Positions 1 through 64,000 of a stretch of DNA of 64,000 nt are shown here, in pieces. A program made the position numbers and the translations under genes. This DNA comes from Terracoccus sp. 273MFTsu3.1 (GTDB taxonomy: Bacteria > Actinomycetota > Actinomycetes > Actinomycetales > Dermatophilaceae), in NCBI RefSeq assembly GCF_000383675.1, contig NZ_KB911825.1:1-64000 (forward strand). Reading direction: 5' to 3'. A model generated the notes under the pieces. That model was not told the origin of the DNA. It searched no databases and saw only the letters and a program-made list of their open reading frames with translations. Position 1 is the first letter of the stretch. Each line of letters begins with the position of its first letter.

Positions 1-256
1 GAGCAAACTTTGAACCCGATGAAGGGCTCGAAAACCTGACTGAAGTCGAACAACCAGCTCAAAAAGCTAGAAGTTCAGTTTCAACCAAAGGATAATTCAT
101 CCACAGACCAAACCGTCACCACGCCACTAGAGGACGAAGATCAACCGGCCAGGCCTCGGGACGAGGTAATTGGCATCGATTTTTGACACGCTGTTGAGTT
201 CTCAAGAATCGGACACACACCATCAACCACCTCAACGAGGAGACCTCCGGGGCAAC
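1..256 (-). other. rRNA operon 5' leader (external transcribed spacer), partial
   Basis: Read on the minus strand, this A+T-richer stretch looks like the leader between an actinobacterial rRNA promoter and the start of 16S rRNA. It carries the conserved block TTGAGAACTCAACAGCGTG (minus strand of 187-205), a hallmark of rrn leaders in Micrococcales and thought to be part of the boxA-type antitermination/processing region. The 16S gene itself should begin just left of base 1; no mature rRNA sequence is seen in the window. The open frames that cross this stretch are not credible genes. Confidence 0.85.
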
Positions 257-262
257 CCTTCA

Positions 263-291
263 AACTTACCCGCCGCACCCCACCGAGTCAA
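263..291 (-). promoter_or_regulatory. rRNA operon promoter
   Basis: On the minus strand a -35 TTGACT (286-291) is separated by exactly 17 bp from a -10 TAAGTT (263-268). This is the best sigma70-like promoter in the window, and the surrounding sequence matches the usual actinobacterial rrn promoter arrangement. Transcription should begin near 255-257 and run left into the rrn leader. Confidence 0.88.
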
Positions 292-561
292 ACCACGCTG
301 ACGGGGGCGGAACCTGCACTCCGGAGCGGACCCGACTCGGTCGGTCACTCCGGACACTCGTCAGACCCCGGGACCGGCCAGCTTCGCTCGGTGATCTCTC
401 ACCGCCGCGGTGGCGTCCGTTCCTCCCTGTCGGGCTGACGAAGAGAACAGTAGCCCGGTCCCGCGGGATTCCCCAAATCGCTGTCCTCGCAGCACCACGG
501 AGCGAGGGTGGCCGGTCGGTCGGAGCCTCGGCCGAACCCCCCGGGGCCCCGCGCGCGACGG
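292..561. other. intergenic region upstream of the rRNA promoter
   Basis: About 270 bp lie between the rrn promoter and the end of the thymidine phosphorylase gene. I see no gene, tRNA or convincing second promoter. It probably serves as the upstream region of the rrn promoter and the 3' end of the salvage operon, which is transcribed in the same direction. Confidence 0.5.
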
Positions 562-1851
562 TCAGGAGACCCGGTCGATGACGATCGGGGGCAGGTCCGG
601 CCGCGATCCCTCGGGGGCGATCGTGAAGCCGCCCTCGAGCGCCTCGAGGGCGCGGGTGAACCGCTCCGGCTCGTCGGTGTGGAGGGTCATGAGCGGTTCT
701 CCCCCACGCACGCTCGCGCCGGGCTTGTGGTGCAGCTCGACACCCGCCCCGGCCTGGACCGGGTCCTCCTTGCGCGCGCGCCCGGCGCCGAGGCGCCACG
801 CGGCGACCCCGACCGCGAGGGCGTCCAGCTGGACGAGGACCCCGTCGGCCGGCGCGAGCACGTGGTGGGTCTCCTTCGCCGTCGGCAGCTGCGCGTCGGG
901 GTCTCCCCCCTGGGCACGGATCATCCTTCTCCAGACGTCCATCGCTCGGCCGTCCGCGAGCACGTCGGCCGGGTCCACGTCCGAGCGTCCGGCGCCTGCC
1001 ACCATCTCGCGCGCGAGCGCGAGGGTGAGCTCGACGACGTCACCCGGGCCGCCGCCCGCGAGCACCTCGACGGACTCCCGCACCTCGAGCGCGTTGCCTG
1101 CCGTCAGCCCGAGCGGGGTCTCCATGTTCGTCAGCAGGGCGACCGTGTGCACGCCTGCGTCGGCGCCGAGGCGGACCATGGTCTCCGCGAGCTCGCGGGC
1201 CTGCCCCAGCTCCTTCATGAACGCGCCCGACCCGACCTTGACGTCGAGGACGAGCGACCCGGTCCCCTCGGCGATCTTCTTGCTCATGATGGAGGTCGCG
1301 ATGAGGGGCACGCAGGAGACGGTTCCGGTGACGTCGCGCAACGCATACAGCTTCTTGTCGGCCGGGGCGAGGCCCGTGCCGGCCGCGCAGATGACGGCGC
1401 CGACGTCCTCGAGCTGGTGCATCATCTGCTCGGTGCTCAGGTCGGCCCTCCACCCGGGGATCGACTCGAGCTTGTCGAGCGTGCCGCCCGTGTGCCCGAG
1501 CCCGCGCCCCGACAGCTGGGGGACCGCGACGCCGCAGGCAGCGACGATCGGCGCCAGGGGCAGGGTGATCTTGTCGCCCACTCCCCCGGTCGAGTGCTTG
1601 TCGCTCGTGGGGCGGGACAGCCCCGAGAAGTCGAGCCGCTCACCCGAGCGGATCATCGCGTCCGCCCACCGGGCGATCTCGCGCGGGTTCATCCCGTTGA
1701 GGTAGATCGCCATCGCCAGGGCGGACATCTGCTCCTCGGCGACGGCGCCCCTCGTGTAGGCGTCGATGACCCAGTCGATCTGGGCGTCGGACAGCTCGGC
1801 CCGGTCGCGCTTGGCGGAAATGACGTCTACGGCATCGAAGGCTTCACTCAC
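562..1851 (-). CDS. deoA: thymidine phosphorylase
   Basis: Pyrimidine-nucleoside phosphorylase (429 aa) that splits thymidine or deoxyuridine with phosphate into base and deoxyribose-1-phosphate. The phosphate-binding loop KHSTGGVGDK is at residues 85-94 and the family signature SGRGLGHTGGTLDKLES at about 114-130. Length is normal for the family. Translation most likely starts at GTG 1851. It is the last gene of the leftward nucleoside uptake block, 56 bp after cdd, which fits a role in catabolising imported pyrimidine nucleosides: deamination of cytidine first, then phosphorolysis. It could equally be named pyrimidine-nucleoside phosphorylase (pdp); sequence alone does not separate the two specificities. 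Confidence 0.93.
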   Translation of the reverse strand: MSEAFDAVDVISAKRDRAELSDAQIDWVIDAYTRGAVAEEQMSALAMAIYLNGMNPREIARWADAMIRSGERLDFSGLSRPTSDKHSTGGVGDKITLPLAPIVAACGVAVPQLSGRGLGHTGGTLDKLESIPGWRADLSTEQMMHQLEDVGAVICAAGTGLAPADKKLYALRDVTGTVSCVPLIATSIMSKKIAEGTGSLVLDVKVGSGAFMKELGQARELAETMVRLGADAGVHTVALLTNMETPLGLTAGNALEVRESVEVLAGGGPGDVVELTLALAREMVAGAGRSDVDPADVLADGRAMDVWRRMIRAQGGDPDAQLPTAKETHHVLAPADGVLVQLDALAVGVAAWRLGAGRARKEDPVQAGAGVELHHKPGASVRGGEPLMTLHTDEPERFTRALEALEGGFTIAPEGSRPDLPPIVIDRVS

Positions 1852-1907
1852 GGGACCATCATGTCCCAGCGCCGTCGGTGCCGGAGCACGACCGGGTGCG
1901 GAGGCGT

Positions 1908-2360
1908 TCAGCCCTCGGCGTGACGGAGGTCCTCGGCCCCGAACGCCTGCGGCAGGACCGCCGACATCGGCAGCACTCCCTCAGGGGTCATGAGCAGGCA
2001 CTGGGGCCCGCCGTTCTCCCAGAGGAGCTGTCGGCAGCGGCCGCACGGCATGAGGGCCTGGCCGTCACCACCGACGCAGAACACTGCCGTGAGGCGCCCG
2101 CCGCCGGAGGCGTGCAGGTCGGACACCATGCCGCACTCCGCGCAGAGGGCCACGCCGTAGGCGGCGTTCTCGACGTTGCAGCCGGCCACGACCCGCCCGT
2201 CGTCGACGAGGCCGGCGACACCGACGCGGAACCGGGAGTAGGGCGCGTACGCCCGCTCCATGAGCTCGACCGCGCGCAGGCGCAGCGACTCCCAGTCGAC
2301 CGCGTCGACCGCGTCGGCGGCGTCGGAGGCGCCGGGCCGCGGACTCGTCGTCTCGGCCAC
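1908..2360 (-). CDS. cdd: cytidine deaminase
   Basis: Small homotetrameric-type cytidine/deoxycytidine deaminase (150 aa), producing uridine. Substrate-loop motif CNVENAAYG at about 61-69. Zinc ligands and catalytic Glu are in CAEC (C73, E75) and PCGRC (C106, C109). The chosen GTG start (2360) shares one base with the TAG stop of the upstream permease (TAGTG), typical translational coupling. This leaves an N-terminal extension of about 20 residues containing a short DAVDAVD repeat that the family does not need, so a start slightly downstream is possible. Coupled to a nucleoside ABC importer and deoA. Confidence 0.93.
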   Translation of the reverse strand: MAETTSPRPGASDAADAVDAVDWESLRLRAVELMERAYAPYSRFRVGVAGLVDDGRVVAGCNVENAAYGVALCAECGMVSDLHASGGGRLTAVFCVGGDGQALMPCGRCRQLLWENGGPQCLLMTPEGVLPMSAVLPQAFGAEDLRHAEG

Positions 2361-3628
2361 TAGTGCCCCTCGCCCTTGCGGTAGATCTGCCCGTCGGCCG
2401 CCGGCATGCGCAGGCGCTGCGAGGCGAACGCGAGCACGAGCAGGGTCGTCACGTAGGGCAGCGTGCTGGACAGCTCGGGCGGCACGATGTCGGTCAGGGC
2501 GTACCAGACACCGACGATGACGCCCACGACGAGGGCGATGACGCCCTGCACCACGCGGCCCTTGCGGACGATCTGCCAGATCCCGATGCCGATGAGCAGC
2601 ACGGCGAGCAGCAGGAGGAAGGCGTGGACGGTCGTGCCTCCACCGCGCAGCTGGGCCGCGTCGGTGTAGCCGAACAGCACCGAGCCGGCCATCAGACCGC
2701 CGGGTCGCCAGTTGCCGAAGATCATGGCTGCGAGGCCGATGTAGCCACGACCACCCGTCTGCCCGTCCCGGAAGACGTTGGCCGCCACGAGCGCGAGGAA
2801 GCCACCTCCGAGACCGGCCAGGCCGCCCGAGACGAGGACAGCCAGGAACTTGTAGCGCAGCACGTTGACACCGAGCGACTCGGCCGCCACCGGGGACTCG
2901 CCGACGGAGCGCAGCCGCAGGCCGAAGGTCGAGCGCCAGAGGATGTAGGCCGTCGCGATGAAGAGCAGGACGGCGAGGATCGTCACGACCGACACGTTCG
3001 TGCAGAAGGCACGGAGCACGCCGGCAAGGTCGGAGATGAAGAAGATGTGCTTCTGCTCCAGCTCGCCGAGGGCGTCGGACAGACCCGGGATGCTGATCGT
3101 CGGCAGCTCCTCGAGCGGCGGCGACTGCGTCGGGCCGCCACCCGGGAGGGTGCTGAAGAAGCGCACCGAGAGGTACTTCGCGAAGCCGAGCGCCACGATG
3201 TTGAGCGCCACACCCGAGACGATGTGGTCGACACCGAAGGTCACCGTCGCGATGGCGTGGATGAGTCCCCCGACCGCGCCGCCGATGACCGCCCCGACGA
3301 GACCCCACCACGGGCCGAGGTGGTAGCCGAGGAAGCCGGCTCCCCACGTGCCGAGGATCATCATGCCCTCGAGGCCGATGTTGACGACGCCCGCGCGCTC
3401 GGACCAGAGACCACCGAGACCGGCGAGGGCGATGGGCACGGCGAGTCCGAAGGCCGCGATGAGCAGACCGGACGAGTCGACGTCGTTGGCGCCGGTGACG
3501 ACACGGAGGACCGAGAGCACGAGCACGGCACCGAGGCCGACCCCGACCCACTGGAGCGGGCTCAGGCGGAGCCGGCGCGGGGTGGCGGTGACCTTCTCGA
3601 CGCCGGCGTCCAGACCAGTGACACTCAT
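2360..3628 (-). CDS. nucleoside ABC transporter permease (second permease subunit)
   Basis: Polytopic inner-membrane permease (422 aa) of the branched-chain amino-acid/ribose permease superfamily, similar to NupQ/YufQ-type nucleoside import permeases. About ten hydrophobic segments are visible after a hydrophilic N-terminus of about 25 residues. The loop GLNIGLEGMMILGTWG-like region (here with NIGLEGMM) is typical of this subunit. ATG 3628 overlaps the stop of the preceding permease gene (ATGA). It should pair with the upstream permease and the double ATPase to import nucleosides delivered by the lipoprotein. Confidence 0.9.
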   Translation of the reverse strand: MSVTGLDAGVEKVTATPRRLRLSPLQWVGVGLGAVLVLSVLRVVTGANDVDSSGLLIAAFGLAVPIALAGLGGLWSERAGVVNIGLEGMMILGTWGAGFLGYHLGPWWGLVGAVIGGAVGGLIHAIATVTFGVDHIVSGVALNIVALGFAKYLSVRFFSTLPGGGPTQSPPLEELPTISIPGLSDALGELEQKHIFFISDLAGVLRAFCTNVSVVTILAVLLFIATAYILWRSTFGLRLRSVGESPVAAESLGVNVLRYKFLAVLVSGGLAGLGGGFLALVAANVFRDGQTGGRGYIGLAAMIFGNWRPGGLMAGSVLFGYTDAAQLRGGGTTVHAFLLLLAVLLIGIGIWQIVRKGRVVQGVIALVVGVIVGVWYALTDIVPPELSSTLPYVTTLLVLAFASQRLRMPAADGQIYRKGEGH

Positions 3629-4743
3629 GCCGTCGCTCCTTCCGGGGTGGGGGCATCGGATCTCGTCGCGGACAGCTCCCTCGCCACCCGCTGCTGCTCG
3701 AGGCGCACGTCGGCGCGACGGATCAGCTCGTAGGCGATGACGACGGCGAAGAGGATGACGCCCTGGATGATGAAGACGACCTCGGAGGCGACCCCGGCAC
3801 GGATCTGGAGCGCGTTGCTCTGCACGTCGAGGAACGACCACAGCAGGGCCGCGGCCGCGATGCCGAGCGGGTGGTTGCGACCGAGCAGCGCGATGCCGAT
3901 GCCGGCGAAGCCGAGACCGGCCTGGAACGTCGTGCCGTAGCTGTGGTCCTGGCCGAAGAGCAGTGGCATGCCGATGAGGCCGGCGAGCGCACCCGAGGCG
4001 ATCATCGTCGTGACGACCATGCGCGGCACCTTGACGCCGCTGGCCACCGCCGCGCTCTCGGAGCGACCCGTCGCCCGCAGGTCGAAGCCGAACCGGGTCT
4101 TGTTGATGACGAACCAGTAGAGAACGCCGACGAGGACGGCGAGCAGGATGAGCGTGTAGACCTTGTTGGTCGCGCCGGGGATGAGGCCGAGGCCCGAGAG
4201 CTGCGAGGACTCGGGGATGGGCTTCGTCGAGATCGTGTTGCTGCCCTGCTGCTTGACCGCGACCTTGAGCAGCAGCCACTGCACGACGCCGGTCGCGATG
4301 GCGTTGAGCATGATCGTGCTGATCACCTCGGAGATGCCGCGGCGGATCTTGAGGTAGGCGGCGATGCTCGCCCAGAGGCCTCCCGCGACCATCGCGACGA
4401 CGATGGTCAGGAGGACGTTGAGCGGACCGGGGAACCAGGCCTGGCCCGCGAAGGCCGCGCCGGCGAAGACGGCGACGCGGTACTGGCCGTCGACGCCGAT
4501 GTTGAAGAGGTTCATCCGGAAACCGACGGCGACCGCGACGGCCGAGAGGTAGTAGACCGTGGCGCCGTTGACGATCTGGACGAGCTGGCGCGGCTTGGGC
4601 CAGCTGAGGATCGTCTGCCAGACCTCGACGACCGGGTCGCCGAGGAGCAGCAGGATGGCCGACGTCACGAGGAACGCGACGACGAGCGCGAGCACCGGCG
4701 CCGCGACGGCGAGGAGGAGCTTGCGGGGGCTGAACGTGCTCAT
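3625..4743 (-). CDS. nucleoside ABC transporter permease (first permease subunit)
   Basis: Integral membrane permease (372 aa) of the same superfamily, resembling NupP/YufP. It starts with a short basic N-terminus followed by a long transmembrane segment (about residues 9-34), and the loop FNIGVDGQYRVAVFAG is characteristic. ATG 4743 overlaps the ATPase stop by 4 bp and its own end overlaps the next permease by 4 bp, so the three are one translational unit. Together they form the heteromeric channel of the nucleoside importer. Confidence 0.9.
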   Translation of the reverse strand: MSTFSPRKLLLAVAAPVLALVVAFLVTSAILLLLGDPVVEVWQTILSWPKPRQLVQIVNGATVYYLSAVAVAVGFRMNLFNIGVDGQYRVAVFAGAAFAGQAWFPGPLNVLLTIVVAMVAGGLWASIAAYLKIRRGISEVISTIMLNAIATGVVQWLLLKVAVKQQGSNTISTKPIPESSQLSGLGLIPGATNKVYTLILLAVLVGVLYWFVINKTRFGFDLRATGRSESAAVASGVKVPRMVVTTMIASGALAGLIGMPLLFGQDHSYGTTFQAGLGFAGIGIALLGRNHPLGIAAAALLWSFLDVQSNALQIRAGVASEVVFIIQGVILFAVVIAYELIRRADVRLEQQRVARELSATRSDAPTPEGATA

Positions 4744-6302
4744 CGGGTCTCCTCCGGGCCGGAAGCCGCTCCGGTCATGGCCGCGCCGAGGTCCTCGGCG
4801 GTGACGGTGTCGGGGTCGAAGGTGCCGGTGAGCCGCCCGCGCAGGATCACCTCGATGGTGTCGGAGAGGCCGATCAGCTCCTCGAGGTCGGCCGAGATGA
4901 GCAGGACGGCGAGGCCGTCGCGCCGGGCCTGGCGGATGATGTCCCAGATGCTCGACTGGGCGCCGACGTCGACGCCGCGCGTCGGGTGTGCGGCGACGAG
5001 CACCTTGGGCTGGTGACTCATCTCGCGGCCGACGATGAGCTTCTGCTGGTTGCCGCCGGAGAGCGACCCCGCCTTGACGTTGATCGAGGGCGTGCGGACG
5101 TCGTACTCCTTGACGATCCGCTCGGTGTCGGCCTTGGCCCCCGCGGCGTTGATGATGAAACCGCGGACGTTCGGCTCCTCGGTCTGGTGGCCGAGGATGC
5201 GGTTCTCCCAGAGCGGGGCCTCGAGGAGCAGCGCGTGCCGCTGCCGGTCCTCGGGGATGTAGGCGACACCGGCCTCACGGATCTCGCGCGTGCGCCAGTC
5301 GGAGATGTCCGTGTCGCCGAGGAAGACGAGGCCCGAGGTGGGCTCGCGCATCCCCATGATGACCTCGACGAGCTCGGCCTGGCCGTTGCCCTCGACGCCC
5401 GCGATGCCGAGCACCTCACCCGCGTGGATGGTCAGCGAGATGCCGTCGAGCACGTTGCGGCCGGTTCCGACGCCCGCGAGCACGATGTCCTCGGTGCGCA
5501 GGACGACACGGTCGGTGACCGTGGACTCCTCGGTCTGCGGGGTGGGCAGCTCGGCGCCGACCATGAGCTCGGCGAGCTGGCGCGCGTTGACCGACGACGG
5601 GTCGACGGTGTCGACGGTCGTGCCGCGCCGGATCACCGTGATGGAGTCGGCGACCGAGAGGACCTCGTCGAGCTTGTGCGAGATGAACAGGACGGTCAGT
5701 CCCTCGGACTTGAGCTCCCGGAGGTTGTCGAAGAGCTCGTCGACCTCCTGCGGCACGAGGACCGCTGTGGGCTCGTCGAGGATGATGATCTTGGCGCCGC
5801 GGTAGAGGACCTTGAGGATCTCGATGCGCTGGCGGGCGCCGACCCCGAGGTCGGCGACGAGCGCGTCGGGCTCGATGTCGAGGCCGTAGTCATCGGAGAT
5901 GCGGCGGATCTCGGCGCGGGCGTCCTCACCGATGCCGTGCAGCTTCTCGGCACCGAGGACGACGTTCTCGAGGACCGTGAAGTTGTCGGCGAGCTGGAAG
6001 TGCTGGAAGACCATGCCGATGCCCTCGGCGATCGCGTCGGACGGCGAGTGCAGGTGCACCTCGCGGCCGTCGATCTGGATCGTCCCCTCGTCCGGGCGCT
6101 GGACGCCGTAGAGGATCTTCATCAGCGTCGACTTGCCGGCGCCGTTCTCACCGACGATCGCGTGGACCGTGCCCTTGCGGACCTTGAAGCCGATGTCCTT
6201 GTTGGCCACGACTCCCGGGAAGCGCTTGGTGATGCCTTCCAGCTCGACTGCGTAGTCGGCCCCAGCGGGGGCGGCCGGTCGCTCGGGTGCGGATGCAGTG
6301 AT
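4740..6302 (-). CDS. nucleoside ABC transporter ATP-binding protein (tandem NBD) with no canonical start codon
   Basis: Double-NBD ATPase like NupO/RbsA. The first Walker A is GENGAGKST. The second domain carries LSGGNQQK but a degenerate Walker A (GVEGNGQ), as is usual in this family. Homology starts upstream of the first usable GTG (6209): residues reading ELEGITKRFPGVVANKDI precede it in frame. Between the in-frame stop near 6350 and that region there is no ATG, GTG or TTG. The only codon well placed after a Shine-Dalgarno (GAGGAG, 8 nt away) is ATC at 6302, used here as the start (520 aa). A CTG at 6242 is another option. This may be a rare start, a mutated ATG or a sequence error. Confidence 0.85.
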   Translation of the reverse strand: MTASAPERPAAPAGADYAVELEGITKRFPGVVANKDIGFKVRKGTVHAIVGENGAGKSTLMKILYGVQRPDEGTIQIDGREVHLHSPSDAIAEGIGMVFQHFQLADNFTVLENVVLGAEKLHGIGEDARAEIRRISDDYGLDIEPDALVADLGVGARQRIEILKVLYRGAKIIILDEPTAVLVPQEVDELFDNLRELKSEGLTVLFISHKLDEVLSVADSITVIRRGTTVDTVDPSSVNARQLAELMVGAELPTPQTEESTVTDRVVLRTEDIVLAGVGTGRNVLDGISLTIHAGEVLGIAGVEGNGQAELVEVIMGMREPTSGLVFLGDTDISDWRTREIREAGVAYIPEDRQRHALLLEAPLWENRILGHQTEEPNVRGFIINAAGAKADTERIVKEYDVRTPSINVKAGSLSGGNQQKLIVGREMSHQPKVLVAAHPTRGVDVGAQSSIWDIIRQARRDGLAVLLISADLEELIGLSDTIEVILRGRLTGTFDPDTVTAEDLGAAMTGAASGPEETR

Positions 6303-6323
6303 GGCGACAACTCCTCGTCCGGG

Positions 6324-6343
6324 CCCGGAGTTCGGGCTCCGGG
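6324..6343 (-). promoter_or_regulatory. stem-loop just upstream of the ABC ATPase
   Basis: CCCGGAG (6324-6330) and CTCCGGG (6337-6343) form a perfect 7-bp stem with a 6-nt loop, 20-40 nt before the ATPase start. In the bmp-ATPase spacer it could stabilise the upstream transcript end or limit ATPase translation. Function is inferred only from position. Confidence 0.4.
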
Positions 6344-6424
6344 CAGCAGGTGGTCAGGGCACCGGGCCGGCCGTATCGGGACCGACCCCAGGTCCGGTCG
6401 GACCGACCGGCGGTGCTGGGGACG

Positions 6425-6467
6425 GACACGGCCCGCGACGACGCTACCGCGCCGCACGGGCCGTGTC
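6425..6467 (-). terminator. intra-operon stem-loop after bmp (attenuator or partial terminator)
   Basis: A perfect 11-bp inverted repeat, GACACGGCCCG (6425-6435) against CGGGCCGTGTC (6457-6467), lies about 60 nt downstream of the binding-protein stop codon in the direction of transcription. No U-run follows, so it is more likely a partial terminator or mRNA-stabilising hairpin that keeps binding-protein output above that of the membrane components, a common design in ABC importers. Confidence 0.5.
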
Positions 6468-6524
6468 TCCCCATCAGGGTGTGCTGCAGATGATGGTGCT
6501 GAAGGTGGTGCTGGGTGTGGCTGA

Positions 6525-7595
6525 CTACGGCTTGGTCGGAACCGTGATCTCGCCGGAGATGATCTTCGCCTTGAACCCGTCGAGCTGGCTCTTGATGTCG
6601 TCGACCTTGCCACCGGTCGTCGCGTAGTCGACACCGTTGGCCTTGAGGTCGTAGACCTTGTTGCCCGTGATGTCGGTGCCCGCGGAGGCCGACTTGAGGA
6701 AGTCGTAGACCGCGACGTCGACCTTCTTGATCATCGAGGTGAGGATGACGTCACGCACGTCGGGCGTGGCCGTCAGGGCCTGGTCGGAGTCGACACCGAT
6801 GGCGAGCTTGCCGGCAGCCTTGGCGGCCGTGAAGACACCGCTGCCCGAGCCACCCGCGGCGTGGTAGACCACGTCGGCGCCGCCCTGGTAGAGGCCCTCG
6901 GCGGCCGTCTTGCCCTTGGCCGGGTCGTTGAAGCCCGAGAAGTCCGGCGGCTGCGAGAGGTACTGGCTCTTGACGACGATCGAGGGCTTGGCCGCCTTGG
7001 CGCCGGCGACGTAGCCAGCCTCGAACTTCTTGATGAGGTCGACACCGACACCACCGACGAAGCCGACCGTGTTGGTCTTCGACTTCAGGGCGGCGGCCGC
7101 GCCGACGAGGAAGGAGCCCTGCTCCTCGGCGAAGGTCAGCTGGGCGACGTTGGCGCCGGCGGAGTCGGCGGACGCGTCGTCGATGATCGCGAACTTGACG
7201 TCGGGGTTGGCCTTGGCGACCGTGCCGATGGCCTTGGCGTACGCGAAGCCGACACCGATGACGTGGGTCGCACCCGCGTCGATGAACTGCTGAAGGCGCT
7301 CCTCGGTGGCAGCCTCGCTCTCACCGTTGACCTGCGTGGCCTCCTTGAACTCGACACCGAGGTCGGCCTTCGCCTTGTCGAGGCCCACGGCCGCCGACGC
7401 GTTGAAGGACTGGTCACCACGACCGCCGACGCCGTAGGCGATACCGACGACGATCTTCTTGCCGGCGGCCTGCGTGCCGGTGCTGCCGGCCGAGGTGTTG
7501 CTGCCCGCGGGCGTGTTGTCGCTGCTGCTGCCGCAGGCCGCGAGGCCCAGCGCGGCGGCGGCGACGACGGCCGCGACCTTGGTTGCGTGACGCAA
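6525..7595 (-). CDS. BMP-family nucleoside-binding lipoprotein
   Basis: Extracellular solute-binding lipoprotein (356 aa) of the Med/BMP (PnrA-like) family that binds purine or pyrimidine nucleosides for the adjacent ABC importer. A signal peptide ends in the lipobox LAAC (acylated Cys about residue 21), followed by a Ser/Gly/Thr-rich linker. The mature part starts with KKIVVGIAYGVGGRGDQSFN, the usual first strand with DxSFN. The start is TTG 7595, chosen because AAGGAG lies 6 nt upstream; an in-frame upstream extension would bury the signal peptide. It is followed by stem-loops and then the ATPase. Confidence 0.93.
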   Translation of the reverse strand: MRHATKVAAVVAAAALGLAACGSSSDNTPAGSNTSAGSTGTQAAGKKIVVGIAYGVGGRGDQSFNASAAVGLDKAKADLGVEFKEATQVNGESEAATEERLQQFIDAGATHVIGVGFAYAKAIGTVAKANPDVKFAIIDDASADSAGANVAQLTFAEEQGSFLVGAAAALKSKTNTVGFVGGVGVDLIKKFEAGYVAGAKAAKPSIVVKSQYLSQPPDFSGFNDPAKGKTAAEGLYQGGADVVYHAAGGSGSGVFTAAKAAGKLAIGVDSDQALTATPDVRDVILTSMIKKVDVAVYDFLKSASAGTDITGNKVYDLKANGVDYATTGGKVDDIKSQLDGFKAKIISGEITVPTKP

Positions 7596-7651
7596 GAGGT
7601 GCTCCTTAGATTCCGCGGGGCCGACGACGACATCGGCCCAGATAGCACGGA

Positions 7652-7681
7652 ACTGTAGACCCCGGCACGACAAGATCTGAA
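7652..7681 (-). promoter_or_regulatory. candidate promoter of the nucleoside importer operon
   Basis: On the minus strand TTCAGA (7676-7681) and TACAGT (7652-7657) are separated by 18 bp, about 60 nt before the bmp start. Placement between the amidohydrolase stop and bmp suggests the importer can be transcribed independently of the amidohydrolase. Confidence 0.4.
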
Positions 7682-7707
7682 CGGCTCGGGGGAAGTCGCA
7701 GGAAGTG

Positions 7708-8967
7708 TTACCGATCCGCGACCGCGCTCAGAGGAGAGACGCCTCCGAGGGCCGGTGTGCCGGCCAGACGGGCCGCCGCCGCGAAGACGACACCGGCCAG
7801 CGTCCGGGCCCCGACGACGATCGCGCCCTCGTCCACGACGAGGTCGCCCCGGTGCAGGTCGTACGTCGGGCCGCCGGGTGAGCGGGTGCCGAGCCGGGCC
7901 ATGGCGCCGGGCACGTGCGTGAGGTACCACGCGAAGTCCTCGCCGCCGAGCGACTGCGGCGTCGGCGCCACGAACGACCCGGTGCCGGTCACGGAAGCCG
8001 TGAAGGCGTCGATGCAGCCGGCGTCGTTGACGACCGGGGGCACGCCCTTGGTGATGAGCACGTCCGCCTCGACGGCATACGGCTTGACGACCTCGTGGAC
8101 GACGGCTTCGAGGAGGCGCTCGACGCCCTCCCAGATGCCGGCGTCGAGCATGCGCAGCGTGCCGCCGACCTTGCCCGACGACGGGATGACGTTGTGCGCC
8201 CCGCCGGAGTGGATCGAGCCCCACACGAGAGCCGCGCCCGCGCGCGGGTCGAGTCGGCGTGACAGGATGGCCGGCACGTCGGTGACGACCTTGGCGAGGG
8301 CGTACGTGAGGTCCTGGGTCAGGTGCGGGCGCGAGGTGTGGCCGCCCCGACCGGAGAGCGTGACCTCGATCTGGTCGGCGGCCGCCGTGATGGCGCCGAC
8401 GCGCAGCCCGACCTGGCCCGCGTCGAGGTTGGGGTCGCAGTGGAGCGCGAAGATCTGGTCCACCCCGACGAGGCCGTCCTGGGACACGACGTCCTCGGCG
8501 CCGCCGGGCATGAGCTCCTCGGCGGGCTGGAAGATCAGCCGCGCGCCGACGCCGGCCGCGACGAGCCGCTCCTCGACCTGCCTGAGGGCGAGCGCCGCGC
8601 CGATGAGCGCGGTCGTGTGGACGTCGTGACCGCACGAGTGGCTGACGCCGTCGGTCCGGGAGGCGAACTCCAGGCCGGTCTGCTCGCGGATCGGCAGGGC
8701 GTCGATGTCGGCCCGCAGCGCGATCCGGTGTGAGGGGTTCGCGGCGCCGAGGTCGGCGACGAGGCCGGTGCCGCGCAGCCGCCGGACGCCGATGCCGGCC
8801 CGCTCGAGGCGCTCGGCGACGAGGGCCGTCGTGCGCACCTCGCCACGTCCGAGCTCCGGGTGGGCGTGCAGGTCGCGGCGGATCTCGACCAGCTCCGCGG
8901 CATGCTGCTCGACGGTTCGGGCGATGGCCTCGAAGGGCAGCGAAGCGGGGCGGTGGGTCACGATCAC
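7708..8967 (-). CDS. M20-family amidohydrolase (aminoacylase/hippurate hydrolase-like)
   Basis: Zinc-dependent M20 amidohydrolase (419 aa). Metal and active-site motifs are in order: HPELG (about 36-40), RADIDALPI (85-93), SHSCGHDVHT (109-118), and FQPAEE further on. Such enzymes cleave N-acyl amino acids, hippurate or similar amides; the substrate cannot be read from sequence. It starts with GTG 8967 (a second in-frame GTG is two codons later). It lies upstream of the nucleoside import operon on the same strand with a separate promoter candidate in between, so a functional link is possible but unproven. Confidence 0.88.
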   Translation of the reverse strand: MIVTHRPASLPFEAIARTVEQHAAELVEIRRDLHAHPELGRGEVRTTALVAERLERAGIGVRRLRGTGLVADLGAANPSHRIALRADIDALPIREQTGLEFASRTDGVSHSCGHDVHTTALIGAALALRQVEERLVAAGVGARLIFQPAEELMPGGAEDVVSQDGLVGVDQIFALHCDPNLDAGQVGLRVGAITAAADQIEVTLSGRGGHTSRPHLTQDLTYALAKVVTDVPAILSRRLDPRAGAALVWGSIHSGGAHNVIPSSGKVGGTLRMLDAGIWEGVERLLEAVVHEVVKPYAVEADVLITKGVPPVVNDAGCIDAFTASVTGTGSFVAPTPQSLGGEDFAWYLTHVPGAMARLGTRSPGGPTYDLHRGDLVVDEGAIVVGARTLAGVVFAAAARLAGTPALGGVSPLSAVADR

Positions 8968-9049
8968 GGGAGTCTAGCGAGAGGATGGGGTCGACCCCCG
9001 CAGGCCGGGGTCGCCGGGACCGGTGGAAGCACGGAGGGAGAGGTCACGC

Positions 9050-9766
9050 GTGGAGTCGGAGGCACCCACGGGGACGTCCCTCGGGACCGACGCCGTCCGG
9101 CACGTCATCGGGCTGGTCGACCGGGCCATGCCCTTCACCACCGTGACGAGCCGTGTCTCCCCCGCAACCGTCTGGACCGCGGACGTCGTGGCGCACGTGC
9201 GGGCCGGCGCGGACCCGCTCGCGCCGTGGCGCTCGGCGCTCCACGCGCAGATGGAGCAGCGCAACGCGACGACGGTGCGCCCGCACGTGCCCGCTGCCTT
9301 CGTCCTCCAGTGGTGGTGCGAGGTGGCCGCCTCCCCGATGGCGTATGCCGCCGTGCTCGGTCCCTGGCTCCTCGTGCCGTCGGGCGCAGGGCTCGGTTTC
9401 GAGCTCGCGCCGGGCCTCGACCCGTTCCGCATCGTCGTCGTCCCCGAGCGGACCACCGTGGAGGCTGACGACGACCCCGCGCGGCGTCTGGAACGGGCCC
9501 GGACGGCATACCTCGCGCTCGTCTCGGAGGTCGTGACGGCCTACGCCCCCGACGTGCGCATGGGCTCACGGCAGCGCTGGGGCGTCGTCGGCGACATGTG
9601 GGAGACGGCCGTGCGGCTCGCCCGGGGCGCGGCCGGGGAGAGCGTGGGGCCCGAGCCGACCCGGGTCTCGTGCTGCTTCATCTACGCCATCCCCGGGATG
9701 CGCGAGTGCGCCGCGTGCCCCCGCAGCGGACGGGGCCACCCGGGTCCCCGGACGGCGCCGAACTAG
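9050..9766 (+). CDS. FhuF-like [2Fe-2S] ferric-siderophore reductase domain protein
   Basis: Protein of 238 aa ending in the FhuF C-terminal signature CC-x10-C-x2-C (C208, C209, C220, C223 by my count; residues around it read SCCFIYAIPGMRECAAC). In FhuF this unusual motif binds a [2Fe-2S] cluster used to reduce ferric siderophores in the cytoplasm. The GTG start at 9050 is preceded by a good Shine-Dalgarno (GGAGGGAGAGG). The body has no other recognisable domain and no transmembrane segment. No siderophore uptake genes are adjacent, so the substrate is unknown. Confidence 0.78.
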   Translation: MESEAPTGTSLGTDAVRHVIGLVDRAMPFTTVTSRVSPATVWTADVVAHVRAGADPLAPWRSALHAQMEQRNATTVRPHVPAAFVLQWWCEVAASPMAYAAVLGPWLLVPSGAGLGFELAPGLDPFRIVVVPERTTVEADDDPARRLERARTAYLALVSEVVTAYAPDVRMGSRQRWGVVGDMWETAVRLARGAAGESVGPEPTRVSCCFIYAIPGMRECAACPRSGRGHPGPRTAPN

Positions 9767-9769
9767 GCT
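9764..9769 (+). promoter_or_regulatory. -10 element for leaderless psuG transcript
   Basis: TAGGCT ends 7 nt before the psuG ATG (9777), which places the transcription start at or next to the A of ATG. No Shine-Dalgarno precedes the gene. No good -35 is visible. Confidence 0.5.
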
Positions 9770-9776
9770 CTGCGCC

Positions 9777-10727
9777 ATGCCGCAGCACCTTCCGGGTTCC
9801 GACCTGCTCGTCGTCCACGAGGAGGTGCGCGAGGCCCTCGATGCCGGCACCGGCGTCGTCGCCCTCGAGAGCACCATCCTCGCCCACGGCCTCCCCCACC
9901 CCGACAACATCGAGATCGGTGGGCAGATCGAGGGCGCCGTGCGCGCGGGCGGATCCGTGCCGGCGACGATCGCCCTGCTCGACGGCGTCGTGCACATCGG
10001 GCTCGGGGCTGCCGAGGTCGAGCGGGTGTGCACCGACCCGGACATCGCCAAGCTCTCGGTCCGTGACGTGGGCGTCGCTGCGGCACTTGGGTTCTCGGGC
10101 GCGACGACGGTCGCCTCGACGTCCGCGCTCGCGCACCTCGCGGGCATCCGCGTGTTCGCCACCGGCGGCCTCGGGGGCGTGCACCGCGGGGCCTCCGAGA
10201 CCTTCGACGTCTCCGCCGACCTCGGGGTCATCGCGTCCACCCCGGTGCTCGTCGTGTGCGCCGGGGTCAAGTCCATCCTCGACGTGGCCGGCACGCTCGA
10301 GACGCTCGAGACGCTGTCGGTGCCGGTGCTGGGCTACCGGACGGACGCGTTCCCCGGCTTCTACCTGTCGGACTCCGGGCAGCCGGTGCCGTGGCGGGTC
10401 GAGTCGGCGGCCGAGGCTGCACGGGTCGTCGTCGCCCGGGATCGCCTCGGGACCGACGCCGCCGGTGTCGTGCTCGCCAACCCGCTGCCCGCCGACCGCC
10501 AGGTCGAGCGGGGGCTGCACGACCGTCTCGTCGAGGAGGGGCTCGCGCTCCTCGAGCGCGAGGGCGTGCACGGCAAGGACGTCACGCCGCGGCTGCTTGA
10601 GTACTTCCACGACCACTCCGGCGGCGAGTCGCTTCGCGCCAACGTCGAGCTCGTCCTGTCGAACGCGCGCCTCGCGGGAGAGGTGGCGGCCGAGGTCGCG
10701 TCCCAGCTCGCGACCCGGTCGGCATGA
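9777..10727 (+). CDS. psuG: pseudouridine-5'-phosphate glycosidase
   Basis: PsuG (316 aa) reversibly cleaves the C-glycosidic bond of pseudouridine 5'-phosphate to uracil and ribose-5-phosphate. Recognisable blocks are VALESTILAHGLPHP (residues 28-42), SATTVASTSALAHLAGI-like segment with GATTVAST, and FATGGLGGVHRGA. Length is normal. The next gene overlaps by 4 bp and encodes the matching kinase, so the pair forms a complete pseudouridine degradation route. The gene follows a TANNNT -10 motif by 7 nt and is probably leaderless. Confidence 0.95.
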   Translation: MPQHLPGSDLLVVHEEVREALDAGTGVVALESTILAHGLPHPDNIEIGGQIEGAVRAGGSVPATIALLDGVVHIGLGAAEVERVCTDPDIAKLSVRDVGVAAALGFSGATTVASTSALAHLAGIRVFATGGLGGVHRGASETFDVSADLGVIASTPVLVVCAGVKSILDVAGTLETLETLSVPVLGYRTDAFPGFYLSDSGQPVPWRVESAAEAARVVVARDRLGTDAAGVVLANPLPADRQVERGLHDRLVEEGLALLEREGVHGKDVTPRLLEYFHDHSGGESLRANVELVLSNARLAGEVAAEVASQLATRSA

Positions 10728-11605
10728 CGACGCGGCCGGTCGTCGTCGTCGGTGACGTCGGGCTCGACGTCATCACCCGTCCGTCCGGCGACATCCGCTG
10801 GCACTCCGACACCCCCTCAGCCGTGGCCCTCGTGCCCGGGGGCGCGGGCGCGAACTCCGCCTCGTGGCTCGCCGGTCTCGGCGCCGACGTGACCCTCGTG
10901 GCCCGCATCGGCGACGACGCAGCAGGCACGACGTGCCGTCGCGAGCTCGAGTCGGCGGGCGTCACCTGCGCCTTCGCCGTCGACGCCACCCTGCCGACGT
11001 GCATGGTCGTCATCCTGCTCGACGCCCATGGCGACCGGACGATGTTTCCCGACCGAGGCGCCAACAAGGCCTTCGCGGTCCCGGACGTCGACCTCGCCTC
11101 GCTGGGGCTCGCGGCCGAACCCCGGCCGCACCTGCACCTGTCGGGCTACGTGCTCTTCGACGCCGGATCGCGCGCGGCCGGTCTCGAGTCGCTGCGCCAG
11201 GCGCGGTCGCTCGGGTGGACGACGTCGGTCGACCCGCAGTCGCCGGCCCTCATCGAGCGGGAAGGCGTCGACACCTTCCTCGGTTGGGTCACCGGCGTGG
11301 ACCTGCTGCTGCCCAACGAGAACGAGGTCGCCGCGCTCGGCGGACTGGCCGCGATCCTGGCGCACACGAGCGAGGTCGTCGCGACGTACGGCGCGGCCGG
11401 GGCCCGGTGGGTCGGTGCCGACGGCGTGGACGAGTCGGCCGAGGCGCCGGTCGTCGAGAACGTCGACGCAACCGGGTGCGGTGACGCCTTCAACGCCGGC
11501 CTCCTGTCGGCCTGGCTCGCCGGTCAGAACCGGTCGACCGCGTTGCGTGCGGGGGTCGCGGCCGGCAGCGCCGCGGCAGCCCGCGTGGGCGCCCGGCCCG
11601 GCTGA
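10724..11605 (+). CDS. psuK: PfkB-family kinase, probable pseudouridine kinase
   Basis: Ribokinase-fold sugar/nucleoside kinase (293 aa). N-terminal GDVGLDVI and GGAGANSA segments bind substrate. The C-terminal DATGCGDAFNAG (about 248-259) carries the anion hole and catalytic Asp. The ATG overlaps the psuG stop (ATGA), which makes pseudouridine the likely substrate (ATP-dependent 5'-phosphorylation). On sequence alone it could be called a generic carbohydrate kinase. Confidence 0.88.
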   Translation: MTTRPVVVVGDVGLDVITRPSGDIRWHSDTPSAVALVPGGAGANSASWLAGLGADVTLVARIGDDAAGTTCRRELESAGVTCAFAVDATLPTCMVVILLDAHGDRTMFPDRGANKAFAVPDVDLASLGLAAEPRPHLHLSGYVLFDAGSRAAGLESLRQARSLGWTTSVDPQSPALIEREGVDTFLGWVTGVDLLLPNENEVAALGGLAAILAHTSEVVATYGAAGARWVGADGVDESAEAPVVENVDATGCGDAFNAGLLSAWLAGQNRSTALRAGVAAGSAAAARVGARPG

Positions 11606-11621
11606 ACGGCATACGCCCTCG
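11606..11621 (+). repeat. intergenic copy of the ACGGCATACG motif
   Basis: ACGGCATACGCCCTCG begins right after the psuK stop codon. The same 16-mer occurs immediately after another gene at 23566-23581, and a one-base variant lies reversed at 21289-21304. These are three of the best conserved copies of a motif repeated throughout the window. Confidence 0.8.
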
Positions 11622-11754
11622 GTGCGTTGCCGGGTCAACCAACAGGCAGCAGGCGGCACACGGGCTGCACCGACCCGCCGGTCGCCCGACGTCCTGTCGG
11701 TCGACCCTGTGGACGGACGGCCCACGCGCGTCAGCAGGCCCGACACGCTGAGGT

Positions 11755-12684
11755 ATGCCGCAGCTGCGTCCCGAGACAGCCCTCGCTCGACTGGGAGGCA
11801 TCGCCCGCCGCGACCGACTCCGCGCGCTGACCCACTGGCGACGGATCGACGCGGCGCTCGCCGAAGGGGGCGTCGTGCGGGTGGCGCACGGGTGGTACAG
11901 CCTGCCGCTCGCGCAGGGCGGTCGCCGGGAGGCCCTGCGACTCACCGGGACGGCCTCACACACCACCGCGGCCAACCACTGGGGCTGGAAGGTCAAGACC
12001 GTCCCGGAACGGCCTCATGTCACGGTCCGGCGCAAGCGTCACCTGACCCGGGATGCCCAAGCCGCAGCAGCGGTGCACTGGCGCGACCTCGACCACGAGG
12101 ACGTCATCGAGGGCTGGGTCACGTCGCCGGTGCGCACCGTCATCGACTGCTGCCTCGACCTGCCCTTCGACGAGGCGCTCGCGGTCGCCGACTCGGCTCT
12201 GCGCTCCGGTCTCGGACGAGGCGCCGTTGCCGAGCGCGCGGGATGGTTGGGTCCGCGGCAGCGCCGTCGGGTGGCTCGGGTCATGGAGGCAGCGGACCGG
12301 CGTGCGGCCAACCCCTTCGAGAGCGTGCTGCGCGCCATCGCCCTGGACGTGGCCGGCCTCGTCGTCGCGCCGCAGACACGCATCCGCTACGACGGCTTCT
12401 ACGCCCGGGTCGACCTGGCGGACGAGGACCTGCGGATCGTCCTGGAGGCGGACAGCCACGAGTTCCACTCCGAGCGGAAGGCGTTCGACCGGGACTGCCG
12501 CCGCTACAACGGCCTCGTCACCCGCGACTGGCTCGTGCTCCGGTTCACGTGGGAGCAGGTGATGTTCGAGCCCGACGTCGTGCGGCGTGCCATCGAGGAC
12601 GTCGTCGCGCTGCGTCGCTCTCAGGGACTGCGTCGCCTCCGCACGGGTCAGGTAACCGGTCCGAACCGCCGAAAAGCCCGCTGA
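11755..12684 (+). CDS. AbiEi-like winged-helix plus DUF559/Vsr-like nuclease domain protein
   Basis: A 309-aa protein of a family very common in actinobacteria. The N-terminal 100 residues resemble the AbiEi-antitoxin-type winged-helix region (RRDRLRALTHWRRIDAAL). The C-terminal third (about 180-280) resembles the DUF559/very-short-patch-repair endonuclease fold, with NPFESVLR, RVDLAD, LEADSHEFH and a downstream YNGLVTRDWLVLRFTW. The acidic residues are in the right order for a PD-(D/E)xK-like site, though a catalytic Lys is not obvious. No AbiEii toxin gene is adjacent, so a toxin-antitoxin role is not supported. A -10-like CACGCT 5 nt upstream of ATG suggests a leaderless transcript. Confidence 0.7.
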   Translation: MPQLRPETALARLGGIARRDRLRALTHWRRIDAALAEGGVVRVAHGWYSLPLAQGGRREALRLTGTASHTTAANHWGWKVKTVPERPHVTVRRKRHLTRDAQAAAAVHWRDLDHEDVIEGWVTSPVRTVIDCCLDLPFDEALAVADSALRSGLGRGAVAERAGWLGPRQRRRVARVMEAADRRAANPFESVLRAIALDVAGLVVAPQTRIRYDGFYARVDLADEDLRIVLEADSHEFHSERKAFDRDCRRYNGLVTRDWLVLRFTWEQVMFEPDVVRRAIEDVVALRRSQGLRRLRTGQVTGPNRRKAR

Positions 12685-12733
12685 GGCCGGGGTTTTCGGG
12701 TTGCGGCCGGTTGGTTGACCCCGGCCCGGGGTC
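12669..12733. terminator. two hairpins at a convergent gene junction
   Basis: CCGAAAAgCCC (12669-12679) pairs imperfectly with GGGgTTTTCGG (12689-12699) across the stop codon of the rightward gene. A perfect 8-bp hairpin, GACCCCGG/CCGGGGTC, follows at 12717-12733. They lie between two convergent genes and could terminate transcription from both sides. Confidence 0.6.
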
Positions 12734-12763
12734 GACGGCGTGCGGTGCCGTGAACCTTCGGTG

Positions 12764-14356
<1,593 letters not shown>

Positions 14357-14437
14357 GCTGCCGAGCGTATCGGCGCGGCGGTCCGCCGCTGCCGCCCGCC
14401 GGCCGAACGTTGCCGATCTCACGTCACCGCTGGCGTA

Positions 14438-14463
14438 TGCCGTCGGGCCCGGTCCCGACGGCA
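14438..14463 (-). terminator. terminator hairpin between the regulator and the mutase
   Basis: TGCCGTCGGG (14438-14447) and CCCGACGGCA (14454-14463) form a perfect 10-bp stem with a 6-nt loop, downstream of the leftward regulator gene. Its stem overlaps a copy of the CGTATGCCGT motif (14434-14443). Confidence 0.65.
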
Positions 14464-14510
14464 CGTGGCCTCGCGACGGGTGGGGACCCGCGGATCGTGG
14501 CCTCGCGACG
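14464..14510. repeat. 15-bp direct repeat upstream of the mutase gene
   Basis: CGTGGCCTCGCGACG occurs at 14464-14478 and again at 14496-14510, 32 bp apart (about three helical turns), with the palindromic core TCGCGA in each. It lies between the regulator and the mutase start and could be a pair of operator sites, but nothing else supports this. Confidence 0.45.
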
Positions 14511-14518
14511 AGCGAGGG

Positions 14519-15034
14519 TCAGGAGGTGGCGGGCCAGGTACGGGTGATCTCGGCCTTGCGGGCGGCCCACTCCCCCTCGAGCTCACCGAGCCGCTCGCCG
14601 AGGAACTCGAGGAAGGCCACGGAGAGCTGCAGTCGCCGACCGGCGTCGGTGTCGAGGCCACCGACGGCGGGCACCCCTGCACGCAGGCTCGTCTCGATCT
14701 GGGCCAGCATCCGGTCGCGCGAGAGCATCGCGCCGTGCCAGGCGTCGGCCTGCACGACATAGACGTCGCGGCGGGACCCGCGCTCGCGCTCCTTGCCGAT
14801 GAGGTAGGTCTGGGTCAGGTAGCGCACGGCACCGGACACCGCGGCCGGGCTCACGTCGAGAGACTCCGTCAGCTCCGCGGCGGTCATCCGGCCGTCGTCG
14901 TCGGCGAGCAGCTGGGCGAAGACGCGGGAGGCCAGGCGCGGCATGCCGGCGTCGGTCAGGGTGTCGCCGAGACGCTCGACGTAGGCCGAGACCGCCCGCT
15001 CGTCGCGGTTCGACCGCTGTCGCACTGACGTCAC
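14519..15034 (-). CDS. GbsR/MarR-family transcriptional regulator
   Basis: A 171-aa winged-helix regulator. The N-terminal half holds the helix-turn-helix (MTAAELTESLDVSPAAVSGAVRYL, about residues 49-72), and the region GKERERGSRRDVYVV looks like the wing. The C-terminal half is helical and probably dimerises. It is divergent from an ABC exporter operon whose ATPase starts 83 bp away; such regulators commonly repress the neighbouring drug exporter. GTG 15034 has a strong Shine-Dalgarno (GGAGGAGGA). Confidence 0.85.
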   Translation of the reverse strand: MTSVRQRSNRDERAVSAYVERLGDTLTDAGMPRLASRVFAQLLADDDGRMTAAELTESLDVSPAAVSGAVRYLTQTYLIGKERERGSRRDVYVVQADAWHGAMLSRDRMLAQIETSLRAGVPAVGGLDTDAGRRLQLSVAFLEFLGERLGELEGEWAARKAEITRTWPATS

Positions 15035-15117
15035 CGTTCCTCCTCCGTCGCGTGGACCGACCCTAACTCAACTCTCATAGCATTCAGTAAACCGTGAACA
15101 TTGTGTACCGTCGATGC
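15035..15117. promoter_or_regulatory. divergent promoter/operator region of the regulator and ABC exporter
   Basis: An unusually A+T-rich patch (about 15062-15108) separates the two divergent genes. On the plus strand TACCGT (15106-15111) ends 6 nt before the ATPase ATG, which suggests a leaderless exporter transcript. The regulator is likely to bind here; I could not define a clear palindromic operator. Confidence 0.5.
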
Positions 15118-16023
15118 ATGACCTCCGCCATCCAGGTCCACGACCTGCGCAAGACCTTCGGGCACACCGTCGCCCTCGACGGGCTCGACCTCGACGTGGC
15201 CACCGGTGAGATCCACGGCTTCCTGGGTCCCAACGGCGCCGGCAAGTCCACGACGATCCGCATCCTGCTCGGCCTGATCCGCGCCGACGGCGGCAGCGCG
15301 ACGCTGCTCGGCGGCGACCCGTGGCACGACGTCGAGACGCTGCACCGCCGCCTCGCCTACGTCCCCGGCGACGTCGCCCTCTGGCCCAACCTCACCGGGG
15401 GTGAGGTCATCGACATCCTCGCCCGGCTGCGAGGGGGCGTGGACGAGAAGCGGCGCGCGTCGATGCTCGAACGGTTCGACCTCGACCCCACGAAGAAGGG
15501 TCGCTCCTACTCGAAGGGCAACCGGCAGAAGGTGGCCCTCGTCGCGGCCCTCAGCTCCGACGTCGAGCTGCTGCTGCTCGACGAGCCGACGTCGGGTCTC
15601 GACCCGCTCATGGAGGCGGTGTTCCGCGACGTCGTGCGCGAGTTCCGGGACGGCGGCGGCACGGTGCTCCTGTCGAGCCACATCCTGTCCGAGGTGGAGC
15701 AGGTGTGTGACCGCGTCAGCATCATCCGCGCCGGCGTCAACGTCGAGTCGGGCACCCTGACCGACCTGCGCCACCTGTCCCGCACCACCGTCCGGGCCAC
15801 CCTCGCACGCCCGGTCGACCCGGCACAGCTCTCCGGGCTCCCGGGCGTCGGCGACGTCCTCGTGGCCGGCGACCGGGTGTCGTGCACCGTCGGGAGCGAC
15901 GACCTGGGGCGCCTGCTCGAGGTGCTCGGCACGCACGGCATCACGGCCCTGACGAGCGCCCCGCCGACGCTCGAGGAGCTCTTCATGGACCAGTACCGCA
16001 CGACCTCGACGGCGACGTCGTGA
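15118..16023 (+). CDS. ABC exporter ATP-binding protein
   Basis: Cytoplasmic ATPase (301 aa) of an ABC-2 type exporter, DrrA-like. Walker [10 protein letters not shown] (about 37-45); the signature is the variant YSKGNRQK in place of LSGGQ; Walker B is [13 protein letters not shown]; the switch is SSHIL. The C-terminal 80 residues form the extra domain seen in drug and polyketide exporters. The start ATG 15118 is preferred to an upstream in-frame ATG at 15094 because the homology begins there. Its TGA overlaps the GTG of the permease gene. Confidence 0.9.
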
Positions 16024-17648
16024 CCGCCCTCGCCGTCCCCGCTCGTCAGTCCGGCGCAGGCCTGACGGGGACCACCTCGCTGCTGAGGCTCGCCGCCCGG
16101 CGCGACCGGGTGCTCGTGCCGGTGAGCGCCTTCGGCCTCGCCGCCTTCGTCGCCCTGTCGGCCCAGGCGACGTTCGCGCTCTTCCCCGATCTGAAGTCGG
16201 CGCAGCAGGGAATGGCCTCGACGCTCGCCAACCCGGCACTCGTCGCGATGTACGGCCCGATCTCGAGCCTCAGCATCGACTCGATCGCGACGCTCAAGTC
16301 GGTGCTGCTCGGCGGTGTCTTCCTCGCGCTGCTCGCCTACGTCGTCGTCCGGCGCCACACGCGGACGGAGGAGGAGGCCGGGCGCCTCGAGCTGCTCGGA
16401 GCCGGCGTCGTGGGGCGCCGGGCGGCGCTGACGGCCGCCGTGCTGCTCGGCACGGGTGCCGTCCTGCTCACCGTCGTCCTCACGGTGGTCTGGTCGACCG
16501 CCGTCGGACTCGACCCCGCCGGCTCGGTCGCCCTCGGCGTCTCGTGGCTCGTCATGGGGCTGTCATGGGTCGGCGTCACCGCGGTCGCCGCGCAGCTGAC
16601 CTCGAGCACCCGCGGCACTGCGGCGTGGTCGCTCGGCGCACTGGCCGTCGCCTTCCTCGTCCGGGCCGTCGGCGACACCGCGGGAGCCGACAGCCCGGCC
16701 CGCTTCCTGTCCTGGCTGTCGCCGCTCGGCTGGGGCGTCAAGGTCTCGCCCTACGGGGAGAACCGCTACTGGATCGTCGTGCTCGGGCTCGCGCTCTACG
16801 CCGCCCTCGTAGCCGCGGCGTTCGTGCTGCTCGAGCGGCGCGACCTCGGGTCCGGGGTGCTCCCGAGCCGAGCCGGCCACGACCGCAGCCCCGTCCGCAC
16901 CGCCGGAGCCCTGACCCGACGCCTGGCCCGCGGCACGCTCGTCGGCTGGGTCGTCGCCTACGCCGTGCTCGGCATCGTCCTCGGGTCGATCGCCGGCAGC
17001 GTCGAGACGTTCGTCGACTCGCCCGAGGTCGCCGACATGCTGCGGGCGATGGGCGGCGACGCCGGCTCCATCACCGACATCTACTTCGCCACCGAGCTGC
17101 ACTTCGCGGCCGTCGGCGCGGCGGCCCTGGCCATCGCCCTCGTCACGCGGATGCACACCGAGGAGACGACGACGCGCCTCGAGTCCCTCCTCGCGACGCC
17201 GGTGCGGCGTACCGGGTGGGCGCTCGGACACATCGTGATCGCCGTCGTGGCCTCGGCCGTCGTCATGCTCGTCAGCGTCGTCGTGGCCGGACTCGTCCAC
17301 GGAGCCGACGTGGGCGATGTCGGCGGGACCGTGGCGCGCCTCGTCGGAGCCGCCCTCTCGACCCTTCCCGCCGTGTGGGTGGTCCTGGCTGTCGCGATGC
17401 TGCTCTACGGAGCGGTCCCCCGTTTCACCGGCCTGGCCTGGGCCGCACTCATCGTCTTCCTGCTGCTGGGTGAGTTCGGAGACCTGCTCGACCTGCCGGG
17501 CTGGCTCATCGACCTCTCACCGTTCACGCACCTGCCGGCGCTGCCGGGCGGCACGTTCGCGGCCGCCCCCCTCGTCGGGCTCACCCTCGTCGCAGCCGCC
17601 CTCGGCGCCGCAGGGGTCGCGGCCCTGCGGCGTCGCGACATCGGCTGA
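16020..17648 (+). CDS. ABC exporter permease (polyketide/multidrug type)
   Basis: Large ABC-2 permease (542 aa) with about 12 hydrophobic segments in two halves, as in fused DrrB/TipC-like polyketide antibiotic exporters. Between the halves is a charged loop, including [18 protein letters not shown], which occurs again in the second half as [18 protein letters not shown], showing internal duplication. The GTG start overlaps the ATPase stop (GTGA), so the two are translationally coupled. Substrate is unknown; regulation by the divergent GbsR/MarR protein is likely. Confidence 0.87.
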
Positions 17649-17717
17649 CCCGCCCACCGGTAGTCGACCCGGGCGCCGGTGGCTCCGGACGGGTTCGGGC
17701 ATCGACGGACGGGTCGG

Positions 17718-17723
17718 TACGGT
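17718..17723 (+). promoter_or_regulatory. -10 element for leaderless manC transcript
   Basis: TACGGT ends 7 nt before the ATG at 17731; no Shine-Dalgarno is present in those 7 nt. Confidence 0.5.
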
Positions 17724-17730
17724 GTCCCCC

Positions 17731-18819
17731 ATGACAGGCATCCCCGGCTTCTGGGCCGTGATCCCCGCCGGCGGCTCGGGCACCCGGCTGTGGCCCATCT
17801 CGCGCCGCAGCTCGCCGAAGTTCCTGCACGACCTGACCGGGTCCGGGCAGTCGCTCCTGCGGGCCACGTGGGACCGCCTCGAGCCGCTCGTCGACGACCG
17901 GATCCTCGTCGTCACCGGGGTCGCCCACGAGGAGGCTGTGCGTCGCCAGCTCCCGATGCTCGGCTACGACGCCGTCATCGGCGAGCCGTCGCCCCGGGAC
18001 TCGATGCCCGCCATCGGCCTCGCCGCCGCCGTCCTCGAGCGACGCGACCCCGAGGCAGTGCTCGGCTCGTTCGCCGCCGACCACGTCATCACCGAGCCCG
18101 ACAACTTCCAGCGGGCCGTCGCCGAGGCGGTCGTCCTCGCCCGGCGCGGCGAGCTCGTCACCATCGGCATCGAGCCGACCGAGCCGGCCACCGGCTTCGG
18201 CTACATCCGGCTCGGCGCGCCGCTCGACGTCGTCGGCGCCCCGAGCGCACACCGCGTCGACGAATTCGTCGAGAAGCCGAACCTCGAGACCGCGACCCGC
18301 TACCTCGAGAGCGGCGAGTACCGCTGGAACGCAGGCATGTTCGTCGTCGGCGCGACCACCCTGCTCGAGCTGCTCGCGGAGAACCACGCCGAGATGGTCG
18401 ACCACCTGCGCACCATCGCCGCGGACCCCCGCCGCATGCGGGACCTGTGGCCGTCGCTCCAGAAGATCGCCATCGACCACGCCGTCGCCGAGCCTGCCGC
18501 CGCCGCGGGCCGCGTCGCCGTCGTGCCCGCGGCCCTCGGCTGGGACGACGTGGGCGACTTCAACTCGCTCACTAAGCTCGTCGCCGAGTCGAGCGACATG
18601 CCGGGCATCACCGCCATCGGCCCGGCCGACGACATCATCAGCATCGACTCGACCGCCACGGTGGCGGCAGGGGGACGGATCGTCGCGCTCATCGGCGTCG
18701 ACGACATCGTCGTCATCGACACGCAGGACGCCCTGCTCATCACCCGACCGGACCGCGCCCAGGAGGTCAAGAAGGTCGTCGAGACCCTGGCCGCCCGGGG
18801 CCGCACCGAGCTGCTCTGA
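17731..18819 (+). CDS. manC: mannose-1-phosphate guanylyltransferase
   Basis: Nucleotidyltransferase (362 aa) that makes GDP-mannose from mannose-1-P and GTP. The pyrophosphorylase signature IPAGGSGTRLWPISR is at 11-25, with PKFL just after it. Further family motifs are FAADHVI, VEKPNLETA, YRWNAGMFV and GWDDVGDFN. It is the short form without the C-terminal phosphomannose-isomerase domain. GDP-mannose would feed the mannosyltransferase-like GT4 enzymes in this window as well as lipoglycans such as PIMs. Start ATG 17731 lies 7 nt after a -10 element. Confidence 0.93.
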   Translation: MTGIPGFWAVIPAGGSGTRLWPISRRSSPKFLHDLTGSGQSLLRATWDRLEPLVDDRILVVTGVAHEEAVRRQLPMLGYDAVIGEPSPRDSMPAIGLAAAVLERRDPEAVLGSFAADHVITEPDNFQRAVAEAVVLARRGELVTIGIEPTEPATGFGYIRLGAPLDVVGAPSAHRVDEFVEKPNLETATRYLESGEYRWNAGMFVVGATTLLELLAENHAEMVDHLRTIAADPRRMRDLWPSLQKIAIDHAVAEPAAAAGRVAVVPAALGWDDVGDFNSLTKLVAESSDMPGITAIGPADDIISIDSTATVAAGGRIVALIGVDDIVVIDTQDALLITRPDRAQEVKKVVETLAARGRTELL

Positions 18820-18832
18820 GATCGGCCGAGCC

Positions 18833-20422
18833 GTGACGAGCGCCCCGCAGACGTCCGTCACGGCGCCGGCCGCGTCCGGGAGGGAGGGCTCCCCCACCTC
18901 CGCGGCCTCGGCGGCCTCGGTGCGCGTCGTCACCGTCGTGGCGATCGTGCTCGCGTGGGTCGTCACGCTGCCGCGACTGGTGCCAAGCACGTTCGGCGAC
19001 CACGGCACCTACGTCTCGGTGGCCGAGCGACTCCTCGCCGGCGACCGTCTCTACGTCGACGTCTGGGACAACAAGGACCCCCTCTTCTACTACGCCCTCG
19101 CCCTCGGTCGCCTCGTGTCACCGCTCGCCGACGTGGCGCTCGAGGTGCTCTGGGTCCTGGGCGCGGGCCTCTCGGTGCTCGTGCTCGCCCGCTCGGCGGG
19201 CGCGAACCGTGGCCTCGCTCTCGTCGCAGGTCTCGGCGCGACACCGCTGCTGCTGACCGGGCCCCCCTACGAGAGCGGGATGACGCACCTCCCCGGCCTC
19301 GCACTCCTCCTCGCGTCCGTCGCGTGCGCCGTACGGTCCCGCTGGGTCGCAGCCGGGGTGCTCGTCGGCCTCCTGCTGCTCACGAAGCTCATCCTCGCCC
19401 CGGTCGTCGCCGGGGCCCTGCTCGTCGTCGCCCTCCACCGGAGGCCGACGGGTGGGCTAGCCGGGCTGGCCCGGGCTGCGGCCGGGGCCAGCGCGCTGCT
19501 CGCCGTGGGCCTCGGCGCGATGTGGCTTCGCGGCGAGCTGCCCGGATGGGTCGAGAACTTCAGGCTCAACGCGGACTACGCCGAGGGCGAGCTCGCTGCG
19601 TCGCAGTACGGCCCCGTCATCGGCCACCTCCTGCGCGCCTTTCCCGAGGACGGGCGAGGAGCCGGCACGGTCACCATCGCGACGCTCGTCGTCGTGCTGC
19701 TCGCGATCCCGCGCTCGTGGCGACGCCCGCGACCGGATGACGGCCCCGTGATCGGAGCGGCCACGACCACGCCCCGGGACCCGGCCACACCGGCACCGAA
19801 CATCTCCGCCGCGGTCCTCTGGGACCTCGTCGTGGTGTCGCTGACCCTCGGCCTCGTCGTCATCGCGGCCACCGCCACGTGGCCACATCACGCCCAGACC
19901 CTCTCTGCCCCAGGGGGTTTCGCGGTCGCCCTCGTGGCGACCCGTCTCTCCGGCATGGCCGTGGGCTGGCGGGCGCCCCTCGTCGTCCTGCTCACGGGCT
20001 ACCTCACGGCCGGGGCTCTCCACCCGTACTTCAGCCTCACCACCGCCCGCACCGTCCCCGCGAACGTCCAGCTGCTCCAACGGGAGTCCCCGGACAGCGT
20101 CGTCCTCGACTCCCTGGCCGGGGTGAGGACGTACGCCCGCGCCGGGGCCAACGACGCCACCGCCCACGCCGTGGGCCTGCGCGGGCTCGAGCTCGTGTGT
20201 CCCCGCTTCCACCAGTACTCCCTCGAGCCGGCCGCGATCCTCGACCTGACCGCTGCCTGCCTCCCCCGGGCCGACGCGGTCATCGTCGACGACACCGTGC
20301 GGCCCGAGGCGGGCGAGCCCGACTGGAACGCCTACGTGGCGCGCGTCCGGGCCCTCGTGGCCACCGGCTACGACTGCGTGCGGACCACAGGCTCCCAGGT
20401 CTGCGTTCGCCGCAGCCCCTGA
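18833..20422 (+). CDS. polytopic membrane protein, probable GT-C-fold glycosyltransferase
   Basis: Integral membrane protein (529 aa) with about ten transmembrane segments. After the first helix comes an acidic loop, FGDHGTYVSVAERLLAG ... YVDVWDNKDPLFYY, with the Asp residues expected in the first extracytoplasmic loop of polyprenyl-phosphate-sugar-dependent GT-C enzymes (PMT/DUF2029-like). A soluble C-terminal part of about 120 residues follows. Its position 13 bp after manC fits use of mannose-derived lipid donors. I do not recognise a specific family member; acceptor and sugar are unknown. GTG start at 18833. Confidence 0.65.
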   Translation: MTSAPQTSVTAPAASGREGSPTSAASAASVRVVTVVAIVLAWVVTLPRLVPSTFGDHGTYVSVAERLLAGDRLYVDVWDNKDPLFYYALALGRLVSPLADVALEVLWVLGAGLSVLVLARSAGANRGLALVAGLGATPLLLTGPPYESGMTHLPGLALLLASVACAVRSRWVAAGVLVGLLLLTKLILAPVVAGALLVVALHRRPTGGLAGLARAAAGASALLAVGLGAMWLRGELPGWVENFRLNADYAEGELAASQYGPVIGHLLRAFPEDGRGAGTVTIATLVVVLLAIPRSWRRPRPDDGPVIGAATTTPRDPATPAPNISAAVLWDLVVVSLTLGLVVIAATATWPHHAQTLSAPGGFAVALVATRLSGMAVGWRAPLVVLLTGYLTAGALHPYFSLTTARTVPANVQLLQRESPDSVVLDSLAGVRTYARAGANDATAHAVGLRGLELVCPRFHQYSLEPAAILDLTAACLPRADAVIVDDTVRPEAGEPDWNAYVARVRALVATGYDCVRTTGSQVCVRRSP

Positions 20423-20479
20423 GCAGCGCCGTTCCCGGGTTCCGCGCCGCACCGGCCGCCACGGGTCGACAGTGGTGGC

Positions 20480-21280
20480 ATGAGCTCGATGCTGCCCGAG
20501 GAGGGCGAACACCTCACCACCGGCTGGGAGGACGACCTCCCGCCGACCGACTCGCTCGTGCGCCAGGCGGTCCTCGCGCACGTCTCGTGGGCGCGCGCGC
20601 TCACCGCAGCCGCGCGCGGGACCTTCTCCGAGGGTCCGAGCTGGTGCGCCGGTCGGGGCGGTGGCTCCTCGGCCCTGCTCAACTGGGCGATCGTCACGAG
20701 CCCGCCGCGCGACTGGGCACTGACCGTGGAAGCCATCTCGGCGGCATACGCGGCTGGGGTCTCGGCGATCGTCATCAGCCCGTTCCCGACGCCCGACCTC
20801 ACCAGCCACGGTCTGGCTCTCGTCGGCCACCCGCCGCTCATGTCCCGGCCCACCACGACCGACACCTCGGCGTCGACCTCGCTCGACGTCCGTGAGGCCA
20901 CGACCGAGCAGCACCTGCAGGACGCCGAGCGGGTGCTCGTCGAGGGGTACCCGATGCCCGACATGGCCGGGCTGCCGCCCGGTCACCTCTACCGGCCCGA
21001 CGTCGTCGCCGGGCCCACGAAGGTCTTCGTCGGCTACGACGGCGACACCCCGGTCGCGACCTCCGCGGCCCACTCGGCTGCCGGCGTCACCGTCGTCGAG
21101 AACGTCGCGGTGCTCGCCGGCGCCCGCGGCAAGGGCGCCGGCGCTGTGCTCACGTGGGCGGCGACGTCGGCATGGCCCGAGCAGGGTGCCGTGCTCATCG
21201 CGAGCGACGACGGCCAGCCCGTCTACGAGCGTCTCGGCTACCAGCGGATCGAGCGCTGGACCTGCTGGCTGCGCCCCTGA
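20480..21280 (+). CDS. GNAT-family N-acetyltransferase
   Basis: A 266-aa protein whose C-terminal half (about 140-265) is a GNAT acetyltransferase domain: VFVGYDGDTPVATSAA strand, VENVAVLAGARGKGAG with the acetyl-CoA pyrophosphate loop (RGKGAG), and the terminal VYERLGYQRIERWTCW strand. The N-terminal half, with SWCAGRGGGSSALLNWAIV, resembles the degenerate GNAT-like half of double-GNAT proteins. Substrate unknown. The neighbours do not suggest a pathway. Confidence 0.75.
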   Translation: MSSMLPEEGEHLTTGWEDDLPPTDSLVRQAVLAHVSWARALTAAARGTFSEGPSWCAGRGGGSSALLNWAIVTSPPRDWALTVEAISAAYAAGVSAIVISPFPTPDLTSHGLALVGHPPLMSRPTTTDTSASTSLDVREATTEQHLQDAERVLVEGYPMPDMAGLPPGHLYRPDVVAGPTKVFVGYDGDTPVATSAAHSAAGVTVVENVAVLAGARGKGAGAVLTWAATSAWPEQGAVLIASDDGQPVYERLGYQRIERWTCWLRP

Positions 21281-21288
21281 CCGTCGAG

Positions 21289-21304
21289 CGAGGACGTATG
21301 CCGT
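21289..21304 (-). repeat. ACGGCATACG-type motif inside a hairpin at a convergent junction
   Basis: On the minus strand this reads ACGGCATACGTCCTCG, one base different from the copies at 11606 and 23566. The local sequence GGACG-TATGC-CGTCC forms a small inverted repeat between the convergent GNAT and SDR stop codons and may act as a bidirectional terminator. Confidence 0.75.
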
Positions 21305-21313
21305 CCGGCCCGC

Positions 21314-22282
21314 TCAGGCCTCCGTCGCGGGCACCCCGGTCGCCTCGCGGACGAGCTCCCAGAGCCGCTCGACCTGCTCCGGCGTCTCGACCCCGACCGG
21401 CGCGTAGTGCGTCGCGCGCCGTCGCCGGTCGTGCCAGAACCCTCCGGTGCCGATCGCGTCGGCGGTGGCCGTGAGCCACACCGCGGTGTCGGCCCCGGCG
21501 TCGGCGTCACGCAGCAACGGCCCTGTGAGCGCGGCGAAACGAGGGAGCGAGTCGGTGACTCCCGGGGTGTCGGCCCATCCCGGGTGCATCGAGTGGACCC
21601 GGATGTCGTCGGACGCGAGGTCGCGCGCCCACAGCTCGGTGAGGACCAGCTGCATGCGCTTGGTCCGGGCGTACGCCGTGACACCGGAGTAGTCGCCCGA
21701 GGCGTACTCCCAGTCGTCGACGTCGAGCCGCTGCCCGTAGGCGCCACCGGACGTCACGAGCACGACCCTCCCGCCGGAGAGCGCCTCTCGGAGACCGTAG
21801 GTGAGCACGTGCGGGCCGAGCACGTGGGTGGCGAGGGTCAGCTCGTGGCCCTCCGGCGTGACGGTGCGCGCCGGCGGCATGACGCCGGCGTTGTGGACGA
21901 CGGCGTGCAGCCGGGGCACCTCTGCGACGAAGCGGCGCGCGAACTCCGCAGTGGCGGCGAGGTCGCTGACGTCGGCGACGTGGGCCGTCACCTCGGCGAG
22001 GGGCTGCTCGTCGAGCAGCCGCGAGCGGGCGTCGTCGAGACGGGAGGCGTCGCGGCCGGTGATGTGCACGACGGCGCCCAGGTGCGCGAGACCTCGGGCC
22101 GTCGCCAGGCCGAGGCCACCGCTGGCGCCGGTCACGAGGACGTGCCGCCCGACGAGCGCCCCGGGCACCGGGTCGTGGGGCCACCAGGCACGGCGCACGG
22201 CGGGCCCGATCTTCGTGTAGCCGAGGACCAGGGACTTGTCCATGGCCCAGTCGAGGGCCGCGGCCGCTGCGTGGAGCACCAT
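21314..22282 (-). CDS. SDR-family oxidoreductase
   Basis: Classical short-chain dehydrogenase/reductase (322 aa), close in layout to DHRS12/retinol-dehydrogenase-like members. The NAD(P)-binding TGASGGLG is at about 51-58, NAG in VVHNAGVMPP, catalytic Ser in LVTSGGAYG and the YxxxK motif as YARTK (Tyr about 203). An N-terminal extension of about 45 residues precedes the Rossmann fold. The start ATG 22282 is 6 nt from a TAGGGT (22289-22294, minus strand), so the transcript is probably leaderless. Substrate not predictable. Confidence 0.85.
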   Translation of the reverse strand: MVLHAAAAALDWAMDKSLVLGYTKIGPAVRRAWWPHDPVPGALVGRHVLVTGASGGLGLATARGLAHLGAVVHITGRDASRLDDARSRLLDEQPLAEVTAHVADVSDLAATAEFARRFVAEVPRLHAVVHNAGVMPPARTVTPEGHELTLATHVLGPHVLTYGLREALSGGRVVLVTSGGAYGQRLDVDDWEYASGDYSGVTAYARTKRMQLVLTELWARDLASDDIRVHSMHPGWADTPGVTDSLPRFAALTGPLLRDADAGADTAVWLTATADAIGTGGFWHDRRRRATHYAPVGVETPEQVERLWELVREATGVPATEA

Positions 22283-22382
22283 GGCCCCACCCTAGGTGCG
22301 CGCACGAGGTCGTCACCGAGGTGTCACCGCACACACCCCGGGAGGTCGCCCGCGACCGGCGCGCACTCGGGACCGTGGAACC

Positions 22383-23561
22383 GTGCGCGTCGCCATCGTC
22401 ACCGAGTCCTTCCTCCCGACCGTCAACGGCGTCACGACGAGCGTCTGTCGCGTCGTCGAGGAGCTGCGCCGCCGCGGCGACGACGTCGTCGTCATCGCGC
22501 CGCGGACCCGTGAGGACTGGCCGGACGTCTTCTGCGGGACGCCCGTCCACCGGGTCGCCTCCGTCCCGGTGCGCCAGTTCGACGTCGGTCTGCCGACGCC
22601 GGAGATCGAACGGGTGCTCGAGGGCTTCGCGCCCGACGTCGTCCACGTCGCCAGCCCGTTCGTCCTCGGTGCGCGCGGGCTCGCCTCGGCCCGCCGGCTC
22701 GACCTGCCGACGGTCGCCGTCTTCCAGACCGACGTGGCCGCGTACGTCCGACAGCACAGCCCCGGGCCGGCCGGGGCGGCAGCCGCCGCGACGACGTGGC
22801 GCTGGATCCGCCGCATCCACGGCTGGGCCGACCTCACCCTCGCTCCTTCGTCGGCGGCGCTGACCGACCTCCGGGCCCAGGCCGTGCCACGGACCGCCTT
22901 GTGGGGACGCGGCGTCGACGCCAGCCTCTTCAACCCCACGTGGCGACTCGACGCCCTGACCCGGGCCCTGCGCCGGGAGCTCGCCCCGGCCGGCGAGCAG
23001 CTCGTCGGCTACGTCGGGCGCCTCGCCCCCGAGAAGGAGGTCGAGCGCCTCGCCGAGCTCGCCGACCTCCCGAGGACCCGTCTCGTCGTCGTGGGCGACG
23101 GTCCCTCGCGACGCGCGCTGGGCGCCCTCCTCGCGGAGGCCGTGGCCGCCTCGTCGGGCCGGCCGAACCGGACGCCCGTCCTTCTCGGGCCCCGCCACGG
23201 TGACGACCTCGCCCGGGCCTATGCCTGCCTCGACCTCTTCGTCCACACCGGGACCGCCGAGACGTTCGGGCAGACGATCCAGGAGGCCTGCGCGACCGGC
23301 CTGCCCGTCGTCGCGCCGCGCCGGGGCGGCCCGGTCGACCTCGTCACGGACGGCGACAACGGCTACCTCTTCGACCCGGACCGGACGGGCGACCTACGCG
23401 CGCAGGCGAGTCGGGTGCTCGACTCCCCCGGCCACGCCGCCGACCTGGGACGGCGTGGACGGACGCGGGTCCGGGCCCGGTCGTGGTCCGCCCTCGTCGC
23501 GAGCCTCGCCGGACACTACGGCCAGGTCGTCCGGGACCGTCGCGCCGGGCGCGCGGCCTGA
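22383..23561 (+). CDS. GT4 glycosyltransferase, mannosyltransferase-like (MgtA/PimB-type)
   Basis: GT-B glycosyltransferase (392 aa). The start VAIVTESFLPTVNGVTTSV and the donor site ETFGQTIQEACATGLPVVAP (EX7E, Glu about 291 and 299) match actinobacterial GDP-mannose-dependent alpha-mannosyltransferases of the MgtA (Rv0557) type, which act on glycolipid acceptors at the membrane. The GTG at 22383 gives the conserved N-terminal beta strand; the gene is divergent from the SDR gene. Assignment to mannose is by resemblance and by the presence of manC nearby. Confidence 0.82.
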   Translation: MRVAIVTESFLPTVNGVTTSVCRVVEELRRRGDDVVVIAPRTREDWPDVFCGTPVHRVASVPVRQFDVGLPTPEIERVLEGFAPDVVHVASPFVLGARGLASARRLDLPTVAVFQTDVAAYVRQHSPGPAGAAAAATTWRWIRRIHGWADLTLAPSSAALTDLRAQAVPRTALWGRGVDASLFNPTWRLDALTRALRRELAPAGEQLVGYVGRLAPEKEVERLAELADLPRTRLVVVGDGPSRRALGALLAEAVAASSGRPNRTPVLLGPRHGDDLARAYACLDLFVHTGTAETFGQTIQEACATGLPVVAPRRGGPVDLVTDGDNGYLFDPDRTGDLRAQASRVLDSPGHAADLGRRGRTRVRARSWSALVASLAGHYGQVVRDRRAGRAA

Positions 23562-23565
23562 GCGG

Positions 23566-23596
23566 ACGGCATACGCCCTCGCTGTCGAGGGTTCTT
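23566..23596 (+). terminator. ACGGCATACG motif followed by a terminator hairpin
   Basis: The copy ACGGCATACGCCCTCG (23566-23581) directly abuts a hairpin CCCTCG-CTGT-CGAGGG (23576-23591) followed by TTCTT. It sits a few bases after the GT4 stop codon and likely ends that transcript before the sdh operon begins. Confidence 0.65.
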
Positions 23597-23660
23597 GTCG
23601 TGATTGTCACACCGAGCCGTTTACCAGCGGGTAGGAATTCGGGTGCGGAAACCGCGGCGA

Positions 23661-23666
23661 TAGGGT
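23661..23666 (+). promoter_or_regulatory. -10 element for the sdh operon
   Basis: TAGGGT ends 7 nt before GTG 23674, giving a leaderless sdhC transcript. A small palindrome GTGATTGTCAC (23600-23610) lies 50 bp upstream and could be a regulator site; no -35 match is convincing. Confidence 0.45.
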
Positions 23667-23673
23667 GCGGGAC

Positions 23674-24396
23674 GTGGCCACCAACACTCTCCCAGCGACG
23701 GGAACTCCTCGACCTGCGTCGGCACGCCGCACCACCGTGTTCATGAAGCTGCTCATGGCCCTCTCGGGCGCGCTCTTCGTGTTCTACGTGCTGGTGCACA
23801 TGTACGGCAACCTCAAGATCTTCGGCGGTGTCGAGGCGTTCGACGAGTACGCCTTGCACCTGCGCACGCTGCTGACGCCGATCCTGCCGTTCGGCGGGTT
23901 CCTCTGGCTCTTCCGCGCCCTGCTCGTCGTCGCGCTCGTCGCGCACGCGTACTCCGCGTTCTACCTGTGGAGCAGGGCCCGCGGCGCCCGCACGAACCGC
24001 TACGTGGCCAAGGCGGCCGCGAAGGCGACCGTCAAGAGCAAGATGATGCGCTGGGGTGGGGTGGCGCTGCTCCTCTTCCTCGTCTGGCACCTGCTCCAGT
24101 TCACGATCCTCAAGTTCAACGTCGGTCCCGACGCCGCCGGCGACAGCGCCGGCAAGCTCGTCATCTCGAGCTTCCAGGTCTGGTGGGTCGTCGTCATCTA
24201 CCTGCTCGCGCTCGTCGCGCTGGGCATGCACCTGTGGCACGGCGTGTGGAGCGCGTCGCAGACCCTCGGCTGGACCAACAACGCGAAGTCGCGCCGGACC
24301 GCCAAGGCGACCGCCACCGTCATCGCGCTCGTGACCGCCGTGGGCTTCGCGCTCCCGCCGCTCGCCATCCTGTTCGGAATCGTCAAGGGGAACTGA
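23674..24396 (+). CDS. sdhC: succinate dehydrogenase cytochrome b subunit
   Basis: Membrane anchor subunit (240 aa) of the B. subtilis-like succinate:quinone oxidoreductase, with five transmembrane segments and di-heme-type His residues (for example in LVHMYGNLK, AHAYSAFY, LVWHLLQF and GMHLWHGVWS). It passes electrons from SdhB to menaquinone. A single fused anchor subunit with sdhA and sdhB directly following is the normal actinobacterial order. The start may be GTG 23674 or GTG 23665; the former fits the promoter spacing. Confidence 0.93.
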   Translation: MATNTLPATGTPRPASARRTTVFMKLLMALSGALFVFYVLVHMYGNLKIFGGVEAFDEYALHLRTLLTPILPFGGFLWLFRALLVVALVAHAYSAFYLWSRARGARTNRYVAKAAAKATVKSKMMRWGGVALLLFLVWHLLQFTILKFNVGPDAAGDSAGKLVISSFQVWWVVVIYLLALVALGMHLWHGVWSASQTLGWTNNAKSRRTAKATATVIALVTAVGFALPPLAILFGIVKGN

Positions 24397-24399
24397 TCC

Positions 24400-26429
<2,030 letters not shown>

Positions 26430-26433
<4 letters not shown>

Positions 26434-27173
26434 ATCTGACTCTCAAGATCTGGCGCCAGTCGGGGCCCAAGGCCAAGGGCGAGATGGTGACCTACCCGGT
26501 CACCGACATCTCCGAGGACATGTCGTTCCTCGAGATGCTCGACGTGCTCAACGAGCAGCTCAACGCTCGCGGCGAGGAGCCGATCGCCTTCGACTCCGAC
26601 TGCCGCGAGGGCATCTGCGGCATGTGCGGCCTCATGATCTCCGGCAAGGCCCACGGCCCCGAGGTCACGACGACCTGCCAGCTGCACATGCGCAGCTTCT
26701 CCGACGGCGACGAGATCACCATCGAGCCGTGGCGCGCCGACGCGTTCCCGGTCATCAAGGACCTCGTCGTCGACCGCGGCAGCTTCGACCGCATCATCCA
26801 GGCCGGCGGCTTCATCAGCGCCAACACCGGCTCGGCCCCCGAGGCCCACTCGGTGCCGGTGCCCAAGCCCAAGGCCGACCGCGCCTTCATGGCGGCGGCC
26901 TGCATCGGCTGCGGTGCCTGCGTCGCGGCCTGCCCGAACGCGTCCGGCATGCTCTTCATGGGCGCCAAGATCACCCACCTCGGCGAGCTCCCCCAGGGCC
27001 AGCCGGAGCGCGACGCCCGTGTCGTCAGCATGGTGACCCAGCACGACCTCGAGGGCTTCGGCGGCTGCACGAACATCGGCGAGTGCTCGTCGGCCTGCCC
27101 CAAGGAGATCCCGCTCGACGTCATCAACCAGCTCAACAAGGACCTGCGCGGCGCCCTGATGCGCGGCGAGTGA
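26430..27173 (+). CDS. sdhB: succinate dehydrogenase iron-sulfur subunit
   Basis: Electron-transfer subunit (247 aa). The N-terminal [2Fe-2S] ligands are CREGICGMC (C58, C63, C66) plus C83 in TTTCQLH. The C-terminal cluster ligands are [12 protein letters not shown] and [12 protein letters not shown], for the [4Fe-4S] and [3Fe-4S] centres. The GTG start at 26430 overlaps the sdhA stop, which gives the expected short N-terminus (NLTLKIWRQ). Last gene of the sdhCAB operon; a terminator follows. Confidence 0.96.
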
Positions 27174-27205
27174 GGCGCGACGCGCCCACCGCAGGACCCC
27201 CGACG

Positions 27206-27232
27206 ACCCGCCCCGGAGCATCCGGGGCGGGT
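27206..27232 (+). terminator. rho-independent terminator of the sdh operon
   Basis: ACCCGCCCCGG and CCGGGGCGGGT form a perfect 11-bp stem with a 5-nt loop (AGCAT), followed by TAGTCTTT. It lies 33 bp after the sdhB stop. Confidence 0.85.
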
Positions 27233-27247
27233 TAGTCTTTCCCGGCG

Positions 27248-28804
27248 ATGACGCCCAGAGACCCGGCCCGACATCGCCCGTGGACGGTCCCCGTCGCGGG
27301 CGCGGCGCTCAGCGCGCTCGGACTCGGGCTCGCCCTGACGACGGCGTATGCCGTCCCGCCGGCTTCCGTGACGCCCCTCCCCCGCGTCGCACCCGCGGCA
27401 GCACCCGTCGCCGCACCGACGTGTGCTCCGTGGCAGACGCGTCAGGCCGTCCCGGTGGGGGTCACGCTGACGCCGAGGGTCTTCCCCACCGACGAGCCCG
27501 CTGCTCGGGCGTCGACCGCGCGACCCTCCGTGACGAGCTCTGCGACGACCTCTGCGACGAGCCCCGCGACGGCGCAGGCTCCGGTGCCGGTCCCGCGACC
27601 GACCGGCTCGACGACGCCGGCCAAGCCGCCGAAGGTCCGCGTCGTGTGCCGCAACGCACCACCCACCCCCTTCGCCCACCCCGCGTGGAAGCCCGAGACG
27701 GTCGTCGGCGGCTCGCGCCTGGCCGAGTCCGGGGTCGTCGTCGACCGGCCGGCCTCCGTGCCGGCGCCGCCCGAGGTCTACGACGTCTCGTACGTCGTGG
27801 CCGACCTCGACACCGGCGAGGTCCTCGCGGCCAAGTCGCCGCACGCGTGGCTGCGCCCGGCCAGCACCCTCAAGACCCTCACCGCCCTGACGCTGATGCC
27901 ACGCCTCGACCCACGACGGGTCGTCGTCGCCGGCCAGGACGCCCAGGACGCGGCCGGGTCACGCGTCGGCATCCTCGCCGGCAACCGCTACCCCGTCTCG
28001 AGCCTCTTCGACGCCATGCTGATGTTCTCGGCCAACGACGCCGTCTACGCGCTCGCCGACGCCGCAGGCGGCTACGCGGCCACGGTGGAGCTGATGAACG
28101 TCACGGCCCGTGAGGTCGGGGCCCACGACACCCTCACCGTCGACCCGAGCGGTCTCGACGACGGCGCCCAGCGGTCGAGCGCCTACGACCTGGCGCTCAT
28201 CGGGCGCGACGCCATGCGCCTGCCGGCCTTCCGCGCCACGATCACCAAGCGCGACAGCGTCTTCCCCGGTGGGAAGGACAAGCACGGAAAGGTGTGGCCC
28301 GCCTTCCACGTCTACAACATCAACGAGCTGCTGCGGCACTACCCCGGCGCCGTGGGCATCAAACCCGGTCGCACCGACCGCGCGCAGCACACCTTCATCG
28401 GGGCGGCGACCCGCGGCGGTCGCACCCTCGTCGTGGCGCAGATGGGCAGCATCACCGGCTCGTGGAAGCCGACGGCGGCCCTGCTCGACTGGGGCTTCGC
28501 CAACGCCGACCGGGTCACGCCCGTCGGGCGCCTCGTCGAGCCCGGCGAGGCCGCTGCACCCGCCGCCGCACCCGAGCTGCCGGTGCTGCCCAGCGACGGC
28601 GCGACCGGCACCGGCGTCGGCTCCGGGACCCTGCCGGGCACCTGGGCAGGGACCGGGACCCCGGCGCCGGTCGCGGCCCCGGCGAGCGAGACGACGGCAT
28701 CCGACCGCACGAGGTCGCTCGTCGTGCTCGCCGCGGCCGGTGTCGTGGTGACCATCGGCGTCGTGCTCCTCGCGTTCGCCCGCCGCCGACGTCGCACGGC
28801 GTGA
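27248..28804 (+). CDS. D-alanyl-D-alanine carboxypeptidase-like (S11) protein, membrane anchored
   Basis: A 518-aa S11-family penicillin-binding protein homologue. An N-terminal hydrophobic segment (about 17-35) and a C-terminal transmembrane helix followed by RRRRR (about 486-516) flank the extracellular domain. The SxxK motif is STLK (S206, K209) and SxN is SAN (S261-N263). The third motif, normally KTG, reads K372-P373-G374 (GIKPGRTD), so the Thr is missing. A Pro/Ala/Thr-rich linker of about 100 residues precedes the domain. Expected to trim peptidoglycan stem peptides, but activity may be altered by the KPG change. Confidence 0.82.
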   Translation: MTPRDPARHRPWTVPVAGAALSALGLGLALTTAYAVPPASVTPLPRVAPAAAPVAAPTCAPWQTRQAVPVGVTLTPRVFPTDEPAARASTARPSVTSSATTSATSPATAQAPVPVPRPTGSTTPAKPPKVRVVCRNAPPTPFAHPAWKPETVVGGSRLAESGVVVDRPASVPAPPEVYDVSYVVADLDTGEVLAAKSPHAWLRPASTLKTLTALTLMPRLDPRRVVVAGQDAQDAAGSRVGILAGNRYPVSSLFDAMLMFSANDAVYALADAAGGYAATVELMNVTAREVGAHDTLTVDPSGLDDGAQRSSAYDLALIGRDAMRLPAFRATITKRDSVFPGGKDKHGKVWPAFHVYNINELLRHYPGAVGIKPGRTDRAQHTFIGAATRGGRTLVVAQMGSITGSWKPTAALLDWGFANADRVTPVGRLVEPGEAAAPAAAPELPVLPSDGATGTGVGSGTLPGTWAGTGTPAPVAAPASETTASDRTRSLVVLAAAGVVVTIGVVLLAFARRRRRTA

Positions 28805-28816
28805 GACGCTGACCCC

Positions 28817-29692
28817 ATGTCAGGGGTCTCGTCGCACGCCCCGGTCGGCCGGGGCGGCTCGGACTCGGTCGGGCTCGTCGTCAACACGTACGAGCGGACC
28901 TACCGCGACGTGCTCAGCCCCGGGTTCTTCCCGGCCATCGCCGCCCAGAACCGCCGCGAGAGCGACGAGGTGGTGGCGCTGGTCAACAACGTCGCCGACC
29001 GTGCCGACGCCCAGGAGCGGGCTGAGGCCCTCCGTGCTGCCGGGGAGATCAGCGCCTATGCCTTCGTCGCCGACCACCTCCCGCAGGCCCTGCGCGCCGC
29101 CCGGCTCCCGGCGCGGGTGCTCCGACGACGTCCGTACCTGCTCGACTACGGCCTCGTCATGCCACACGTCGTCGGCACCCGCTGGCTGCTCGGCTGGGAC
29201 GCCGAGACCCGGCTGCCTGTCCCGACCGACTGGCTCACCCCGTCGCTCGAGCTGCTGGGCGACGACCCGCGCGTCTTCCACACCTCCCTCGGCTGGTCGG
29301 TGGCGCCCGGCGAGCCCGGACCGCTCGGTGAGGCCGTCGACCACGTCGGTGACTTCGCCCTCGGGTGGGGCTTCAGCGACCAGCTCTTCCTGCTCCGCCG
29401 AGCCGACCTCGTCGGGCCCATCTGGCGCGCTTTCGCACCGGCCGCGGCCGTGCGCCACGCACCTCACCCCTACACGTTCGAGTACCGCGTCGAGGCCCAC
29501 CAGCGAGCCGTCCGTCGCCACCGGGCCACGCTCACGACGGTGCGGTACGAGACGAACGACCTCTCGACGGGCGTCGTCGAGCGCGACGGCAGGTCGTGGC
29601 GCGACGACGCCGAGCGTCGCGCGCTCCTCACGCTCGAGGCGACGGTCGTGGCGCGCCTACCCCAATGGGTCGGGCCCCGCTTCCGCCGCTGA
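28817..29692 (+). CDS. uncharacterised protein, possibly GT-A-like
   Basis: A 291-aa soluble protein that I do not recognise with certainty. It opens with a strand and loop SVGLVVNTYERTYRDVLSPG and has a charged WDAET centre (about residue 130), which together faintly resemble the nucleotide-sugar and DxD regions of GT-A glycosyltransferases. The C-terminal third is Arg-rich. No signal peptide or membrane segment. It ends 3 bp from the convergent brkB-like gene; a 13-bp palindrome (29688-29700) covers both stop codons. Confidence 0.45.
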   Translation: MSGVSSHAPVGRGGSDSVGLVVNTYERTYRDVLSPGFFPAIAAQNRRESDEVVALVNNVADRADAQERAEALRAAGEISAYAFVADHLPQALRAARLPARVLRRRPYLLDYGLVMPHVVGTRWLLGWDAETRLPVPTDWLTPSLELLGDDPRVFHTSLGWSVAPGEPGPLGEAVDHVGDFALGWGFSDQLFLLRRADLVGPIWRAFAPAAAVRHAPHPYTFEYRVEAHQRAVRRHRATLTTVRYETNDLSTGVVERDGRSWRDDAERRALLTLEATVVARLPQWVGPRFRR

Positions 29693-29695
29693 CCG

Positions 29696-30811
29696 TCAGC
29701 GCCGTAGCCGACGCGCCCCGGCCACCGCCGCTGCGACCGCGGCACCGACGACCGCACCCGCGGCGAGGCTGACCCGGTCGACCGCGCGGGAGCCGGCGCC
29801 GTCCCGTACAGCCACGTCTGCGTGCCCGGGCGCCACCGCGAGGGGGGCTGCGGCATACGGCACGAGGCTCGTGTCGGCACCGGAGGCGACCGGGGAGAGG
29901 AAGACGGGGCGAGCGGCCCTGGACAGCGTCGAGCGGCCGGTGTCGTCGCCCAGGGCGTCGAGGTCGACGTCGTTCGCGGCCCACGCGGCCGAGAGCAGGA
30001 TGACCTTGGACATGAGGTCGAGCCAGAAGAGCAGTCCCACCGACAGGGCGACCGCCCCGAGCAGCGGGTTCGCCGTGGCATGGCTGACGAGGAAGCCGCC
30101 GAAAAGCTTGAGCAGCGTGAGGATGACGGCGCCGATCACCGCTCCCTGACGGATGTCGCGCAGCGGCAGCGGTGCCCCCGAGAGGGTCCGCAGCAGGACG
30201 ACGAGGATGAAGGTGTCGAAGACGACGCCGACGAGAAGTCCGACCAGGCCCACGAGGAGCCCGTTGCCCTCGAGACCGACCCACCCGGCGACCTGCTCGG
30301 CCAGACCCCCGATGCTGCTCGTGAGGATCGCCGAGACCGCGACGGCCGTACCGACGGTCACGAGGACGAGCAGGTCACGGGCCGTGGTCCGCACCATGGC
30401 GTGTGTCGCGACCTCCAGGCCGAAGACGCCCCGGATGCCGGTGCGCAGGGCCCGGACCCACCCCATGCCGGCGAACAGCAGCGTCACGAACGAGATGATG
30501 CCGGTCAGGGTCAGTGTCAGGCTCGCCGGGGCCTCGATGCTGATGATGCCGTCCGGGTTGGTCGGCGTCTTGACCATGCCGGGGAGGGCGTTGTTGAGCG
30601 AGTCGGCGATCGCGAGGACGAGATCGGGGCGGTCCTGCAGGACGAAGCCGAAGATCGCGAAGGCGAGCGCGAGCGCCGGGAAGATGGAGAAGAAGGCGTA
30701 GTAGCTGACCCCGGCCGCGAGCAGGTTGCCGCTCGACCTGCTGAAGCGGGTCCACGCCCGGTACGGAGGCAGGGCCTTGAGCCGGTCCATGACGGGCCCC
30801 AGCGCCGGCAC
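29696..30811 (-). CDS. YihY/BrkB-family membrane protein
   Basis: Inner-membrane protein (371 aa) of the YihY/virulence factor BrkB family, formerly mis-annotated as RNase BN. Six or so transmembrane segments; the family signature is near the N-terminus (NLLAAGVSYYAFFSIFPALAL) and in GMGWVRALRTGIRGVFG. Function is unknown, with transport suggested. GTG 30811 leaves only 3 nt to the upstream stop; ATG 30790 is an alternative start. Co-directional with the 2H phosphoesterase gene. Confidence 0.87.
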   Translation of the reverse strand: MPALGPVMDRLKALPPYRAWTRFSRSSGNLLAAGVSYYAFFSIFPALALAFAIFGFVLQDRPDLVLAIADSLNNALPGMVKTPTNPDGIISIEAPASLTLTLTGIISFVTLLFAGMGWVRALRTGIRGVFGLEVATHAMVRTTARDLLVLVTVGTAVAVSAILTSSIGGLAEQVAGWVGLEGNGLLVGLVGLLVGVVFDTFILVVLLRTLSGAPLPLRDIRQGAVIGAVILTLLKLFGGFLVSHATANPLLGAVALSVGLLFWLDLMSKVILLSAAWAANDVDLDALGDDTGRSTLSRAARPVFLSPVASGADTSLVPYAAAPLAVAPGHADVAVRDGAGSRAVDRVSLAAGAVVGAAVAAAVAGARRLRR

Positions 30812-30814
30812 CCG

Positions 30815-31345
30815 TCAGCCCCCGGTGAGGGTGAACTCGTGCACGGGACGCCACACGTCGTCCTCGCCCAGCTCGTAGAGGTGGTACGCGCCGACCTCGA
30901 ACGCGACGGAGTAGTCGGCGAGGTCGGTGAAGGCGAGGTCGAGCGACTCGGCAGGCACGTTGTGCGCCACGGTGACGTGCGGGTGGTAGTAGAACTCGAG
31001 GTCGCGGCTCACCGGACCCGAGCGCAACGACACCTCGAGCGCCTCGCAGTTCGAGACGCCCCGGGCCACCTGGATGAAGACGACGTCGGACAGCGGACGG
31101 AACGTGCCCGTGCCACGCAGGACGACGTCGAACGGGGCGTGCGCGGCGGCGACCGCGGCGCAGTGGCGCCGGAAGGCGGCATAGACCTCGGCGTCGACCT
31201 CGGTGGGCGGCAGCAGGGTGATGTGCGCGGGGATCTGCCAGGCCTGGGGGTCACCGAAGTCCGCCCGGCGACGCTGGAGATAGTCACCGTGCGGAGCCGG
31301 GATCGGGATCGAGACGCCGATCGTCGTGGGGCGCGCAACACTCAC
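30815..31345 (-). CDS. 2H phosphoesterase (2'-5' RNA ligase-like)
   Basis: A 176-aa protein of the LigT/2H phosphoesterase superfamily with the two HxT motifs H41-I-T and H123-V-T125 (in HPHVTVAH). Members cleave or join cyclic-phosphate RNA ends, but the physiological substrate is usually unknown. GTG 31345 was chosen because it gives the family N-terminus and because TACGGT on the minus strand (31353-31358) ends 7 nt upstream, arguing for a leaderless transcript. Followed 3 nt later by the brkB-like gene. Confidence 0.85.
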   Translation of the reverse strand: MSVARPTTIGVSIPIPAPHGDYLQRRRADFGDPQAWQIPAHITLLPPTEVDAEVYAAFRRHCAAVAAAHAPFDVVLRGTGTFRPLSDVVFIQVARGVSNCEALEVSLRSGPVSRDLEFYYHPHVTVAHNVPAESLDLAFTDLADYSVAFEVGAYHLYELGEDDVWRPVHEFTLTGG

Positions 31346-31469
31346 GGACCCGACCGTACCGAACTCGACCGGCACGCGAGTGCCGTGGGTCGTCCGGCTT
31401 CGCCCCGCAGTCCGGGGTGCACCGGCGATTCGGGCGTCATCGGCCGGGCTCGCGGCTACGCTGACGCCG

Positions 31470-32636
31470 ATGTCCTCGCCGCCGCACCTCGCGCACGTCC
31501 CGATGCCGCTCGCCGGGGACGGGAGCTCGGTCGCGCACGTCGTGCGTGCCCTGACCCGTGAGCACACGCTCGCCGGGGGGCGATCGACCGTCATCACGTC
31601 GGACAACCGCGAGGCGACCTTCCCGGATGCCGACACCGTGCCCGTCGACTACACGCGCCACTGCCCGCGCACGTGGTTCACGCCCGCGGAGTACCGGCAG
31701 GACTGGGCCCTCGGCGCGCTCCTGCGTGAGCGTCCCCACGCCGCCCGGCTCTTCGAGCCCGCCGCCGAGGCGCTGGCCCGGGTGGCCCCCGACTGGGTGC
31801 TGCTGCACGAGGGCCACTACGCCGTCACCGCCCTCCCGCTGCTGCGGCGCACGCTGCCGTCCGCCACGCGGATCGCCCTGCACGTCCACAACGGCATCTC
31901 GGCCTCGGTGCGACGTCCCGAGCTGAGCCACCTGCTCCGCCATGCGGATGCCGTCATCGGGGTGAGCGCGTTCATGGCCGACGGCGTGCGCCGGCGCGCG
32001 TGGGTCGACGACGCCAAGGTCACCTGGGTGCACAACGGCGCCGACACGACGCGCTTCCACCCGGCCGCCCCGGACGGACGTCGTGGCACGGAGGGCCGGC
32101 TCCGGCTGCTCTACGTCGGCCAGGTCGCGCCGCACAAGGGCGTCGACCTCCTCCTCCAAGCGCTCGCCGCGATGGGGCGTCACGCCGACCGCTTCGAGAC
32201 GCGCGTCGTCGGCAGCTCGGAGCTGCGCGACACCGCAGGCACGAACGACTTCGAGAACCACCTGCGCGACCTCGCCGGCCACGTCGCCGGACCCGTGTCG
32301 TTCGAGCCGTACCTGCCCCAGGACCAGGTGGCCGACCTCTACCGGTGGGCCGACGTCGTCGCGGTCCCCTCGCGCGCCGAACCCTTCGGGATGGTGCCGC
32401 TCGAGGCCATGGCCTCCGGCGCCCTCGTGCTCGCGAACGACGCCGGCGCCCTGCCCGAGGTGCTCGGACGGGTCGGCCGGCTCGTGCCGCCGACAGTGGC
32501 CGGCTGGGTCGATGCGCTGACCCGTGTCACGCGCTCCGACGTCACCGAAGGGCGGGAGGACGCCGTCGCACGCGCCCGCGGCTTCACGTGGGCGGCGAGC
32601 CACGACGCCCTGCTGCGGGCCCTCGCGTCTCGCTGA
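31470..32636 (+). CDS. GT4-family glycosyltransferase
   Basis: GT-B glycosyltransferase (388 aa). N-terminal acceptor domain; donor domain from about residue 200 with LLYVGQVAPHKGVDLL and the EX7E region EPFGMVPLEAMASGAL. It starts at ATG 31470, 7 nt after a TACGCT -10 element. Isolated from the main glycan locus, between a 2H phosphoesterase and a convergent GT2 gene. Sugar specificity cannot be read. Confidence 0.85.
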   Translation: MSSPPHLAHVPMPLAGDGSSVAHVVRALTREHTLAGGRSTVITSDNREATFPDADTVPVDYTRHCPRTWFTPAEYRQDWALGALLRERPHAARLFEPAAEALARVAPDWVLLHEGHYAVTALPLLRRTLPSATRIALHVHNGISASVRRPELSHLLRHADAVIGVSAFMADGVRRRAWVDDAKVTWVHNGADTTRFHPAAPDGRRGTEGRLRLLYVGQVAPHKGVDLLLQALAAMGRHADRFETRVVGSSELRDTAGTNDFENHLRDLAGHVAGPVSFEPYLPQDQVADLYRWADVVAVPSRAEPFGMVPLEAMASGALVLANDAGALPEVLGRVGRLVPPTVAGWVDALTRVTRSDVTEGREDAVARARGFTWAASHDALLRALASR

Positions 32637-32658
32637 CGTCGTCTCCAGCAGACGTCAG
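32633..32658 (+). terminator. hairpin at the end of the GT4 gene
   Basis: CTGACGTC (32633-32640) and GACGTCAG (32651-32658) form a perfect 8-bp stem with a 10-nt loop; the left arm includes the TGA stop codon. It lies at a convergent junction. A GGCATAC copy follows at 32681. Confidence 0.55.
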
Positions 32659-32714
32659 GGGCACGCGGAGACCACGACCCGGCATACCCCCGCGGCGGTT
32701 GGCACCCGGGGGCG

Positions 32715-33644
32715 TCAGGCGCGGACGCGGCGGCGGACCTGGCGTCCCTGCTCGAGGGCGAAGCGGCTGAAGGCCTGCGTCAGCACCGTCGGCGACAGTC
32801 GCGCGGCCGCCCCCAGGTGGTCGAGGACGGCGCCCCAGTCGCCCGACTCCTTGGCAACGCGGGCGTTCTCGACGGCCTGCTCCCCGTGCAGGCGGCGCAC
32901 CTGGGCCAGGCCCGTTCGGATGGCGGAGGCCGTGTCACGGTCGCCGTCGAACTCCGCCGCGACGAGGTGGGCGTCGAGGACCGCCACCGCCTCGGCCGCC
33001 GCGCGACGGTAGTTCCGGGAGACGTTGGCCTCGTGCACGTGGTAGGTCACGAGCTGTTCCGGGAGGTACGCGGGTGGTCCGTAGCGGCGGAGCAGGTCGA
33101 GCACGAGGGCCCAGTCCTGCTGCTGCGCGAGCAACGGGTCGCTGCCGCCCACCGCGGTGTAGTGGTCCCGCGACACGACGAGGCTGCTCATGAGGACGTA
33201 GGCCCGGCAGGCCAGAGCGTCACGGTAGGCGGCGTGCACCGGCGTGGCGGGCAGGTCGGCGTGCGGCAGCCGCCAGACGAAGCCGGTGTGCGCGAAGGCA
33301 GCACTCTCGTCGCCGCGGAGCAGGTCGAGCTGGCGCCGGAGCTTGGCCGGCTCCCAGGCGTCGTCCTGGTCGAGGAAGGCGACCCAGCGCGAGTCGGTCA
33401 GGGCCACCCCGACGTTGCGCGCGACGGACACGCCGCCGTTGGCCTGTCGGTGCACCCGGACGCGCGGGTCGCCGGCGGCCGCCTCGAGACCCGGAACGGC
33501 CGCGAGCTCCACCGGCTGCGCCGACCCGTCGTCGACGACGACGCACTCCCAGTCGGTCAGGTCCTGGGCGAGCACGCTCCCGAGGCTCCGGGCCAGGTGA
33601 GGTCCCGGGTTGTAGGCGGGGATGACCACGGCGATCTCGGGCAC
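32715..33644 (-). CDS. GT2-family glycosyltransferase
   Basis: GT-A glycosyltransferase (309 aa). N-terminal IAVVIPAYNPGPHLARSL, nucleotide-binding VVVDDGS, NGGVSVARNVG, and the DxD-type metal site in VAFLDQDDAWEP (about 88-99). The last 100 residues are helical and poorly conserved. The GTG start 33644 is 6 nt from TAGGGT on the minus strand (33651-33656), so probably leaderless. Acceptor unknown. Confidence 0.87.
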   Translation of the reverse strand: MPEIAVVIPAYNPGPHLARSLGSVLAQDLTDWECVVVDDGSAQPVELAAVPGLEAAAGDPRVRVHRQANGGVSVARNVGVALTDSRWVAFLDQDDAWEPAKLRRQLDLLRGDESAAFAHTGFVWRLPHADLPATPVHAAYRDALACRAYVLMSSLVVSRDHYTAVGGSDPLLAQQQDWALVLDLLRRYGPPAYLPEQLVTYHVHEANVSRNYRRAAAEAVAVLDAHLVAAEFDGDRDTASAIRTGLAQVRRLHGEQAVENARVAKESGDWGAVLDHLGAAARLSPTVLTQAFSRFALEQGRQVRRRVRA

Positions 33645-33708
33645 CTCGCCACCCTAGTGACGCCGCTCCGGCGCCAGGTCGCGATCGGTGAAGACCCGGA
33701 CCGTCGTC

Positions 33709-35620
<1,912 letters not shown>

Positions 35621-35707
35621 GGGCCGATTGTGCAGGAGGGGACCGGCGCCCGGCCCGCCGCCCCGTGGGATCACCCGATCACCCCCGGTGGTATGCCGTC
35701 CCCTGCC

Positions 35708-35713
35708 TAGAAT
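35708..35713 (+). promoter_or_regulatory. -10 element upstream of the MauE-thioredoxin-like gene
   Basis: TAGAAT ends 5 nt before GTG 35719, consistent with a leaderless or near-leaderless transcript. Confidence 0.45.
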
Positions 35714-35718
35714 GCGAC

Positions 35719-36705
35719 GTGCCCTCCGACGCCCTCGCCCTCGCGCCCGTCATCCTCGCGGTCGTCCTCGTCGTGAGCGCGGTCGGCAAGCTGCGCTCGC
35801 CGAGTGCGTCCGCCGAGGCCTTCCGGGACCTCCGCGTGCCGGCGCCCCTGTCCGGCAGGCTCGTCGTCGAGGCACTGCCGTGGGGCGAGCTGCTCCTGGC
35901 GGTCGCCCTGCTCCTCGTCGGTGGCCAGGTGGGCGTCGTCGCCGCGGTGGCAGCGCTCCTGCTCTTCACGGCATACCTCGTGCTCGTGGTGCGCGCCGTG
36001 GGCTTCGACGAGGACGTCGACTGCGCGTGCTTCGGGGAGTTCGCACCCGGACGGATCACCCGTCGCACGGTCGTGCGCAACGCGTGGCTCGTCCTGCTGG
36101 CGGTCCTGGCCGTCATCGTTGCGGCACAAGGCTCCTCGGTCGCGGCTCGGGTGGCCGACGAGCGGCTGCCGTGGTGGTGGCTCGTGGCCGCGGTGGCCGC
36201 GGCCGTGACGACGGTGCTCGTCGTCGGGGGCCGGGCAGCCGCGCCGGAGACGCGGCAGGACCCGACGGCGTACGCCGAGGACGAGGGCGACTACGTCCGC
36301 TACCGCACGCCAGCCCTGCCGGTCACGCTCGGCGACGGCTCGACGACCAACCTGCGAGCCCTCAGCAGCGCCCGCGCCCAGCTGCTGCTCTACGTCTCGG
36401 ACACGTGCGGGAGCTGCGAGGCCATCATCGCGGCAGCCCCCGTCTGGAGCGAGGAGCTCACCGCCCTCGACGTCCGGCTCGTGCTGCGCAACGACCCTGA
36501 CCAGACGCAGCTCACCTCGGCCGCCGAGCCACAGACGGTCCACGACAGGGACGGCCTGCTCGTCGACAGCTTCGGGGTGCACGCCACCCCGAGCGCCCTG
36601 CTGCTCGGCGCCGACGGGCTGCTCGCGGGGGGACCCGTCGTCGGGGTGGACCACGTCAAGGACTTCGTCAGCGACATCCGGGCCGAGCTGGGGCTGCCGG
36701 TCTGA
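35719..36705 (+). CDS. MauE/DoxX-like membrane protein fused to a thioredoxin-like domain
   Basis: A 328-aa fusion. The first about 170 residues form four to five transmembrane helices of the MauE/methylamine-utilisation type, with a Cys pair (C102, C104 in DCACFGEF). The last about 130 residues form a thioredoxin-like domain with CGSC (C230, C233). In MauE/VKOR-like systems the membrane part passes electrons or oxidising equivalents to the thiol domain, so this is probably a thiol-disulfide protein handling exported substrates. It is convergent with a Tat-exported Cys-rich protein, a possible client. Confidence 0.8.
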   Translation: MPSDALALAPVILAVVLVVSAVGKLRSPSASAEAFRDLRVPAPLSGRLVVEALPWGELLLAVALLLVGGQVGVVAAVAALLLFTAYLVLVVRAVGFDEDVDCACFGEFAPGRITRRTVVRNAWLVLLAVLAVIVAAQGSSVAARVADERLPWWWLVAAVAAAVTTVLVVGGRAAAPETRQDPTAYAEDEGDYVRYRTPALPVTLGDGSTTNLRALSSARAQLLLYVSDTCGSCEAIIAAAPVWSEELTALDVRLVLRNDPDQTQLTSAAEPQTVHDRDGLLVDSFGVHATPSALLLGADGLLAGGPVVGVDHVKDFVSDIRAELGLPV

Positions 36706-36740
36706 CACCACGAACGACCGAGGTCCGGACGTGAGACGCC

Positions 36741-36770
36741 GATGCGCGGCCCCCGGAGGGACCGCGCATC
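36741..36770. terminator. bidirectional terminator hairpin
   Basis: GATGCGCGG (36741-36749) pairs perfectly with CCGCGCATC (36762-36770), between two convergent genes. Confidence 0.7.
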
Positions 36771-36791
36771 AAGTCGTGCTGCCCCAGTCGG

Positions 36792-37391
36792 TCAGGGCTG
36801 GAACTGCTGGGCACCGACGATGGTGCACGGGCCCTGGACGGGCGGCGTGCCGCCGAGCGATGCCTGGCTCGTCTGCGAGATGAACGTCGACGGGCAGGCG
36901 CTGCCGCCGGCACAGTCGTAGATGCGGTACGAGATGGTGACCGTCGAGTTGGCGCTGTTGCCCGTCACGTCCGCCGACGTGTAGATGAGCACCCGCTGGT
37001 TGAGGGCGCCGTCCGGCGAGCAGTAGACGTGGCTGGCGTTGAGCGACGGGCACGAGCACGTGCAGCTCGTGTTCCCGCCCGGCAGGACGACCTTGTACGC
37101 CCCGAGGTCGGGACTGCCGGCCACCGTGATGCTCGTGATCTCGACGATCGCGTCACGCGGCAGCGGACCGGTGACGTTGTTGGAGATCGCCTCGAAGACG
37201 TAGCCCTTGAAGGTGGACTGCGAGTTGCCCGGCAGCTTGCAGGCATTGCCGTTGAGCGTCAGGAAGCCGGCGGACGCCGCCACCGTGGGCGCAGCCCCCG
37301 CGACCACAACGGCGGGCACGGCCCACGCCGCGCCCTTGACGACCGAGCGACGGCTCGGAGGCGCCGAGTCGGCGCCGTGATTGTGTGACAT
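36792..37391 (-). CDS. Tat-exported Cys-rich protein of unknown function
   Basis: A 199-aa protein with a clear twin-arginine signal, SRRSVVKGAAWAVPAVVV (residues 13-30), ending around APTVAASA. The mature part is about 155 residues, Ser/Thr/Asn-rich, with at least eight Cys including the cluster TSCTCSCPS. I do not recognise the family. ATG 37391 has a G-rich Shine-Dalgarno (GGGGGA); GTG 37406 is an alternative. It lies downstream of the PqqD-like/HprK-like pair on the same strand (108 bp away) and next to a thiol-redox membrane protein, so it is a candidate substrate of either. Confidence 0.7.
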   Translation of the reverse strand: MSHNHGADSAPPSRRSVVKGAAWAVPAVVVAGAAPTVAASAGFLTLNGNACKLPGNSQSTFKGYVFEAISNNVTGPLPRDAIVEITSITVAGSPDLGAYKVVLPGGNTSCTCSCPSLNASHVYCSPDGALNQRVLIYTSADVTGNSANSTVTISYRIYDCAGGSACPSTFISQTSQASLGGTPPVQGPCTIVGAQQFQP

Positions 37392-37499
37392 GAATGAATC
37401 CCCCACTCGATGACTGACCCCCCCGAGTCACTGGTCAACATACCCGAGCGACAGGGCCCGGATGCCGGGAATCACACACCTTGCGACCGGCTGCCCAGA

Positions 37500-37850
37500 T
37501 CACGGTCGGATGACGCCCGAAATGTCGCCTTTGGGACCCTGACCTGCGACGATGACCCTTTCGTCGACGAGCGCGAGCACCGCCGACCGGACGAGTTCCG
37601 ACACTCCTCCGGCGGGTGGGTCACCGAGCCGGGACACCAGCTCGACCTCGAGCTCGGCGAGGGTCCGTCCCGGGCCGATGGCGGCCCGGACGGCGTCACC
37701 GAGGGGGGACAGCCGCACGACGCGGTGCCCGGTCGGCCCCGCGACGAGCACGACGGTCCCCACGGCGGTGGAGTAGGTGTCGAGCAGGTCGCCCGACCGC
37801 AGCATGGTGGACGACGTGACCGTCGCGACCACCTCGACGGGGTGGCTCAT
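37500..37850 (-). CDS. PqqD-like (RRE-fold) small protein
   Basis: A 116-aa protein that looks like the PqqD/RiPP-recognition-element winged-helix fold: a beta region (GTVVLVAGPTGHRVVRLSP), the typical LSPLGDAVRAAI helix, then a basic helix-turn-helix with LVRSAVLALVDERVIV at the end. PqqD-type domains bind leader peptides and bring them to modifying enzymes. The ATG overlaps the stop of the HprK-like kinase gene (ATGA). The Tat protein follows. Pairing of PqqD-like and HprK-like proteins is known from RiPP clusters and from polysaccharide-linked HprK-related systems. Confidence 0.68.
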   Translation of the reverse strand: MSHPVEVVATVTSSTMLRSGDLLDTYSTAVGTVVLVAGPTGHRVVRLSPLGDAVRAAIGPGRTLAELEVELVSRLGDPPAGGVSELVRSAVLALVDERVIVAGQGPKGDISGVIRP

Positions 37851-38626
37851 CGCGGCCTCCCCAGCACCTCGGTCACGACGGGCTCGACGTCGGCGGCGTC
37901 GTGGTAGCGGACGCGCCTCAGCCCCCCGACGGCCTGCACGATCTCGGCGAGGCGATGGAGCGGACGGTCGAAGGAGGCGAGGGAGGACGTCTCGGGCGCC
38001 AGAAGGACGAGGGCGTCGAGCACGTCGACCTCCTCGACGACGACGGCCTCGCCGGGCTCGAGGTCACGACGCAGCAGCACGATCCCGGCGAGCCATGGCT
38101 GCACCTGCGGCGGGCGGAGCCCGAGATCGGACGGCGCGACCTCGTCCTTGGGCTGACCGGTGGCAGGGCGCCGGACCGACAGCGGTTTGGAGTACGCCGA
38201 GACGGTGCCGTCCGAGGCGATGCCGACGGTCTCGTCCGTGACGTAGCCCCGCCCCTGACCGAGGGTCCGGACGAGCGTCGTCTTGCCCGTGCCGCCCGGC
38301 GCGACCATCGCGATCGTGGCACCCGAGCGCTGGTCGCAGAGCGCCGACGCGTGGAACATCATCAGCTCTCCGGCGCGCGCCAGGATCGCTGCCCGGGTGA
38401 CGAGCTGGGTGAGGGACTGCAGGGCAGCCGCCGCCTCGTCGTCACCGGCGTCCGGCGACAGCTCGGGCGCCGCGACGACGGGGCACCCGACGACGGCCGT
38501 GGTGCGACAGGCCGACCACGCGTGCTCGACCCGTCCCCTCAGGCGGTCGTCGGCCACCTCGATGGCGACCGTCGCTCCCAGCGCCTCGACGTGGAGCAGC
38601 CCTTCGCCCGCAGCCGGGGCCGTCAT
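37847..38626 (-). CDS. HprK-like serine kinase (P-loop)
   Basis: A 259-aa protein resembling the kinase domain of HPr kinase/phosphorylase. The P-loop APGGTGKTT is at about 109-117, preceded by FHASAL and followed by GYVTDETVGI, an HprK-type Walker B region (GxxTDE), and then AYSKPLSVRR. It lacks the N-terminal domain of true HPr kinases, and no PTS genes are near, so it belongs with the HprK-related kinases found beside PqqD-like proteins in glycan or RiPP loci. It overlaps neighbours on both sides by 4 bp, so it is co-translated with a GT4 gene and the PqqD-like gene. Confidence 0.75.
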   Translation of the reverse strand: MTAPAAGEGLLHVEALGATVAIEVADDRLRGRVEHAWSACRTTAVVGCPVVAAPELSPDAGDDEAAAALQSLTQLVTRAAILARAGELMMFHASALCDQRSGATIAMVAPGGTGKTTLVRTLGQGRGYVTDETVGIASDGTVSAYSKPLSVRRPATGQPKDEVAPSDLGLRPPQVQPWLAGIVLLRRDLEPGEAVVVEEVDVLDALVLLAPETSSLASFDRPLHRLAEIVQAVGGLRRVRYHDAADVEPVVTEVLGRPR

Positions 38627-39774
38627 CCTCCCGCCTCACCGTCGCGCAGCCGGTGGAGCACCTCGGCCACCTGGTCGACCCGGCGAGACCAGTCGGCGTC
38701 CGCCGCACGCTCGGGGTCGGTGCGCCGCTCCTCGACGGGTCCGGCACGGCCCGCAGCCGCGACGACGGCCGGCACGAACGCCTGCTGGTCGACGACGGTG
38801 ACACGGTCGTCGTCGACGTCGCGGAAGCCGGCGACCGGCGTCGCCACCACCGGTCGGCCCGCCGCCTGGTACTCGTAGAGCTTGATCGGGTCGAGGCTGT
38901 CGGTGAACGGCGTCACCACGTGCGGCACGACGAGCACGTCGGCGTGCTGCAGGTAGGCCGGGACATCGGCGCTCGGGCGCGCCCCGAGCAGGACGGCTCC
39001 CGCGCCTTCGAGACGCGAACGCTGCTCCGTCGCAAGGGCGTTCGGCCCCACCAGCACAAGGCGACCGACCCCCTGGAGAGCCCGCGCCGTGGCCACGCAG
39101 AGGTCGACGTCGAGGCGGTCGCCGTGCAGGGTGCCGACGTAGACCGCCACAGCGCCGTCCGGCAGGTCGGCCGGTCGGTCGTGCCCGACGAGGTAGGCCG
39201 CCGTGTCGACCCCGTTGGGCACGAGCGTCACCTCCCGGAGGGCTCCCTTGCTCGCCGCGAGCGCCGGAGAGCAGACGACCACCTCGTCGCACCGGGCCAG
39301 CAGCACCTGCTCCTGCGCGATGATCCGCTCGGTCTCGGCGGTCGACCGCTCGGCCAGCGTCCAGTCGTCGGTGACGTCGTAGAGCGAGCGCCACGTCGTG
39401 GCCTCGACGAGCAGCGAGCCCGCCGGGTCGTTGACCCAGAGGACCGGGTCGGCCATGCCGAGAGACCGGGCGGTGCGGAGGACCTGGCGGGCCCAGCGCT
39501 CGTCGACCCGGCGGTCGACCCGACGCGGCAGCCACTTGGTGGGCTCGAGCAACCACAGGGCCTCCGGCCGTATGCCGTCGAGCGGTGGGCCGGCACGCAG
39601 CCCGCGACCCAGCCTCGGCTGGCTGGCGCCGAGGGCCGCGTGGAGCGGATCGGTCGCCGGCTCGACGAAGAGCACGCGCAGGTCGGGGTCGCGACGCAGC
39701 AGGCCGGCGACGAGGTGCTGGTTGCGCCGCCACACGCCGTCCCAGGCCTCGAGGGAGGTCACGACGAGGTCCAC
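38623..39774 (-). CDS. GT4-family glycosyltransferase (TuaH/WcaC-like)
   Basis: GT-B glycosyltransferase (383 aa). N-terminal LVVTSLEAWDGVWRRNQHL is typical of a GT4 subfamily found in exopolysaccharide loci. Donor domain features are AVYVGTLHGDRLDVDL and DSLDPIKLYEYQAAGRPVVATPV (KxxEY motif). GTG 39774 lies 16 nt inside the end of the preceding GT gene. Part of an uninterrupted leftward block from 45272 to 36792. Confidence 0.85.
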   Translation of the reverse strand: MDLVVTSLEAWDGVWRRNQHLVAGLLRRDPDLRVLFVEPATDPLHAALGASQPRLGRGLRAGPPLDGIRPEALWLLEPTKWLPRRVDRRVDERWARQVLRTARSLGMADPVLWVNDPAGSLLVEATTWRSLYDVTDDWTLAERSTAETERIIAQEQVLLARCDEVVVCSPALAASKGALREVTLVPNGVDTAAYLVGHDRPADLPDGAVAVYVGTLHGDRLDVDLCVATARALQGVGRLVLVGPNALATEQRSRLEGAGAVLLGARPSADVPAYLQHADVLVVPHVVTPFTDSLDPIKLYEYQAAGRPVVATPVAGFRDVDDDRVTVVDQQAFVPAVVAAAGRAGPVEERRTDPERAADADWSRRVDQVAEVLHRLRDGEAGG

Positions 39775-40793
39775 CGAACCACCTCCCGGTAGACGTTCGC
39801 GGTCTCCTGCGCCTGGTGCGCGGGAGTGAAGAGGGCGCGCTGGACGACCTGCAGCGCAGCGGCGTACGCATCACGGCGCTCACGGTCAGCCGCAAGGGCC
39901 GCGAGCAGCGCGCCTGCACGGGCCGCGTCACCGGGTGGGTGCAGTGCGGCGCCCTCGACGGCCCCGACCGTCTCGAGGTGGCCTCCGGCCCCCACGGCGA
40001 CCACCGGCAGGGCCGCCGCCATGGCCTCGAGGACCGTCAGGCCGAGACCCTCGATGCGGCACGGCGCGAGCAGCAGCCCGGCTCGGTCCATGAGGTCCGG
40101 CACGTCACGGCGGTGGCCGAGGAAGCGGGTCGCGTCGGCGATGCCCAGCTGCTCCGCGAGCGCCGTCAGCGCCGGACGCTCGGCTCCGTCGCCGGCGACG
40201 TCGAGGCGCCACCCCTGCGAGCCAAGGCCTGACCCCGCGAACGCGCGCAGGGCGACATCGGTGTCCTTCTCCGGCTCGAGGCGCTGGGCGACGAGCACCA
40301 CGGGGTCGCGGTCGCACGACGCCCGGCTCGTCGTGGTCGAGTCGACCCCGGGGTGGATGACGACGCTGGCGCCGTCGATCGTCTCGGCGACGTAGTGACT
40401 GATGGCGATCTGGGCGTCGACGCGACGCGCGGCCCCGGCGGCGGCAGCGGCCGACACCGGGTTGCTTCCCCGGTCCCGGGCGAAGTGACGCGTCACGACC
40501 AACGGCGTGCCGACCCCGACCAGGGCCGTGGCACAGGCGATCTCGGCAGCGGTCATGTGGGCGTGGACGACGTCGGCTCGAGCGGCCCAGCGGCGCACGG
40601 TCGTCAACACGTCGGTCACGGTTGCGGCCGGGAGGGTGCGGACGCCCTGCCCGGAGGCGGTCTTCATCCGGTCGGGATCGCCACCGACGACGACGACCTC
40701 GTCGCCGGCCGCGAGCTGGGCGCGGGCCAACCGCGCGACGTGGCTCTCGACACCGGCGAACGCGTCGGAGCGGATGGCGTGCAGGATCCTCAC
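39759..40793 (-). CDS. GT4-family glycosyltransferase
   Basis: GT-B glycosyltransferase (344 aa) with the opening ILHAIRSDAFAGVESHVARLA, a His/acceptor region VVHAHMTAAE, and the donor motif CRIEGLGLTVLEAMAAALPVV (EX7E). It starts with GTG 40793, which overlaps the stop of the upstream GT gene by 4 bp. Probably adds one sugar of the repeat unit on undecaprenyl diphosphate. Confidence 0.87.
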   Translation of the reverse strand: MRILHAIRSDAFAGVESHVARLARAQLAAGDEVVVVGGDPDRMKTASGQGVRTLPAATVTDVLTTVRRWAARADVVHAHMTAAEIACATALVGVGTPLVVTRHFARDRGSNPVSAAAAAGAARRVDAQIAISHYVAETIDGASVVIHPGVDSTTTSRASCDRDPVVLVAQRLEPEKDTDVALRAFAGSGLGSQGWRLDVAGDGAERPALTALAEQLGIADATRFLGHRRDVPDLMDRAGLLLAPCRIEGLGLTVLEAMAAALPVVAVGAGGHLETVGAVEGAALHPPGDAARAGALLAALAADRERRDAYAAALQVVQRALFTPAHQAQETANVYREVVRWTSS

Positions 40794-41947
40794 GTGGCTC
40801 CCCCACCGATGCCGGCCGGCGACGCGTCTCCCTGGCTCAGGCCGGTCAGCAGGTCGAGGTATCGCCGCGCGACGCTCGCCCAGGAGTGCTGCTCGGCACT
40901 CTCACGGGCTGCAGCCGCGGTCGTGGCCGGGTCGAGCGCGAGCACCTGCGCCAGACCCCGCGCGAGGTCGTCGGGGGTTGCCGAGACGACAGCGCCGTTG
41001 ACCCCGTCGGTGACGACGTCGGGCACGCAGCCGGTCGCGGTGGCGACGACGGGAACCCCGCAGGCGAGTGCCTCGAGGACGACGAGCCCGTAGGACTCGT
41101 AGGCGCTCGGCATCGCGACGGCCTCGGCCGCGTGGAGCCAGGGCCGCGGGTCGGGGTGGGCGCCGGCGAAGTGCAGACGGACACCGAGCGCCTCGGCCGC
41201 CTCGCTGCCCGACTCCGACGCGATCATCTCGGGGGTGCCACCGACGACGACCACATGGACCTGCGGACCCAGCCGCGCGACGGCGTCGACGAGCAGGGGA
41301 AGCCCCTTGCGCCCGAACTCGTTGCCGATGAACAGGACCATCTGGTCGTCGGTACCGAGCCCGAGCCGGCCGCGGGCGGCATCGCGCTCCGCCGGGCTCG
41401 GCGGACGGAAGCGCTCGATGTCGACGCCGTTGCCGATGACGACGGTCGGGATGGCGAGGCCGGGGTAGAAGCGTCGGAGCAGCAGCTCCTCGTCAGAGAC
41501 GAGGTTGACGACCACCCGGTGGGTCGCGGGACGCGAGTAGCGCAGTCGGTCACGCGTCGTCGTGAAGAGGTGCAGCGGGTTGCGGGCCATCCGGAGCCGG
41601 TAGTGACCCCGCGCCTTCATGGCGGCCTGGACGATGCCGTGGTTGACGTAGACGTCGCCGGCCAGCGCGTCGTTGTGGCAGATCGAGAGCAGCTCGGGGT
41701 GCCGGCGCAGGTGACTCCTCGCCCGACGCGTCCCCACGGTCGAGAACCAGACGACTCGACCGATGAGAGCCAGGCGTCCTCCGATGCCGCCGCGCGGAGC
41801 GGGCAGCCACGCCCCTCCCGCCTCGGCCAGGGTGAAGCGTCGGACGTCGACGCCGAGACGCTGCCACTCCTGCTCGAGGTGGTGGGCGACGGCCCCCACC
41901 CCCGTGCCCGGACCGATCTCGGGGGTGATCTGGACGATCGTCGTCAT
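40790..41947 (-). CDS. GT4-family glycosyltransferase
   Basis: GT-B glycosyltransferase (385 aa). Opening IVQITPEIGPGTGVGAVAHHL shows the glycine-rich acceptor loop. The donor half has VLFIGNEFGRKGLPLLVDAV and YESYGLVVLEALACGVPVVAT (EX7E). ATG 41947 overlaps the Wzy-like gene by 4 bp. The longer open frame upstream of this start is not coding. Confidence 0.88.
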   Translation of the reverse strand: MTTIVQITPEIGPGTGVGAVAHHLEQEWQRLGVDVRRFTLAEAGGAWLPAPRGGIGGRLALIGRVVWFSTVGTRRARSHLRRHPELLSICHNDALAGDVYVNHGIVQAAMKARGHYRLRMARNPLHLFTTTRDRLRYSRPATHRVVVNLVSDEELLLRRFYPGLAIPTVVIGNGVDIERFRPPSPAERDAARGRLGLGTDDQMVLFIGNEFGRKGLPLLVDAVARLGPQVHVVVVGGTPEMIASESGSEAAEALGVRLHFAGAHPDPRPWLHAAEAVAMPSAYESYGLVVLEALACGVPVVATATGCVPDVVTDGVNGAVVSATPDDLARGLAQVLALDPATTAAAARESAEQHSWASVARRYLDLLTGLSQGDASPAGIGGGAT

Positions 41948-43293
41948 GCGGCCGCCGCCGGCACGCGCGGGAGCCGGGCGAGCGCGGCCTCCCGTTCGGC
42001 GTCCTCGCGCTCGGCGTGCCAGCTCGCTCCGAGGCACAGGCCCAGGACGACGAACGGCACCGACCCCTGGACCGCCGCCCAAAAGAGGTCGAACTGGCCC
42101 TGGACCAGGCGCGACACGAGGACCGCGACGGCGAGCGAGCCGTAGGCCGGGTCGAGCCGCCAGGCCACGCGCAGGGCCACCACCATGAGCAGGACGAAGG
42201 CGGCGAGGCCGACGACCCCGGCGGAGGTGAGCACCTCGATCTCGGCGTTGGGTGGCTGGAACTGGAACGGGAACCGGTCGGTGTACCACCAGCGCAGCCC
42301 GACCCCGAACCACGGGTCGGAGCTCCACACCGTCATGGAGTCCTGGAACCACGTCAGCCGCTGGAAGACCGAGTTGAACTGGTTGTCGGACTTCACCTGG
42401 TCCTGCACGAGGTTCGTCACGAAGAGGACGAGCGGTGCGACGAGGAGCAGGACGAGCTTGGACCGTTTGCGGTCGGTCTTGGAGCGCAGGACGAGGATGA
42501 AGACAGCCGCAGCGAGTCCCACGAGGGCCTGGCGTGACTGGGTGAAGAACACGGCGGCGAGCATGAGCGTGACGAGGACGACCGACCATCGCCGGTTGAT
42601 GCCGACCCACACGGGCCGGGCGTAGACCATGACGACGCCCATCGCGCAGACGGTGCCCGCGAAGTTCTTGTGCATCCCGTACGGGAAGGACGGGTAGACC
42701 GGTGAGAAGTCGCCGTGCGCGAAGAGCAGGGCTCCCTCGACGACGGTGATGAGCGCGAGGATCGCGATCGTGCCGACGATGAGGCGGACCCCGGTGCGGC
42801 CGTGGCCGTTGGCCCCGACCGCCCAGCCGACGACGAGGGAGCCGCCCACCATCATCCAGGCGTGGGCCCACTCGACGGCGTTGGCGGTGTACGGGTTGTT
42901 GACGACGGTGACCAGCGTGGCGAACTGGTAGACGGCGGACGCCCAGAGGACCGAGCGGAGCCCCGGCGAGAACGGCCTTCGGGCGAGCAGGAGCGCCGGG
43001 ACCGCGGCCGCCGCGAGGGCGAAGTCCGACAGCGACAGGTCGACCCCGCCGCTCCCGACGCGCAGCACGACGAGCAGCAGCGGAAGGACGGCGAGCGGGA
43101 TGAGGCCGGGCTGGACGGCCGTCAGACCGATGGCGAGGACCGCGGCCGAGACGACGACGGCGGCCTCGGGCATCGTGACGGCGAGACGGCCGACGACGGC
43201 GACGAGCACGACACCGCCGAGCACGAGCCCGACCTTGGCGAGCAGCTCGGTCCGGCCGGGGCTGCGAAACCGCTCGGGCAGCAGGGTGGTCAC
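41944..43293 (-). CDS. O-antigen ligase/Wzy-like polymerase
   Basis: Polytopic membrane protein (449 aa) with about 12 transmembrane segments and a large extracytoplasmic loop near residues 290-345 holding the Wzy_C signature (SVFQRLTWFQDSMTVWSSDP followed by GVGLRWWY). Proteins of this type polymerise lipid-linked repeat units outside the membrane or ligate glycans to acceptors. Only one such protein is present here beside one flippase, so it is the likely polymerase. GTG 43293 overlaps the preceding gene by 4 bp. Confidence 0.85.
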   Translation of the reverse strand: MTTLLPERFRSPGRTELLAKVGLVLGGVVLVAVVGRLAVTMPEAAVVVSAAVLAIGLTAVQPGLIPLAVLPLLLVVLRVGSGGVDLSLSDFALAAAAVPALLLARRPFSPGLRSVLWASAVYQFATLVTVVNNPYTANAVEWAHAWMMVGGSLVVGWAVGANGHGRTGVRLIVGTIAILALITVVEGALLFAHGDFSPVYPSFPYGMHKNFAGTVCAMGVVMVYARPVWVGINRRWSVVLVTLMLAAVFFTQSRQALVGLAAAVFILVLRSKTDRKRSKLVLLLVAPLVLFVTNLVQDQVKSDNQFNSVFQRLTWFQDSMTVWSSDPWFGVGLRWWYTDRFPFQFQPPNAEIEVLTSAGVVGLAAFVLLMVVALRVAWRLDPAYGSLAVAVLVSRLVQGQFDLFWAAVQGSVPFVVLGLCLGASWHAEREDAEREAALARLPRVPAAAA

Positions 43294-45272
43294 GAGGTCA
43301 CCGCCCTCACGGTCGAGTCGGCGGGCCGGATCTCGGACCGCACGGGCCCGGCGACGTAGAGCCGCACCCGTGCCCGTGCGGCACGGCCTCGGTCACCGCG
43401 CAGCACGACGCCCCGCACGGCCGATCCGAGGACCTGCCCGGCCCGCCCCACCTGCCAGCCCACGGTGCCGAAGTGCTTGCGGAGGTAGACCTCCTGGGCG
43501 GCGTGGAAGTGCCCCTCCCGCCGGGTCGGATCCGTGCTCGTGGCTGCGCCCACGTGCGTCGCCCGGGCTGCGGGCACGAGCGCATGGCGCCAGCCGAGCA
43601 GGACGGCGCGATGGGCCCAGTCCGTCTCCTCGGCGTAGAGGAAGAAGCGCTCGTCGTCGAAGGGACCGACGTGGTCGAGGGCCTCGCGGCGCAGCAGCAG
43701 GACCGACCCGATGACGTAGCGGTTGCGGCGCAGGCGGCCGAGTCCGGCGGCCTCGACCCACGTCGCGATCGGGGACGGGAAGGGCCACTCGACCCGCGCG
43801 GGCGCGCCGGTCGCGTCGACCTGGGACGGTCCGACGCTCGCGAGATCGGGCTCGGCGAGCAGTGCCGTGCGCAGGGCCGCGATGTCGGCGGGGTGGACCA
43901 CCGCGTCGGGATTGACGAGCAGGACGTCGGAGCGCGGGTCGACCCGACGCAGCGCCTCGTTGACCCCGGCCCCGAAACCCCCGTTGCGACCCGGGTCGAC
44001 GTAGTGGGCACCGGCAGCGTCCGCCACGGCACGAACCGCGGGCGACGAGGAGTTGTCGACGACGGTGACTCGCATGCCGGGCAACGGAGCGAGCGCCCCG
44101 GCGAGCAGGTCGGGCTGGCCGTACGCGACGACGACGACCTCGAGCGGCCGACCCTCGGGGTCGGCCGGCGCCCACTGCTTCGTCGCGGCGCGGTACAGGG
44201 CGTCGTGTTCGGCGGCGATGCGGTCCCACGAGGTCGCCGCCGCGCGCTCGCGCCCGGCCGCCCGCAGCCGCCGGGCGACGTCGGTGTCGTGCACCACCTC
44301 GCTGATCGCCTTGGCGAGCTCGGCGACGTCGCCCTCGGCGACGACGAGAGCGGCGTCGCCGACGACCTCGGGCAGCGCGCCGCTGTCGCTGACGACGACC
44401 GGGATGCCGCAGGCCATCGCCTCGAGCGCGACTCGGCCGAACTGCTCGACCCACGAGCGGGTCGTGAGCGACGGGACGACGAGCACGTCGAGCGAGCGGT
44501 AGAAGTCGGGGAGCCCCTCGGGCGCCAGCGCGCCGAGGAGCTCGACACGGTCGGCGATGCCGAGCCGTCCGGCGAGGTCGAGGAGGGCGTGCTTCTCAGG
44601 TCCGTCGCCGGCGAGGCGTACGCGCACGGCGGGCTCGAGAGCGACGGCGCGGAGCAGCACGTCCGCCCCCTTGGCGGCGTCGAGGCGACCGGCGAACCCG
44701 ACGACGGGCACCTCACGGCGCGTGCCGGCATACGCCACCGGGGTGAAGACGGTCAGGTCGGTGCCGAGGTCGACGGTGCGGGCACGGCCCGGGAATCCCT
44801 TGCGCTCGGCGATGCGTCCGGCCGCCTCGTTGCACACGTTGACGCCGCTCGCGTGCCGCAGGGCCGCACGCTCGATCCAGCGGAACGGGACGGGGTGGCG
44901 CTTGTCGATGTTCTGGGCGGAGTAGAGCAGGTACGGCGCGCGTCGGCGACGAAGCCACCGCAGCACCAGCACCTCGGCGGTCGCGAGGGCGAAGGGCTCC
45001 TCGTGGACGTCGATGACGTCGACGGGTCGGCCGAGGGCCCGCCACAGCGGGCGGGGGTCGTAGAGGAAGAGGGCGGGGTGGGAGCCGACGGTCCGGGCGG
45101 GCTCGACGGGCTCGCCGGGGCGCACGGACAGGGCGACGCGGCGTCCGCCCTCGGACCACACCGCAGCCGACACGACGTCGACGCGGTGGCCGAGGCGTCG
45201 CAGGGCCCGCTCCCGCTCACGCCATGCGTCGACGACGGCGCTGTGGGACACGCGCAGTGCCCACATGACCAC
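43290..45272 (-). CDS. bifunctional glycosyltransferase, GT4-GT2 fusion
   Basis: A 660-aa protein with two complete catalytic domains. Residues about 1-365 form a GT4 GT-B unit (VVGFAGRLDAAKGADVLL; EQFGRVALEAMACGIPVV). Residues about 375-610 form a GT2 GT-A unit (LEVVVVAYGQPDLL; VTVVDNSSS; GRNGGFGAGVNEAL; VLLVNPDAVVH), the latter rhamnosyltransferase/WbbL-like. The two would add successive sugars. GTG 45272 or ATG 45266 may be the start, both with a G-rich Shine-Dalgarno. First gene of the leftward glycan block and divergent from the tyrosine autokinase gene. Confidence 0.85.
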   Translation of the reverse strand: MVMWALRVSHSAVVDAWRERERALRRLGHRVDVVSAAVWSEGGRRVALSVRPGEPVEPARTVGSHPALFLYDPRPLWRALGRPVDVIDVHEEPFALATAEVLVLRWLRRRRAPYLLYSAQNIDKRHPVPFRWIERAALRHASGVNVCNEAAGRIAERKGFPGRARTVDLGTDLTVFTPVAYAGTRREVPVVGFAGRLDAAKGADVLLRAVALEPAVRVRLAGDGPEKHALLDLAGRLGIADRVELLGALAPEGLPDFYRSLDVLVVPSLTTRSWVEQFGRVALEAMACGIPVVVSDSGALPEVVGDAALVVAEGDVAELAKAISEVVHDTDVARRLRAAGRERAAATSWDRIAAEHDALYRAATKQWAPADPEGRPLEVVVVAYGQPDLLAGALAPLPGMRVTVVDNSSSPAVRAVADAAGAHYVDPGRNGGFGAGVNEALRRVDPRSDVLLVNPDAVVHPADIAALRTALLAEPDLASVGPSQVDATGAPARVEWPFPSPIATWVEAAGLGRLRRNRYVIGSVLLLRREALDHVGPFDDERFFLYAEETDWAHRAVLLGWRHALVPAARATHVGAATSTDPTRREGHFHAAQEVYLRKHFGTVGWQVGRAGQVLGSAVRGVVLRGDRGRAARARVRLYVAGPVRSEIRPADSTVRAVTS

Positions 45273-45381
45273 TCACCCCTCTCCCCGTGCCGTCCCCCGG
45301 ATGTCTCCGACTCGGCACAACCCCTTGGATGATATGGGAGGATCGCCGCACGTACTGTCGAGTTGGGCCGGGGGGGGCAAA

Positions 45382-46791
45382 GTGACGTTCCGGGAGTTCC
45401 TGGGCGTTCTGGGGGCACGGTGGCGCATCATCGCGGTGAGCCTGCTCGCCGTGGTGGCGGCTGCTGCCGTCCAGACGATGCTGACGCCTGCCGTCTACTC
45501 GTCGAGCTCGAAGATCTATCTTCGGGCGACGCAGCCGGCCAGCGCGAGCAACAACAACCAGGTCGCGACGTACGCCGTCCAGGCCTCCGACCTTGCGACG
45601 TATCTCGAGGTGCTCACGTCACCGTCGGTCATGGAGCCGCTCCGGGACCGCCTCGGTCTCGCACCGGGGACGCCCATCAACGTCTCCGGTGAGGTCTCGC
45701 AGACCTCACCGATGATGACGATCACCGCGACCGGTGGCGATCCCGAGCTGCTCGCGCGGATCGCCAGCGAGTCCGGCCCCGTGCTCGCCGAGGTGGCGAC
45801 GAAGAAGTTCTCACCGCTGCTCGCCGCCAACGGCCAGTCCGTCGAGGCCACGACGATCACCCCCGCCAACGTGCCGGGTGAGCCCACGTCGCCCAACGCC
45901 AAGCGCAACCTCGCGCTCGGTGCCCTCCTCGGCCTCGCCCTCGGCATCGGCCTGGCCCTGCTCCGGCACACTCTCGACACCAAGGTGCGCACCGAGGACG
46001 ACATCAAGGCGCTGTCCGACCGGCCGATCCTCGGCGACATCCCGATGGTCAAGTCGGTCAAGAGCGGACTGCTGTCCCTCGAGACGGACCCGCACGGGCG
46101 GCACGCAGAGTCGATCCGGCGGCTGCGCACGAACATCCTGTTCGTCGACGTCACGACGGCCGGGCACTCCTTCGTCGTCACCTCCTCGGTGCCGGGCGAG
46201 GGCAAGACGACGACCACGGTCAACCTCGCGATGGCGATGGCCGACGCCGGCTCGAAGGTGCTGCTCATCGACGGCGACCTGCGCAACCCCTCCGTCGCCA
46301 GCACGATGGGCCTCGACGGCTCCTTCGGTCTGACCACCCTGCTGCTCGGGCAGGCGGACCCGGAGGACGTCGTCCAGCGCTGGCGCGAGACGACCCTCCA
46401 CGTGCTTCCGGCCGGCCCCGTGCCGCCGAATCCCAGCGAGCTGCTCGGTTCGGAGCCGATGGAGGTCCTCTTCGGCAAGCTGAGCCACGACTACGACTTC
46501 ATCCTCGTCGACAGCCCGCCCGTCGTCCCGGTCATCGACGCCGTGCTCATCAACAAGCTGACACACGGGCTGATCATGGTCGTCGGCGCGGAGCGGACGA
46601 AGAAGCGCGACCTCGCGAGCGCGGTCCAGTCGCTCGAGACCGTCGACGCCCCCGTCGCCGGCTTCGCCCTCAACATGGTGTCGTCCGGCTCGTCGACCGC
46701 GCACCGCTACGGCTACTACGGCTACAACCGCGACGCCGACGCCAAGCCGAGCCGTCGGGAGCGGCGCTCGCAGGCCAAGCACCACGCCTGA
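45382..46791 (+). CDS. polysaccharide biosynthesis tyrosine autokinase (Wzc/CapAB-like)
   Basis: A 469-aa single-chain chain-length regulator plus BY-kinase. Residues about 1-200 are the Wzz domain with two transmembrane helices (about 16-36 and 178-198). The kinase domain has Walker A SSVPGEGKTTT (about 268-278), Walker A' VLLIDGDLRNPS and Walker B FILVDSPPV. The C-terminus has a Tyr cluster, HRYGYYGYNRD, the expected autophosphorylation site, followed by a basic tail. GTG 45382 is chosen because the Wzz domain begins there; an in-frame ATG lies at 45301. It should control polymer length together with the Wzy-like protein and LMW phosphatase. Confidence 0.9.
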   Translation: MTFREFLGVLGARWRIIAVSLLAVVAAAAVQTMLTPAVYSSSSKIYLRATQPASASNNNQVATYAVQASDLATYLEVLTSPSVMEPLRDRLGLAPGTPINVSGEVSQTSPMMTITATGGDPELLARIASESGPVLAEVATKKFSPLLAANGQSVEATTITPANVPGEPTSPNAKRNLALGALLGLALGIGLALLRHTLDTKVRTEDDIKALSDRPILGDIPMVKSVKSGLLSLETDPHGRHAESIRRLRTNILFVDVTTAGHSFVVTSSVPGEGKTTTTVNLAMAMADAGSKVLLIDGDLRNPSVASTMGLDGSFGLTTLLLGQADPEDVVQRWRETTLHVLPAGPVPPNPSELLGSEPMEVLFGKLSHDYDFILVDSPPVVPVIDAVLINKLTHGLIMVVGAERTKKRDLASAVQSLETVDAPVAGFALNMVSSGSSTAHRYGYYGYNRDADAKPSRRERRSQAKHHA

Positions 46792-46849
46792 CCGGCCGCA
46801 CCGGGCGGACCGGCCGCCCGGCCACCCGGCCGCTCGGTCCGGTGAGGGC

Positions 46850-47149
46850 TCAGGCCCCGGGCCGCGCGTCGGAGTCGGCACCCAGGGGCACGAGCAGCTC
46901 GCGCGCGCTGAGGTCGGCGACGAAGGCGGTGACATCGGCCGCGATCGCCTCCTCGGGCTGTCCGACGAGCTCGGCGACGCGGGCGACCCATCCCGTCGCG
47001 GGAGCCGTCGTGGCCTCGGCCCAGATGAGGGCGGCCGCACCGTCGAGGACGACGAGCGGGCCGCCGGGCAGGCGTGCGACGTAGACGGACATCCCGTCGT
47101 CGCTCACGGTCACCCCGGCGTCGGGTCCGGGACGGTAGGCCGCACTCAC
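46850..47149 (-). CDS. second PqqD-like small protein
   Basis: A 99-aa protein with the PqqD-like layout: PLVVLDGAAALIWAEAT helix, a charged linker, and a terminal DVTAFVADLSARELLVPL helix. GTG 47149 overlaps the stop of the nucleotidyltransferase gene (GTGA) and has GGAG upstream. It shares the general fold with the protein at 37500-37850 but little sequence, so the two may serve different partners. Co-translation with a nucleotidyltransferase points to a two-protein module. Confidence 0.65.
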   Translation of the reverse strand: MSAAYRPGPDAGVTVSDDGMSVYVARLPGGPLVVLDGAAALIWAEATTAPATGWVARVAELVGQPEEAIAADVTAFVADLSARELLVPLGADSDARPGA

Positions 47150-48063
47150 CTCCGTCTCCCACGGGCGCGGCGGGAGACCTGCTCCCTCAGGCCCCGCGCC
47201 GGACGGCCGAAGAACTCGGCCACGATCTCGGCGCGCGACACGGGGCGTCCACGCACGATCGTCAGGTGCTCGACGTTGACGAGCACCGAGCGCGACGCGA
47301 CGGTCAGCTTCGCGCGCAGGCCCCGGGCCGCCCGCACCCGGGCGCGCCACTCCTCCATCCGCGTGCCACCGCGCGACGCGACGCGCCAGAGGTCGTAGGC
47401 CGGGTCGTCCCGGTGGTCGTCGAGGGTGCCGGTGATGACGGAGAAACCGAGCCCGGCGTCGAGCCGGTCGACCCACTCGAGGATGCGGGCCCGCCGGGTC
47501 TCGTCGGCCGAGGTCCACACCCACTCGACGTCGTGGGCGGCCTTGGGGTCGCTGCCCCCACGGGCGGCATGGAGCAGCAGGAGCGCGGCCTGGGCGTCGC
47601 GCGCCGGGACGGCGCACTCCACCCCGCCCAGCACCGTCGTCGTGTGCTCCGACCACAGCGTGTCGAAGGCCAGCTCGGGCGTCGGCCCGGTGCCCGGATA
47701 GATCCGGTGGAGGTCGAGCAGGCCGAAGTCGCTGTGGCGCAACGTCGCCGAGTGCTCGAAGGACGAGCCGTACGCGAACGAGTTGATGAGCTCCCAGCCG
47801 TGGTGGCGCAGCTCGTCGAGGAGCATCCGCACGTGCTCCGGTCGCGCGAGCACGTCGGCGTCCGAGAAGCCCCGGCCGGGCACGAGCGTCGGGTCGAGGG
47901 CCGCGCCCTTGACGTGCAGCAGGTCGGCGCCGCACCGGTCGGCGACCCACTGGAGGCAGGCGTGCGCGAACCCGATCCGAACCTCGAGAGGCACCGTCGC
48001 CCCCACCTCGGGGGGCGCCGTCGCCTCGTGGGTTGCCATCGCGCGAACCCCCATAGACTGCAA
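47146..48063 (-). CDS. nucleotidyltransferase-fold protein (NTP_transf_5-like)
   Basis: A protein of about 300 aa with the nucleotidyltransferase-like core: LLHVKGAALDPTLVPGRGFSDADVLARPEH contains the G..SDxD type metal site (SDADVL), and FGLLDLHR may give the third Asp. Such uncharacterised NTases occur beside PqqD-like and HprK-like proteins in glycan loci. The start is uncertain: TTG 48063, ATG 48054 or ATG 48039; TAGGGT on the minus strand (48081-48086) is the probable -10. Divergent from the PAP2 gene. Confidence 0.7.
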   Translation of the reverse strand: MQSMGVRAMATHEATAPPEVGATVPLEVRIGFAHACLQWVADRCGADLLHVKGAALDPTLVPGRGFSDADVLARPEHVRMLLDELRHHGWELINSFAYGSSFEHSATLRHSDFGLLDLHRIYPGTGPTPELAFDTLWSEHTTTVLGGVECAVPARDAQAALLLLHAARGGSDPKAAHDVEWVWTSADETRRARILEWVDRLDAGLGFSVITGTLDDHRDDPAYDLWRVASRGGTRMEEWRARVRAARGLRAKLTVASRSVLVNVEHLTIVRGRPVSRAEIVAEFFGRPARGLREQVSRRARGRRR

Positions 48064-48107
48064 GCGGACTGGTCGATCGCACCCTAACAGCCCCGTAGGA
48101 GGCGCAC

Positions 48108-48755
48108 GTGTCGCATCGCGATCGGCTCCGCTGGGCCGGTGCGGCCGTGATCGCGGCGGCAGCCTTCGTGCTCGTGGCCCTCGTCTCGACCCGCACCGGC
48201 GTCGGGGTCTCGCTCGACGAGGCCGTGCGCAACTGGGTGCTCAACGAGCTGCCCGGACCGCTGCGCCAAGGCCTGGACCGGCTCGCGCGCCCCCTCGTCA
48301 TCGTCGTGCTCGCCCCGACGGTGCTCATCCTCGCGCTGCTCGCCCTCGTCCGTCGGGGCTGGCGGCGCGCCTTCGCGGGCGTCGTCATCCCCGCGGTGAG
48401 CACGGTCGTCGCCCTGGAGCTGCGCACCCGCGACGTCTTCGGCATCGGCGGAGACGCCTTCCCGTCCAACCACGCCGCCGCCGGTCTCGGGTTGCTCGTC
48501 GGGGTCGCGGTCGTGTGGCCCCGGCCCGTGACGCGGCGAGGGCTCGTCGCGCTCGGCGTCGCGGCGTTCTGCACCGCGCTCGGCAACGTCACGTGGTACG
48601 CGCACCAACCCCGTGACGTCCTCGGCAGCGCGCTGCTCGTCGTCGCGGTTGCCGCGGCGACCTTCGCCGTCGTCGGGGGCGACTCTCCCAACCTCGCCGC
48701 GGAGGTCCGGGTCTCGCGCCGCACGGCCGGTGCGACAGCGGGGCCCGTCGGCTGA
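48108..48755 (+). CDS. PAP2-superfamily membrane phosphatase
   Basis: Integral membrane protein (215 aa) with six hydrophobic segments. Catalytic motif 2 is DAFPSNHAA (PSxH) and motif 3 is GNVTWYAHQPRDVLGS (H...D). The usual first motif KxxxxxxRP is degenerate (QGLDRLARP). Likely dephosphorylates undecaprenyl diphosphate or a related lipid, recycling the carrier used in glycan export. GTG 48108 follows a good Shine-Dalgarno (AGGAGG). Confidence 0.82.
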   Translation: MSHRDRLRWAGAAVIAAAAFVLVALVSTRTGVGVSLDEAVRNWVLNELPGPLRQGLDRLARPLVIVVLAPTVLILALLALVRRGWRRAFAGVVIPAVSTVVALELRTRDVFGIGGDAFPSNHAAAGLGLLVGVAVVWPRPVTRRGLVALGVAAFCTALGNVTWYAHQPRDVLGSALLVVAVAAATFAVVGGDSPNLAAEVRVSRRTAGATAGPVG

Positions 48756-48756
48756 G

Positions 48757-49818
48757 TCAGTCGACCACCGAGCGCCAGACCCGCGCGTGCCCCTCGGCGC
48801 TGGCCTCCCAGGTGAACCGGCGGGACCGCTCGAGACCGCGGCGTGCCATCGCCTCGACCTCGTCACCGCCCGCGAGGACGTCGAGGACACCGGCAGCGAT
48901 CCCGGCGCCGATGGGATCGACAAGGAGTCCGCCGTCGCCGACGACCTCGGGAAGGGACGACCGGTCGGCGGCGACGACGGGCACGCCCGTGGCCATGCCC
49001 TCGAGCGCCGGAAGGCCGAAGCCCTCGACGAGGGAGGGCACGACGACGACGGAGGCGGCGGCATACAGCCTCGGCAGCACGTCGTCGGAGACCCTGCCGA
49101 CGAGTCGCACGCCAGGCAGCGAACCGAAGAGCTCGGTCCGACGGGGATGGGGTGGCCCGGCCAGCACCAGCGTCACGTCGGGCCGCGCGGCACGGATCCG
49201 TGACCACGCGTCGGCCAGCGCCGCGAGGTTCTTGCGCTCGGACGCGCCACCGGCGGTGAGGACGTACGGTCCGTCGACCCCGAGCGCGGACAGTCCGTCG
49301 GCGCCGAGCGGCTCCGCGTCGAAGTAGCGCTCCTCGACCCCGTTCGGGACGACGACGGGGTCGACGAGCCCGAGGAGGTCGACCGCCTCGGACGCCGTGA
49401 AGGCCGACACGCAGACGACGGCAGCCGCCCGACGCAGCTCCTCCGCGGCGGCAGCCACGGGCGCGGACTCGTCGGCGTAGCGCCAGGCCACGACGTCGTG
49501 CAGCGTCACGACCTCACGGGGCGCCGGCGGCAGCTCGAGGTTCATCCGGTGCACGAGCCCACCACCGGCGTACGCGAGACGGCCGGCCGCCGCCCGCGCG
49601 CGCGGCGTCGCGCCACCGAGCCAGCCCATCGGCAGGCGCCGTGTCCCCGGGAGCGGAGACCTCAGCGAGCGCGCCACGACGTGCCGGACCTGCCAGACCT
49701 CGCCCGGCGCTGCCAGCGCGGCGAGGGCCGTGGGTGCGCGCGACACGACGTGCCGCTCGTAGGCCTGTGCACCCATCGGCACCGCGGTCGCGGTCGTGGC
49801 GATCGTGAGCCGGGGCAC
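48757..49818 (-). CDS. GT4-family glycosyltransferase
   Basis: GT-B glycosyltransferase (353 aa) of the mannosyltransferase B-like group: REVVTLHDVVAWRYADE, VCVSAFTASE, VVPNGVEERYF, VLTAGGASERKNLAAL and the donor loop PSLVEGFGLPALEGMATGVPVV. The N-terminus is short. GTG 49818 start. Divergent from the next GT gene, with which it shares a 115-bp intergenic region. Confidence 0.87.
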   Translation of the reverse strand: MPRLTIATTATAVPMGAQAYERHVVSRAPTALAALAAPGEVWQVRHVVARSLRSPLPGTRRLPMGWLGGATPRARAAAGRLAYAGGGLVHRMNLELPPAPREVVTLHDVVAWRYADESAPVAAAAEELRRAAAVVCVSAFTASEAVDLLGLVDPVVVPNGVEERYFDAEPLGADGLSALGVDGPYVLTAGGASERKNLAALADAWSRIRAARPDVTLVLAGPPHPRRTELFGSLPGVRLVGRVSDDVLPRLYAAASVVVVPSLVEGFGLPALEGMATGVPVVAADRSSLPEVVGDGGLLVDPIGAGIAAGVLDVLAGGDEVEAMARRGLERSRRFTWEASAEGHARVWRSVVD

Positions 49819-49933
49819 GCGGCATCCTCACTGTTCGGGCGGTGGTCAACTGCGGGACGGGTCCGCCCTCGCATCGTAGGGTGAGACCGCACGCGAGCCG
49901 GTGACCTCGCGGGACCGACCGAGAGGAGCCGCG

Positions 49934-51154
49934 ATGGAGGGTGCCGGTCGGCCGCGCGTCGCGCTCGTCACCTCGTCGTACCACCCGCACCTCGGTGGGG
50001 TGGAGGCGCACGTGCGCCACGTCGCACGCGAGCTCCGCAGCCGGGGCACCGACGTCGAGGTGTGGACCGTCGACCGCGGCGAGCACCTGGGCGTCACCGA
50101 GCTCGACGGCACCCTCGTGCGCCACCTGCCGACTCCCCTGCCGGCCCGCTCGGCGCGCGCCCTCGCGAGCTTCGGGCTCGCCGCTCCGCGCGCCTGGTAC
50201 GCGTGGCGCTCGGCCTTCCGCGCCTTCCGCCCGGACCTGCTCCACGTCCAGTGCTTCGGACCCAACGGGGTGTATGCCGCCGCGCTCGGCCGTCGCACCG
50301 GCACCCCTCTCGTGCTCTCGAGCCACGGCGAGACCTTCATGGACGACCACGACGCCTTCGGCACCTCGGCGCTGATGCGCGAGGGACTGCGCCGGACCGT
50401 CGGGGCCGCCGCCGTGACGACGGGATGCTCCGAGCAGGTGCTCGACGACCTGCGGGACCGGTTCGGCCTCGTCGGCGGAGAGGTCGTGCCCAACGGGGTC
50501 GGCCCCGTTCCGACGACGCCCGCGTCCGGCGCCCTGCCCGACGCGCTCGACCTCCCCGCGGGTCCGGTCGTCCTGGGGGTCGGTCGGCTCGAGTCGACGA
50601 AGGGCTTCGACCTGCTCGTCGAGGCGGTCGCGGCCATCGGTCCCGAGCTGTCGCCGACCCTCGTCATCGGCGGCGACGGGTCCCAGCGCGAGGCCCTGCG
50701 GGCGCTCGGCGCCCGCGTCGGGCTCGGCGACCGGCTCCGGCTCGTCGGCCCGCTCGACGAGTCCGCGGTCGACACGTGGATGCGCCGGGCCGACGTCGTC
50801 GTCATGCCGAGCCGCCGCGAGGCCTTCGGCATCGTCGCCCTCGAGGCGTGGCGCTCCGGGACGCCACTCGTCGCGACGAGCCTCGGAGGGCCTGCCTCGT
50901 TCGTCACCGACGGGGTCGACGGGGTCGTCGTCGACCCGGTCAACACCGGGGCCTTGGCCCGTGCGGTCGAGTCGCTGCTGCGCGACCCGCAGCGTCGGGC
51001 GGCCCTCGGCGCCGCGGGACAGGCCTCCGCGCGCCGCTACACGTGGCCCGTGGTGGCCGATGCGTATGCGTCGGTCCACGCGCAGGTCCTGGGGTCGGCG
51101 GACGCGCCGTCCCACCAAGCCCGGTCGAGCGGATCGGACCGCGCGAGGGGCTGA
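49934..51154 (+). CDS. GT4-family glycosyltransferase
   Basis: GT-B glycosyltransferase (406 aa). Starts VALVTSSYHPHLGGVEAHV, has LSSHGETFMDDHDAF, and donor motifs VLGVGRLESTKGFDLL and SRREAFGIVALEAWRSGTPLV (EX7E). ATG 49934 is chosen from the Shine-Dalgarno GAGAGGAG. The C-terminal 20 residues are Ser/Arg-rich. Convergent with the flippase gene. Confidence 0.87.
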   Translation: MEGAGRPRVALVTSSYHPHLGGVEAHVRHVARELRSRGTDVEVWTVDRGEHLGVTELDGTLVRHLPTPLPARSARALASFGLAAPRAWYAWRSAFRAFRPDLLHVQCFGPNGVYAAALGRRTGTPLVLSSHGETFMDDHDAFGTSALMREGLRRTVGAAAVTTGCSEQVLDDLRDRFGLVGGEVVPNGVGPVPTTPASGALPDALDLPAGPVVLGVGRLESTKGFDLLVEAVAAIGPELSPTLVIGGDGSQREALRALGARVGLGDRLRLVGPLDESAVDTWMRRADVVVMPSRREAFGIVALEAWRSGTPLVATSLGGPASFVTDGVDGVVVDPVNTGALARAVESLLRDPQRRAALGAAGQASARRYTWPVVADAYASVHAQVLGSADAPSHQARSSGSDRARG

Positions 51155-51166
51155 CCCGATCGACCG

Positions 51167-52858
51167 TCAGGGAGCGGCGGGCGCGTCGACGGCGCGGCCG
51201 GTGAGCAGTCCCAGCACCCACGGTCCGACCCGCCGTGCCGGGCGGGGCAGGGCCCGGATGATGGCGTCGGCGTCGGGCACCGTCAGGCCCGATCGGGTCA
51301 CCCGGAGGACGCCGACGTAGAGCGCCCCGCCGACGACGGCGACACCGACGGCCCGGAGCCACTCGTTGCCGGGTGCCACGTCGCCGGCGACCATGAGCCC
51401 ACCCGCCAGCGCCGCCCCGACGAAGCACGGCAGGGCGTCTCGCATCGCGAGCGAGACGGTGATGCCGAGACCGCGCAGCTCCGAGCGGGTGAGCAGCAGC
51501 AGGCTCGTCATCGAGCCGCCGACGTTGGCGATGACGGCGCCCCACACCCCGAGGGGTGGGATGAGGGCGAGGGCGAGCACGACGTCGACGACGAGCGCCA
51601 CCGACGTCGCCCTGAGCATCTCGCCGGCCGACAGTCGAGCCGACACGAAGGCTACGACCGGGCTGGCGACGGTGACGAAGCCCGCGGCCACGCCGAGCGC
51701 GACGACGACCGGACCGGCCTCGGCGAACTCCGGCCCGTAGAGCACGGGCACGAGGACCGCGAGGGGCACGACGGCCACCGCCTCGACGAGCCCCACGACC
51801 GTGGCCCCGGCGCGCAGCACGCGCCGGAAGGCCGGCCGTACGGCGTGCGCGTCGACCTCCATGAGACCCGAGATGGCCGGCACGAGCGGGCCGACGAAGG
51901 CCTGGGCCGGCGCGAAGACGTGACCGGCCAGGCCGAAGGCCAGGGCGAAGACGCCGACCGCGGCGGGGGCCGCGAGCCAGTTCATGAAGAAGATCTCGCT
52001 GCGCGACATGACGAGGCCGCCGATGACGCTGGCGAGGCCCACGGGCACGGCATACCGCCAGAAGCCGACCGGCATCCCGGTGGGCAGCACGGGTCGGAGC
52101 ACCGCACGGCGGTAGACGGCCGAGATCGGGACGAGGCAGAGCGCCACGGCCACCCCACTGACGATGAGACGCACGGTCCAGACCGCGTCGGGCGTCCGGG
52201 CCGCGAGCACGACGGCGACGACCGCGACCTGGGTGGCCAGCGACGTGACGAGCGCGATCTTGGCACCCTCCGCCGTCTTGTTCTCGATCGTCAGGCAGGC
52301 GACCGCCCCGTCGAGCGCCGCCGGGACGACGATGCCGAAGACGATCGCGATGACCATGGCGGTCGGGGGCACGTCGGCGAAGAGCAGGACGACGACCGAG
52401 AGCACCGGCATGACGACGAGGAGCCGGAAGCCCTGTGACTGCGACAGCAGCCTGGACACCGCGGCGGTGCGCCCAGCCGCGTGGGCCTTGGCGCCGAACT
52501 GGATGACGGCAGAACCGAACCCGGCCGTCAGCATCCGCGAGACGACCTCCATGAGCGCGGTGAGGAAGGCGAGCCGACCGTAGTCGGCGGCGCCGAGCAC
52601 CCGAGCCATGAGGAGGTTGACGAGGAAGGCGACGGGAATGGCGATGAAGGTGTGGATGACGGTCCAGACGGCGCCGCGCACGGCGCTCTCCTGCAGCCCC
52701 TCACGGCTCATCTGCCCGGCGGGCTGAGCCTCGAGGTCGTCGACCTGCCGGTCGGGCAGGAGCAGGTCGGCCTCCACGTCGGCGGCCGCCGACATGCCGT
52801 CGGGACGCGCGTCGGGGCGGCGGTCGGCACCGCCCTCGTCGGGTCGGTCACTCGCCAC
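51167..52858 (-). CDS. Wzx-like polysaccharide flippase
   Basis: Membrane protein (563 aa) of the MOP/polysaccharide transporter family with about 14 transmembrane helices after an acidic cytoplasmic N-terminus of about 60 residues, longer than usual. Early helices read ALWTVIHTFIAIPVAFLVNLL-like and LMARVLGAADYGRLAFL, a signature of oligosaccharide flippases. It would move undecaprenyl-PP-linked repeat units across the membrane for the Wzy-like enzyme. GTG 52858 overlaps the GT14 gene by 11 bp. Confidence 0.87.
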   Translation of the reverse strand: MASDRPDEGGADRRPDARPDGMSAAADVEADLLLPDRQVDDLEAQPAGQMSREGLQESAVRGAVWTVIHTFIAIPVAFLVNLLMARVLGAADYGRLAFLTALMEVVSRMLTAGFGSAVIQFGAKAHAAGRTAAVSRLLSQSQGFRLLVVMPVLSVVVLLFADVPPTAMVIAIVFGIVVPAALDGAVACLTIENKTAEGAKIALVTSLATQVAVVAVVLAARTPDAVWTVRLIVSGVAVALCLVPISAVYRRAVLRPVLPTGMPVGFWRYAVPVGLASVIGGLVMSRSEIFFMNWLAAPAAVGVFALAFGLAGHVFAPAQAFVGPLVPAISGLMEVDAHAVRPAFRRVLRAGATVVGLVEAVAVVPLAVLVPVLYGPEFAEAGPVVVALGVAAGFVTVASPVVAFVSARLSAGEMLRATSVALVVDVVLALALIPPLGVWGAVIANVGGSMTSLLLLTRSELRGLGITVSLAMRDALPCFVGAALAGGLMVAGDVAPGNEWLRAVGVAVVGGALYVGVLRVTRSGLTVPDADAIIRALPRPARRVGPWVLGLLTGRAVDAPAAP

Positions 52859-53795
52859 GGTCGACCCCGTTGACCCGGTCGAGGGCGTCCATCAGCTCTG
52901 CGCTGCGCACCGTGTGGACCTTACGGCAGAAGGGTGAGCCGGAGGCCCGGATCGCGTCGAGGTCCCCCAGCTCGAAGGTCCGCGTCGCGTCGTCCTCCGG
53001 CACCCACACGGAGTAGGACACCGGGCTCGCGACCGTCGGCGGCCGGTGCCGCGCCAGCACCGTCTGCAGCGCCGACTCGTCGGGGATGACCGATCGCTCG
53101 TAGAGACGGCGCAGCGGGGTGCCGTCCTCGAGCTCGCGGAGCACGAGGTCGAGGTGCTCCCGGTCGACGGCGAGCCACTGGGAGCCGAGGTGGATCGCGG
53201 AGGGACCGGACGGCATACGACCGCGGATGCCGACGTGGGCCCCGCGCCCCCGAGCGACGAGGCGCAGGGACAGGAGGGGCTCGGTGCGGTGGGCGAGGGC
53301 CCACAGCGCCCGCCCGGGCAGACGTCCCGAGCGCAGCGTGCCGTCGAGTGCGCCCACGGGGTACCACCGGTGGGTGTAGCGGGTGCGCTCGTCGTCACCG
53401 GCGCCGTGGCGGCTCCCCCAGGCCGGGGCGTACGCGAGCTCGCGAGCCGTGCCCTGCCACCCTCCCGCAGCGACCAGCTCGTCCTCCCAGGCCGCGAGCG
53501 GCCGCACCGGGTAGCACTGGCCCGAGACGAGCACGAGCAGGTCGGGGTCGACCGTGTCCCGGGCCTCCCGCATCGCCTCCAGCGTCACCTCGACGAGGTC
53601 CCACGACCCCCAGTCGGTGGGCCGGCCGTGGCTGCGGACGTGGACCCGATCGTCGTCGATGACGGGCGCCGGCGTGCGTCGTGCGTCGTGCGTGACGAAC
53701 ACCGAGGCCTCGGGGCTCGACCGCAGGATGGCGTGCACGAGCCGGGTGACCTGGTCGGCCTCGGTGTGGCTGAGGACGACGTATGCCGTGGGCAC
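52848..53795 (-). CDS. GT14-like (core-2/I-branching type) glycosyltransferase
   Basis: A 315-aa protein matching the Branch family (beta-1,6-GlcNAc-transferase-like GT14): AYVVLSHTEADQV at the start, LLVLVSGQCYPVRP, then IHLGSQWLAVDREHLDLVL, SVIPDESALQTVL and GSPFCRKV near the end. Bacterial members add branching sugars (GlcNAc or xylose) to surface glycans. GTG 53795 overlaps a GTATGCC motif copy. It sits between the GT2 gene and the flippase. Confidence 0.82.
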   Translation of the reverse strand: MPTAYVVLSHTEADQVTRLVHAILRSSPEASVFVTHDARRTPAPVIDDDRVHVRSHGRPTDWGSWDLVEVTLEAMREARDTVDPDLLVLVSGQCYPVRPLAAWEDELVAAGGWQGTARELAYAPAWGSRHGAGDDERTRYTHRWYPVGALDGTLRSGRLPGRALWALAHRTEPLLSLRLVARGRGAHVGIRGRMPSGPSAIHLGSQWLAVDREHLDLVLRELEDGTPLRRLYERSVIPDESALQTVLARHRPPTVASPVSYSVWVPEDDATRTFELGDLDAIRASGSPFCRKVHTVRSAELMDALDRVNGVDRGE

Positions 53796-53798
53796 CGC

Positions 53799-54773
53799 TC
53801 AGGCCCGGGCCGTATGCCGGTCGCCGAAGCGGGTGCGGACGGCCGCGGTCGTGCCGGCGGCGAGGCCACCGAGGGCGGCCGAGGCGTGGAGCGCGCGGCC
53901 ACCGATGGTGCGGACGCGCTCGCGCGGGGTGCGGTCCGCGTCGACCGCGGCCTTCGCGGCGTCGACGGCGTTGCCCCCGACCTCCTTGAGGGCGGTGCCG
54001 TAGAAGCGGCGCAGGATCGGGGCACCCATGCCGAACGTGTGCGACAGGAGCACGACGTGGTTGCGGTGGCCGTAGAAGGTGTAGCGCACGTCGAAGCGGC
54101 GCCCTCGGGTGTAGGGCGCCGCCACGTGCTCGACGAGGGCCGTCGGCGTGTAGACGATGCGATGACCGGCCCGCCCGAGGCGCAGCATGATGTCGCTCTC
54201 CTCGCGCAGGCAGGTGCCGGGGAAGAGGTCGACGATGCCGCCGATCTGGTCGAGCGCGGAGCGGCGCACCGACATGTTGGCGCCGAGGACGTGGTCGACG
54301 TCGAGGTCGCGGCCGGTGTCGGCGGCGAAGTTGCCGGTCAGCGTGCCGTCGGGAAGGAGGCGTCCGACGGCGTCGAGCCCCTCGTGCTCCTCGCCGGGGC
54401 GGCCGTTGCTCGCGCGACCGCCCACGGCGCCGACGGCCGGGTCGGCATAGCGGGCCACGATGTTCTCGAGCCAGTCGGGCTCGGCATAGGCGTCGTCGTC
54501 GACGAAGGCGATGATGTCGGACCGCGTCTCGGCGACACCGATGGCGCGCGAGGTGGCCAAGGTGCCCGGGCCGGCGTCGTTGCGGATGTAGCGCACGCCC
54601 GGGAAGTCGGCGACGACGTCAGCGGTCAGGCGGTGCGGCGACGAGTCGACGACGACCACCTCGTCCGGCGTGAGCGTCTGGCGACCGAGGTGCTCGAGGC
54701 AGATCCGCACGTTGTCCGGGCGGTTGAAGGTCGCGACGACGACGTCGACCGACGGGGACGGGGCGTCTGGCAT
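53799..54773 (-). CDS. GT2-family glycosyltransferase
   Basis: GT-A glycosyltransferase (324 aa). VDVVVATFNRPDNVRICL, VVVDSSPHRL, GPGTLATSRAIGV, and the DxD motif in IIAFVDDDAYAEPDW. LGANMSVRRSALDQIGG and REESDIMLRL (ED-like base) follow. A C-terminal helical region of 80 residues may associate with the membrane. ATG 54773; GATACT on the minus strand 6 nt upstream suggests a leaderless mRNA. It heads the leftward GT2-GT14-wzx group. Confidence 0.88.
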   Translation of the reverse strand: MPDAPSPSVDVVVATFNRPDNVRICLEHLGRQTLTPDEVVVVDSSPHRLTADVVADFPGVRYIRNDAGPGTLATSRAIGVAETRSDIIAFVDDDAYAEPDWLENIVARYADPAVGAVGGRASNGRPGEEHEGLDAVGRLLPDGTLTGNFAADTGRDLDVDHVLGANMSVRRSALDQIGGIVDLFPGTCLREESDIMLRLGRAGHRIVYTPTALVEHVAAPYTRGRRFDVRYTFYGHRNHVVLLSHTFGMGAPILRRFYGTALKEVGGNAVDAAKAAVDADRTPRERVRTIGGRALHASAALGGLAAGTTAAVRTRFGDRHTARA

Positions 54774-54859
54774 GGCAGGAGTATCGCATCGGATCGGAAC
54801 GGGCGTGGGAGACCGGGAAATCCCGGTTCCCTCCTGTTTGCACCGCTCGTCGGGGTGCG

Positions 54860-55975
54860 TCAGCCGTTCCAGCCCGCGTCGCGGAGCGCCGACCCGAGCA
54901 GGTCCGCGGACGCGTCCCACGTGTAGCGGGAGGCGTTGCGCCGACCGGCCTCGACGAGGGCCGCGCGCCGGGCCGGGTCGGCGACGAGCGCGCGGACGGC
55001 GTCGACGAGCTCGGCCGGGCGGTCAGGGTCGCACAGCACGGCGCCGTCGCCGGCCACCTCCGGCAGCGGCCCGGTGCGCAGCGCGACGACCGGGCACCCG
55101 AGCCGCTGCGCCTCGACGACGGGGATGCCGAAGCCCTCGTAGACGGACGGGAAGACGAGGGCGGTGGCCCGGCCGTAGAGCCAGGCGAGCTCCTCGTCGG
55201 TGAGGCGGCCGGCGAACGTCGCCCGGGACCAGCGGGCCGTGCCCGCGTCGGCGAAGACGCGGACGTCCCCGCGGGCGCCGACGACGACGGAGCGGATGCC
55301 GGCGGCCTCGAGCGCGTCGAGCGCCGGCCCGAGGTTCTTGTGCCGGGCGAACGTGCCGACGCAGAGCACCCAGGGCTCGTCCGCCGGGACCGGCCGGTCG
55401 AGACGCGGGCGCTCGGCCGAGAGGCGGTCGACGTGGTCGCAGCCGTTGGGCACGACGCTGACGCGGGAGGGGTCGGTGCCGAGCACGGCACGCAGCTCCG
55501 CCGCGCTGAAGTGCGACACCGTGAGGACCCGGGTGGCCCGACGGGCCAGGACGCGGTACATCGAGCGGTACCACGCGCGGAACGCACGGCTGTAGGTCTC
55601 GGGGTGGCGGAAGACCGAGACGTCGTGGAGCGTGGCCACCTGCCGTCGCGCCCCGACCGGAGCCGGGCCGCCGAGACTGAGCAGCAGGTCCCGGCGGGCG
55701 AGCCAGGGCAGGACGAGCTGCTCGAAGACCTGCCCGCTCGCCCGCGACTCGCGCACCCGCGCGGCGCCGGCGACGGCGTCGGGCACCACGGTTCCCTTCG
55801 GCACGTGGACGACGACCCGCCCCGGGTTCCGGGTGACGAGGCGCGTCGTCAGCTCGAGGGCGTAGCGCTGCGTCCCCGTGGTCGCCTGGGACAGGAACCG
55901 CCCGTCGACGGCGAGGCCGCGGCCCTCGATCTCCCCGCGGCGACCGGGGCGATGGCCCACACTGACTCTCGGCAC
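54860..55975 (-). CDS. GT4-family glycosyltransferase
   Basis: GT-B glycosyltransferase (371 aa) of the mannosyltransferase-B/WbaZ-like type. VDGRFLSQATTGTQRYALEL, VATLHDVSVFRHPETYS, VLTVSHFSAAEL, SVVPNGCDHV, VLCVGTFARHKNLGP, and the donor loop PSVYEGFGIPVVEAQRLGCPVV. GTG 55975 start; on the minus strand TACATT (55983-55988) ends 7 nt upstream, so probably leaderless. Divergent from the next GT gene by 41 bp. Confidence 0.88.
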   Translation of the reverse strand: MPRVSVGHRPGRRGEIEGRGLAVDGRFLSQATTGTQRYALELTTRLVTRNPGRVVVHVPKGTVVPDAVAGAARVRESRASGQVFEQLVLPWLARRDLLLSLGGPAPVGARRQVATLHDVSVFRHPETYSRAFRAWYRSMYRVLARRATRVLTVSHFSAAELRAVLGTDPSRVSVVPNGCDHVDRLSAERPRLDRPVPADEPWVLCVGTFARHKNLGPALDALEAAGIRSVVVGARGDVRVFADAGTARWSRATFAGRLTDEELAWLYGRATALVFPSVYEGFGIPVVEAQRLGCPVVALRTGPLPEVAGDGAVLCDPDRPAELVDAVRALVADPARRAALVEAGRRNASRYTWDASADLLGSALRDAGWNG

Positions 55976-56016
55976 CTGCCCGAATGTAGCCGCCCATCGC
56001 GAACTGATCGGACACC

Positions 56017-57126
56017 ATGACGGATCGACCGCGCGTCGCCATCGCGCACGACTACCTGACGCAGCGCGGCGGCGCCGAGCGGGTCGTCCTCGCCCTGCAC
56101 CGGGCCTTCCCGGACGCGACGATCCACACGACGCTCTACGACCCCGACGGCACCTACCCGGAGTTCCGCGACGCCGACGTCGTCGTCTCCCCCATCGACC
56201 GCCTCGGCCCGCTGCGCCGCGACCATCGCTCGGCGCTCCCCCTGCTCCCGTATGCCGTCTCGCGCCTTCGCGTGGACGCCGACGTCGTCGTCGCGTCGAG
56301 CTCGGGCTGGGCCCACGGTGTGCCGACGACAGGCCACAAGCTCGTCTACTGCCACGCGCCGGCCCGCTGGCTCTACCAGGCCGACGCCTACCTCGGCGAC
56401 GACGCCGGCCGCACCGTCAAGGCGCGGGCGCTGGGACTCCTCGGCGGATGGCTGCGCCGCTGGGACCGTCGCGCCGCGGCGTCCGCCGACCGGTACCTCG
56501 CGAACTCGACGGTGGTCCGGGAGCGCATCGCGGCGGCCTACGGCATCGAGGCGGACGTGCTGCCCCCGCCCTACGGCATCGACCCGGCCGACCCGCGGCG
56601 GCCACTGGCCGCGCTCGAGGACTGGGCCGACGACGGCTACCTCCTGCTCGTGTCGCGGCTGCTGCCCTACAAGAACGTCGACGTCGCGGTGGAGGCCGTG
56701 CGCGGCCTGCCCGAGCGGCTCGTCGTCGTCGGCTCCGGGCCCCTCGAGGCCCGGCTGCGGTCGCAGGCCCCCGACAACGTCCGCATCGTCACCGACCTGA
56801 CCGACGCGGAGCTGCGGTGGACCTACGCGCACGCCCGCACCCTGCTCGCCCCGAGCCTCGAGGACTTCGGGCTCACGCCGCTCGAGGCGGCGGCCTTCGG
56901 GGTGCCCACCCTGGCCCTGCACGCCGGCGGCTACCTCGACACCGTCGACGAGAAAGTCAACGGGACCTTCTTCGAGGAGCCGACGCCGGCGGCCGTCCGT
57001 GCCGCCGTCGTCGCCGGGCGCGACCGCGCGTGGGACGCCGCGGCGATCCGGACGCACGCGGAGCACTTCTCCGAGGCGCATTTCCGCGAACGCATCCGCG
57101 CGGAGGTCGACCGCTTCCTAGAATGA
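56017..57126 (+). CDS. GT4-family glycosyltransferase (mannosyltransferase WbaZ-like)
   Basis: GT-B glycosyltransferase (369 aa). RVAIAHDYLTQRGGAERVV is the classic opening of this mannosyl/rhamnosyltransferase group; also YCHAPARWLY, YLANSTVVRERI, LLLVSRLLPYKNVDVAV and PSLEDFGLTPLEAAAFGVP. GDP-mannose from manC is a reasonable donor, but dTDP-rhamnose made by the rml genes at 62 kb is another. Followed 57 bp later by the acyltransferase. Confidence 0.88.
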   Translation: MTDRPRVAIAHDYLTQRGGAERVVLALHRAFPDATIHTTLYDPDGTYPEFRDADVVVSPIDRLGPLRRDHRSALPLLPYAVSRLRVDADVVVASSSGWAHGVPTTGHKLVYCHAPARWLYQADAYLGDDAGRTVKARALGLLGGWLRRWDRRAAASADRYLANSTVVRERIAAAYGIEADVLPPPYGIDPADPRRPLAALEDWADDGYLLLVSRLLPYKNVDVAVEAVRGLPERLVVVGSGPLEARLRSQAPDNVRIVTDLTDAELRWTYAHARTLLAPSLEDFGLTPLEAAAFGVPTLALHAGGYLDTVDEKVNGTFFEEPTPAAVRAAVVAGRDRAWDAAAIRTHAEHFSEAHFRERIRAEVDRFLE

Positions 57127-57182
57127 CGCCGGGGCGAGGACACGGGGGCGTGGTCCGAGGTCCGCCACACCCGAGGGGGACC

Positions 57183-58439
57183 ATGGACGACACGAGCGCG
57201 TCGACGCCAGCGACGGCGCCGCAGACGGCGGCACCGACGGCGACACCGACGACACCGCATGCGGCAGCACCGGCCGCTCCCGTCGTGACGCGCCGCCTCG
57301 CCTACGTCGACACCCTGCGCGGCTTCGCCGCCCTCTGGGTCTTCCTGCTCCACGTCCACGGCTACTGGCTCGACAACGTGCGCCCGCCCAAGCTGTCGGG
57401 CGACGGGGTGCTCGTGCGAGCCATGGGCTTCGGCGGCGCGGGCGTCGACATCTTCATCGTCCTCTCCGGCTTCTGCCTCACCCTCCCGCTCATCCGCGAC
57501 GGCCGGGTCCGTGAGCTCGCGCCGCGCCGCTTCTTCCGTCGCCGCGCCTACCGGCTGCTGCCCGCCTACTACGCCGCCGTCGTCCTCGTCATGGCGCTCG
57601 AGCTCGTGCCGGTCCTGCGCGAACGGCTCGTGAGCCGTGACCTGACACCCGTCGACGCCGTGACCCACCTGACCCTGACGTTCCCCCTCTTCGGCGACAC
57701 CCTCGCGGCCGTCAACGGCTCGCTGTGGTCCATCTCGCTCGAGGCGACCCTCTATCTCGGCTTCCCGCTGCTGCTCCTCATCCACCGCCGGTGGGGCCTG
57801 CGCGGCGTCATGGGGACGACGCTCACCGTGGCCCTCGTGTGGGCCGCCTTCGGCCTCTGGTGGGCCGGGCAGCCCCATCCGGGTGGCGTGCTCCCGCAGA
57901 CCGACAAGCTCTTTCCCGCCCGGTGGTTCCAGTTCGCCCTCGGCATGTGGGCCGCGACGCTCGTCCGCTCGCCGCGCCCGCGACACACGCCACGCGCGTG
58001 CCTCGCCCTGCCCGTCGCGCTCGCCGTCGGACTGACGGGGTATGCCGCGGGCTGGGCTCCCGTGAGCGCCCTCGGCTTCGGCGTCGTCGCCCTCTGCCTG
58101 CTCGTCGTGCTCGCCCGCGTGCCGGGCCGCGTCTTCGAGGCGGGGCCGCTGCGCTGGCTCACGGCGCTCGGGGTCATCTCCTACAGCTTCTACCTCCTGC
58201 ACCAGCCCGTGCTGCTCCTCGCGTCGGACCTGGCGCGGCCGGCCGAATGGGGCATCGTCCCGACGACGGTGGTGGCGCTCGCGGTCGCCGGCACGGCGAC
58301 GGTCCTCCTCGCGTCGGTCTTCTACCACCTCGTCGAGAAGCCCTTCCTCGTGCGCGGCAGCATGCGCAGCGTCGTCAGGGAGGCCCCGCCCACGAGACCG
58401 GCGGACTCCGGGGCCACCTCGTCCGAACCGGTCAGCTGA
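57183..58439 (+). CDS. acyltransferase 3 family O-acyltransferase
   Basis: Integral membrane acyltransferase (418 aa, about ten helices) with RRLAYVDTLRGFAALWVFLLH (His/Asp catalytic start) and IFIVLSGFCLTLP, followed by RRFFRRRAYRLLPAYY. Such proteins O-acetylate or otherwise acylate exopolysaccharides. ATG 57183 has GAGGGGGA upstream; the first 35 residues are Ala/Thr/Pro-rich and low complexity. Its end overlaps the convergent membrane protein gene by 8 bp. Confidence 0.9.
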   Translation: MDDTSASTPATAPQTAAPTATPTTPHAAAPAAPVVTRRLAYVDTLRGFAALWVFLLHVHGYWLDNVRPPKLSGDGVLVRAMGFGGAGVDIFIVLSGFCLTLPLIRDGRVRELAPRRFFRRRAYRLLPAYYAAVVLVMALELVPVLRERLVSRDLTPVDAVTHLTLTFPLFGDTLAAVNGSLWSISLEATLYLGFPLLLLIHRRWGLRGVMGTTLTVALVWAAFGLWWAGQPHPGGVLPQTDKLFPARWFQFALGMWAATLVRSPRPRHTPRACLALPVALAVGLTGYAAGWAPVSALGFGVVALCLLVVLARVPGRVFEAGPLRWLTALGVISYSFYLLHQPVLLLASDLARPAEWGIVPTTVVALAVAGTATVLLASVFYHLVEKPFLVRGSMRSVVREAPPTRPADSGATSSEPVS

Positions 58440-59025
58440 CGGTGCGCACCACGAGGAGCCAGGCCACGACGGGCGCACCGACGACGAGGATGATGGCCAG
58501 GACCCGCAACGCCGCCGCATGGCCGTAGACCTTGGCGACGACGGCGCCGAGGATGCCGACGGCGAAGACGGCGAGCGAGTAGTTGGCGAACGTCGCACTC
58601 AGCTCGACGATCTCGGGGGACTTCGTGATGTTGGCGATCGTCGCCGCCTTGCCCGTGGGACCCCACGGCGCCGGCAGGGGCACCTGGGCAAGGAGCAGGG
58701 CCGCGAGTCCGAGCACGTCGGTGCGCAGGTACGAGCGCCTCAGGGCCGAGGCCTGACGGCGGCTGCGGACCGACGGCTGCACGGCCGACGAGGGCGGCGT
58801 GAACGCGCGGGGCAGCGTCAGGAGCAGACCGGGCAGGCCGACGAGGCCGGCCAGGAAGGCCGCATACAGCTTGGGGTGGCCGTCGGAGGCGAAGCCGAAG
58901 ACGGTGACGAGCGGCACCGTCGCGTGCACGAGCACCCACACGTAGGCGACGAAGGCCAGAGCAGCCCCGACGGCCACCGGGAGGTCGGCGCTCACACGTC
59001 GGCTCTCTCCTCGGGCTTCGGGCAT
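58432..59025 (-). CDS. membrane protein of unknown function
   Basis: A 197-aa protein with about five hydrophobic segments separated by a basic loop (SVRSRRQASALRRSYLR, about 84-100). I do not recognise a family. ATG 59025 is 7 nt from TACACT on the minus strand (59033-59038), so leaderless. Divergent from the LCP gene, 53 bp apart, with both promoters in the gap. Confidence 0.65.
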   Translation of the reverse strand: MPEARGESRRVSADLPVAVGAALAFVAYVWVLVHATVPLVTVFGFASDGHPKLYAAFLAGLVGLPGLLLTLPRAFTPPSSAVQPSVRSRRQASALRRSYLRTDVLGLAALLLAQVPLPAPWGPTGKAATIANITKSPEIVELSATFANYSLAVFAVGILGAVVAKVYGHAAALRVLAIILVVGAPVVAWLLVVRTVS

Positions 59026-59078
59026 GGCCGACAGTGTAAGCAGCAGTGGGATCGACTCCTGACACCTACACTTGCGCC
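59026..59078. promoter_or_regulatory. divergent leaderless promoter pair
   Basis: Two identical -10 hexamers TACACT point away from each other: minus strand 59033-59038 (7 nt before ATG 59025) and plus strand 59067-59072 (6 nt before GTG 59079). The 28 bp between them must hold both -35 regions, so expression of the two genes is likely linked. Confidence 0.55.
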
Positions 59079-60182
59079 GTGGACAGCACCCGCGAACGCG
59101 ACACCGACCTGTTCGAGTCCGAGCAGGTCGCTGCCGGCGACGGCTCCTCCGGGGGCTCGGGTGGGTCCGACGACGACTGGGACGGTGGCTCGCCCGCCGA
59201 CGGCGGTTCCGGCCGCAGGGAGAAGCGGCGCAACCGCAAGGTGCTCGTGGCCGCGCTCGTGCTGCTGCTCGTGCCCGTGCTCGCGGTGGGCGGCTACCTC
59301 GCGTGGCTCAACCACATCGTCACCAACAACGTGAAGCAGGAGCTGCTCCTGCCCGACGACGGTTCGGCGGGCAGCCAGCCGACCGACAAGAACGGCAACG
59401 TCGTCGTGCAGCCGGTGGGCAACGGCACGAACTACCTCGTCGTGGGCAGCGACGCCGGTCCGGGGCGCGTCGGTGGCCGCTCCGACGTCATGGTGCTCGT
59501 GCACGTGCCGGCCGACCACTCGGCCGTCACCCTGATCCACTTCCCCCGCGACCTCTACGTCTCGATCCCGGGCAAGGGCAAGAACAAGCTCAACGCGGCG
59601 TACGCGTTCGGCGGGCCTCCGCTCCTCGTCAAGACGATGCAGGACATGCTCGGCGTCCGCATCGACCACGTCGCGCTCGTCGGGTTCGAGGGGTTCAAGT
59701 CGATGACCGACGCCGTGGGCGGCGTCGACGTCAACGTCGAGGAGTCGAGCAACCAGCCGCCCTACGTCTTCACCCAGGGCGTGCAGCACATGGACGGCGC
59801 GATGGCCCTGGCCTTCGTGCGCGAGCGCAAGCAGCTGAGCGAGGGCGACATCTCCCGCGGCCGGCGCCAGCTCGCCTTCATCAAGGCGCTCATGCTCAAG
59901 ACCCTGAGCAAGGACGTGCTGACCAACCCGATCAAGCTCAAGGACTTCACCGAGGCGGCCACGTCCAACCTCACCGTCGACCAGAAGCTCGACGTCGGCA
60001 CGATGCGCTCCGAGGCCCTGGCGCTGCGCGACCTGCGCGGGGGCGACATCCGGTTCATCACGGCGCCCTTCACCGGCTTCGGCACGAGCCCGGCCGGTGC
60101 GTCGATCGACATCGTCGACGAGATCAAGATGGCCGACCTCGGTGACGCCATCCGCAACGACGAGCTCAACGCCTACAAGTAG
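59079..60182 (+). CDS. LytR-CpsA-Psr (LCP) family glycopolymer transferase
   Basis: A 367-aa LCP protein. Acidic cytoplasmic N-terminus, one transmembrane helix (about 55-80), then the LCP domain: NYLVVGSDAGPGRVGGRSDVMVLVHV with the catalytic Asp/Arg, TLIHFPRDLYVSIPG, KLNAAYAFGGP and FVRERKQLSEGDISRGRRQ. LCP enzymes attach undecaprenyl-linked glycopolymers to peptidoglycan (or to arabinogalactan in mycolata). Its place in this locus suggests that the exported glycan is wall-anchored rather than freely released. Start GTG 59079, probably leaderless. Confidence 0.92.
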   Translation: MDSTRERDTDLFESEQVAAGDGSSGGSGGSDDDWDGGSPADGGSGRREKRRNRKVLVAALVLLLVPVLAVGGYLAWLNHIVTNNVKQELLLPDDGSAGSQPTDKNGNVVVQPVGNGTNYLVVGSDAGPGRVGGRSDVMVLVHVPADHSAVTLIHFPRDLYVSIPGKGKNKLNAAYAFGGPPLLVKTMQDMLGVRIDHVALVGFEGFKSMTDAVGGVDVNVEESSNQPPYVFTQGVQHMDGAMALAFVRERKQLSEGDISRGRRQLAFIKALMLKTLSKDVLTNPIKLKDFTEAATSNLTVDQKLDVGTMRSEALALRDLRGGDIRFITAPFTGFGTSPAGASIDIVDEIKMADLGDAIRNDELNAYK

Positions 60183-60221
60183 CCGAGCACGGAGCCCGCT
60201 CGCCGACCACGTCGGCGGCGG

Positions 60222-61157
60222 TCAGACCCGCTTCCACGAGGTCAGGTCGCCCTGCGAGAGCCACGTCTGGTTGCCCGAGACGATCCAGCCGGCACGGTCG
60301 GTCACCGACAGGCCCACGCTCCCCCGCTCGGGGGTCGCGACCGGCACGCACGCGACGACGGCAGCGGTGCGGCCCTTGACGACCTCGACGAGCTGGACCC
60401 CCTTGCACGCTCCGACGATGCGGACGGCATACGTCTTCAGGGTGGTGTCGACGAGCAGGTTGCTCAGGGCGACGGCGCCCGGCGCGTCACCCGAGCCGGT
60501 CCACGTCGTCCCCCCGTCGTCCGTGACGACGACCGACCCGTCGGCGCACAGCGCCTGCGCCTGCGCCGCGGACGTGCGTGAGAGGTCGACGACGACGGCG
60601 TCGCCGCACGGCGTCGCCGCGGCCTCCTTGGGCGCGAGCACCCGGGTGGGCTCGTCGAGACGGCGGGCCCATCCCCCGCTGACGGCGGTCGGGGTCAGCC
60701 ACGTCCGACCCGCGTCACGCGAGGCGTACTGCGCGAGGGTGCAGGCCGGGCCGGCGCCGATGACGAAGGCGCGGGTCTCGTCGAGCGGCTGCACGCGCGC
60801 GACGGCCCGGGCAGGCGATCGCAGCCTCGTCCACGTCTGACCTCCGTCAGCGGTGACCTCGACGGTCGCGCCACCCGCGTCGCAGGCGCCGGTCGTGGCT
60901 CGCCAGGCCGTCACGGCGTCGAGCGCCGAGACGAGCCGGGTGACGGGGACGGCCTTGACCGACGCCGGCGAGACGCCCTCGGTCGGGCCGGTCACGGCCG
61001 TCGTGGGCGGGCTCGTGGACAGTGCCGCGGTCCGCGTCGCCGAGACGGGGGGCAGCGCCTGTGACGCGTTGTGGCCCGACCGCAGCGCGAACGCGACGAG
61101 CGCGACGTCGACCGCCAGAAAGGCGACGAGACCTGCCGTCGCCACTCGGTTGTTCAT
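60222..61157 (-). CDS. membrane-anchored Asp-box (BNR-like) beta-propeller protein, paralogue 1
   Basis: A 311-aa protein with an N-terminal membrane anchor (about 8-26), a Ser/Thr/Pro linker and a domain with repeated Asp-box-like motifs (DGGQTWTRL, DAGRTWLTP, DGGTTWTGS), as in sialidase/YCF48-like propellers. Cys residues recur in each unit. Function unknown; probably extracytoplasmic. It is paralogous to the partial gene at the right edge of the window: VARVQP...FVIGA, VSGGW and LCADG all correspond. ATG 61157 with GGAG upstream. Confidence 0.65.
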   Translation of the reverse strand: MNNRVATAGLVAFLAVDVALVAFALRSGHNASQALPPVSATRTAALSTSPPTTAVTGPTEGVSPASVKAVPVTRLVSALDAVTAWRATTGACDAGGATVEVTADGGQTWTRLRSPARAVARVQPLDETRAFVIGAGPACTLAQYASRDAGRTWLTPTAVSGGWARRLDEPTRVLAPKEAAATPCGDAVVVDLSRTSAAQAQALCADGSVVVTDDGGTTWTGSGDAPGAVALSNLLVDTTLKTYAVRIVGACKGVQLVEVVKGRTAAVVACVPVATPERGSVGLSVTDRAGWIVSGNQTWLSQGDLTSWKRV

Positions 61158-61264
61158 TGCTCCGGATCCCCCTCGACACGCCTGATGGCCCTTCCCCCGG
61201 GGGCCATGCTAGGGGCGAATCCGCCTGTCGTACGCGGCAGTCCGCGTTCGGATCGGCGCTCGGG

Positions 61265-61858
61265 TCAGTGGCCGGGCGGCGTGAGGGCCGCGACGACGAC
61301 GGGCAGCTGCGCCTCGATCTCGGTCGACATCAGGTCATATGCCGCAGAACCGCGCCCGTATGGGTCGGGTATGTCCGATTCGGCCGCGGTGCGTGCCGGG
61401 TGGAGGCCTCGACGACCGCGGGCGACCTCGGCGACGATCGCCGCCCACGGCGTGTCGTGCTCGGCGGCCGCCACCTCGGGACCGGCCGCCGCTCCGGCGA
61501 GGTCGGCGTCGCGGACGAGGTCTGCGAGCTCGCCCAGGGTGAAGGTCTTGCGCAGCGCCCGCGGGTGCAGGGCGACGGCGTCGGCCCGGTGCTTCTGCGT
61601 CGCGGTGACGACGATGTCGGCGGCGGCGAGCAGGGACGGGGTGAGCTGGCGCGAGGCGAAGCCGGCCGTGTCGGATCCCACGGCCTCGAGCGCGGCGACC
61701 GACCCGGGCTCGATGTCGGCGCCGACGAGGGCGCGCGTGCCGGCGCTCTCGACGTGGACGTCCTGCCCGGCGAGGAGCTGACGCAGACGACGCTCGAGGT
61801 AGGGCGAGCGGCACACGTTGCCCGTGCAGATGACGAGGACCCGACCCACGGGCCTCAT
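61265..61858 (-). CDS. low-molecular-weight protein-tyrosine phosphatase
   Basis: LMW-PTP (197 aa) with the P-loop CTGNVCRS (C11, R17) and the general-acid loop DIPDPYG (about 170). It would dephosphorylate the Tyr cluster of the BY-kinase encoded at 45382, the usual on/off cycle in capsule synthesis, as in Wzb/Wzc. About 40 residues longer than enterobacterial Wzb. ATG 61858 overlaps the rmlC stop (ATGA). Confidence 0.9.
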   Translation of the reverse strand: MRPVGRVLVICTGNVCRSPYLERRLRQLLAGQDVHVESAGTRALVGADIEPGSVAALEAVGSDTAGFASRQLTPSLLAAADIVVTATQKHRADAVALHPRALRKTFTLGELADLVRDADLAGAAAGPEVAAAEHDTPWAAIVAEVARGRRGLHPARTAAESDIPDPYGRGSAAYDLMSTEIEAQLPVVVAALTPPGH

Positions 61859-62460
61859 CGGCGCGCCCCGACGAGCGAGGCGGTGTGGGCGAGGCAGGCC
61901 TCGAGCGTGGGCAGCAGTCCGGCATCGGCGGCAGCGGCCAGGGTCGAGGCGGCGGCATCCTTGGGCGAGAGCACCGGGACGAAGCCGTCGGGCAGCTCGA
62001 GCCCCACGGTCGGGTCGAGCGGGTTGATGCCGCGCTCGATCGAGGGGGTGAACACCTCGGAGCAGAGGTAGACGGCGGTGCCGTCCTCGACGCAGGCGAG
62101 GGCGTGGCCGAGCCCTTCCGCGAGGTAGACCGCGCGGCGGTCGACGGTGTCGAGCACGACGGAGTCCCACTGCCCGAAGGTCGGCGACCCGACCCGGACG
62201 TCGACGACGAAGTCGACGAAGACCCCGCTCGTGGCCGTGACGTACTTGGCCTGCGAGGGCGGCACGTCGGCGAAGTGGATGCCGCGGAGCGCTCCTGCCG
62301 ACGAGACGGAGATGTTGGTCTGCCTGACCTGCATCTCGTGGCCGATGGCCTCGGCCAGACGGTCGACGCGGAAGCCCTCGGCGAAGACCCCACGGTCGTC
62401 GGGGAACTGGCGCGGCGTGATCTCGAAGGCTCCGTCGATGCGGAGCGGGCGGATGTCCAT
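61855..62460 (-). CDS. rmlC: dTDP-4-dehydrorhamnose 3,5-epimerase
   Basis: Cupin-fold RmlC-type epimerase (201 aa). DDRGVFAEGFR, ALRGIHFADVPPSQAKYV (catalytic His in RGIH), FVDFVVDVRVGSPTFGQW and GLGHALACVEDGTAVYLCSE. Third step of dTDP-L-rhamnose synthesis, or a dTDP-6-deoxyhexose epimerase of similar type. rmlA is 13 bp upstream; rmlB and rmlD are not in the window and may lie further right or elsewhere. Confidence 0.9.
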   Translation of the reverse strand: MDIRPLRIDGAFEITPRQFPDDRGVFAEGFRVDRLAEAIGHEMQVRQTNISVSSAGALRGIHFADVPPSQAKYVTATSGVFVDFVVDVRVGSPTFGQWDSVVLDTVDRRAVYLAEGLGHALACVEDGTAVYLCSEVFTPSIERGINPLDPTVGLELPDGFVPVLSPKDAAASTLAAAADAGLLPTLEACLAHTASLVGARR

Positions 62461-62473
62461 CAGGTCCTTGCCT

Positions 62474-63352
62474 TCACGGGGTGTCCTTGCCCTCGGCGAG
62501 GAGGGCGTGCAGGTAGAGACCGTAACCGCTCTTGGCCTGGTCGTCGGCGTGCCGTCGCATGCCGTCGTCGTCGAGCCACCCGTTGCGCCAGGCGATCTCC
62601 TCGACGCAGCCGATCTTCTGGCCCTGCCGCGCCTCGACGACGTGGACGTACTGGCTGGCCTCGATGAGTCCCTCGAACGTGCCGGTGTCGAACCACGCCG
62701 TGCCGCGGGGCAGGACGCTGACCGACAGCGTGCCGCGACGGAGGTACTCGTCGTTGACGGCGGTGATCTCGAGCTCGCCGCGCGCGCTGGGTGTCAGGTC
62801 GCGGGCGATGGCGACGACGTCGTTGTCGTAGAAGTAGAGACCCGGGACGGCATAGCTCGACTTCGGGTGCTCGGGCTTCTCCTCGATGGAGATGACGTGG
62901 CCGTCGGGGTCGAACTCGACGACGCCGTAGGCCGTCGGGTCGGCGACCCGGTAGGCGAAGACGTGGCCGCCCTCGACGTCGGCGTTGTCGGCGAGGCGGG
63001 TGCCGAGCCCCGGGCCGAAGAAGATGTTGTCGCCGAGGACGAGCGCCACCCGGTCGTCGCCGATGAAGTCGGCACCGAGCACGAAGGCCTGGGCCAGGCC
63101 CTCGGGACGCGGCTGGACGGCATACGTGATCGTCATGCCCCACTGGGACCCGTCGCCGAGGAGGCGCCGGAACTGCTCGACGTCGACCGGGGTCGTGATG
63201 ACGAGGACCTCGCGGATGCCGGCCATCATGAGCGTCGAGAGCGGGTAGTAGACCATCGGCTTGTCGTAGACGGGCATCAGCTGCTTGCTGATGCCGCGGG
63301 TGATCGGGTGCAGCCGGCTGCCCGTGCCCCCCGCGAGGATGATCCCCTTCAT
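62474..63352 (-). CDS. rmlA: glucose-1-phosphate thymidylyltransferase
   Basis: RmlA (292 aa), making dTDP-glucose. [13 protein letters not shown] is at about 6-18, [47 protein letters not shown] and [13 protein letters not shown]. Length and motifs are standard. Starts at ATG 63352; upstream frame extension is not conserved. TACGCT on the minus strand (63361-63366), 8 nt away, is part of an ACGGCATACG motif copy, so here the repeat may double as the -10 element. Confidence 0.95.
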
Positions 63353-63398
63353 GGTCGGCCAGCGTATGCCGTGTGCGACGTCGTCGTGGACGGGTGCG

Positions 63399-64000
63399 TC
63401 ACGCGACGGCGCGCCACGTCTCGAGGCTCGCGTCGGAGCGCCAGGTCGCGTCCGCGACGGCCAGCCAACCGCCCTCGTCGACGACGCTGATGGAGACCGT
63501 GCCCTCGGCGCCACCGAGCGAGGTCTTGACGCAGGCGACCTTCGAGGCCGCGCCGCCGGAGAGCTTGGCGACCTCGACCCCGGCGCAGTCGTCCGTGGCG
63601 CGGGCGACGTAGACGGCCGGCGCGCTGCCGTCCACCCGGGCGCCGACGGCGAGCGCGCCCTCGACGGTCGCCATCCGGGTCCACGAGCCTCCGCCGTCGC
63701 CGGAGCGGACGAGGCGGCCGTCGGCGCAGAGGACGACGGCCCGCGTGGCACTGACCCGGGCGAGGTCGACGACGGTCGTGGTGCCGCAGGGGCGCGCGTC
63801 GGGACGCCTGGGCGTGATGACGACTTTCGGGTCCCCACCCGGGAGGCGTGACCAGCCGCCCTCGACCGCCCGCGGTCCCCGCCACGTCGTGGCGTCGTCG
63901 TCGGTGGCGTACTCGCCCACAGAGCACCCGGCGCCCTTGGCGCCGATGACGAAGCCACGGTCGGCGTCGACGGGCTGGACGCGCCCCAGGGCCTGCACCG
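63399..64000 (-). CDS. Asp-box beta-propeller-like protein, paralogue 2 (5' end beyond the window)
   Basis: The C-terminal 200 residues of a paralogue of the protein at 60222-61157. Shared anchors are GRVQPVD...FVIGA against ARVQPLD...[13 protein letters not shown] against [23 protein letters not shown] against PCGDAVVVDLSRTSA, and [20 protein letters not shown] against ALCADGSVVVTDDGGTTWTG. It ends in ETWRAVA as the other ends in TSWKRV. The start lies beyond base 64000. Function unknown. Confidence 0.65.

Follow-up and report, generated by a model that had tools for sequence, protein, structure and literature searches.

What are a kinase, two PqqD-like proteins and a nucleotidyltransferase (NTase) doing inside a polysaccharide locus? 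The question is raised by a stretch of 64,000 nucleotides from Terracoccus sp. 273MFTsu3.1, called the window; to our knowledge, the kinase/PqqD-like/NTase gene set found in polysaccharide loci is without a known function. A preliminary description of this DNA had proposed that the set modifies a peptide or protein and couples a modified surface protein to glycan export. We favour an RRE-guided protein modification resembling the LPP systems of Bacillota; its leader is probably a Tat signal, and its probable substrates are whole secreted proteins.

The locus and its components

The two gene pairs lie where they had been described, and both are coupled: PqqD1 (37500–37850, reverse strand) overlaps the stop of the HprK-like kinase gene (37847–38626, reverse) by 4 nt, and PqqD2 (46850–47149, reverse) overlaps the stop of the NTase gene (47146–48039, reverse) by 4 nt. 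For the NTase, the ATG at 48039 is preferred over the TTG at 48063 and is so called in 7/8 near relatives. Three GT4 glycosyltransferase genes assigned by Pfam (38623–39774, 39759–40793 and 40790–41947, all reverse) lie between the pairs, as do a Wzy-like polymerase/O-antigen ligase (41944–43293, reverse; PF04932, E 7.5e-13), a GT4-GT2 fusion glycosyltransferase (43290–45272, reverse; Pfam) and a Wzz/BY-kinase (45265–46791, forward; PF02706 and TIGR01007, 176 bits; start uncertain, 45265 or 45382). With the Wzx-like flippase (51167–52858, reverse; PF01943/PF13440), Wzx, Wzy and Wzz/BY-kinase were all found by profile, confirming a Wzx/Wzy locus in this Terrabacter-like genome; a LytR-CpsA-Psr family protein (59046–60182, forward; PF03816) belongs to the locus context. 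The proposed substrate is a Tat-exported Cys-rich protein of 199 aa (36792–37391, reverse), whose start, ATG 37391, follows the relative L175. Convergent with its gene is that of a MauE-family membrane protein (35665–36705, forward; PF07291; start uncertain, 35665 or 35719), whose C-terminal part looks thioredoxin-like by eye; a MauE-family gene is located ≤4 kb from HprK or NTase in 10/26 system genomes.

PqqD2 scores above the Pfam PqqD cut-off (PF05402, 25.6 vs 23.4 bits), and in profile searches it matches TbiB1 (E 8e-14), PbaB1 (9x90, E 6e-9) and LppB (9x8z, E 2e-7). PqqD1 is without a Pfam or NCBIfam match; its profile and other RRE profiles cross-match, it matches the PDB RRE 9x90 (E 7e-5), and its predicted model (pLDDT 87) aligns with the TbiB1-leader complex 5v1v (Z 10.1, rmsd 3.0, 88 aligned). 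Both small proteins are PqqD/RRE-like winged-helix proteins, nearest to the B1 RREs of lasso peptides, and the fold assigned to them earlier agrees with the model for PqqD1 and with the profiles for both. The HprK-like kinase has only weak Pfam and NCBIfam matches, including 17.3 bits to HprK_rel_A (TIGR04352), whose cut-off is 200. Its predicted model (pLDDT 96) shows the HprK/PEPCK fold, and H92, the GxGKxT P-loop with its K, and D131 with the Glu that follows it (E132) are invariant among the 36 sequences of alignment A6, which omits five more divergent HprK copies. The weak NCBIfam matches of the kinase to ABC families are P-loop matches. The NTase exceeds the NTP_transf_5 cut-off (PF14907, 38.0 vs 31.2 bits), and its KG, DxD and DxH are invariant in 26 sequences.

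Across genomes the two pairs occur together, as had been supposed: an HprK match is present in 25/26 genomes with an NTase match and in 26/26 of the strong NTase set. The RRE is fused to HprK or ≤400 nt away in 32/33 cases, and we found 20 HprK-RRE fusion ORFs and 1 NTase-RRE fusion; a same-strand RRE lies ≤400 nt from the NTase in just 15/26 matches. The set is split in two in the window, with glycosyltransferase and Wzy genes between the pairs, whereas in family f10 it forms a single operon, NTase-RRE-BYkinase-HprK-RRE-(Tat protein)n, containing a Wzz/BY-kinase homologue; there, HprK-RRE is followed by a tandem array of four to six leader genes (L068, L070, L095 and L096).

A common Tat leader and its distribution

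Neighbouring Tat proteins have a common leader, RRxxxxGAAWxxPx[VI]...PAxAAS, followed by mostly unrelated mature parts: 55 of these fall into 38 clusters, and the 55 leader proteins read are about 140–610 aa long. The Cys-rich Tat protein of the window carries this leader (match E 1.8e-11) as the 29 residues PSRRSVVKGAAWAVPAVVVAGAAPTVAAS (37272–37358, reverse), and the leader coordinates place the codons of W12 at 37323–37325, P15 at 37314–37316 and the conserved Ser29, 17 residues after the W, at 37272–37274. Two unlinked paralogues with the same leader are encoded in the same genome (C3:301831 and C7:237837). Among 57 leaders, picked by the profile itself, W12 is present in 53, P15 in 56, Ser29 in 52 and one of LVIFA at position 17 in all 57; an aliphatic residue at that position is expected in any h-region. 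Of 94 matches to generic Tat signals, from 6 system genomes and 6 that lack it, we read 30 leaders: [WY]xxP is present in 0/30, and 7/30 have a Ser close to an AxA-like site. Because Cys is absent from six leader proteins of L070 and L095, the substrate class is set by the leader and not by Cys-richness, a correction to the earlier proposal.

The leader and the NTase are distributed together. In an order-wide sample of 198 genomes, profile A1 (E≤1e-4; its training set includes leaders of family f1) detects the leader in 26/26 genomes with a strong NTase and in 4/172 others (Fisher p 1e-28). With a profile whose training set was genus g18/family f10 alone, the figures are 25/26 and 3/172, and outside g18 it finds the leader in 20/21 genomes with NTase and in two others. 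In the 99 genomes of family f1, the f10-trained profile yields 43 with both, 4 with NTase only, 2 with leader only (G536 and G595) and 50 with neither; A1 finds the leader in three of the four NTase-only genomes, and the remaining one, G613, is missed by both profiles. Four genomes of the order sample, G011, G076, G103 and G090, have the leader but no NTase, apart from an NTase fragment in G090, and none of the four has an HprK match. Conversely, G108, G122, G164 and G190 have HprK-RRE without a strong NTase or leader match; G122 has a weak NTase match, and G122 and G164 have leader matches at E 0.005–0.008. In a phylum-wide sample of 346 genomes, strong matches appear only in three genomes, all of the window's own family; three more lack the NTase and match the leader only weakly (E 3e-4 to 9e-4). 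Inside single genera, that of the window among them (G614 has neither), leader and NTase are present or absent together, with joint on/off changes in g1, g2, g7, g293 and g311, the negatives of the last two being genomes just 89% and 75% complete. As the set and secreted proteins with the same leader are nearly always found together, the export signal may also tag proteins for modification before export.

Proposed modification and competing explanations

The analysis shows the parts, the RRE and kinase folds as models, the operon linkage, the HprK-RRE and NTase-RRE fusions and the near-perfect leader-NTase co-occurrence; we read them as an LPP-like system. Indirect but good support for its action on the Tat-exported protein next to it comes from the operon structure, the HprK-RRE fusions, the fold and the phylogenetic profile, and the likely substrates, newly named here, are the Tat proteins with the common leader. 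We infer the following course for leader binding, phosphorylation and its site, NTase chemistry and the glycan link. In the cytoplasm, PqqD1 with the kinase and PqqD2 with the NTase would bind WxxPx[LVIFA] in the h-region of the Tat signal; HprK would phosphorylate the near-invariant Ser29 at the leader/mature junction, and the NTase would place a nucleotidyl or glycosyl group on the Ser phosphate. Tat would export the folded, modified protein, and the leader would then be cleaved, so that the modified Ser would stand at the mature N-terminus, possibly as the attachment point for the glycan of the same locus; the modified protein may be coupled to glycan export, as suggested earlier. Modification and folding would thus precede export, and leader proteins would therefore use Tat. 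One difficulty is that the RRE-bound segment must also engage the Tat receptor.

The same parts could instead control export, the modification serving quality control or retaining Tat proteins at the receptor until they are folded, with no phospho- or glyco-link to a polysaccharide. The proposed bound motif sits within the Tat signal, and 82/122 leader genes (76/116 in system genomes) are either >6 kb away from NTase/HprK or on a different contig, as this explanation would have it. In several genomes, the NTase/HprK neighbours do not look glycosyltransferase-like by eye. In favour of the LPP-like reading, the f10-trained profile places a leader gene ≤6 kb from the NTase in 11/43 genomes of family f1 and ≤15 kb in 21/43, against rough chance expectations of 0.4 and 1.1. 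By A1, 16/26 genomes have a leader gene ≤6 kb from NTase/HprK and 10/26 have none that near, a count biased because the training leaders of A1 came from such loci. We consider export control unlikely, since a chaperone needs fewer than two nucleotide-using modifiers, the Wzz/BY-kinase neighbourhood recurs, and published systems with like parts are reported to alter their substrates chemically (PMC13381572, PMC9266682).

The gene of the BY-kinase Wzz protein recurs beside the set, ≤1.5 kb from NTase or HprK in 16/26 system genomes. The NTase-to-HprK-RRE stretch, including glycosyltransferase and Wzy genes, is kept in eight Terrabacter/Humibacillus-type records, with the BY-kinase gene called in seven. 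Both observations would suit a cytoplasmic regulation of the capsule pathway, in which HprK and BY-kinase phosphorylate glycan enzymes on RRE-fold scaffolds and the leader merely reflects a shared lifestyle. This is improbable, however, as the leader closely follows the NTase subfamily through the changes within genera, tandem leader genes sit in the operon, and the RREs are nearest to leader-binding B1 proteins. That the leader is a lineage-specific flavour of Tat signal co-occurring by phylogenetic inertia, as its apparent concentration in one order might imply, is very improbable and largely refuted already by the patchy distribution across 7 families, the concordant changes inside genera and the motif-free generic leaders of genomes with and without the system.

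On the favoured reading, the RRE-guided modification of Tat proteins, the set now has likely substrates, a motif for their recognition and a candidate residue for modification. If this reading is true, RRE-guided modification is not confined to small peptides but includes whole secreted proteins, and the leader, with predicted roles of W12/P15 in binding and of Ser29 in phosphorylation, is a sequence tag for genome-wide substrate lists in soil bacteria. No such system was evident from the titles and abstracts of the papers searched that join Tat with RRE, PqqD or HprK.

Comparison with known systems

A close counterpart is the LPP system (lppA-K-B-S-D-N), which combines HprK, RRE and NTase in clusters within polysaccharide loci; its RREs are reported to bind [Y/W]xxPx[LVIFA], LppK polyphosphorylates Ser3, by our count 18 residues after the motif Tyr, and LppN had no detectable effect in a heterologous system (PMC13381572). 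Both systems have RRE, HprK-like kinase and NTP transferase as discrete parts near polysaccharide genes, and a conserved N-terminal leader with Y/WxxP before a variable remainder, the Ser lying 18 residues after Y in LPP and 17 after W here. The LPP precursor motif, YxxPxVLxHQxIxFETxxS (PMC13381572), differs from the present RRxxxxGAAWxxPx[VI]..PAxAAS. In contrast to LPP, the leader here is a Tat signal, the substrates, about 140–610 aa, are mostly unlinked, there are two RREs, one for each enzyme, and BY-kinase recurs as a neighbour; of further LPP traits, neither a SipW-like archaeal-type signal peptidase nor an MsbA-like/ABC transporter had a Pfam match in the 30 ORFs of 28817–60179.

According to a review, PsmK phosphorylates Ser and hexoses on the phospho-Ser depend on PsmN, whose role as the hexose transferase itself is left open (PMC9266682). 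Lasso systems of the paeninodin/pseudomycoidin type share with the window a B1-type RRE, a Ser-phosphorylating HprK-like kinase and an NTase homologue; in contrast, no small precursor was seen here, and the 30 ORFs scanned gave no asparagine-synthase or transglutaminase match for a macrolactam synthetase C or protease B2. The HPr-rel-A set of Proteobacteria is a neighbourhood of TIGR04352 kinase, PqqD-like protein and NTP_transf_5; the three domain types are common to both, and the window kinase is far below the TIGR04352 cut-off.

PEP-CTERM signals are short, occur on many secreted proteins that are otherwise unrelated, and are linked to EPS genes (PMC1569441). The phylogenetic-profile logic is the same, whereas the signal here is N-terminal Tat rather than C-terminal, and a kinase and an NTase would do the modifying. 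Among the 30 ORFs scanned there was no exosortase match, and a C-terminal transmembrane segment was not seen by eye in the Cys-rich Tat protein. A general actinobacterial pathway for tagging surface proteins is a tentative extension, possible though doubtful: the Tat signal would serve as a RiPP-type leader, RRE-borne kinase and NTase would, still in the cytoplasm, give the N-terminal Ser of many unrelated secreted proteins a phospho-(glyco)-linkage, and once Tat had exported the folded product, the glycan of the locus would be built on or attached to it. Such a pathway, if real, would mirror PEP-CTERM/exosortase in Gram-positive bacteria, with its signal at the N-terminus.

The two pairs and their locus

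The window has a GC content of 72.6% and belongs to a 362-kb contig. A Pfam scan of 30 ORFs from 28.8-60.2 kb found glycosyltransferases (GT), Wzx, Wzy, Wzz/BY-kinase, PAP2, an acyltransferase and an LCP protein. The two pairs are set between these genes: PqqD1 (37500-37850) with the HprK-like kinase (HprK, 37847-38626) and PqqD2 (46850-47149) with the nucleotidyltransferase (NTase, 47146-48039), all on the minus strand. The translational coupling proposed for each pair in the preliminary description holds: HprK/PqqD1 and NTase/PqqD2 each overlap by 4 nt, and both overlaps are retained in 8/8 Terrabacter/Humibacillus-type records. The NTase is 92% identical to that of Terrabacter sp. Root181, and the order NTase-RRE-(BY-kinase)-GT-Wzy-GT-GT-GT-HprK-RRE is conserved across these eight records (BY-kinase called in seven), of which only some have a 10-kb flank extending to the Tat gene (L175, L181, L182). 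In a ninth, more distant record from Agromyces (L183), NTase-RRE lies near Wzy and BY-kinase in a different order. A BY-kinase gene is found ≤1.5 kb from NTase or HprK in 16 of the 26 genomes with the system (union of two rows). No NTase relative was found in the plasmid collection.

The two pairs are one system. The strong NTase set from a profile search of 198 genomes of the order comprises 26 genomes (E 8e-39 or better, next match 6e-17; 11 of 37 matching genomes, including a fragment in G090, were dropped with E above 1e-38). The expected co-occurrence of the pairs in related genomes was confirmed, HprK being present in all 26 strong-NTase genomes; counted as matches in the 198 genomes, 35 have HprK and 26 have NTase, with 25/26 in common. 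The pairs had also been described as a set split in two, which is true of the window, with GT and Wzy genes between them, but not of family f10, where NTase-RRE-BYK-HprK-RRE form one run of genes, after which come four to six Tat genes (L068, L070, L095, L096). HprK may have a second role, because HprK-RRE occurs in four genomes without a strong NTase or strong leader match (G108, G122, G164, G190) and in 20-kb regions without an NTase or leader gene (L059, L060, L066, L071, L078, L090, L092, L093, L097); in these regions the two are fused, except in L059 and L060.

Predicted RREs, kinase and nucleotidyltransferase

Profiles of both small proteins and a structure prediction of PqqD1 bear out the PqqD/RRE fold assigned to them earlier, and on this basis PqqD1 and PqqD2 are RREs. 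PqqD2 exceeds the Pfam PqqD cut-off and PqqD1 falls below it; their profiles retrieve each other, whichever is the starting point. Against the PDB, the PqqD2 profile matched TbiB1 (E 8e-14), 9x90 (PbaB1, E 6e-9) and 9x8z (LppB, E 2e-7), and the PqqD1 profile matched 9x90 (E 7e-5) and TbiB1 (E 3e-4). The top-scoring structures for the PqqD1 model (pLDDT 87) were lasso-peptide RREs in complex with their leaders (5v1v, Z 10.1, rmsd 3.0, 88 aligned; 5v1u, Z 9.8; 6jx3, Z 9.7); PqqD 5sxy scored Z 8.8. The call for PqqD1 rests on these top structural rows together with the sequence matches, because from Z 8.8 down the model also aligns to proteins not known as RREs (e.g. 8hkr) and Foldseek gave no match at E≤0.001; the many RuvBL chains in the Foldseek output (TM ~0.3) were taken as noise. 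The position that selects Tyr or Trp in published RREs (LppB D70, PbaB1 Q79) looks like Leu in PqqD1 and Asp in PqqD2 in our own reading of the HMM alignments.

Both enzymes look active, judging from conserved residues and the kinase model. The HprK model (pLDDT 96) has the HprK/PEPCK fold (PEPCK, Z 13.8; HprK 3tqf, Foldseek E 7e-4), and PEPCKs were all of the best 50 structures listed by VIA-align. All 36 sequences of set A6 keep H92, the P-loop and D131-E132; of the 33 HprK sequences in set A3, five (the second L069 copy, L079, L080, L083, L084) are left out of A6. The KG, DxD and DxH motifs are invariant in 26 NTase sequences. In PDB sequence searches, the HprK matches listed included ABC and other ATPases, mainly through P-loop similarity, and NTase gave one chance-level match. 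Excluding three HprK fragments of <150 residues, an RRE is fused to or ≤400 nt from HprK in 32/33 cases, 20 of them single-ORF fusions; 15/26 NTase matches have a same-strand RRE within 400 nt, and there is one NTase-RRE fusion. At L069:10599-11369, a second HprK-RRE copy that has lost the P-loop and catalytic residues, a pseudokinase with an RRE, adjoins the intact HprK copy, NTase, an RRE and two leader proteins. In family f12 (L075, L079, L080, L084), a mannose-6-phosphate isomerase-like gene, recognized by eye, lies between NTase and RRE.

A common Tat leader that co-occurs with the NTase

The Tat proteins near the system genes, the likely substrates, have a common leader, the 29-residue motif RRxxxxGAAWxxPx[VI]...PAxAAS, and little else in common. 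Among 57 distinct leaders, chosen by the profile itself and counted only where they span the model, RR is present in 57, W12 in 53, P15 in 56, P24 in 54, A27 in 52 and Ser29 in 52; every one of the 57 has L, V, I, F or A at position 17. The mature parts of 55 proteins fall into 38 sequence clusters with 29 singletons, and in Pfam/NCBIfam searches of 49 of these 55 (set A7) each family found had between one and three matching proteins, most of the families being of Ig-like or propeller type. Generic Tat signals (PF10518) were present in 12/12 genomes tried, and [WY]xxP occurred in 0/30 of those read (the ones with loci given, out of 94 matches). One recurring mature-domain family carries a CKxPG motif near its N-terminus (window 36792-37391; L172, L174, L006, L058, L033), with three copies in the window's genome; another is unlinked to modification genes (L113, L114, L121, L127).

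In the order, the broad leader profile A1 (28 sequences of a starting list of 34, itself obtained after hand removal of one false L078 motif match) found a leader at E≤1e-4 in 30/198 genomes, 26/26 with NTase and four without (Fisher p 1e-28, ignoring kinship; 37 of 67 matching genomes were dropped with E above 1e-4). Training bias was tested with a profile from genus g18 of family f10 alone, which found the leader in 25/26 system genomes and 3/172 others; its matches outside g18 were 20/21 system genomes plus two further genomes, G011 and G076. In 99 genomes of family f1, the f10-trained profile, with no f1 training sequence, gave 43 genomes with both, four with NTase only, two with leader only and 50 with neither; A1, trained in part on f1 leaders, recovered the leader in three of the four and found none in 11 NTase-less genomes tried. 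Presence and absence change concordantly within g1 (the window's own genus), g2, g7, g293 and g311, the negative genomes of the last two being 89% and 75% complete. Discordant genomes occur in g9, g301, g303, g316 and g318, three of them (G551, G564, G598) recovered by A1. Counter-evidence comes from six genomes with a leader and no intact NTase and from G613, with NTase and no leader detected; the order is itself a limited clade. In a phylum sample of 346 genomes, strong NTase and strong leader matches fell in the same three, none of 34 genomes with weaker NTase matches had a leader match, and three others without NTase had weak leader matches (E 3e-4 to 9e-4).

An A1 leader gene (matches with E above 1e-4 dropped) lies ≤6 kb from NTase or HprK in 16/26 genomes, against a rough chance expectation of 0.8. 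Such loci supplied the training leaders of A1, which biases this count, and the f1 count with the f10-trained profile is cleaner: ≤6 kb from NTase in 11/43 genomes (rough expectation 0.4) and ≤15 kb in 21/43 (1.1). No leader lies within 6 kb in 10/26 genomes, and 82/122 leader genes are unlinked; there are up to ten per genome (E≤1e-4), and the window's genome has two further ones on other contigs.

We considered a Cys-rich maturation system with a MauE core and rejected it, since MauE is near HprK/NTase in 10/26 genomes and some candidate substrates have no Cys. The MauE-family protein of the window (35665-36705) has, by eye, a thioredoxin-like C-terminal part, and such genes lie ≤4 kb from HprK or NTase in the window and in L069, L074, L075, L079, L080, L083, L084, L086 and L087, possibly for disulfide formation in Cys-containing leader proteins. 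A textbook capsule only was also rejected, as it would leave the RREs and the leader unexplained, and so was a defence system, since PADLOC had no match for five proteins.

Proposed pathway and known systems

The three-domain set of RRE, HprK-like kinase and NTase is already known in Bacillota RiPPs, and also in Proteobacteria. Our literature search found no description of a Tat signal bearing an RRE motif on full-length secreted proteins and tied to HprK-RRE and NTase-RRE. The term 'twin-arginine' is absent from the paper on linear polyphosphorylated peptides (LPP; PMC13381572), as are 'kinase' and 'nucleotidyltransferase' from the text covered by term searches of two RRE surveys (PMC12710340, PMC7470986). 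Membership in the LPP, lasso or HprK_rel_A families was rejected for lack of their defining features.

By analogy, the RREs would recognise WxxPx[LVIFA] in the Tat leader, one form of the sequence to which lasso and LPP RREs bind (PMC13381572). HprK would then phosphorylate the junction Ser, and NTase would nucleotidylate or glycosylate the phosphorylated residue, both before Tat export. In pseudomycoidin, a review (PMC9266682) describes a kinase that phosphorylates a Ser and hexoses on that Ser that depend on a nucleotidyltransferase homologue (PsmN). The modified site and the NTase step are less secure than the recognition of the leader, because LppN, the LPP NTP transferase, is silent in its published host (PMC13381572), a Ser near an AxA-like site is found in 7/30 generic Tat leaders, and NTase is placed with PsmN/LppN by analogy. 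In the LPP paper, an HprK-like kinase adds up to four phosphates to the precursor and core Ser3 is the sole phosphorylation site; by our count this Ser lies 18 residues past the motif Tyr, and the near-invariant Ser here lies 17 residues past the motif Trp, likely at the signal-peptidase junction.
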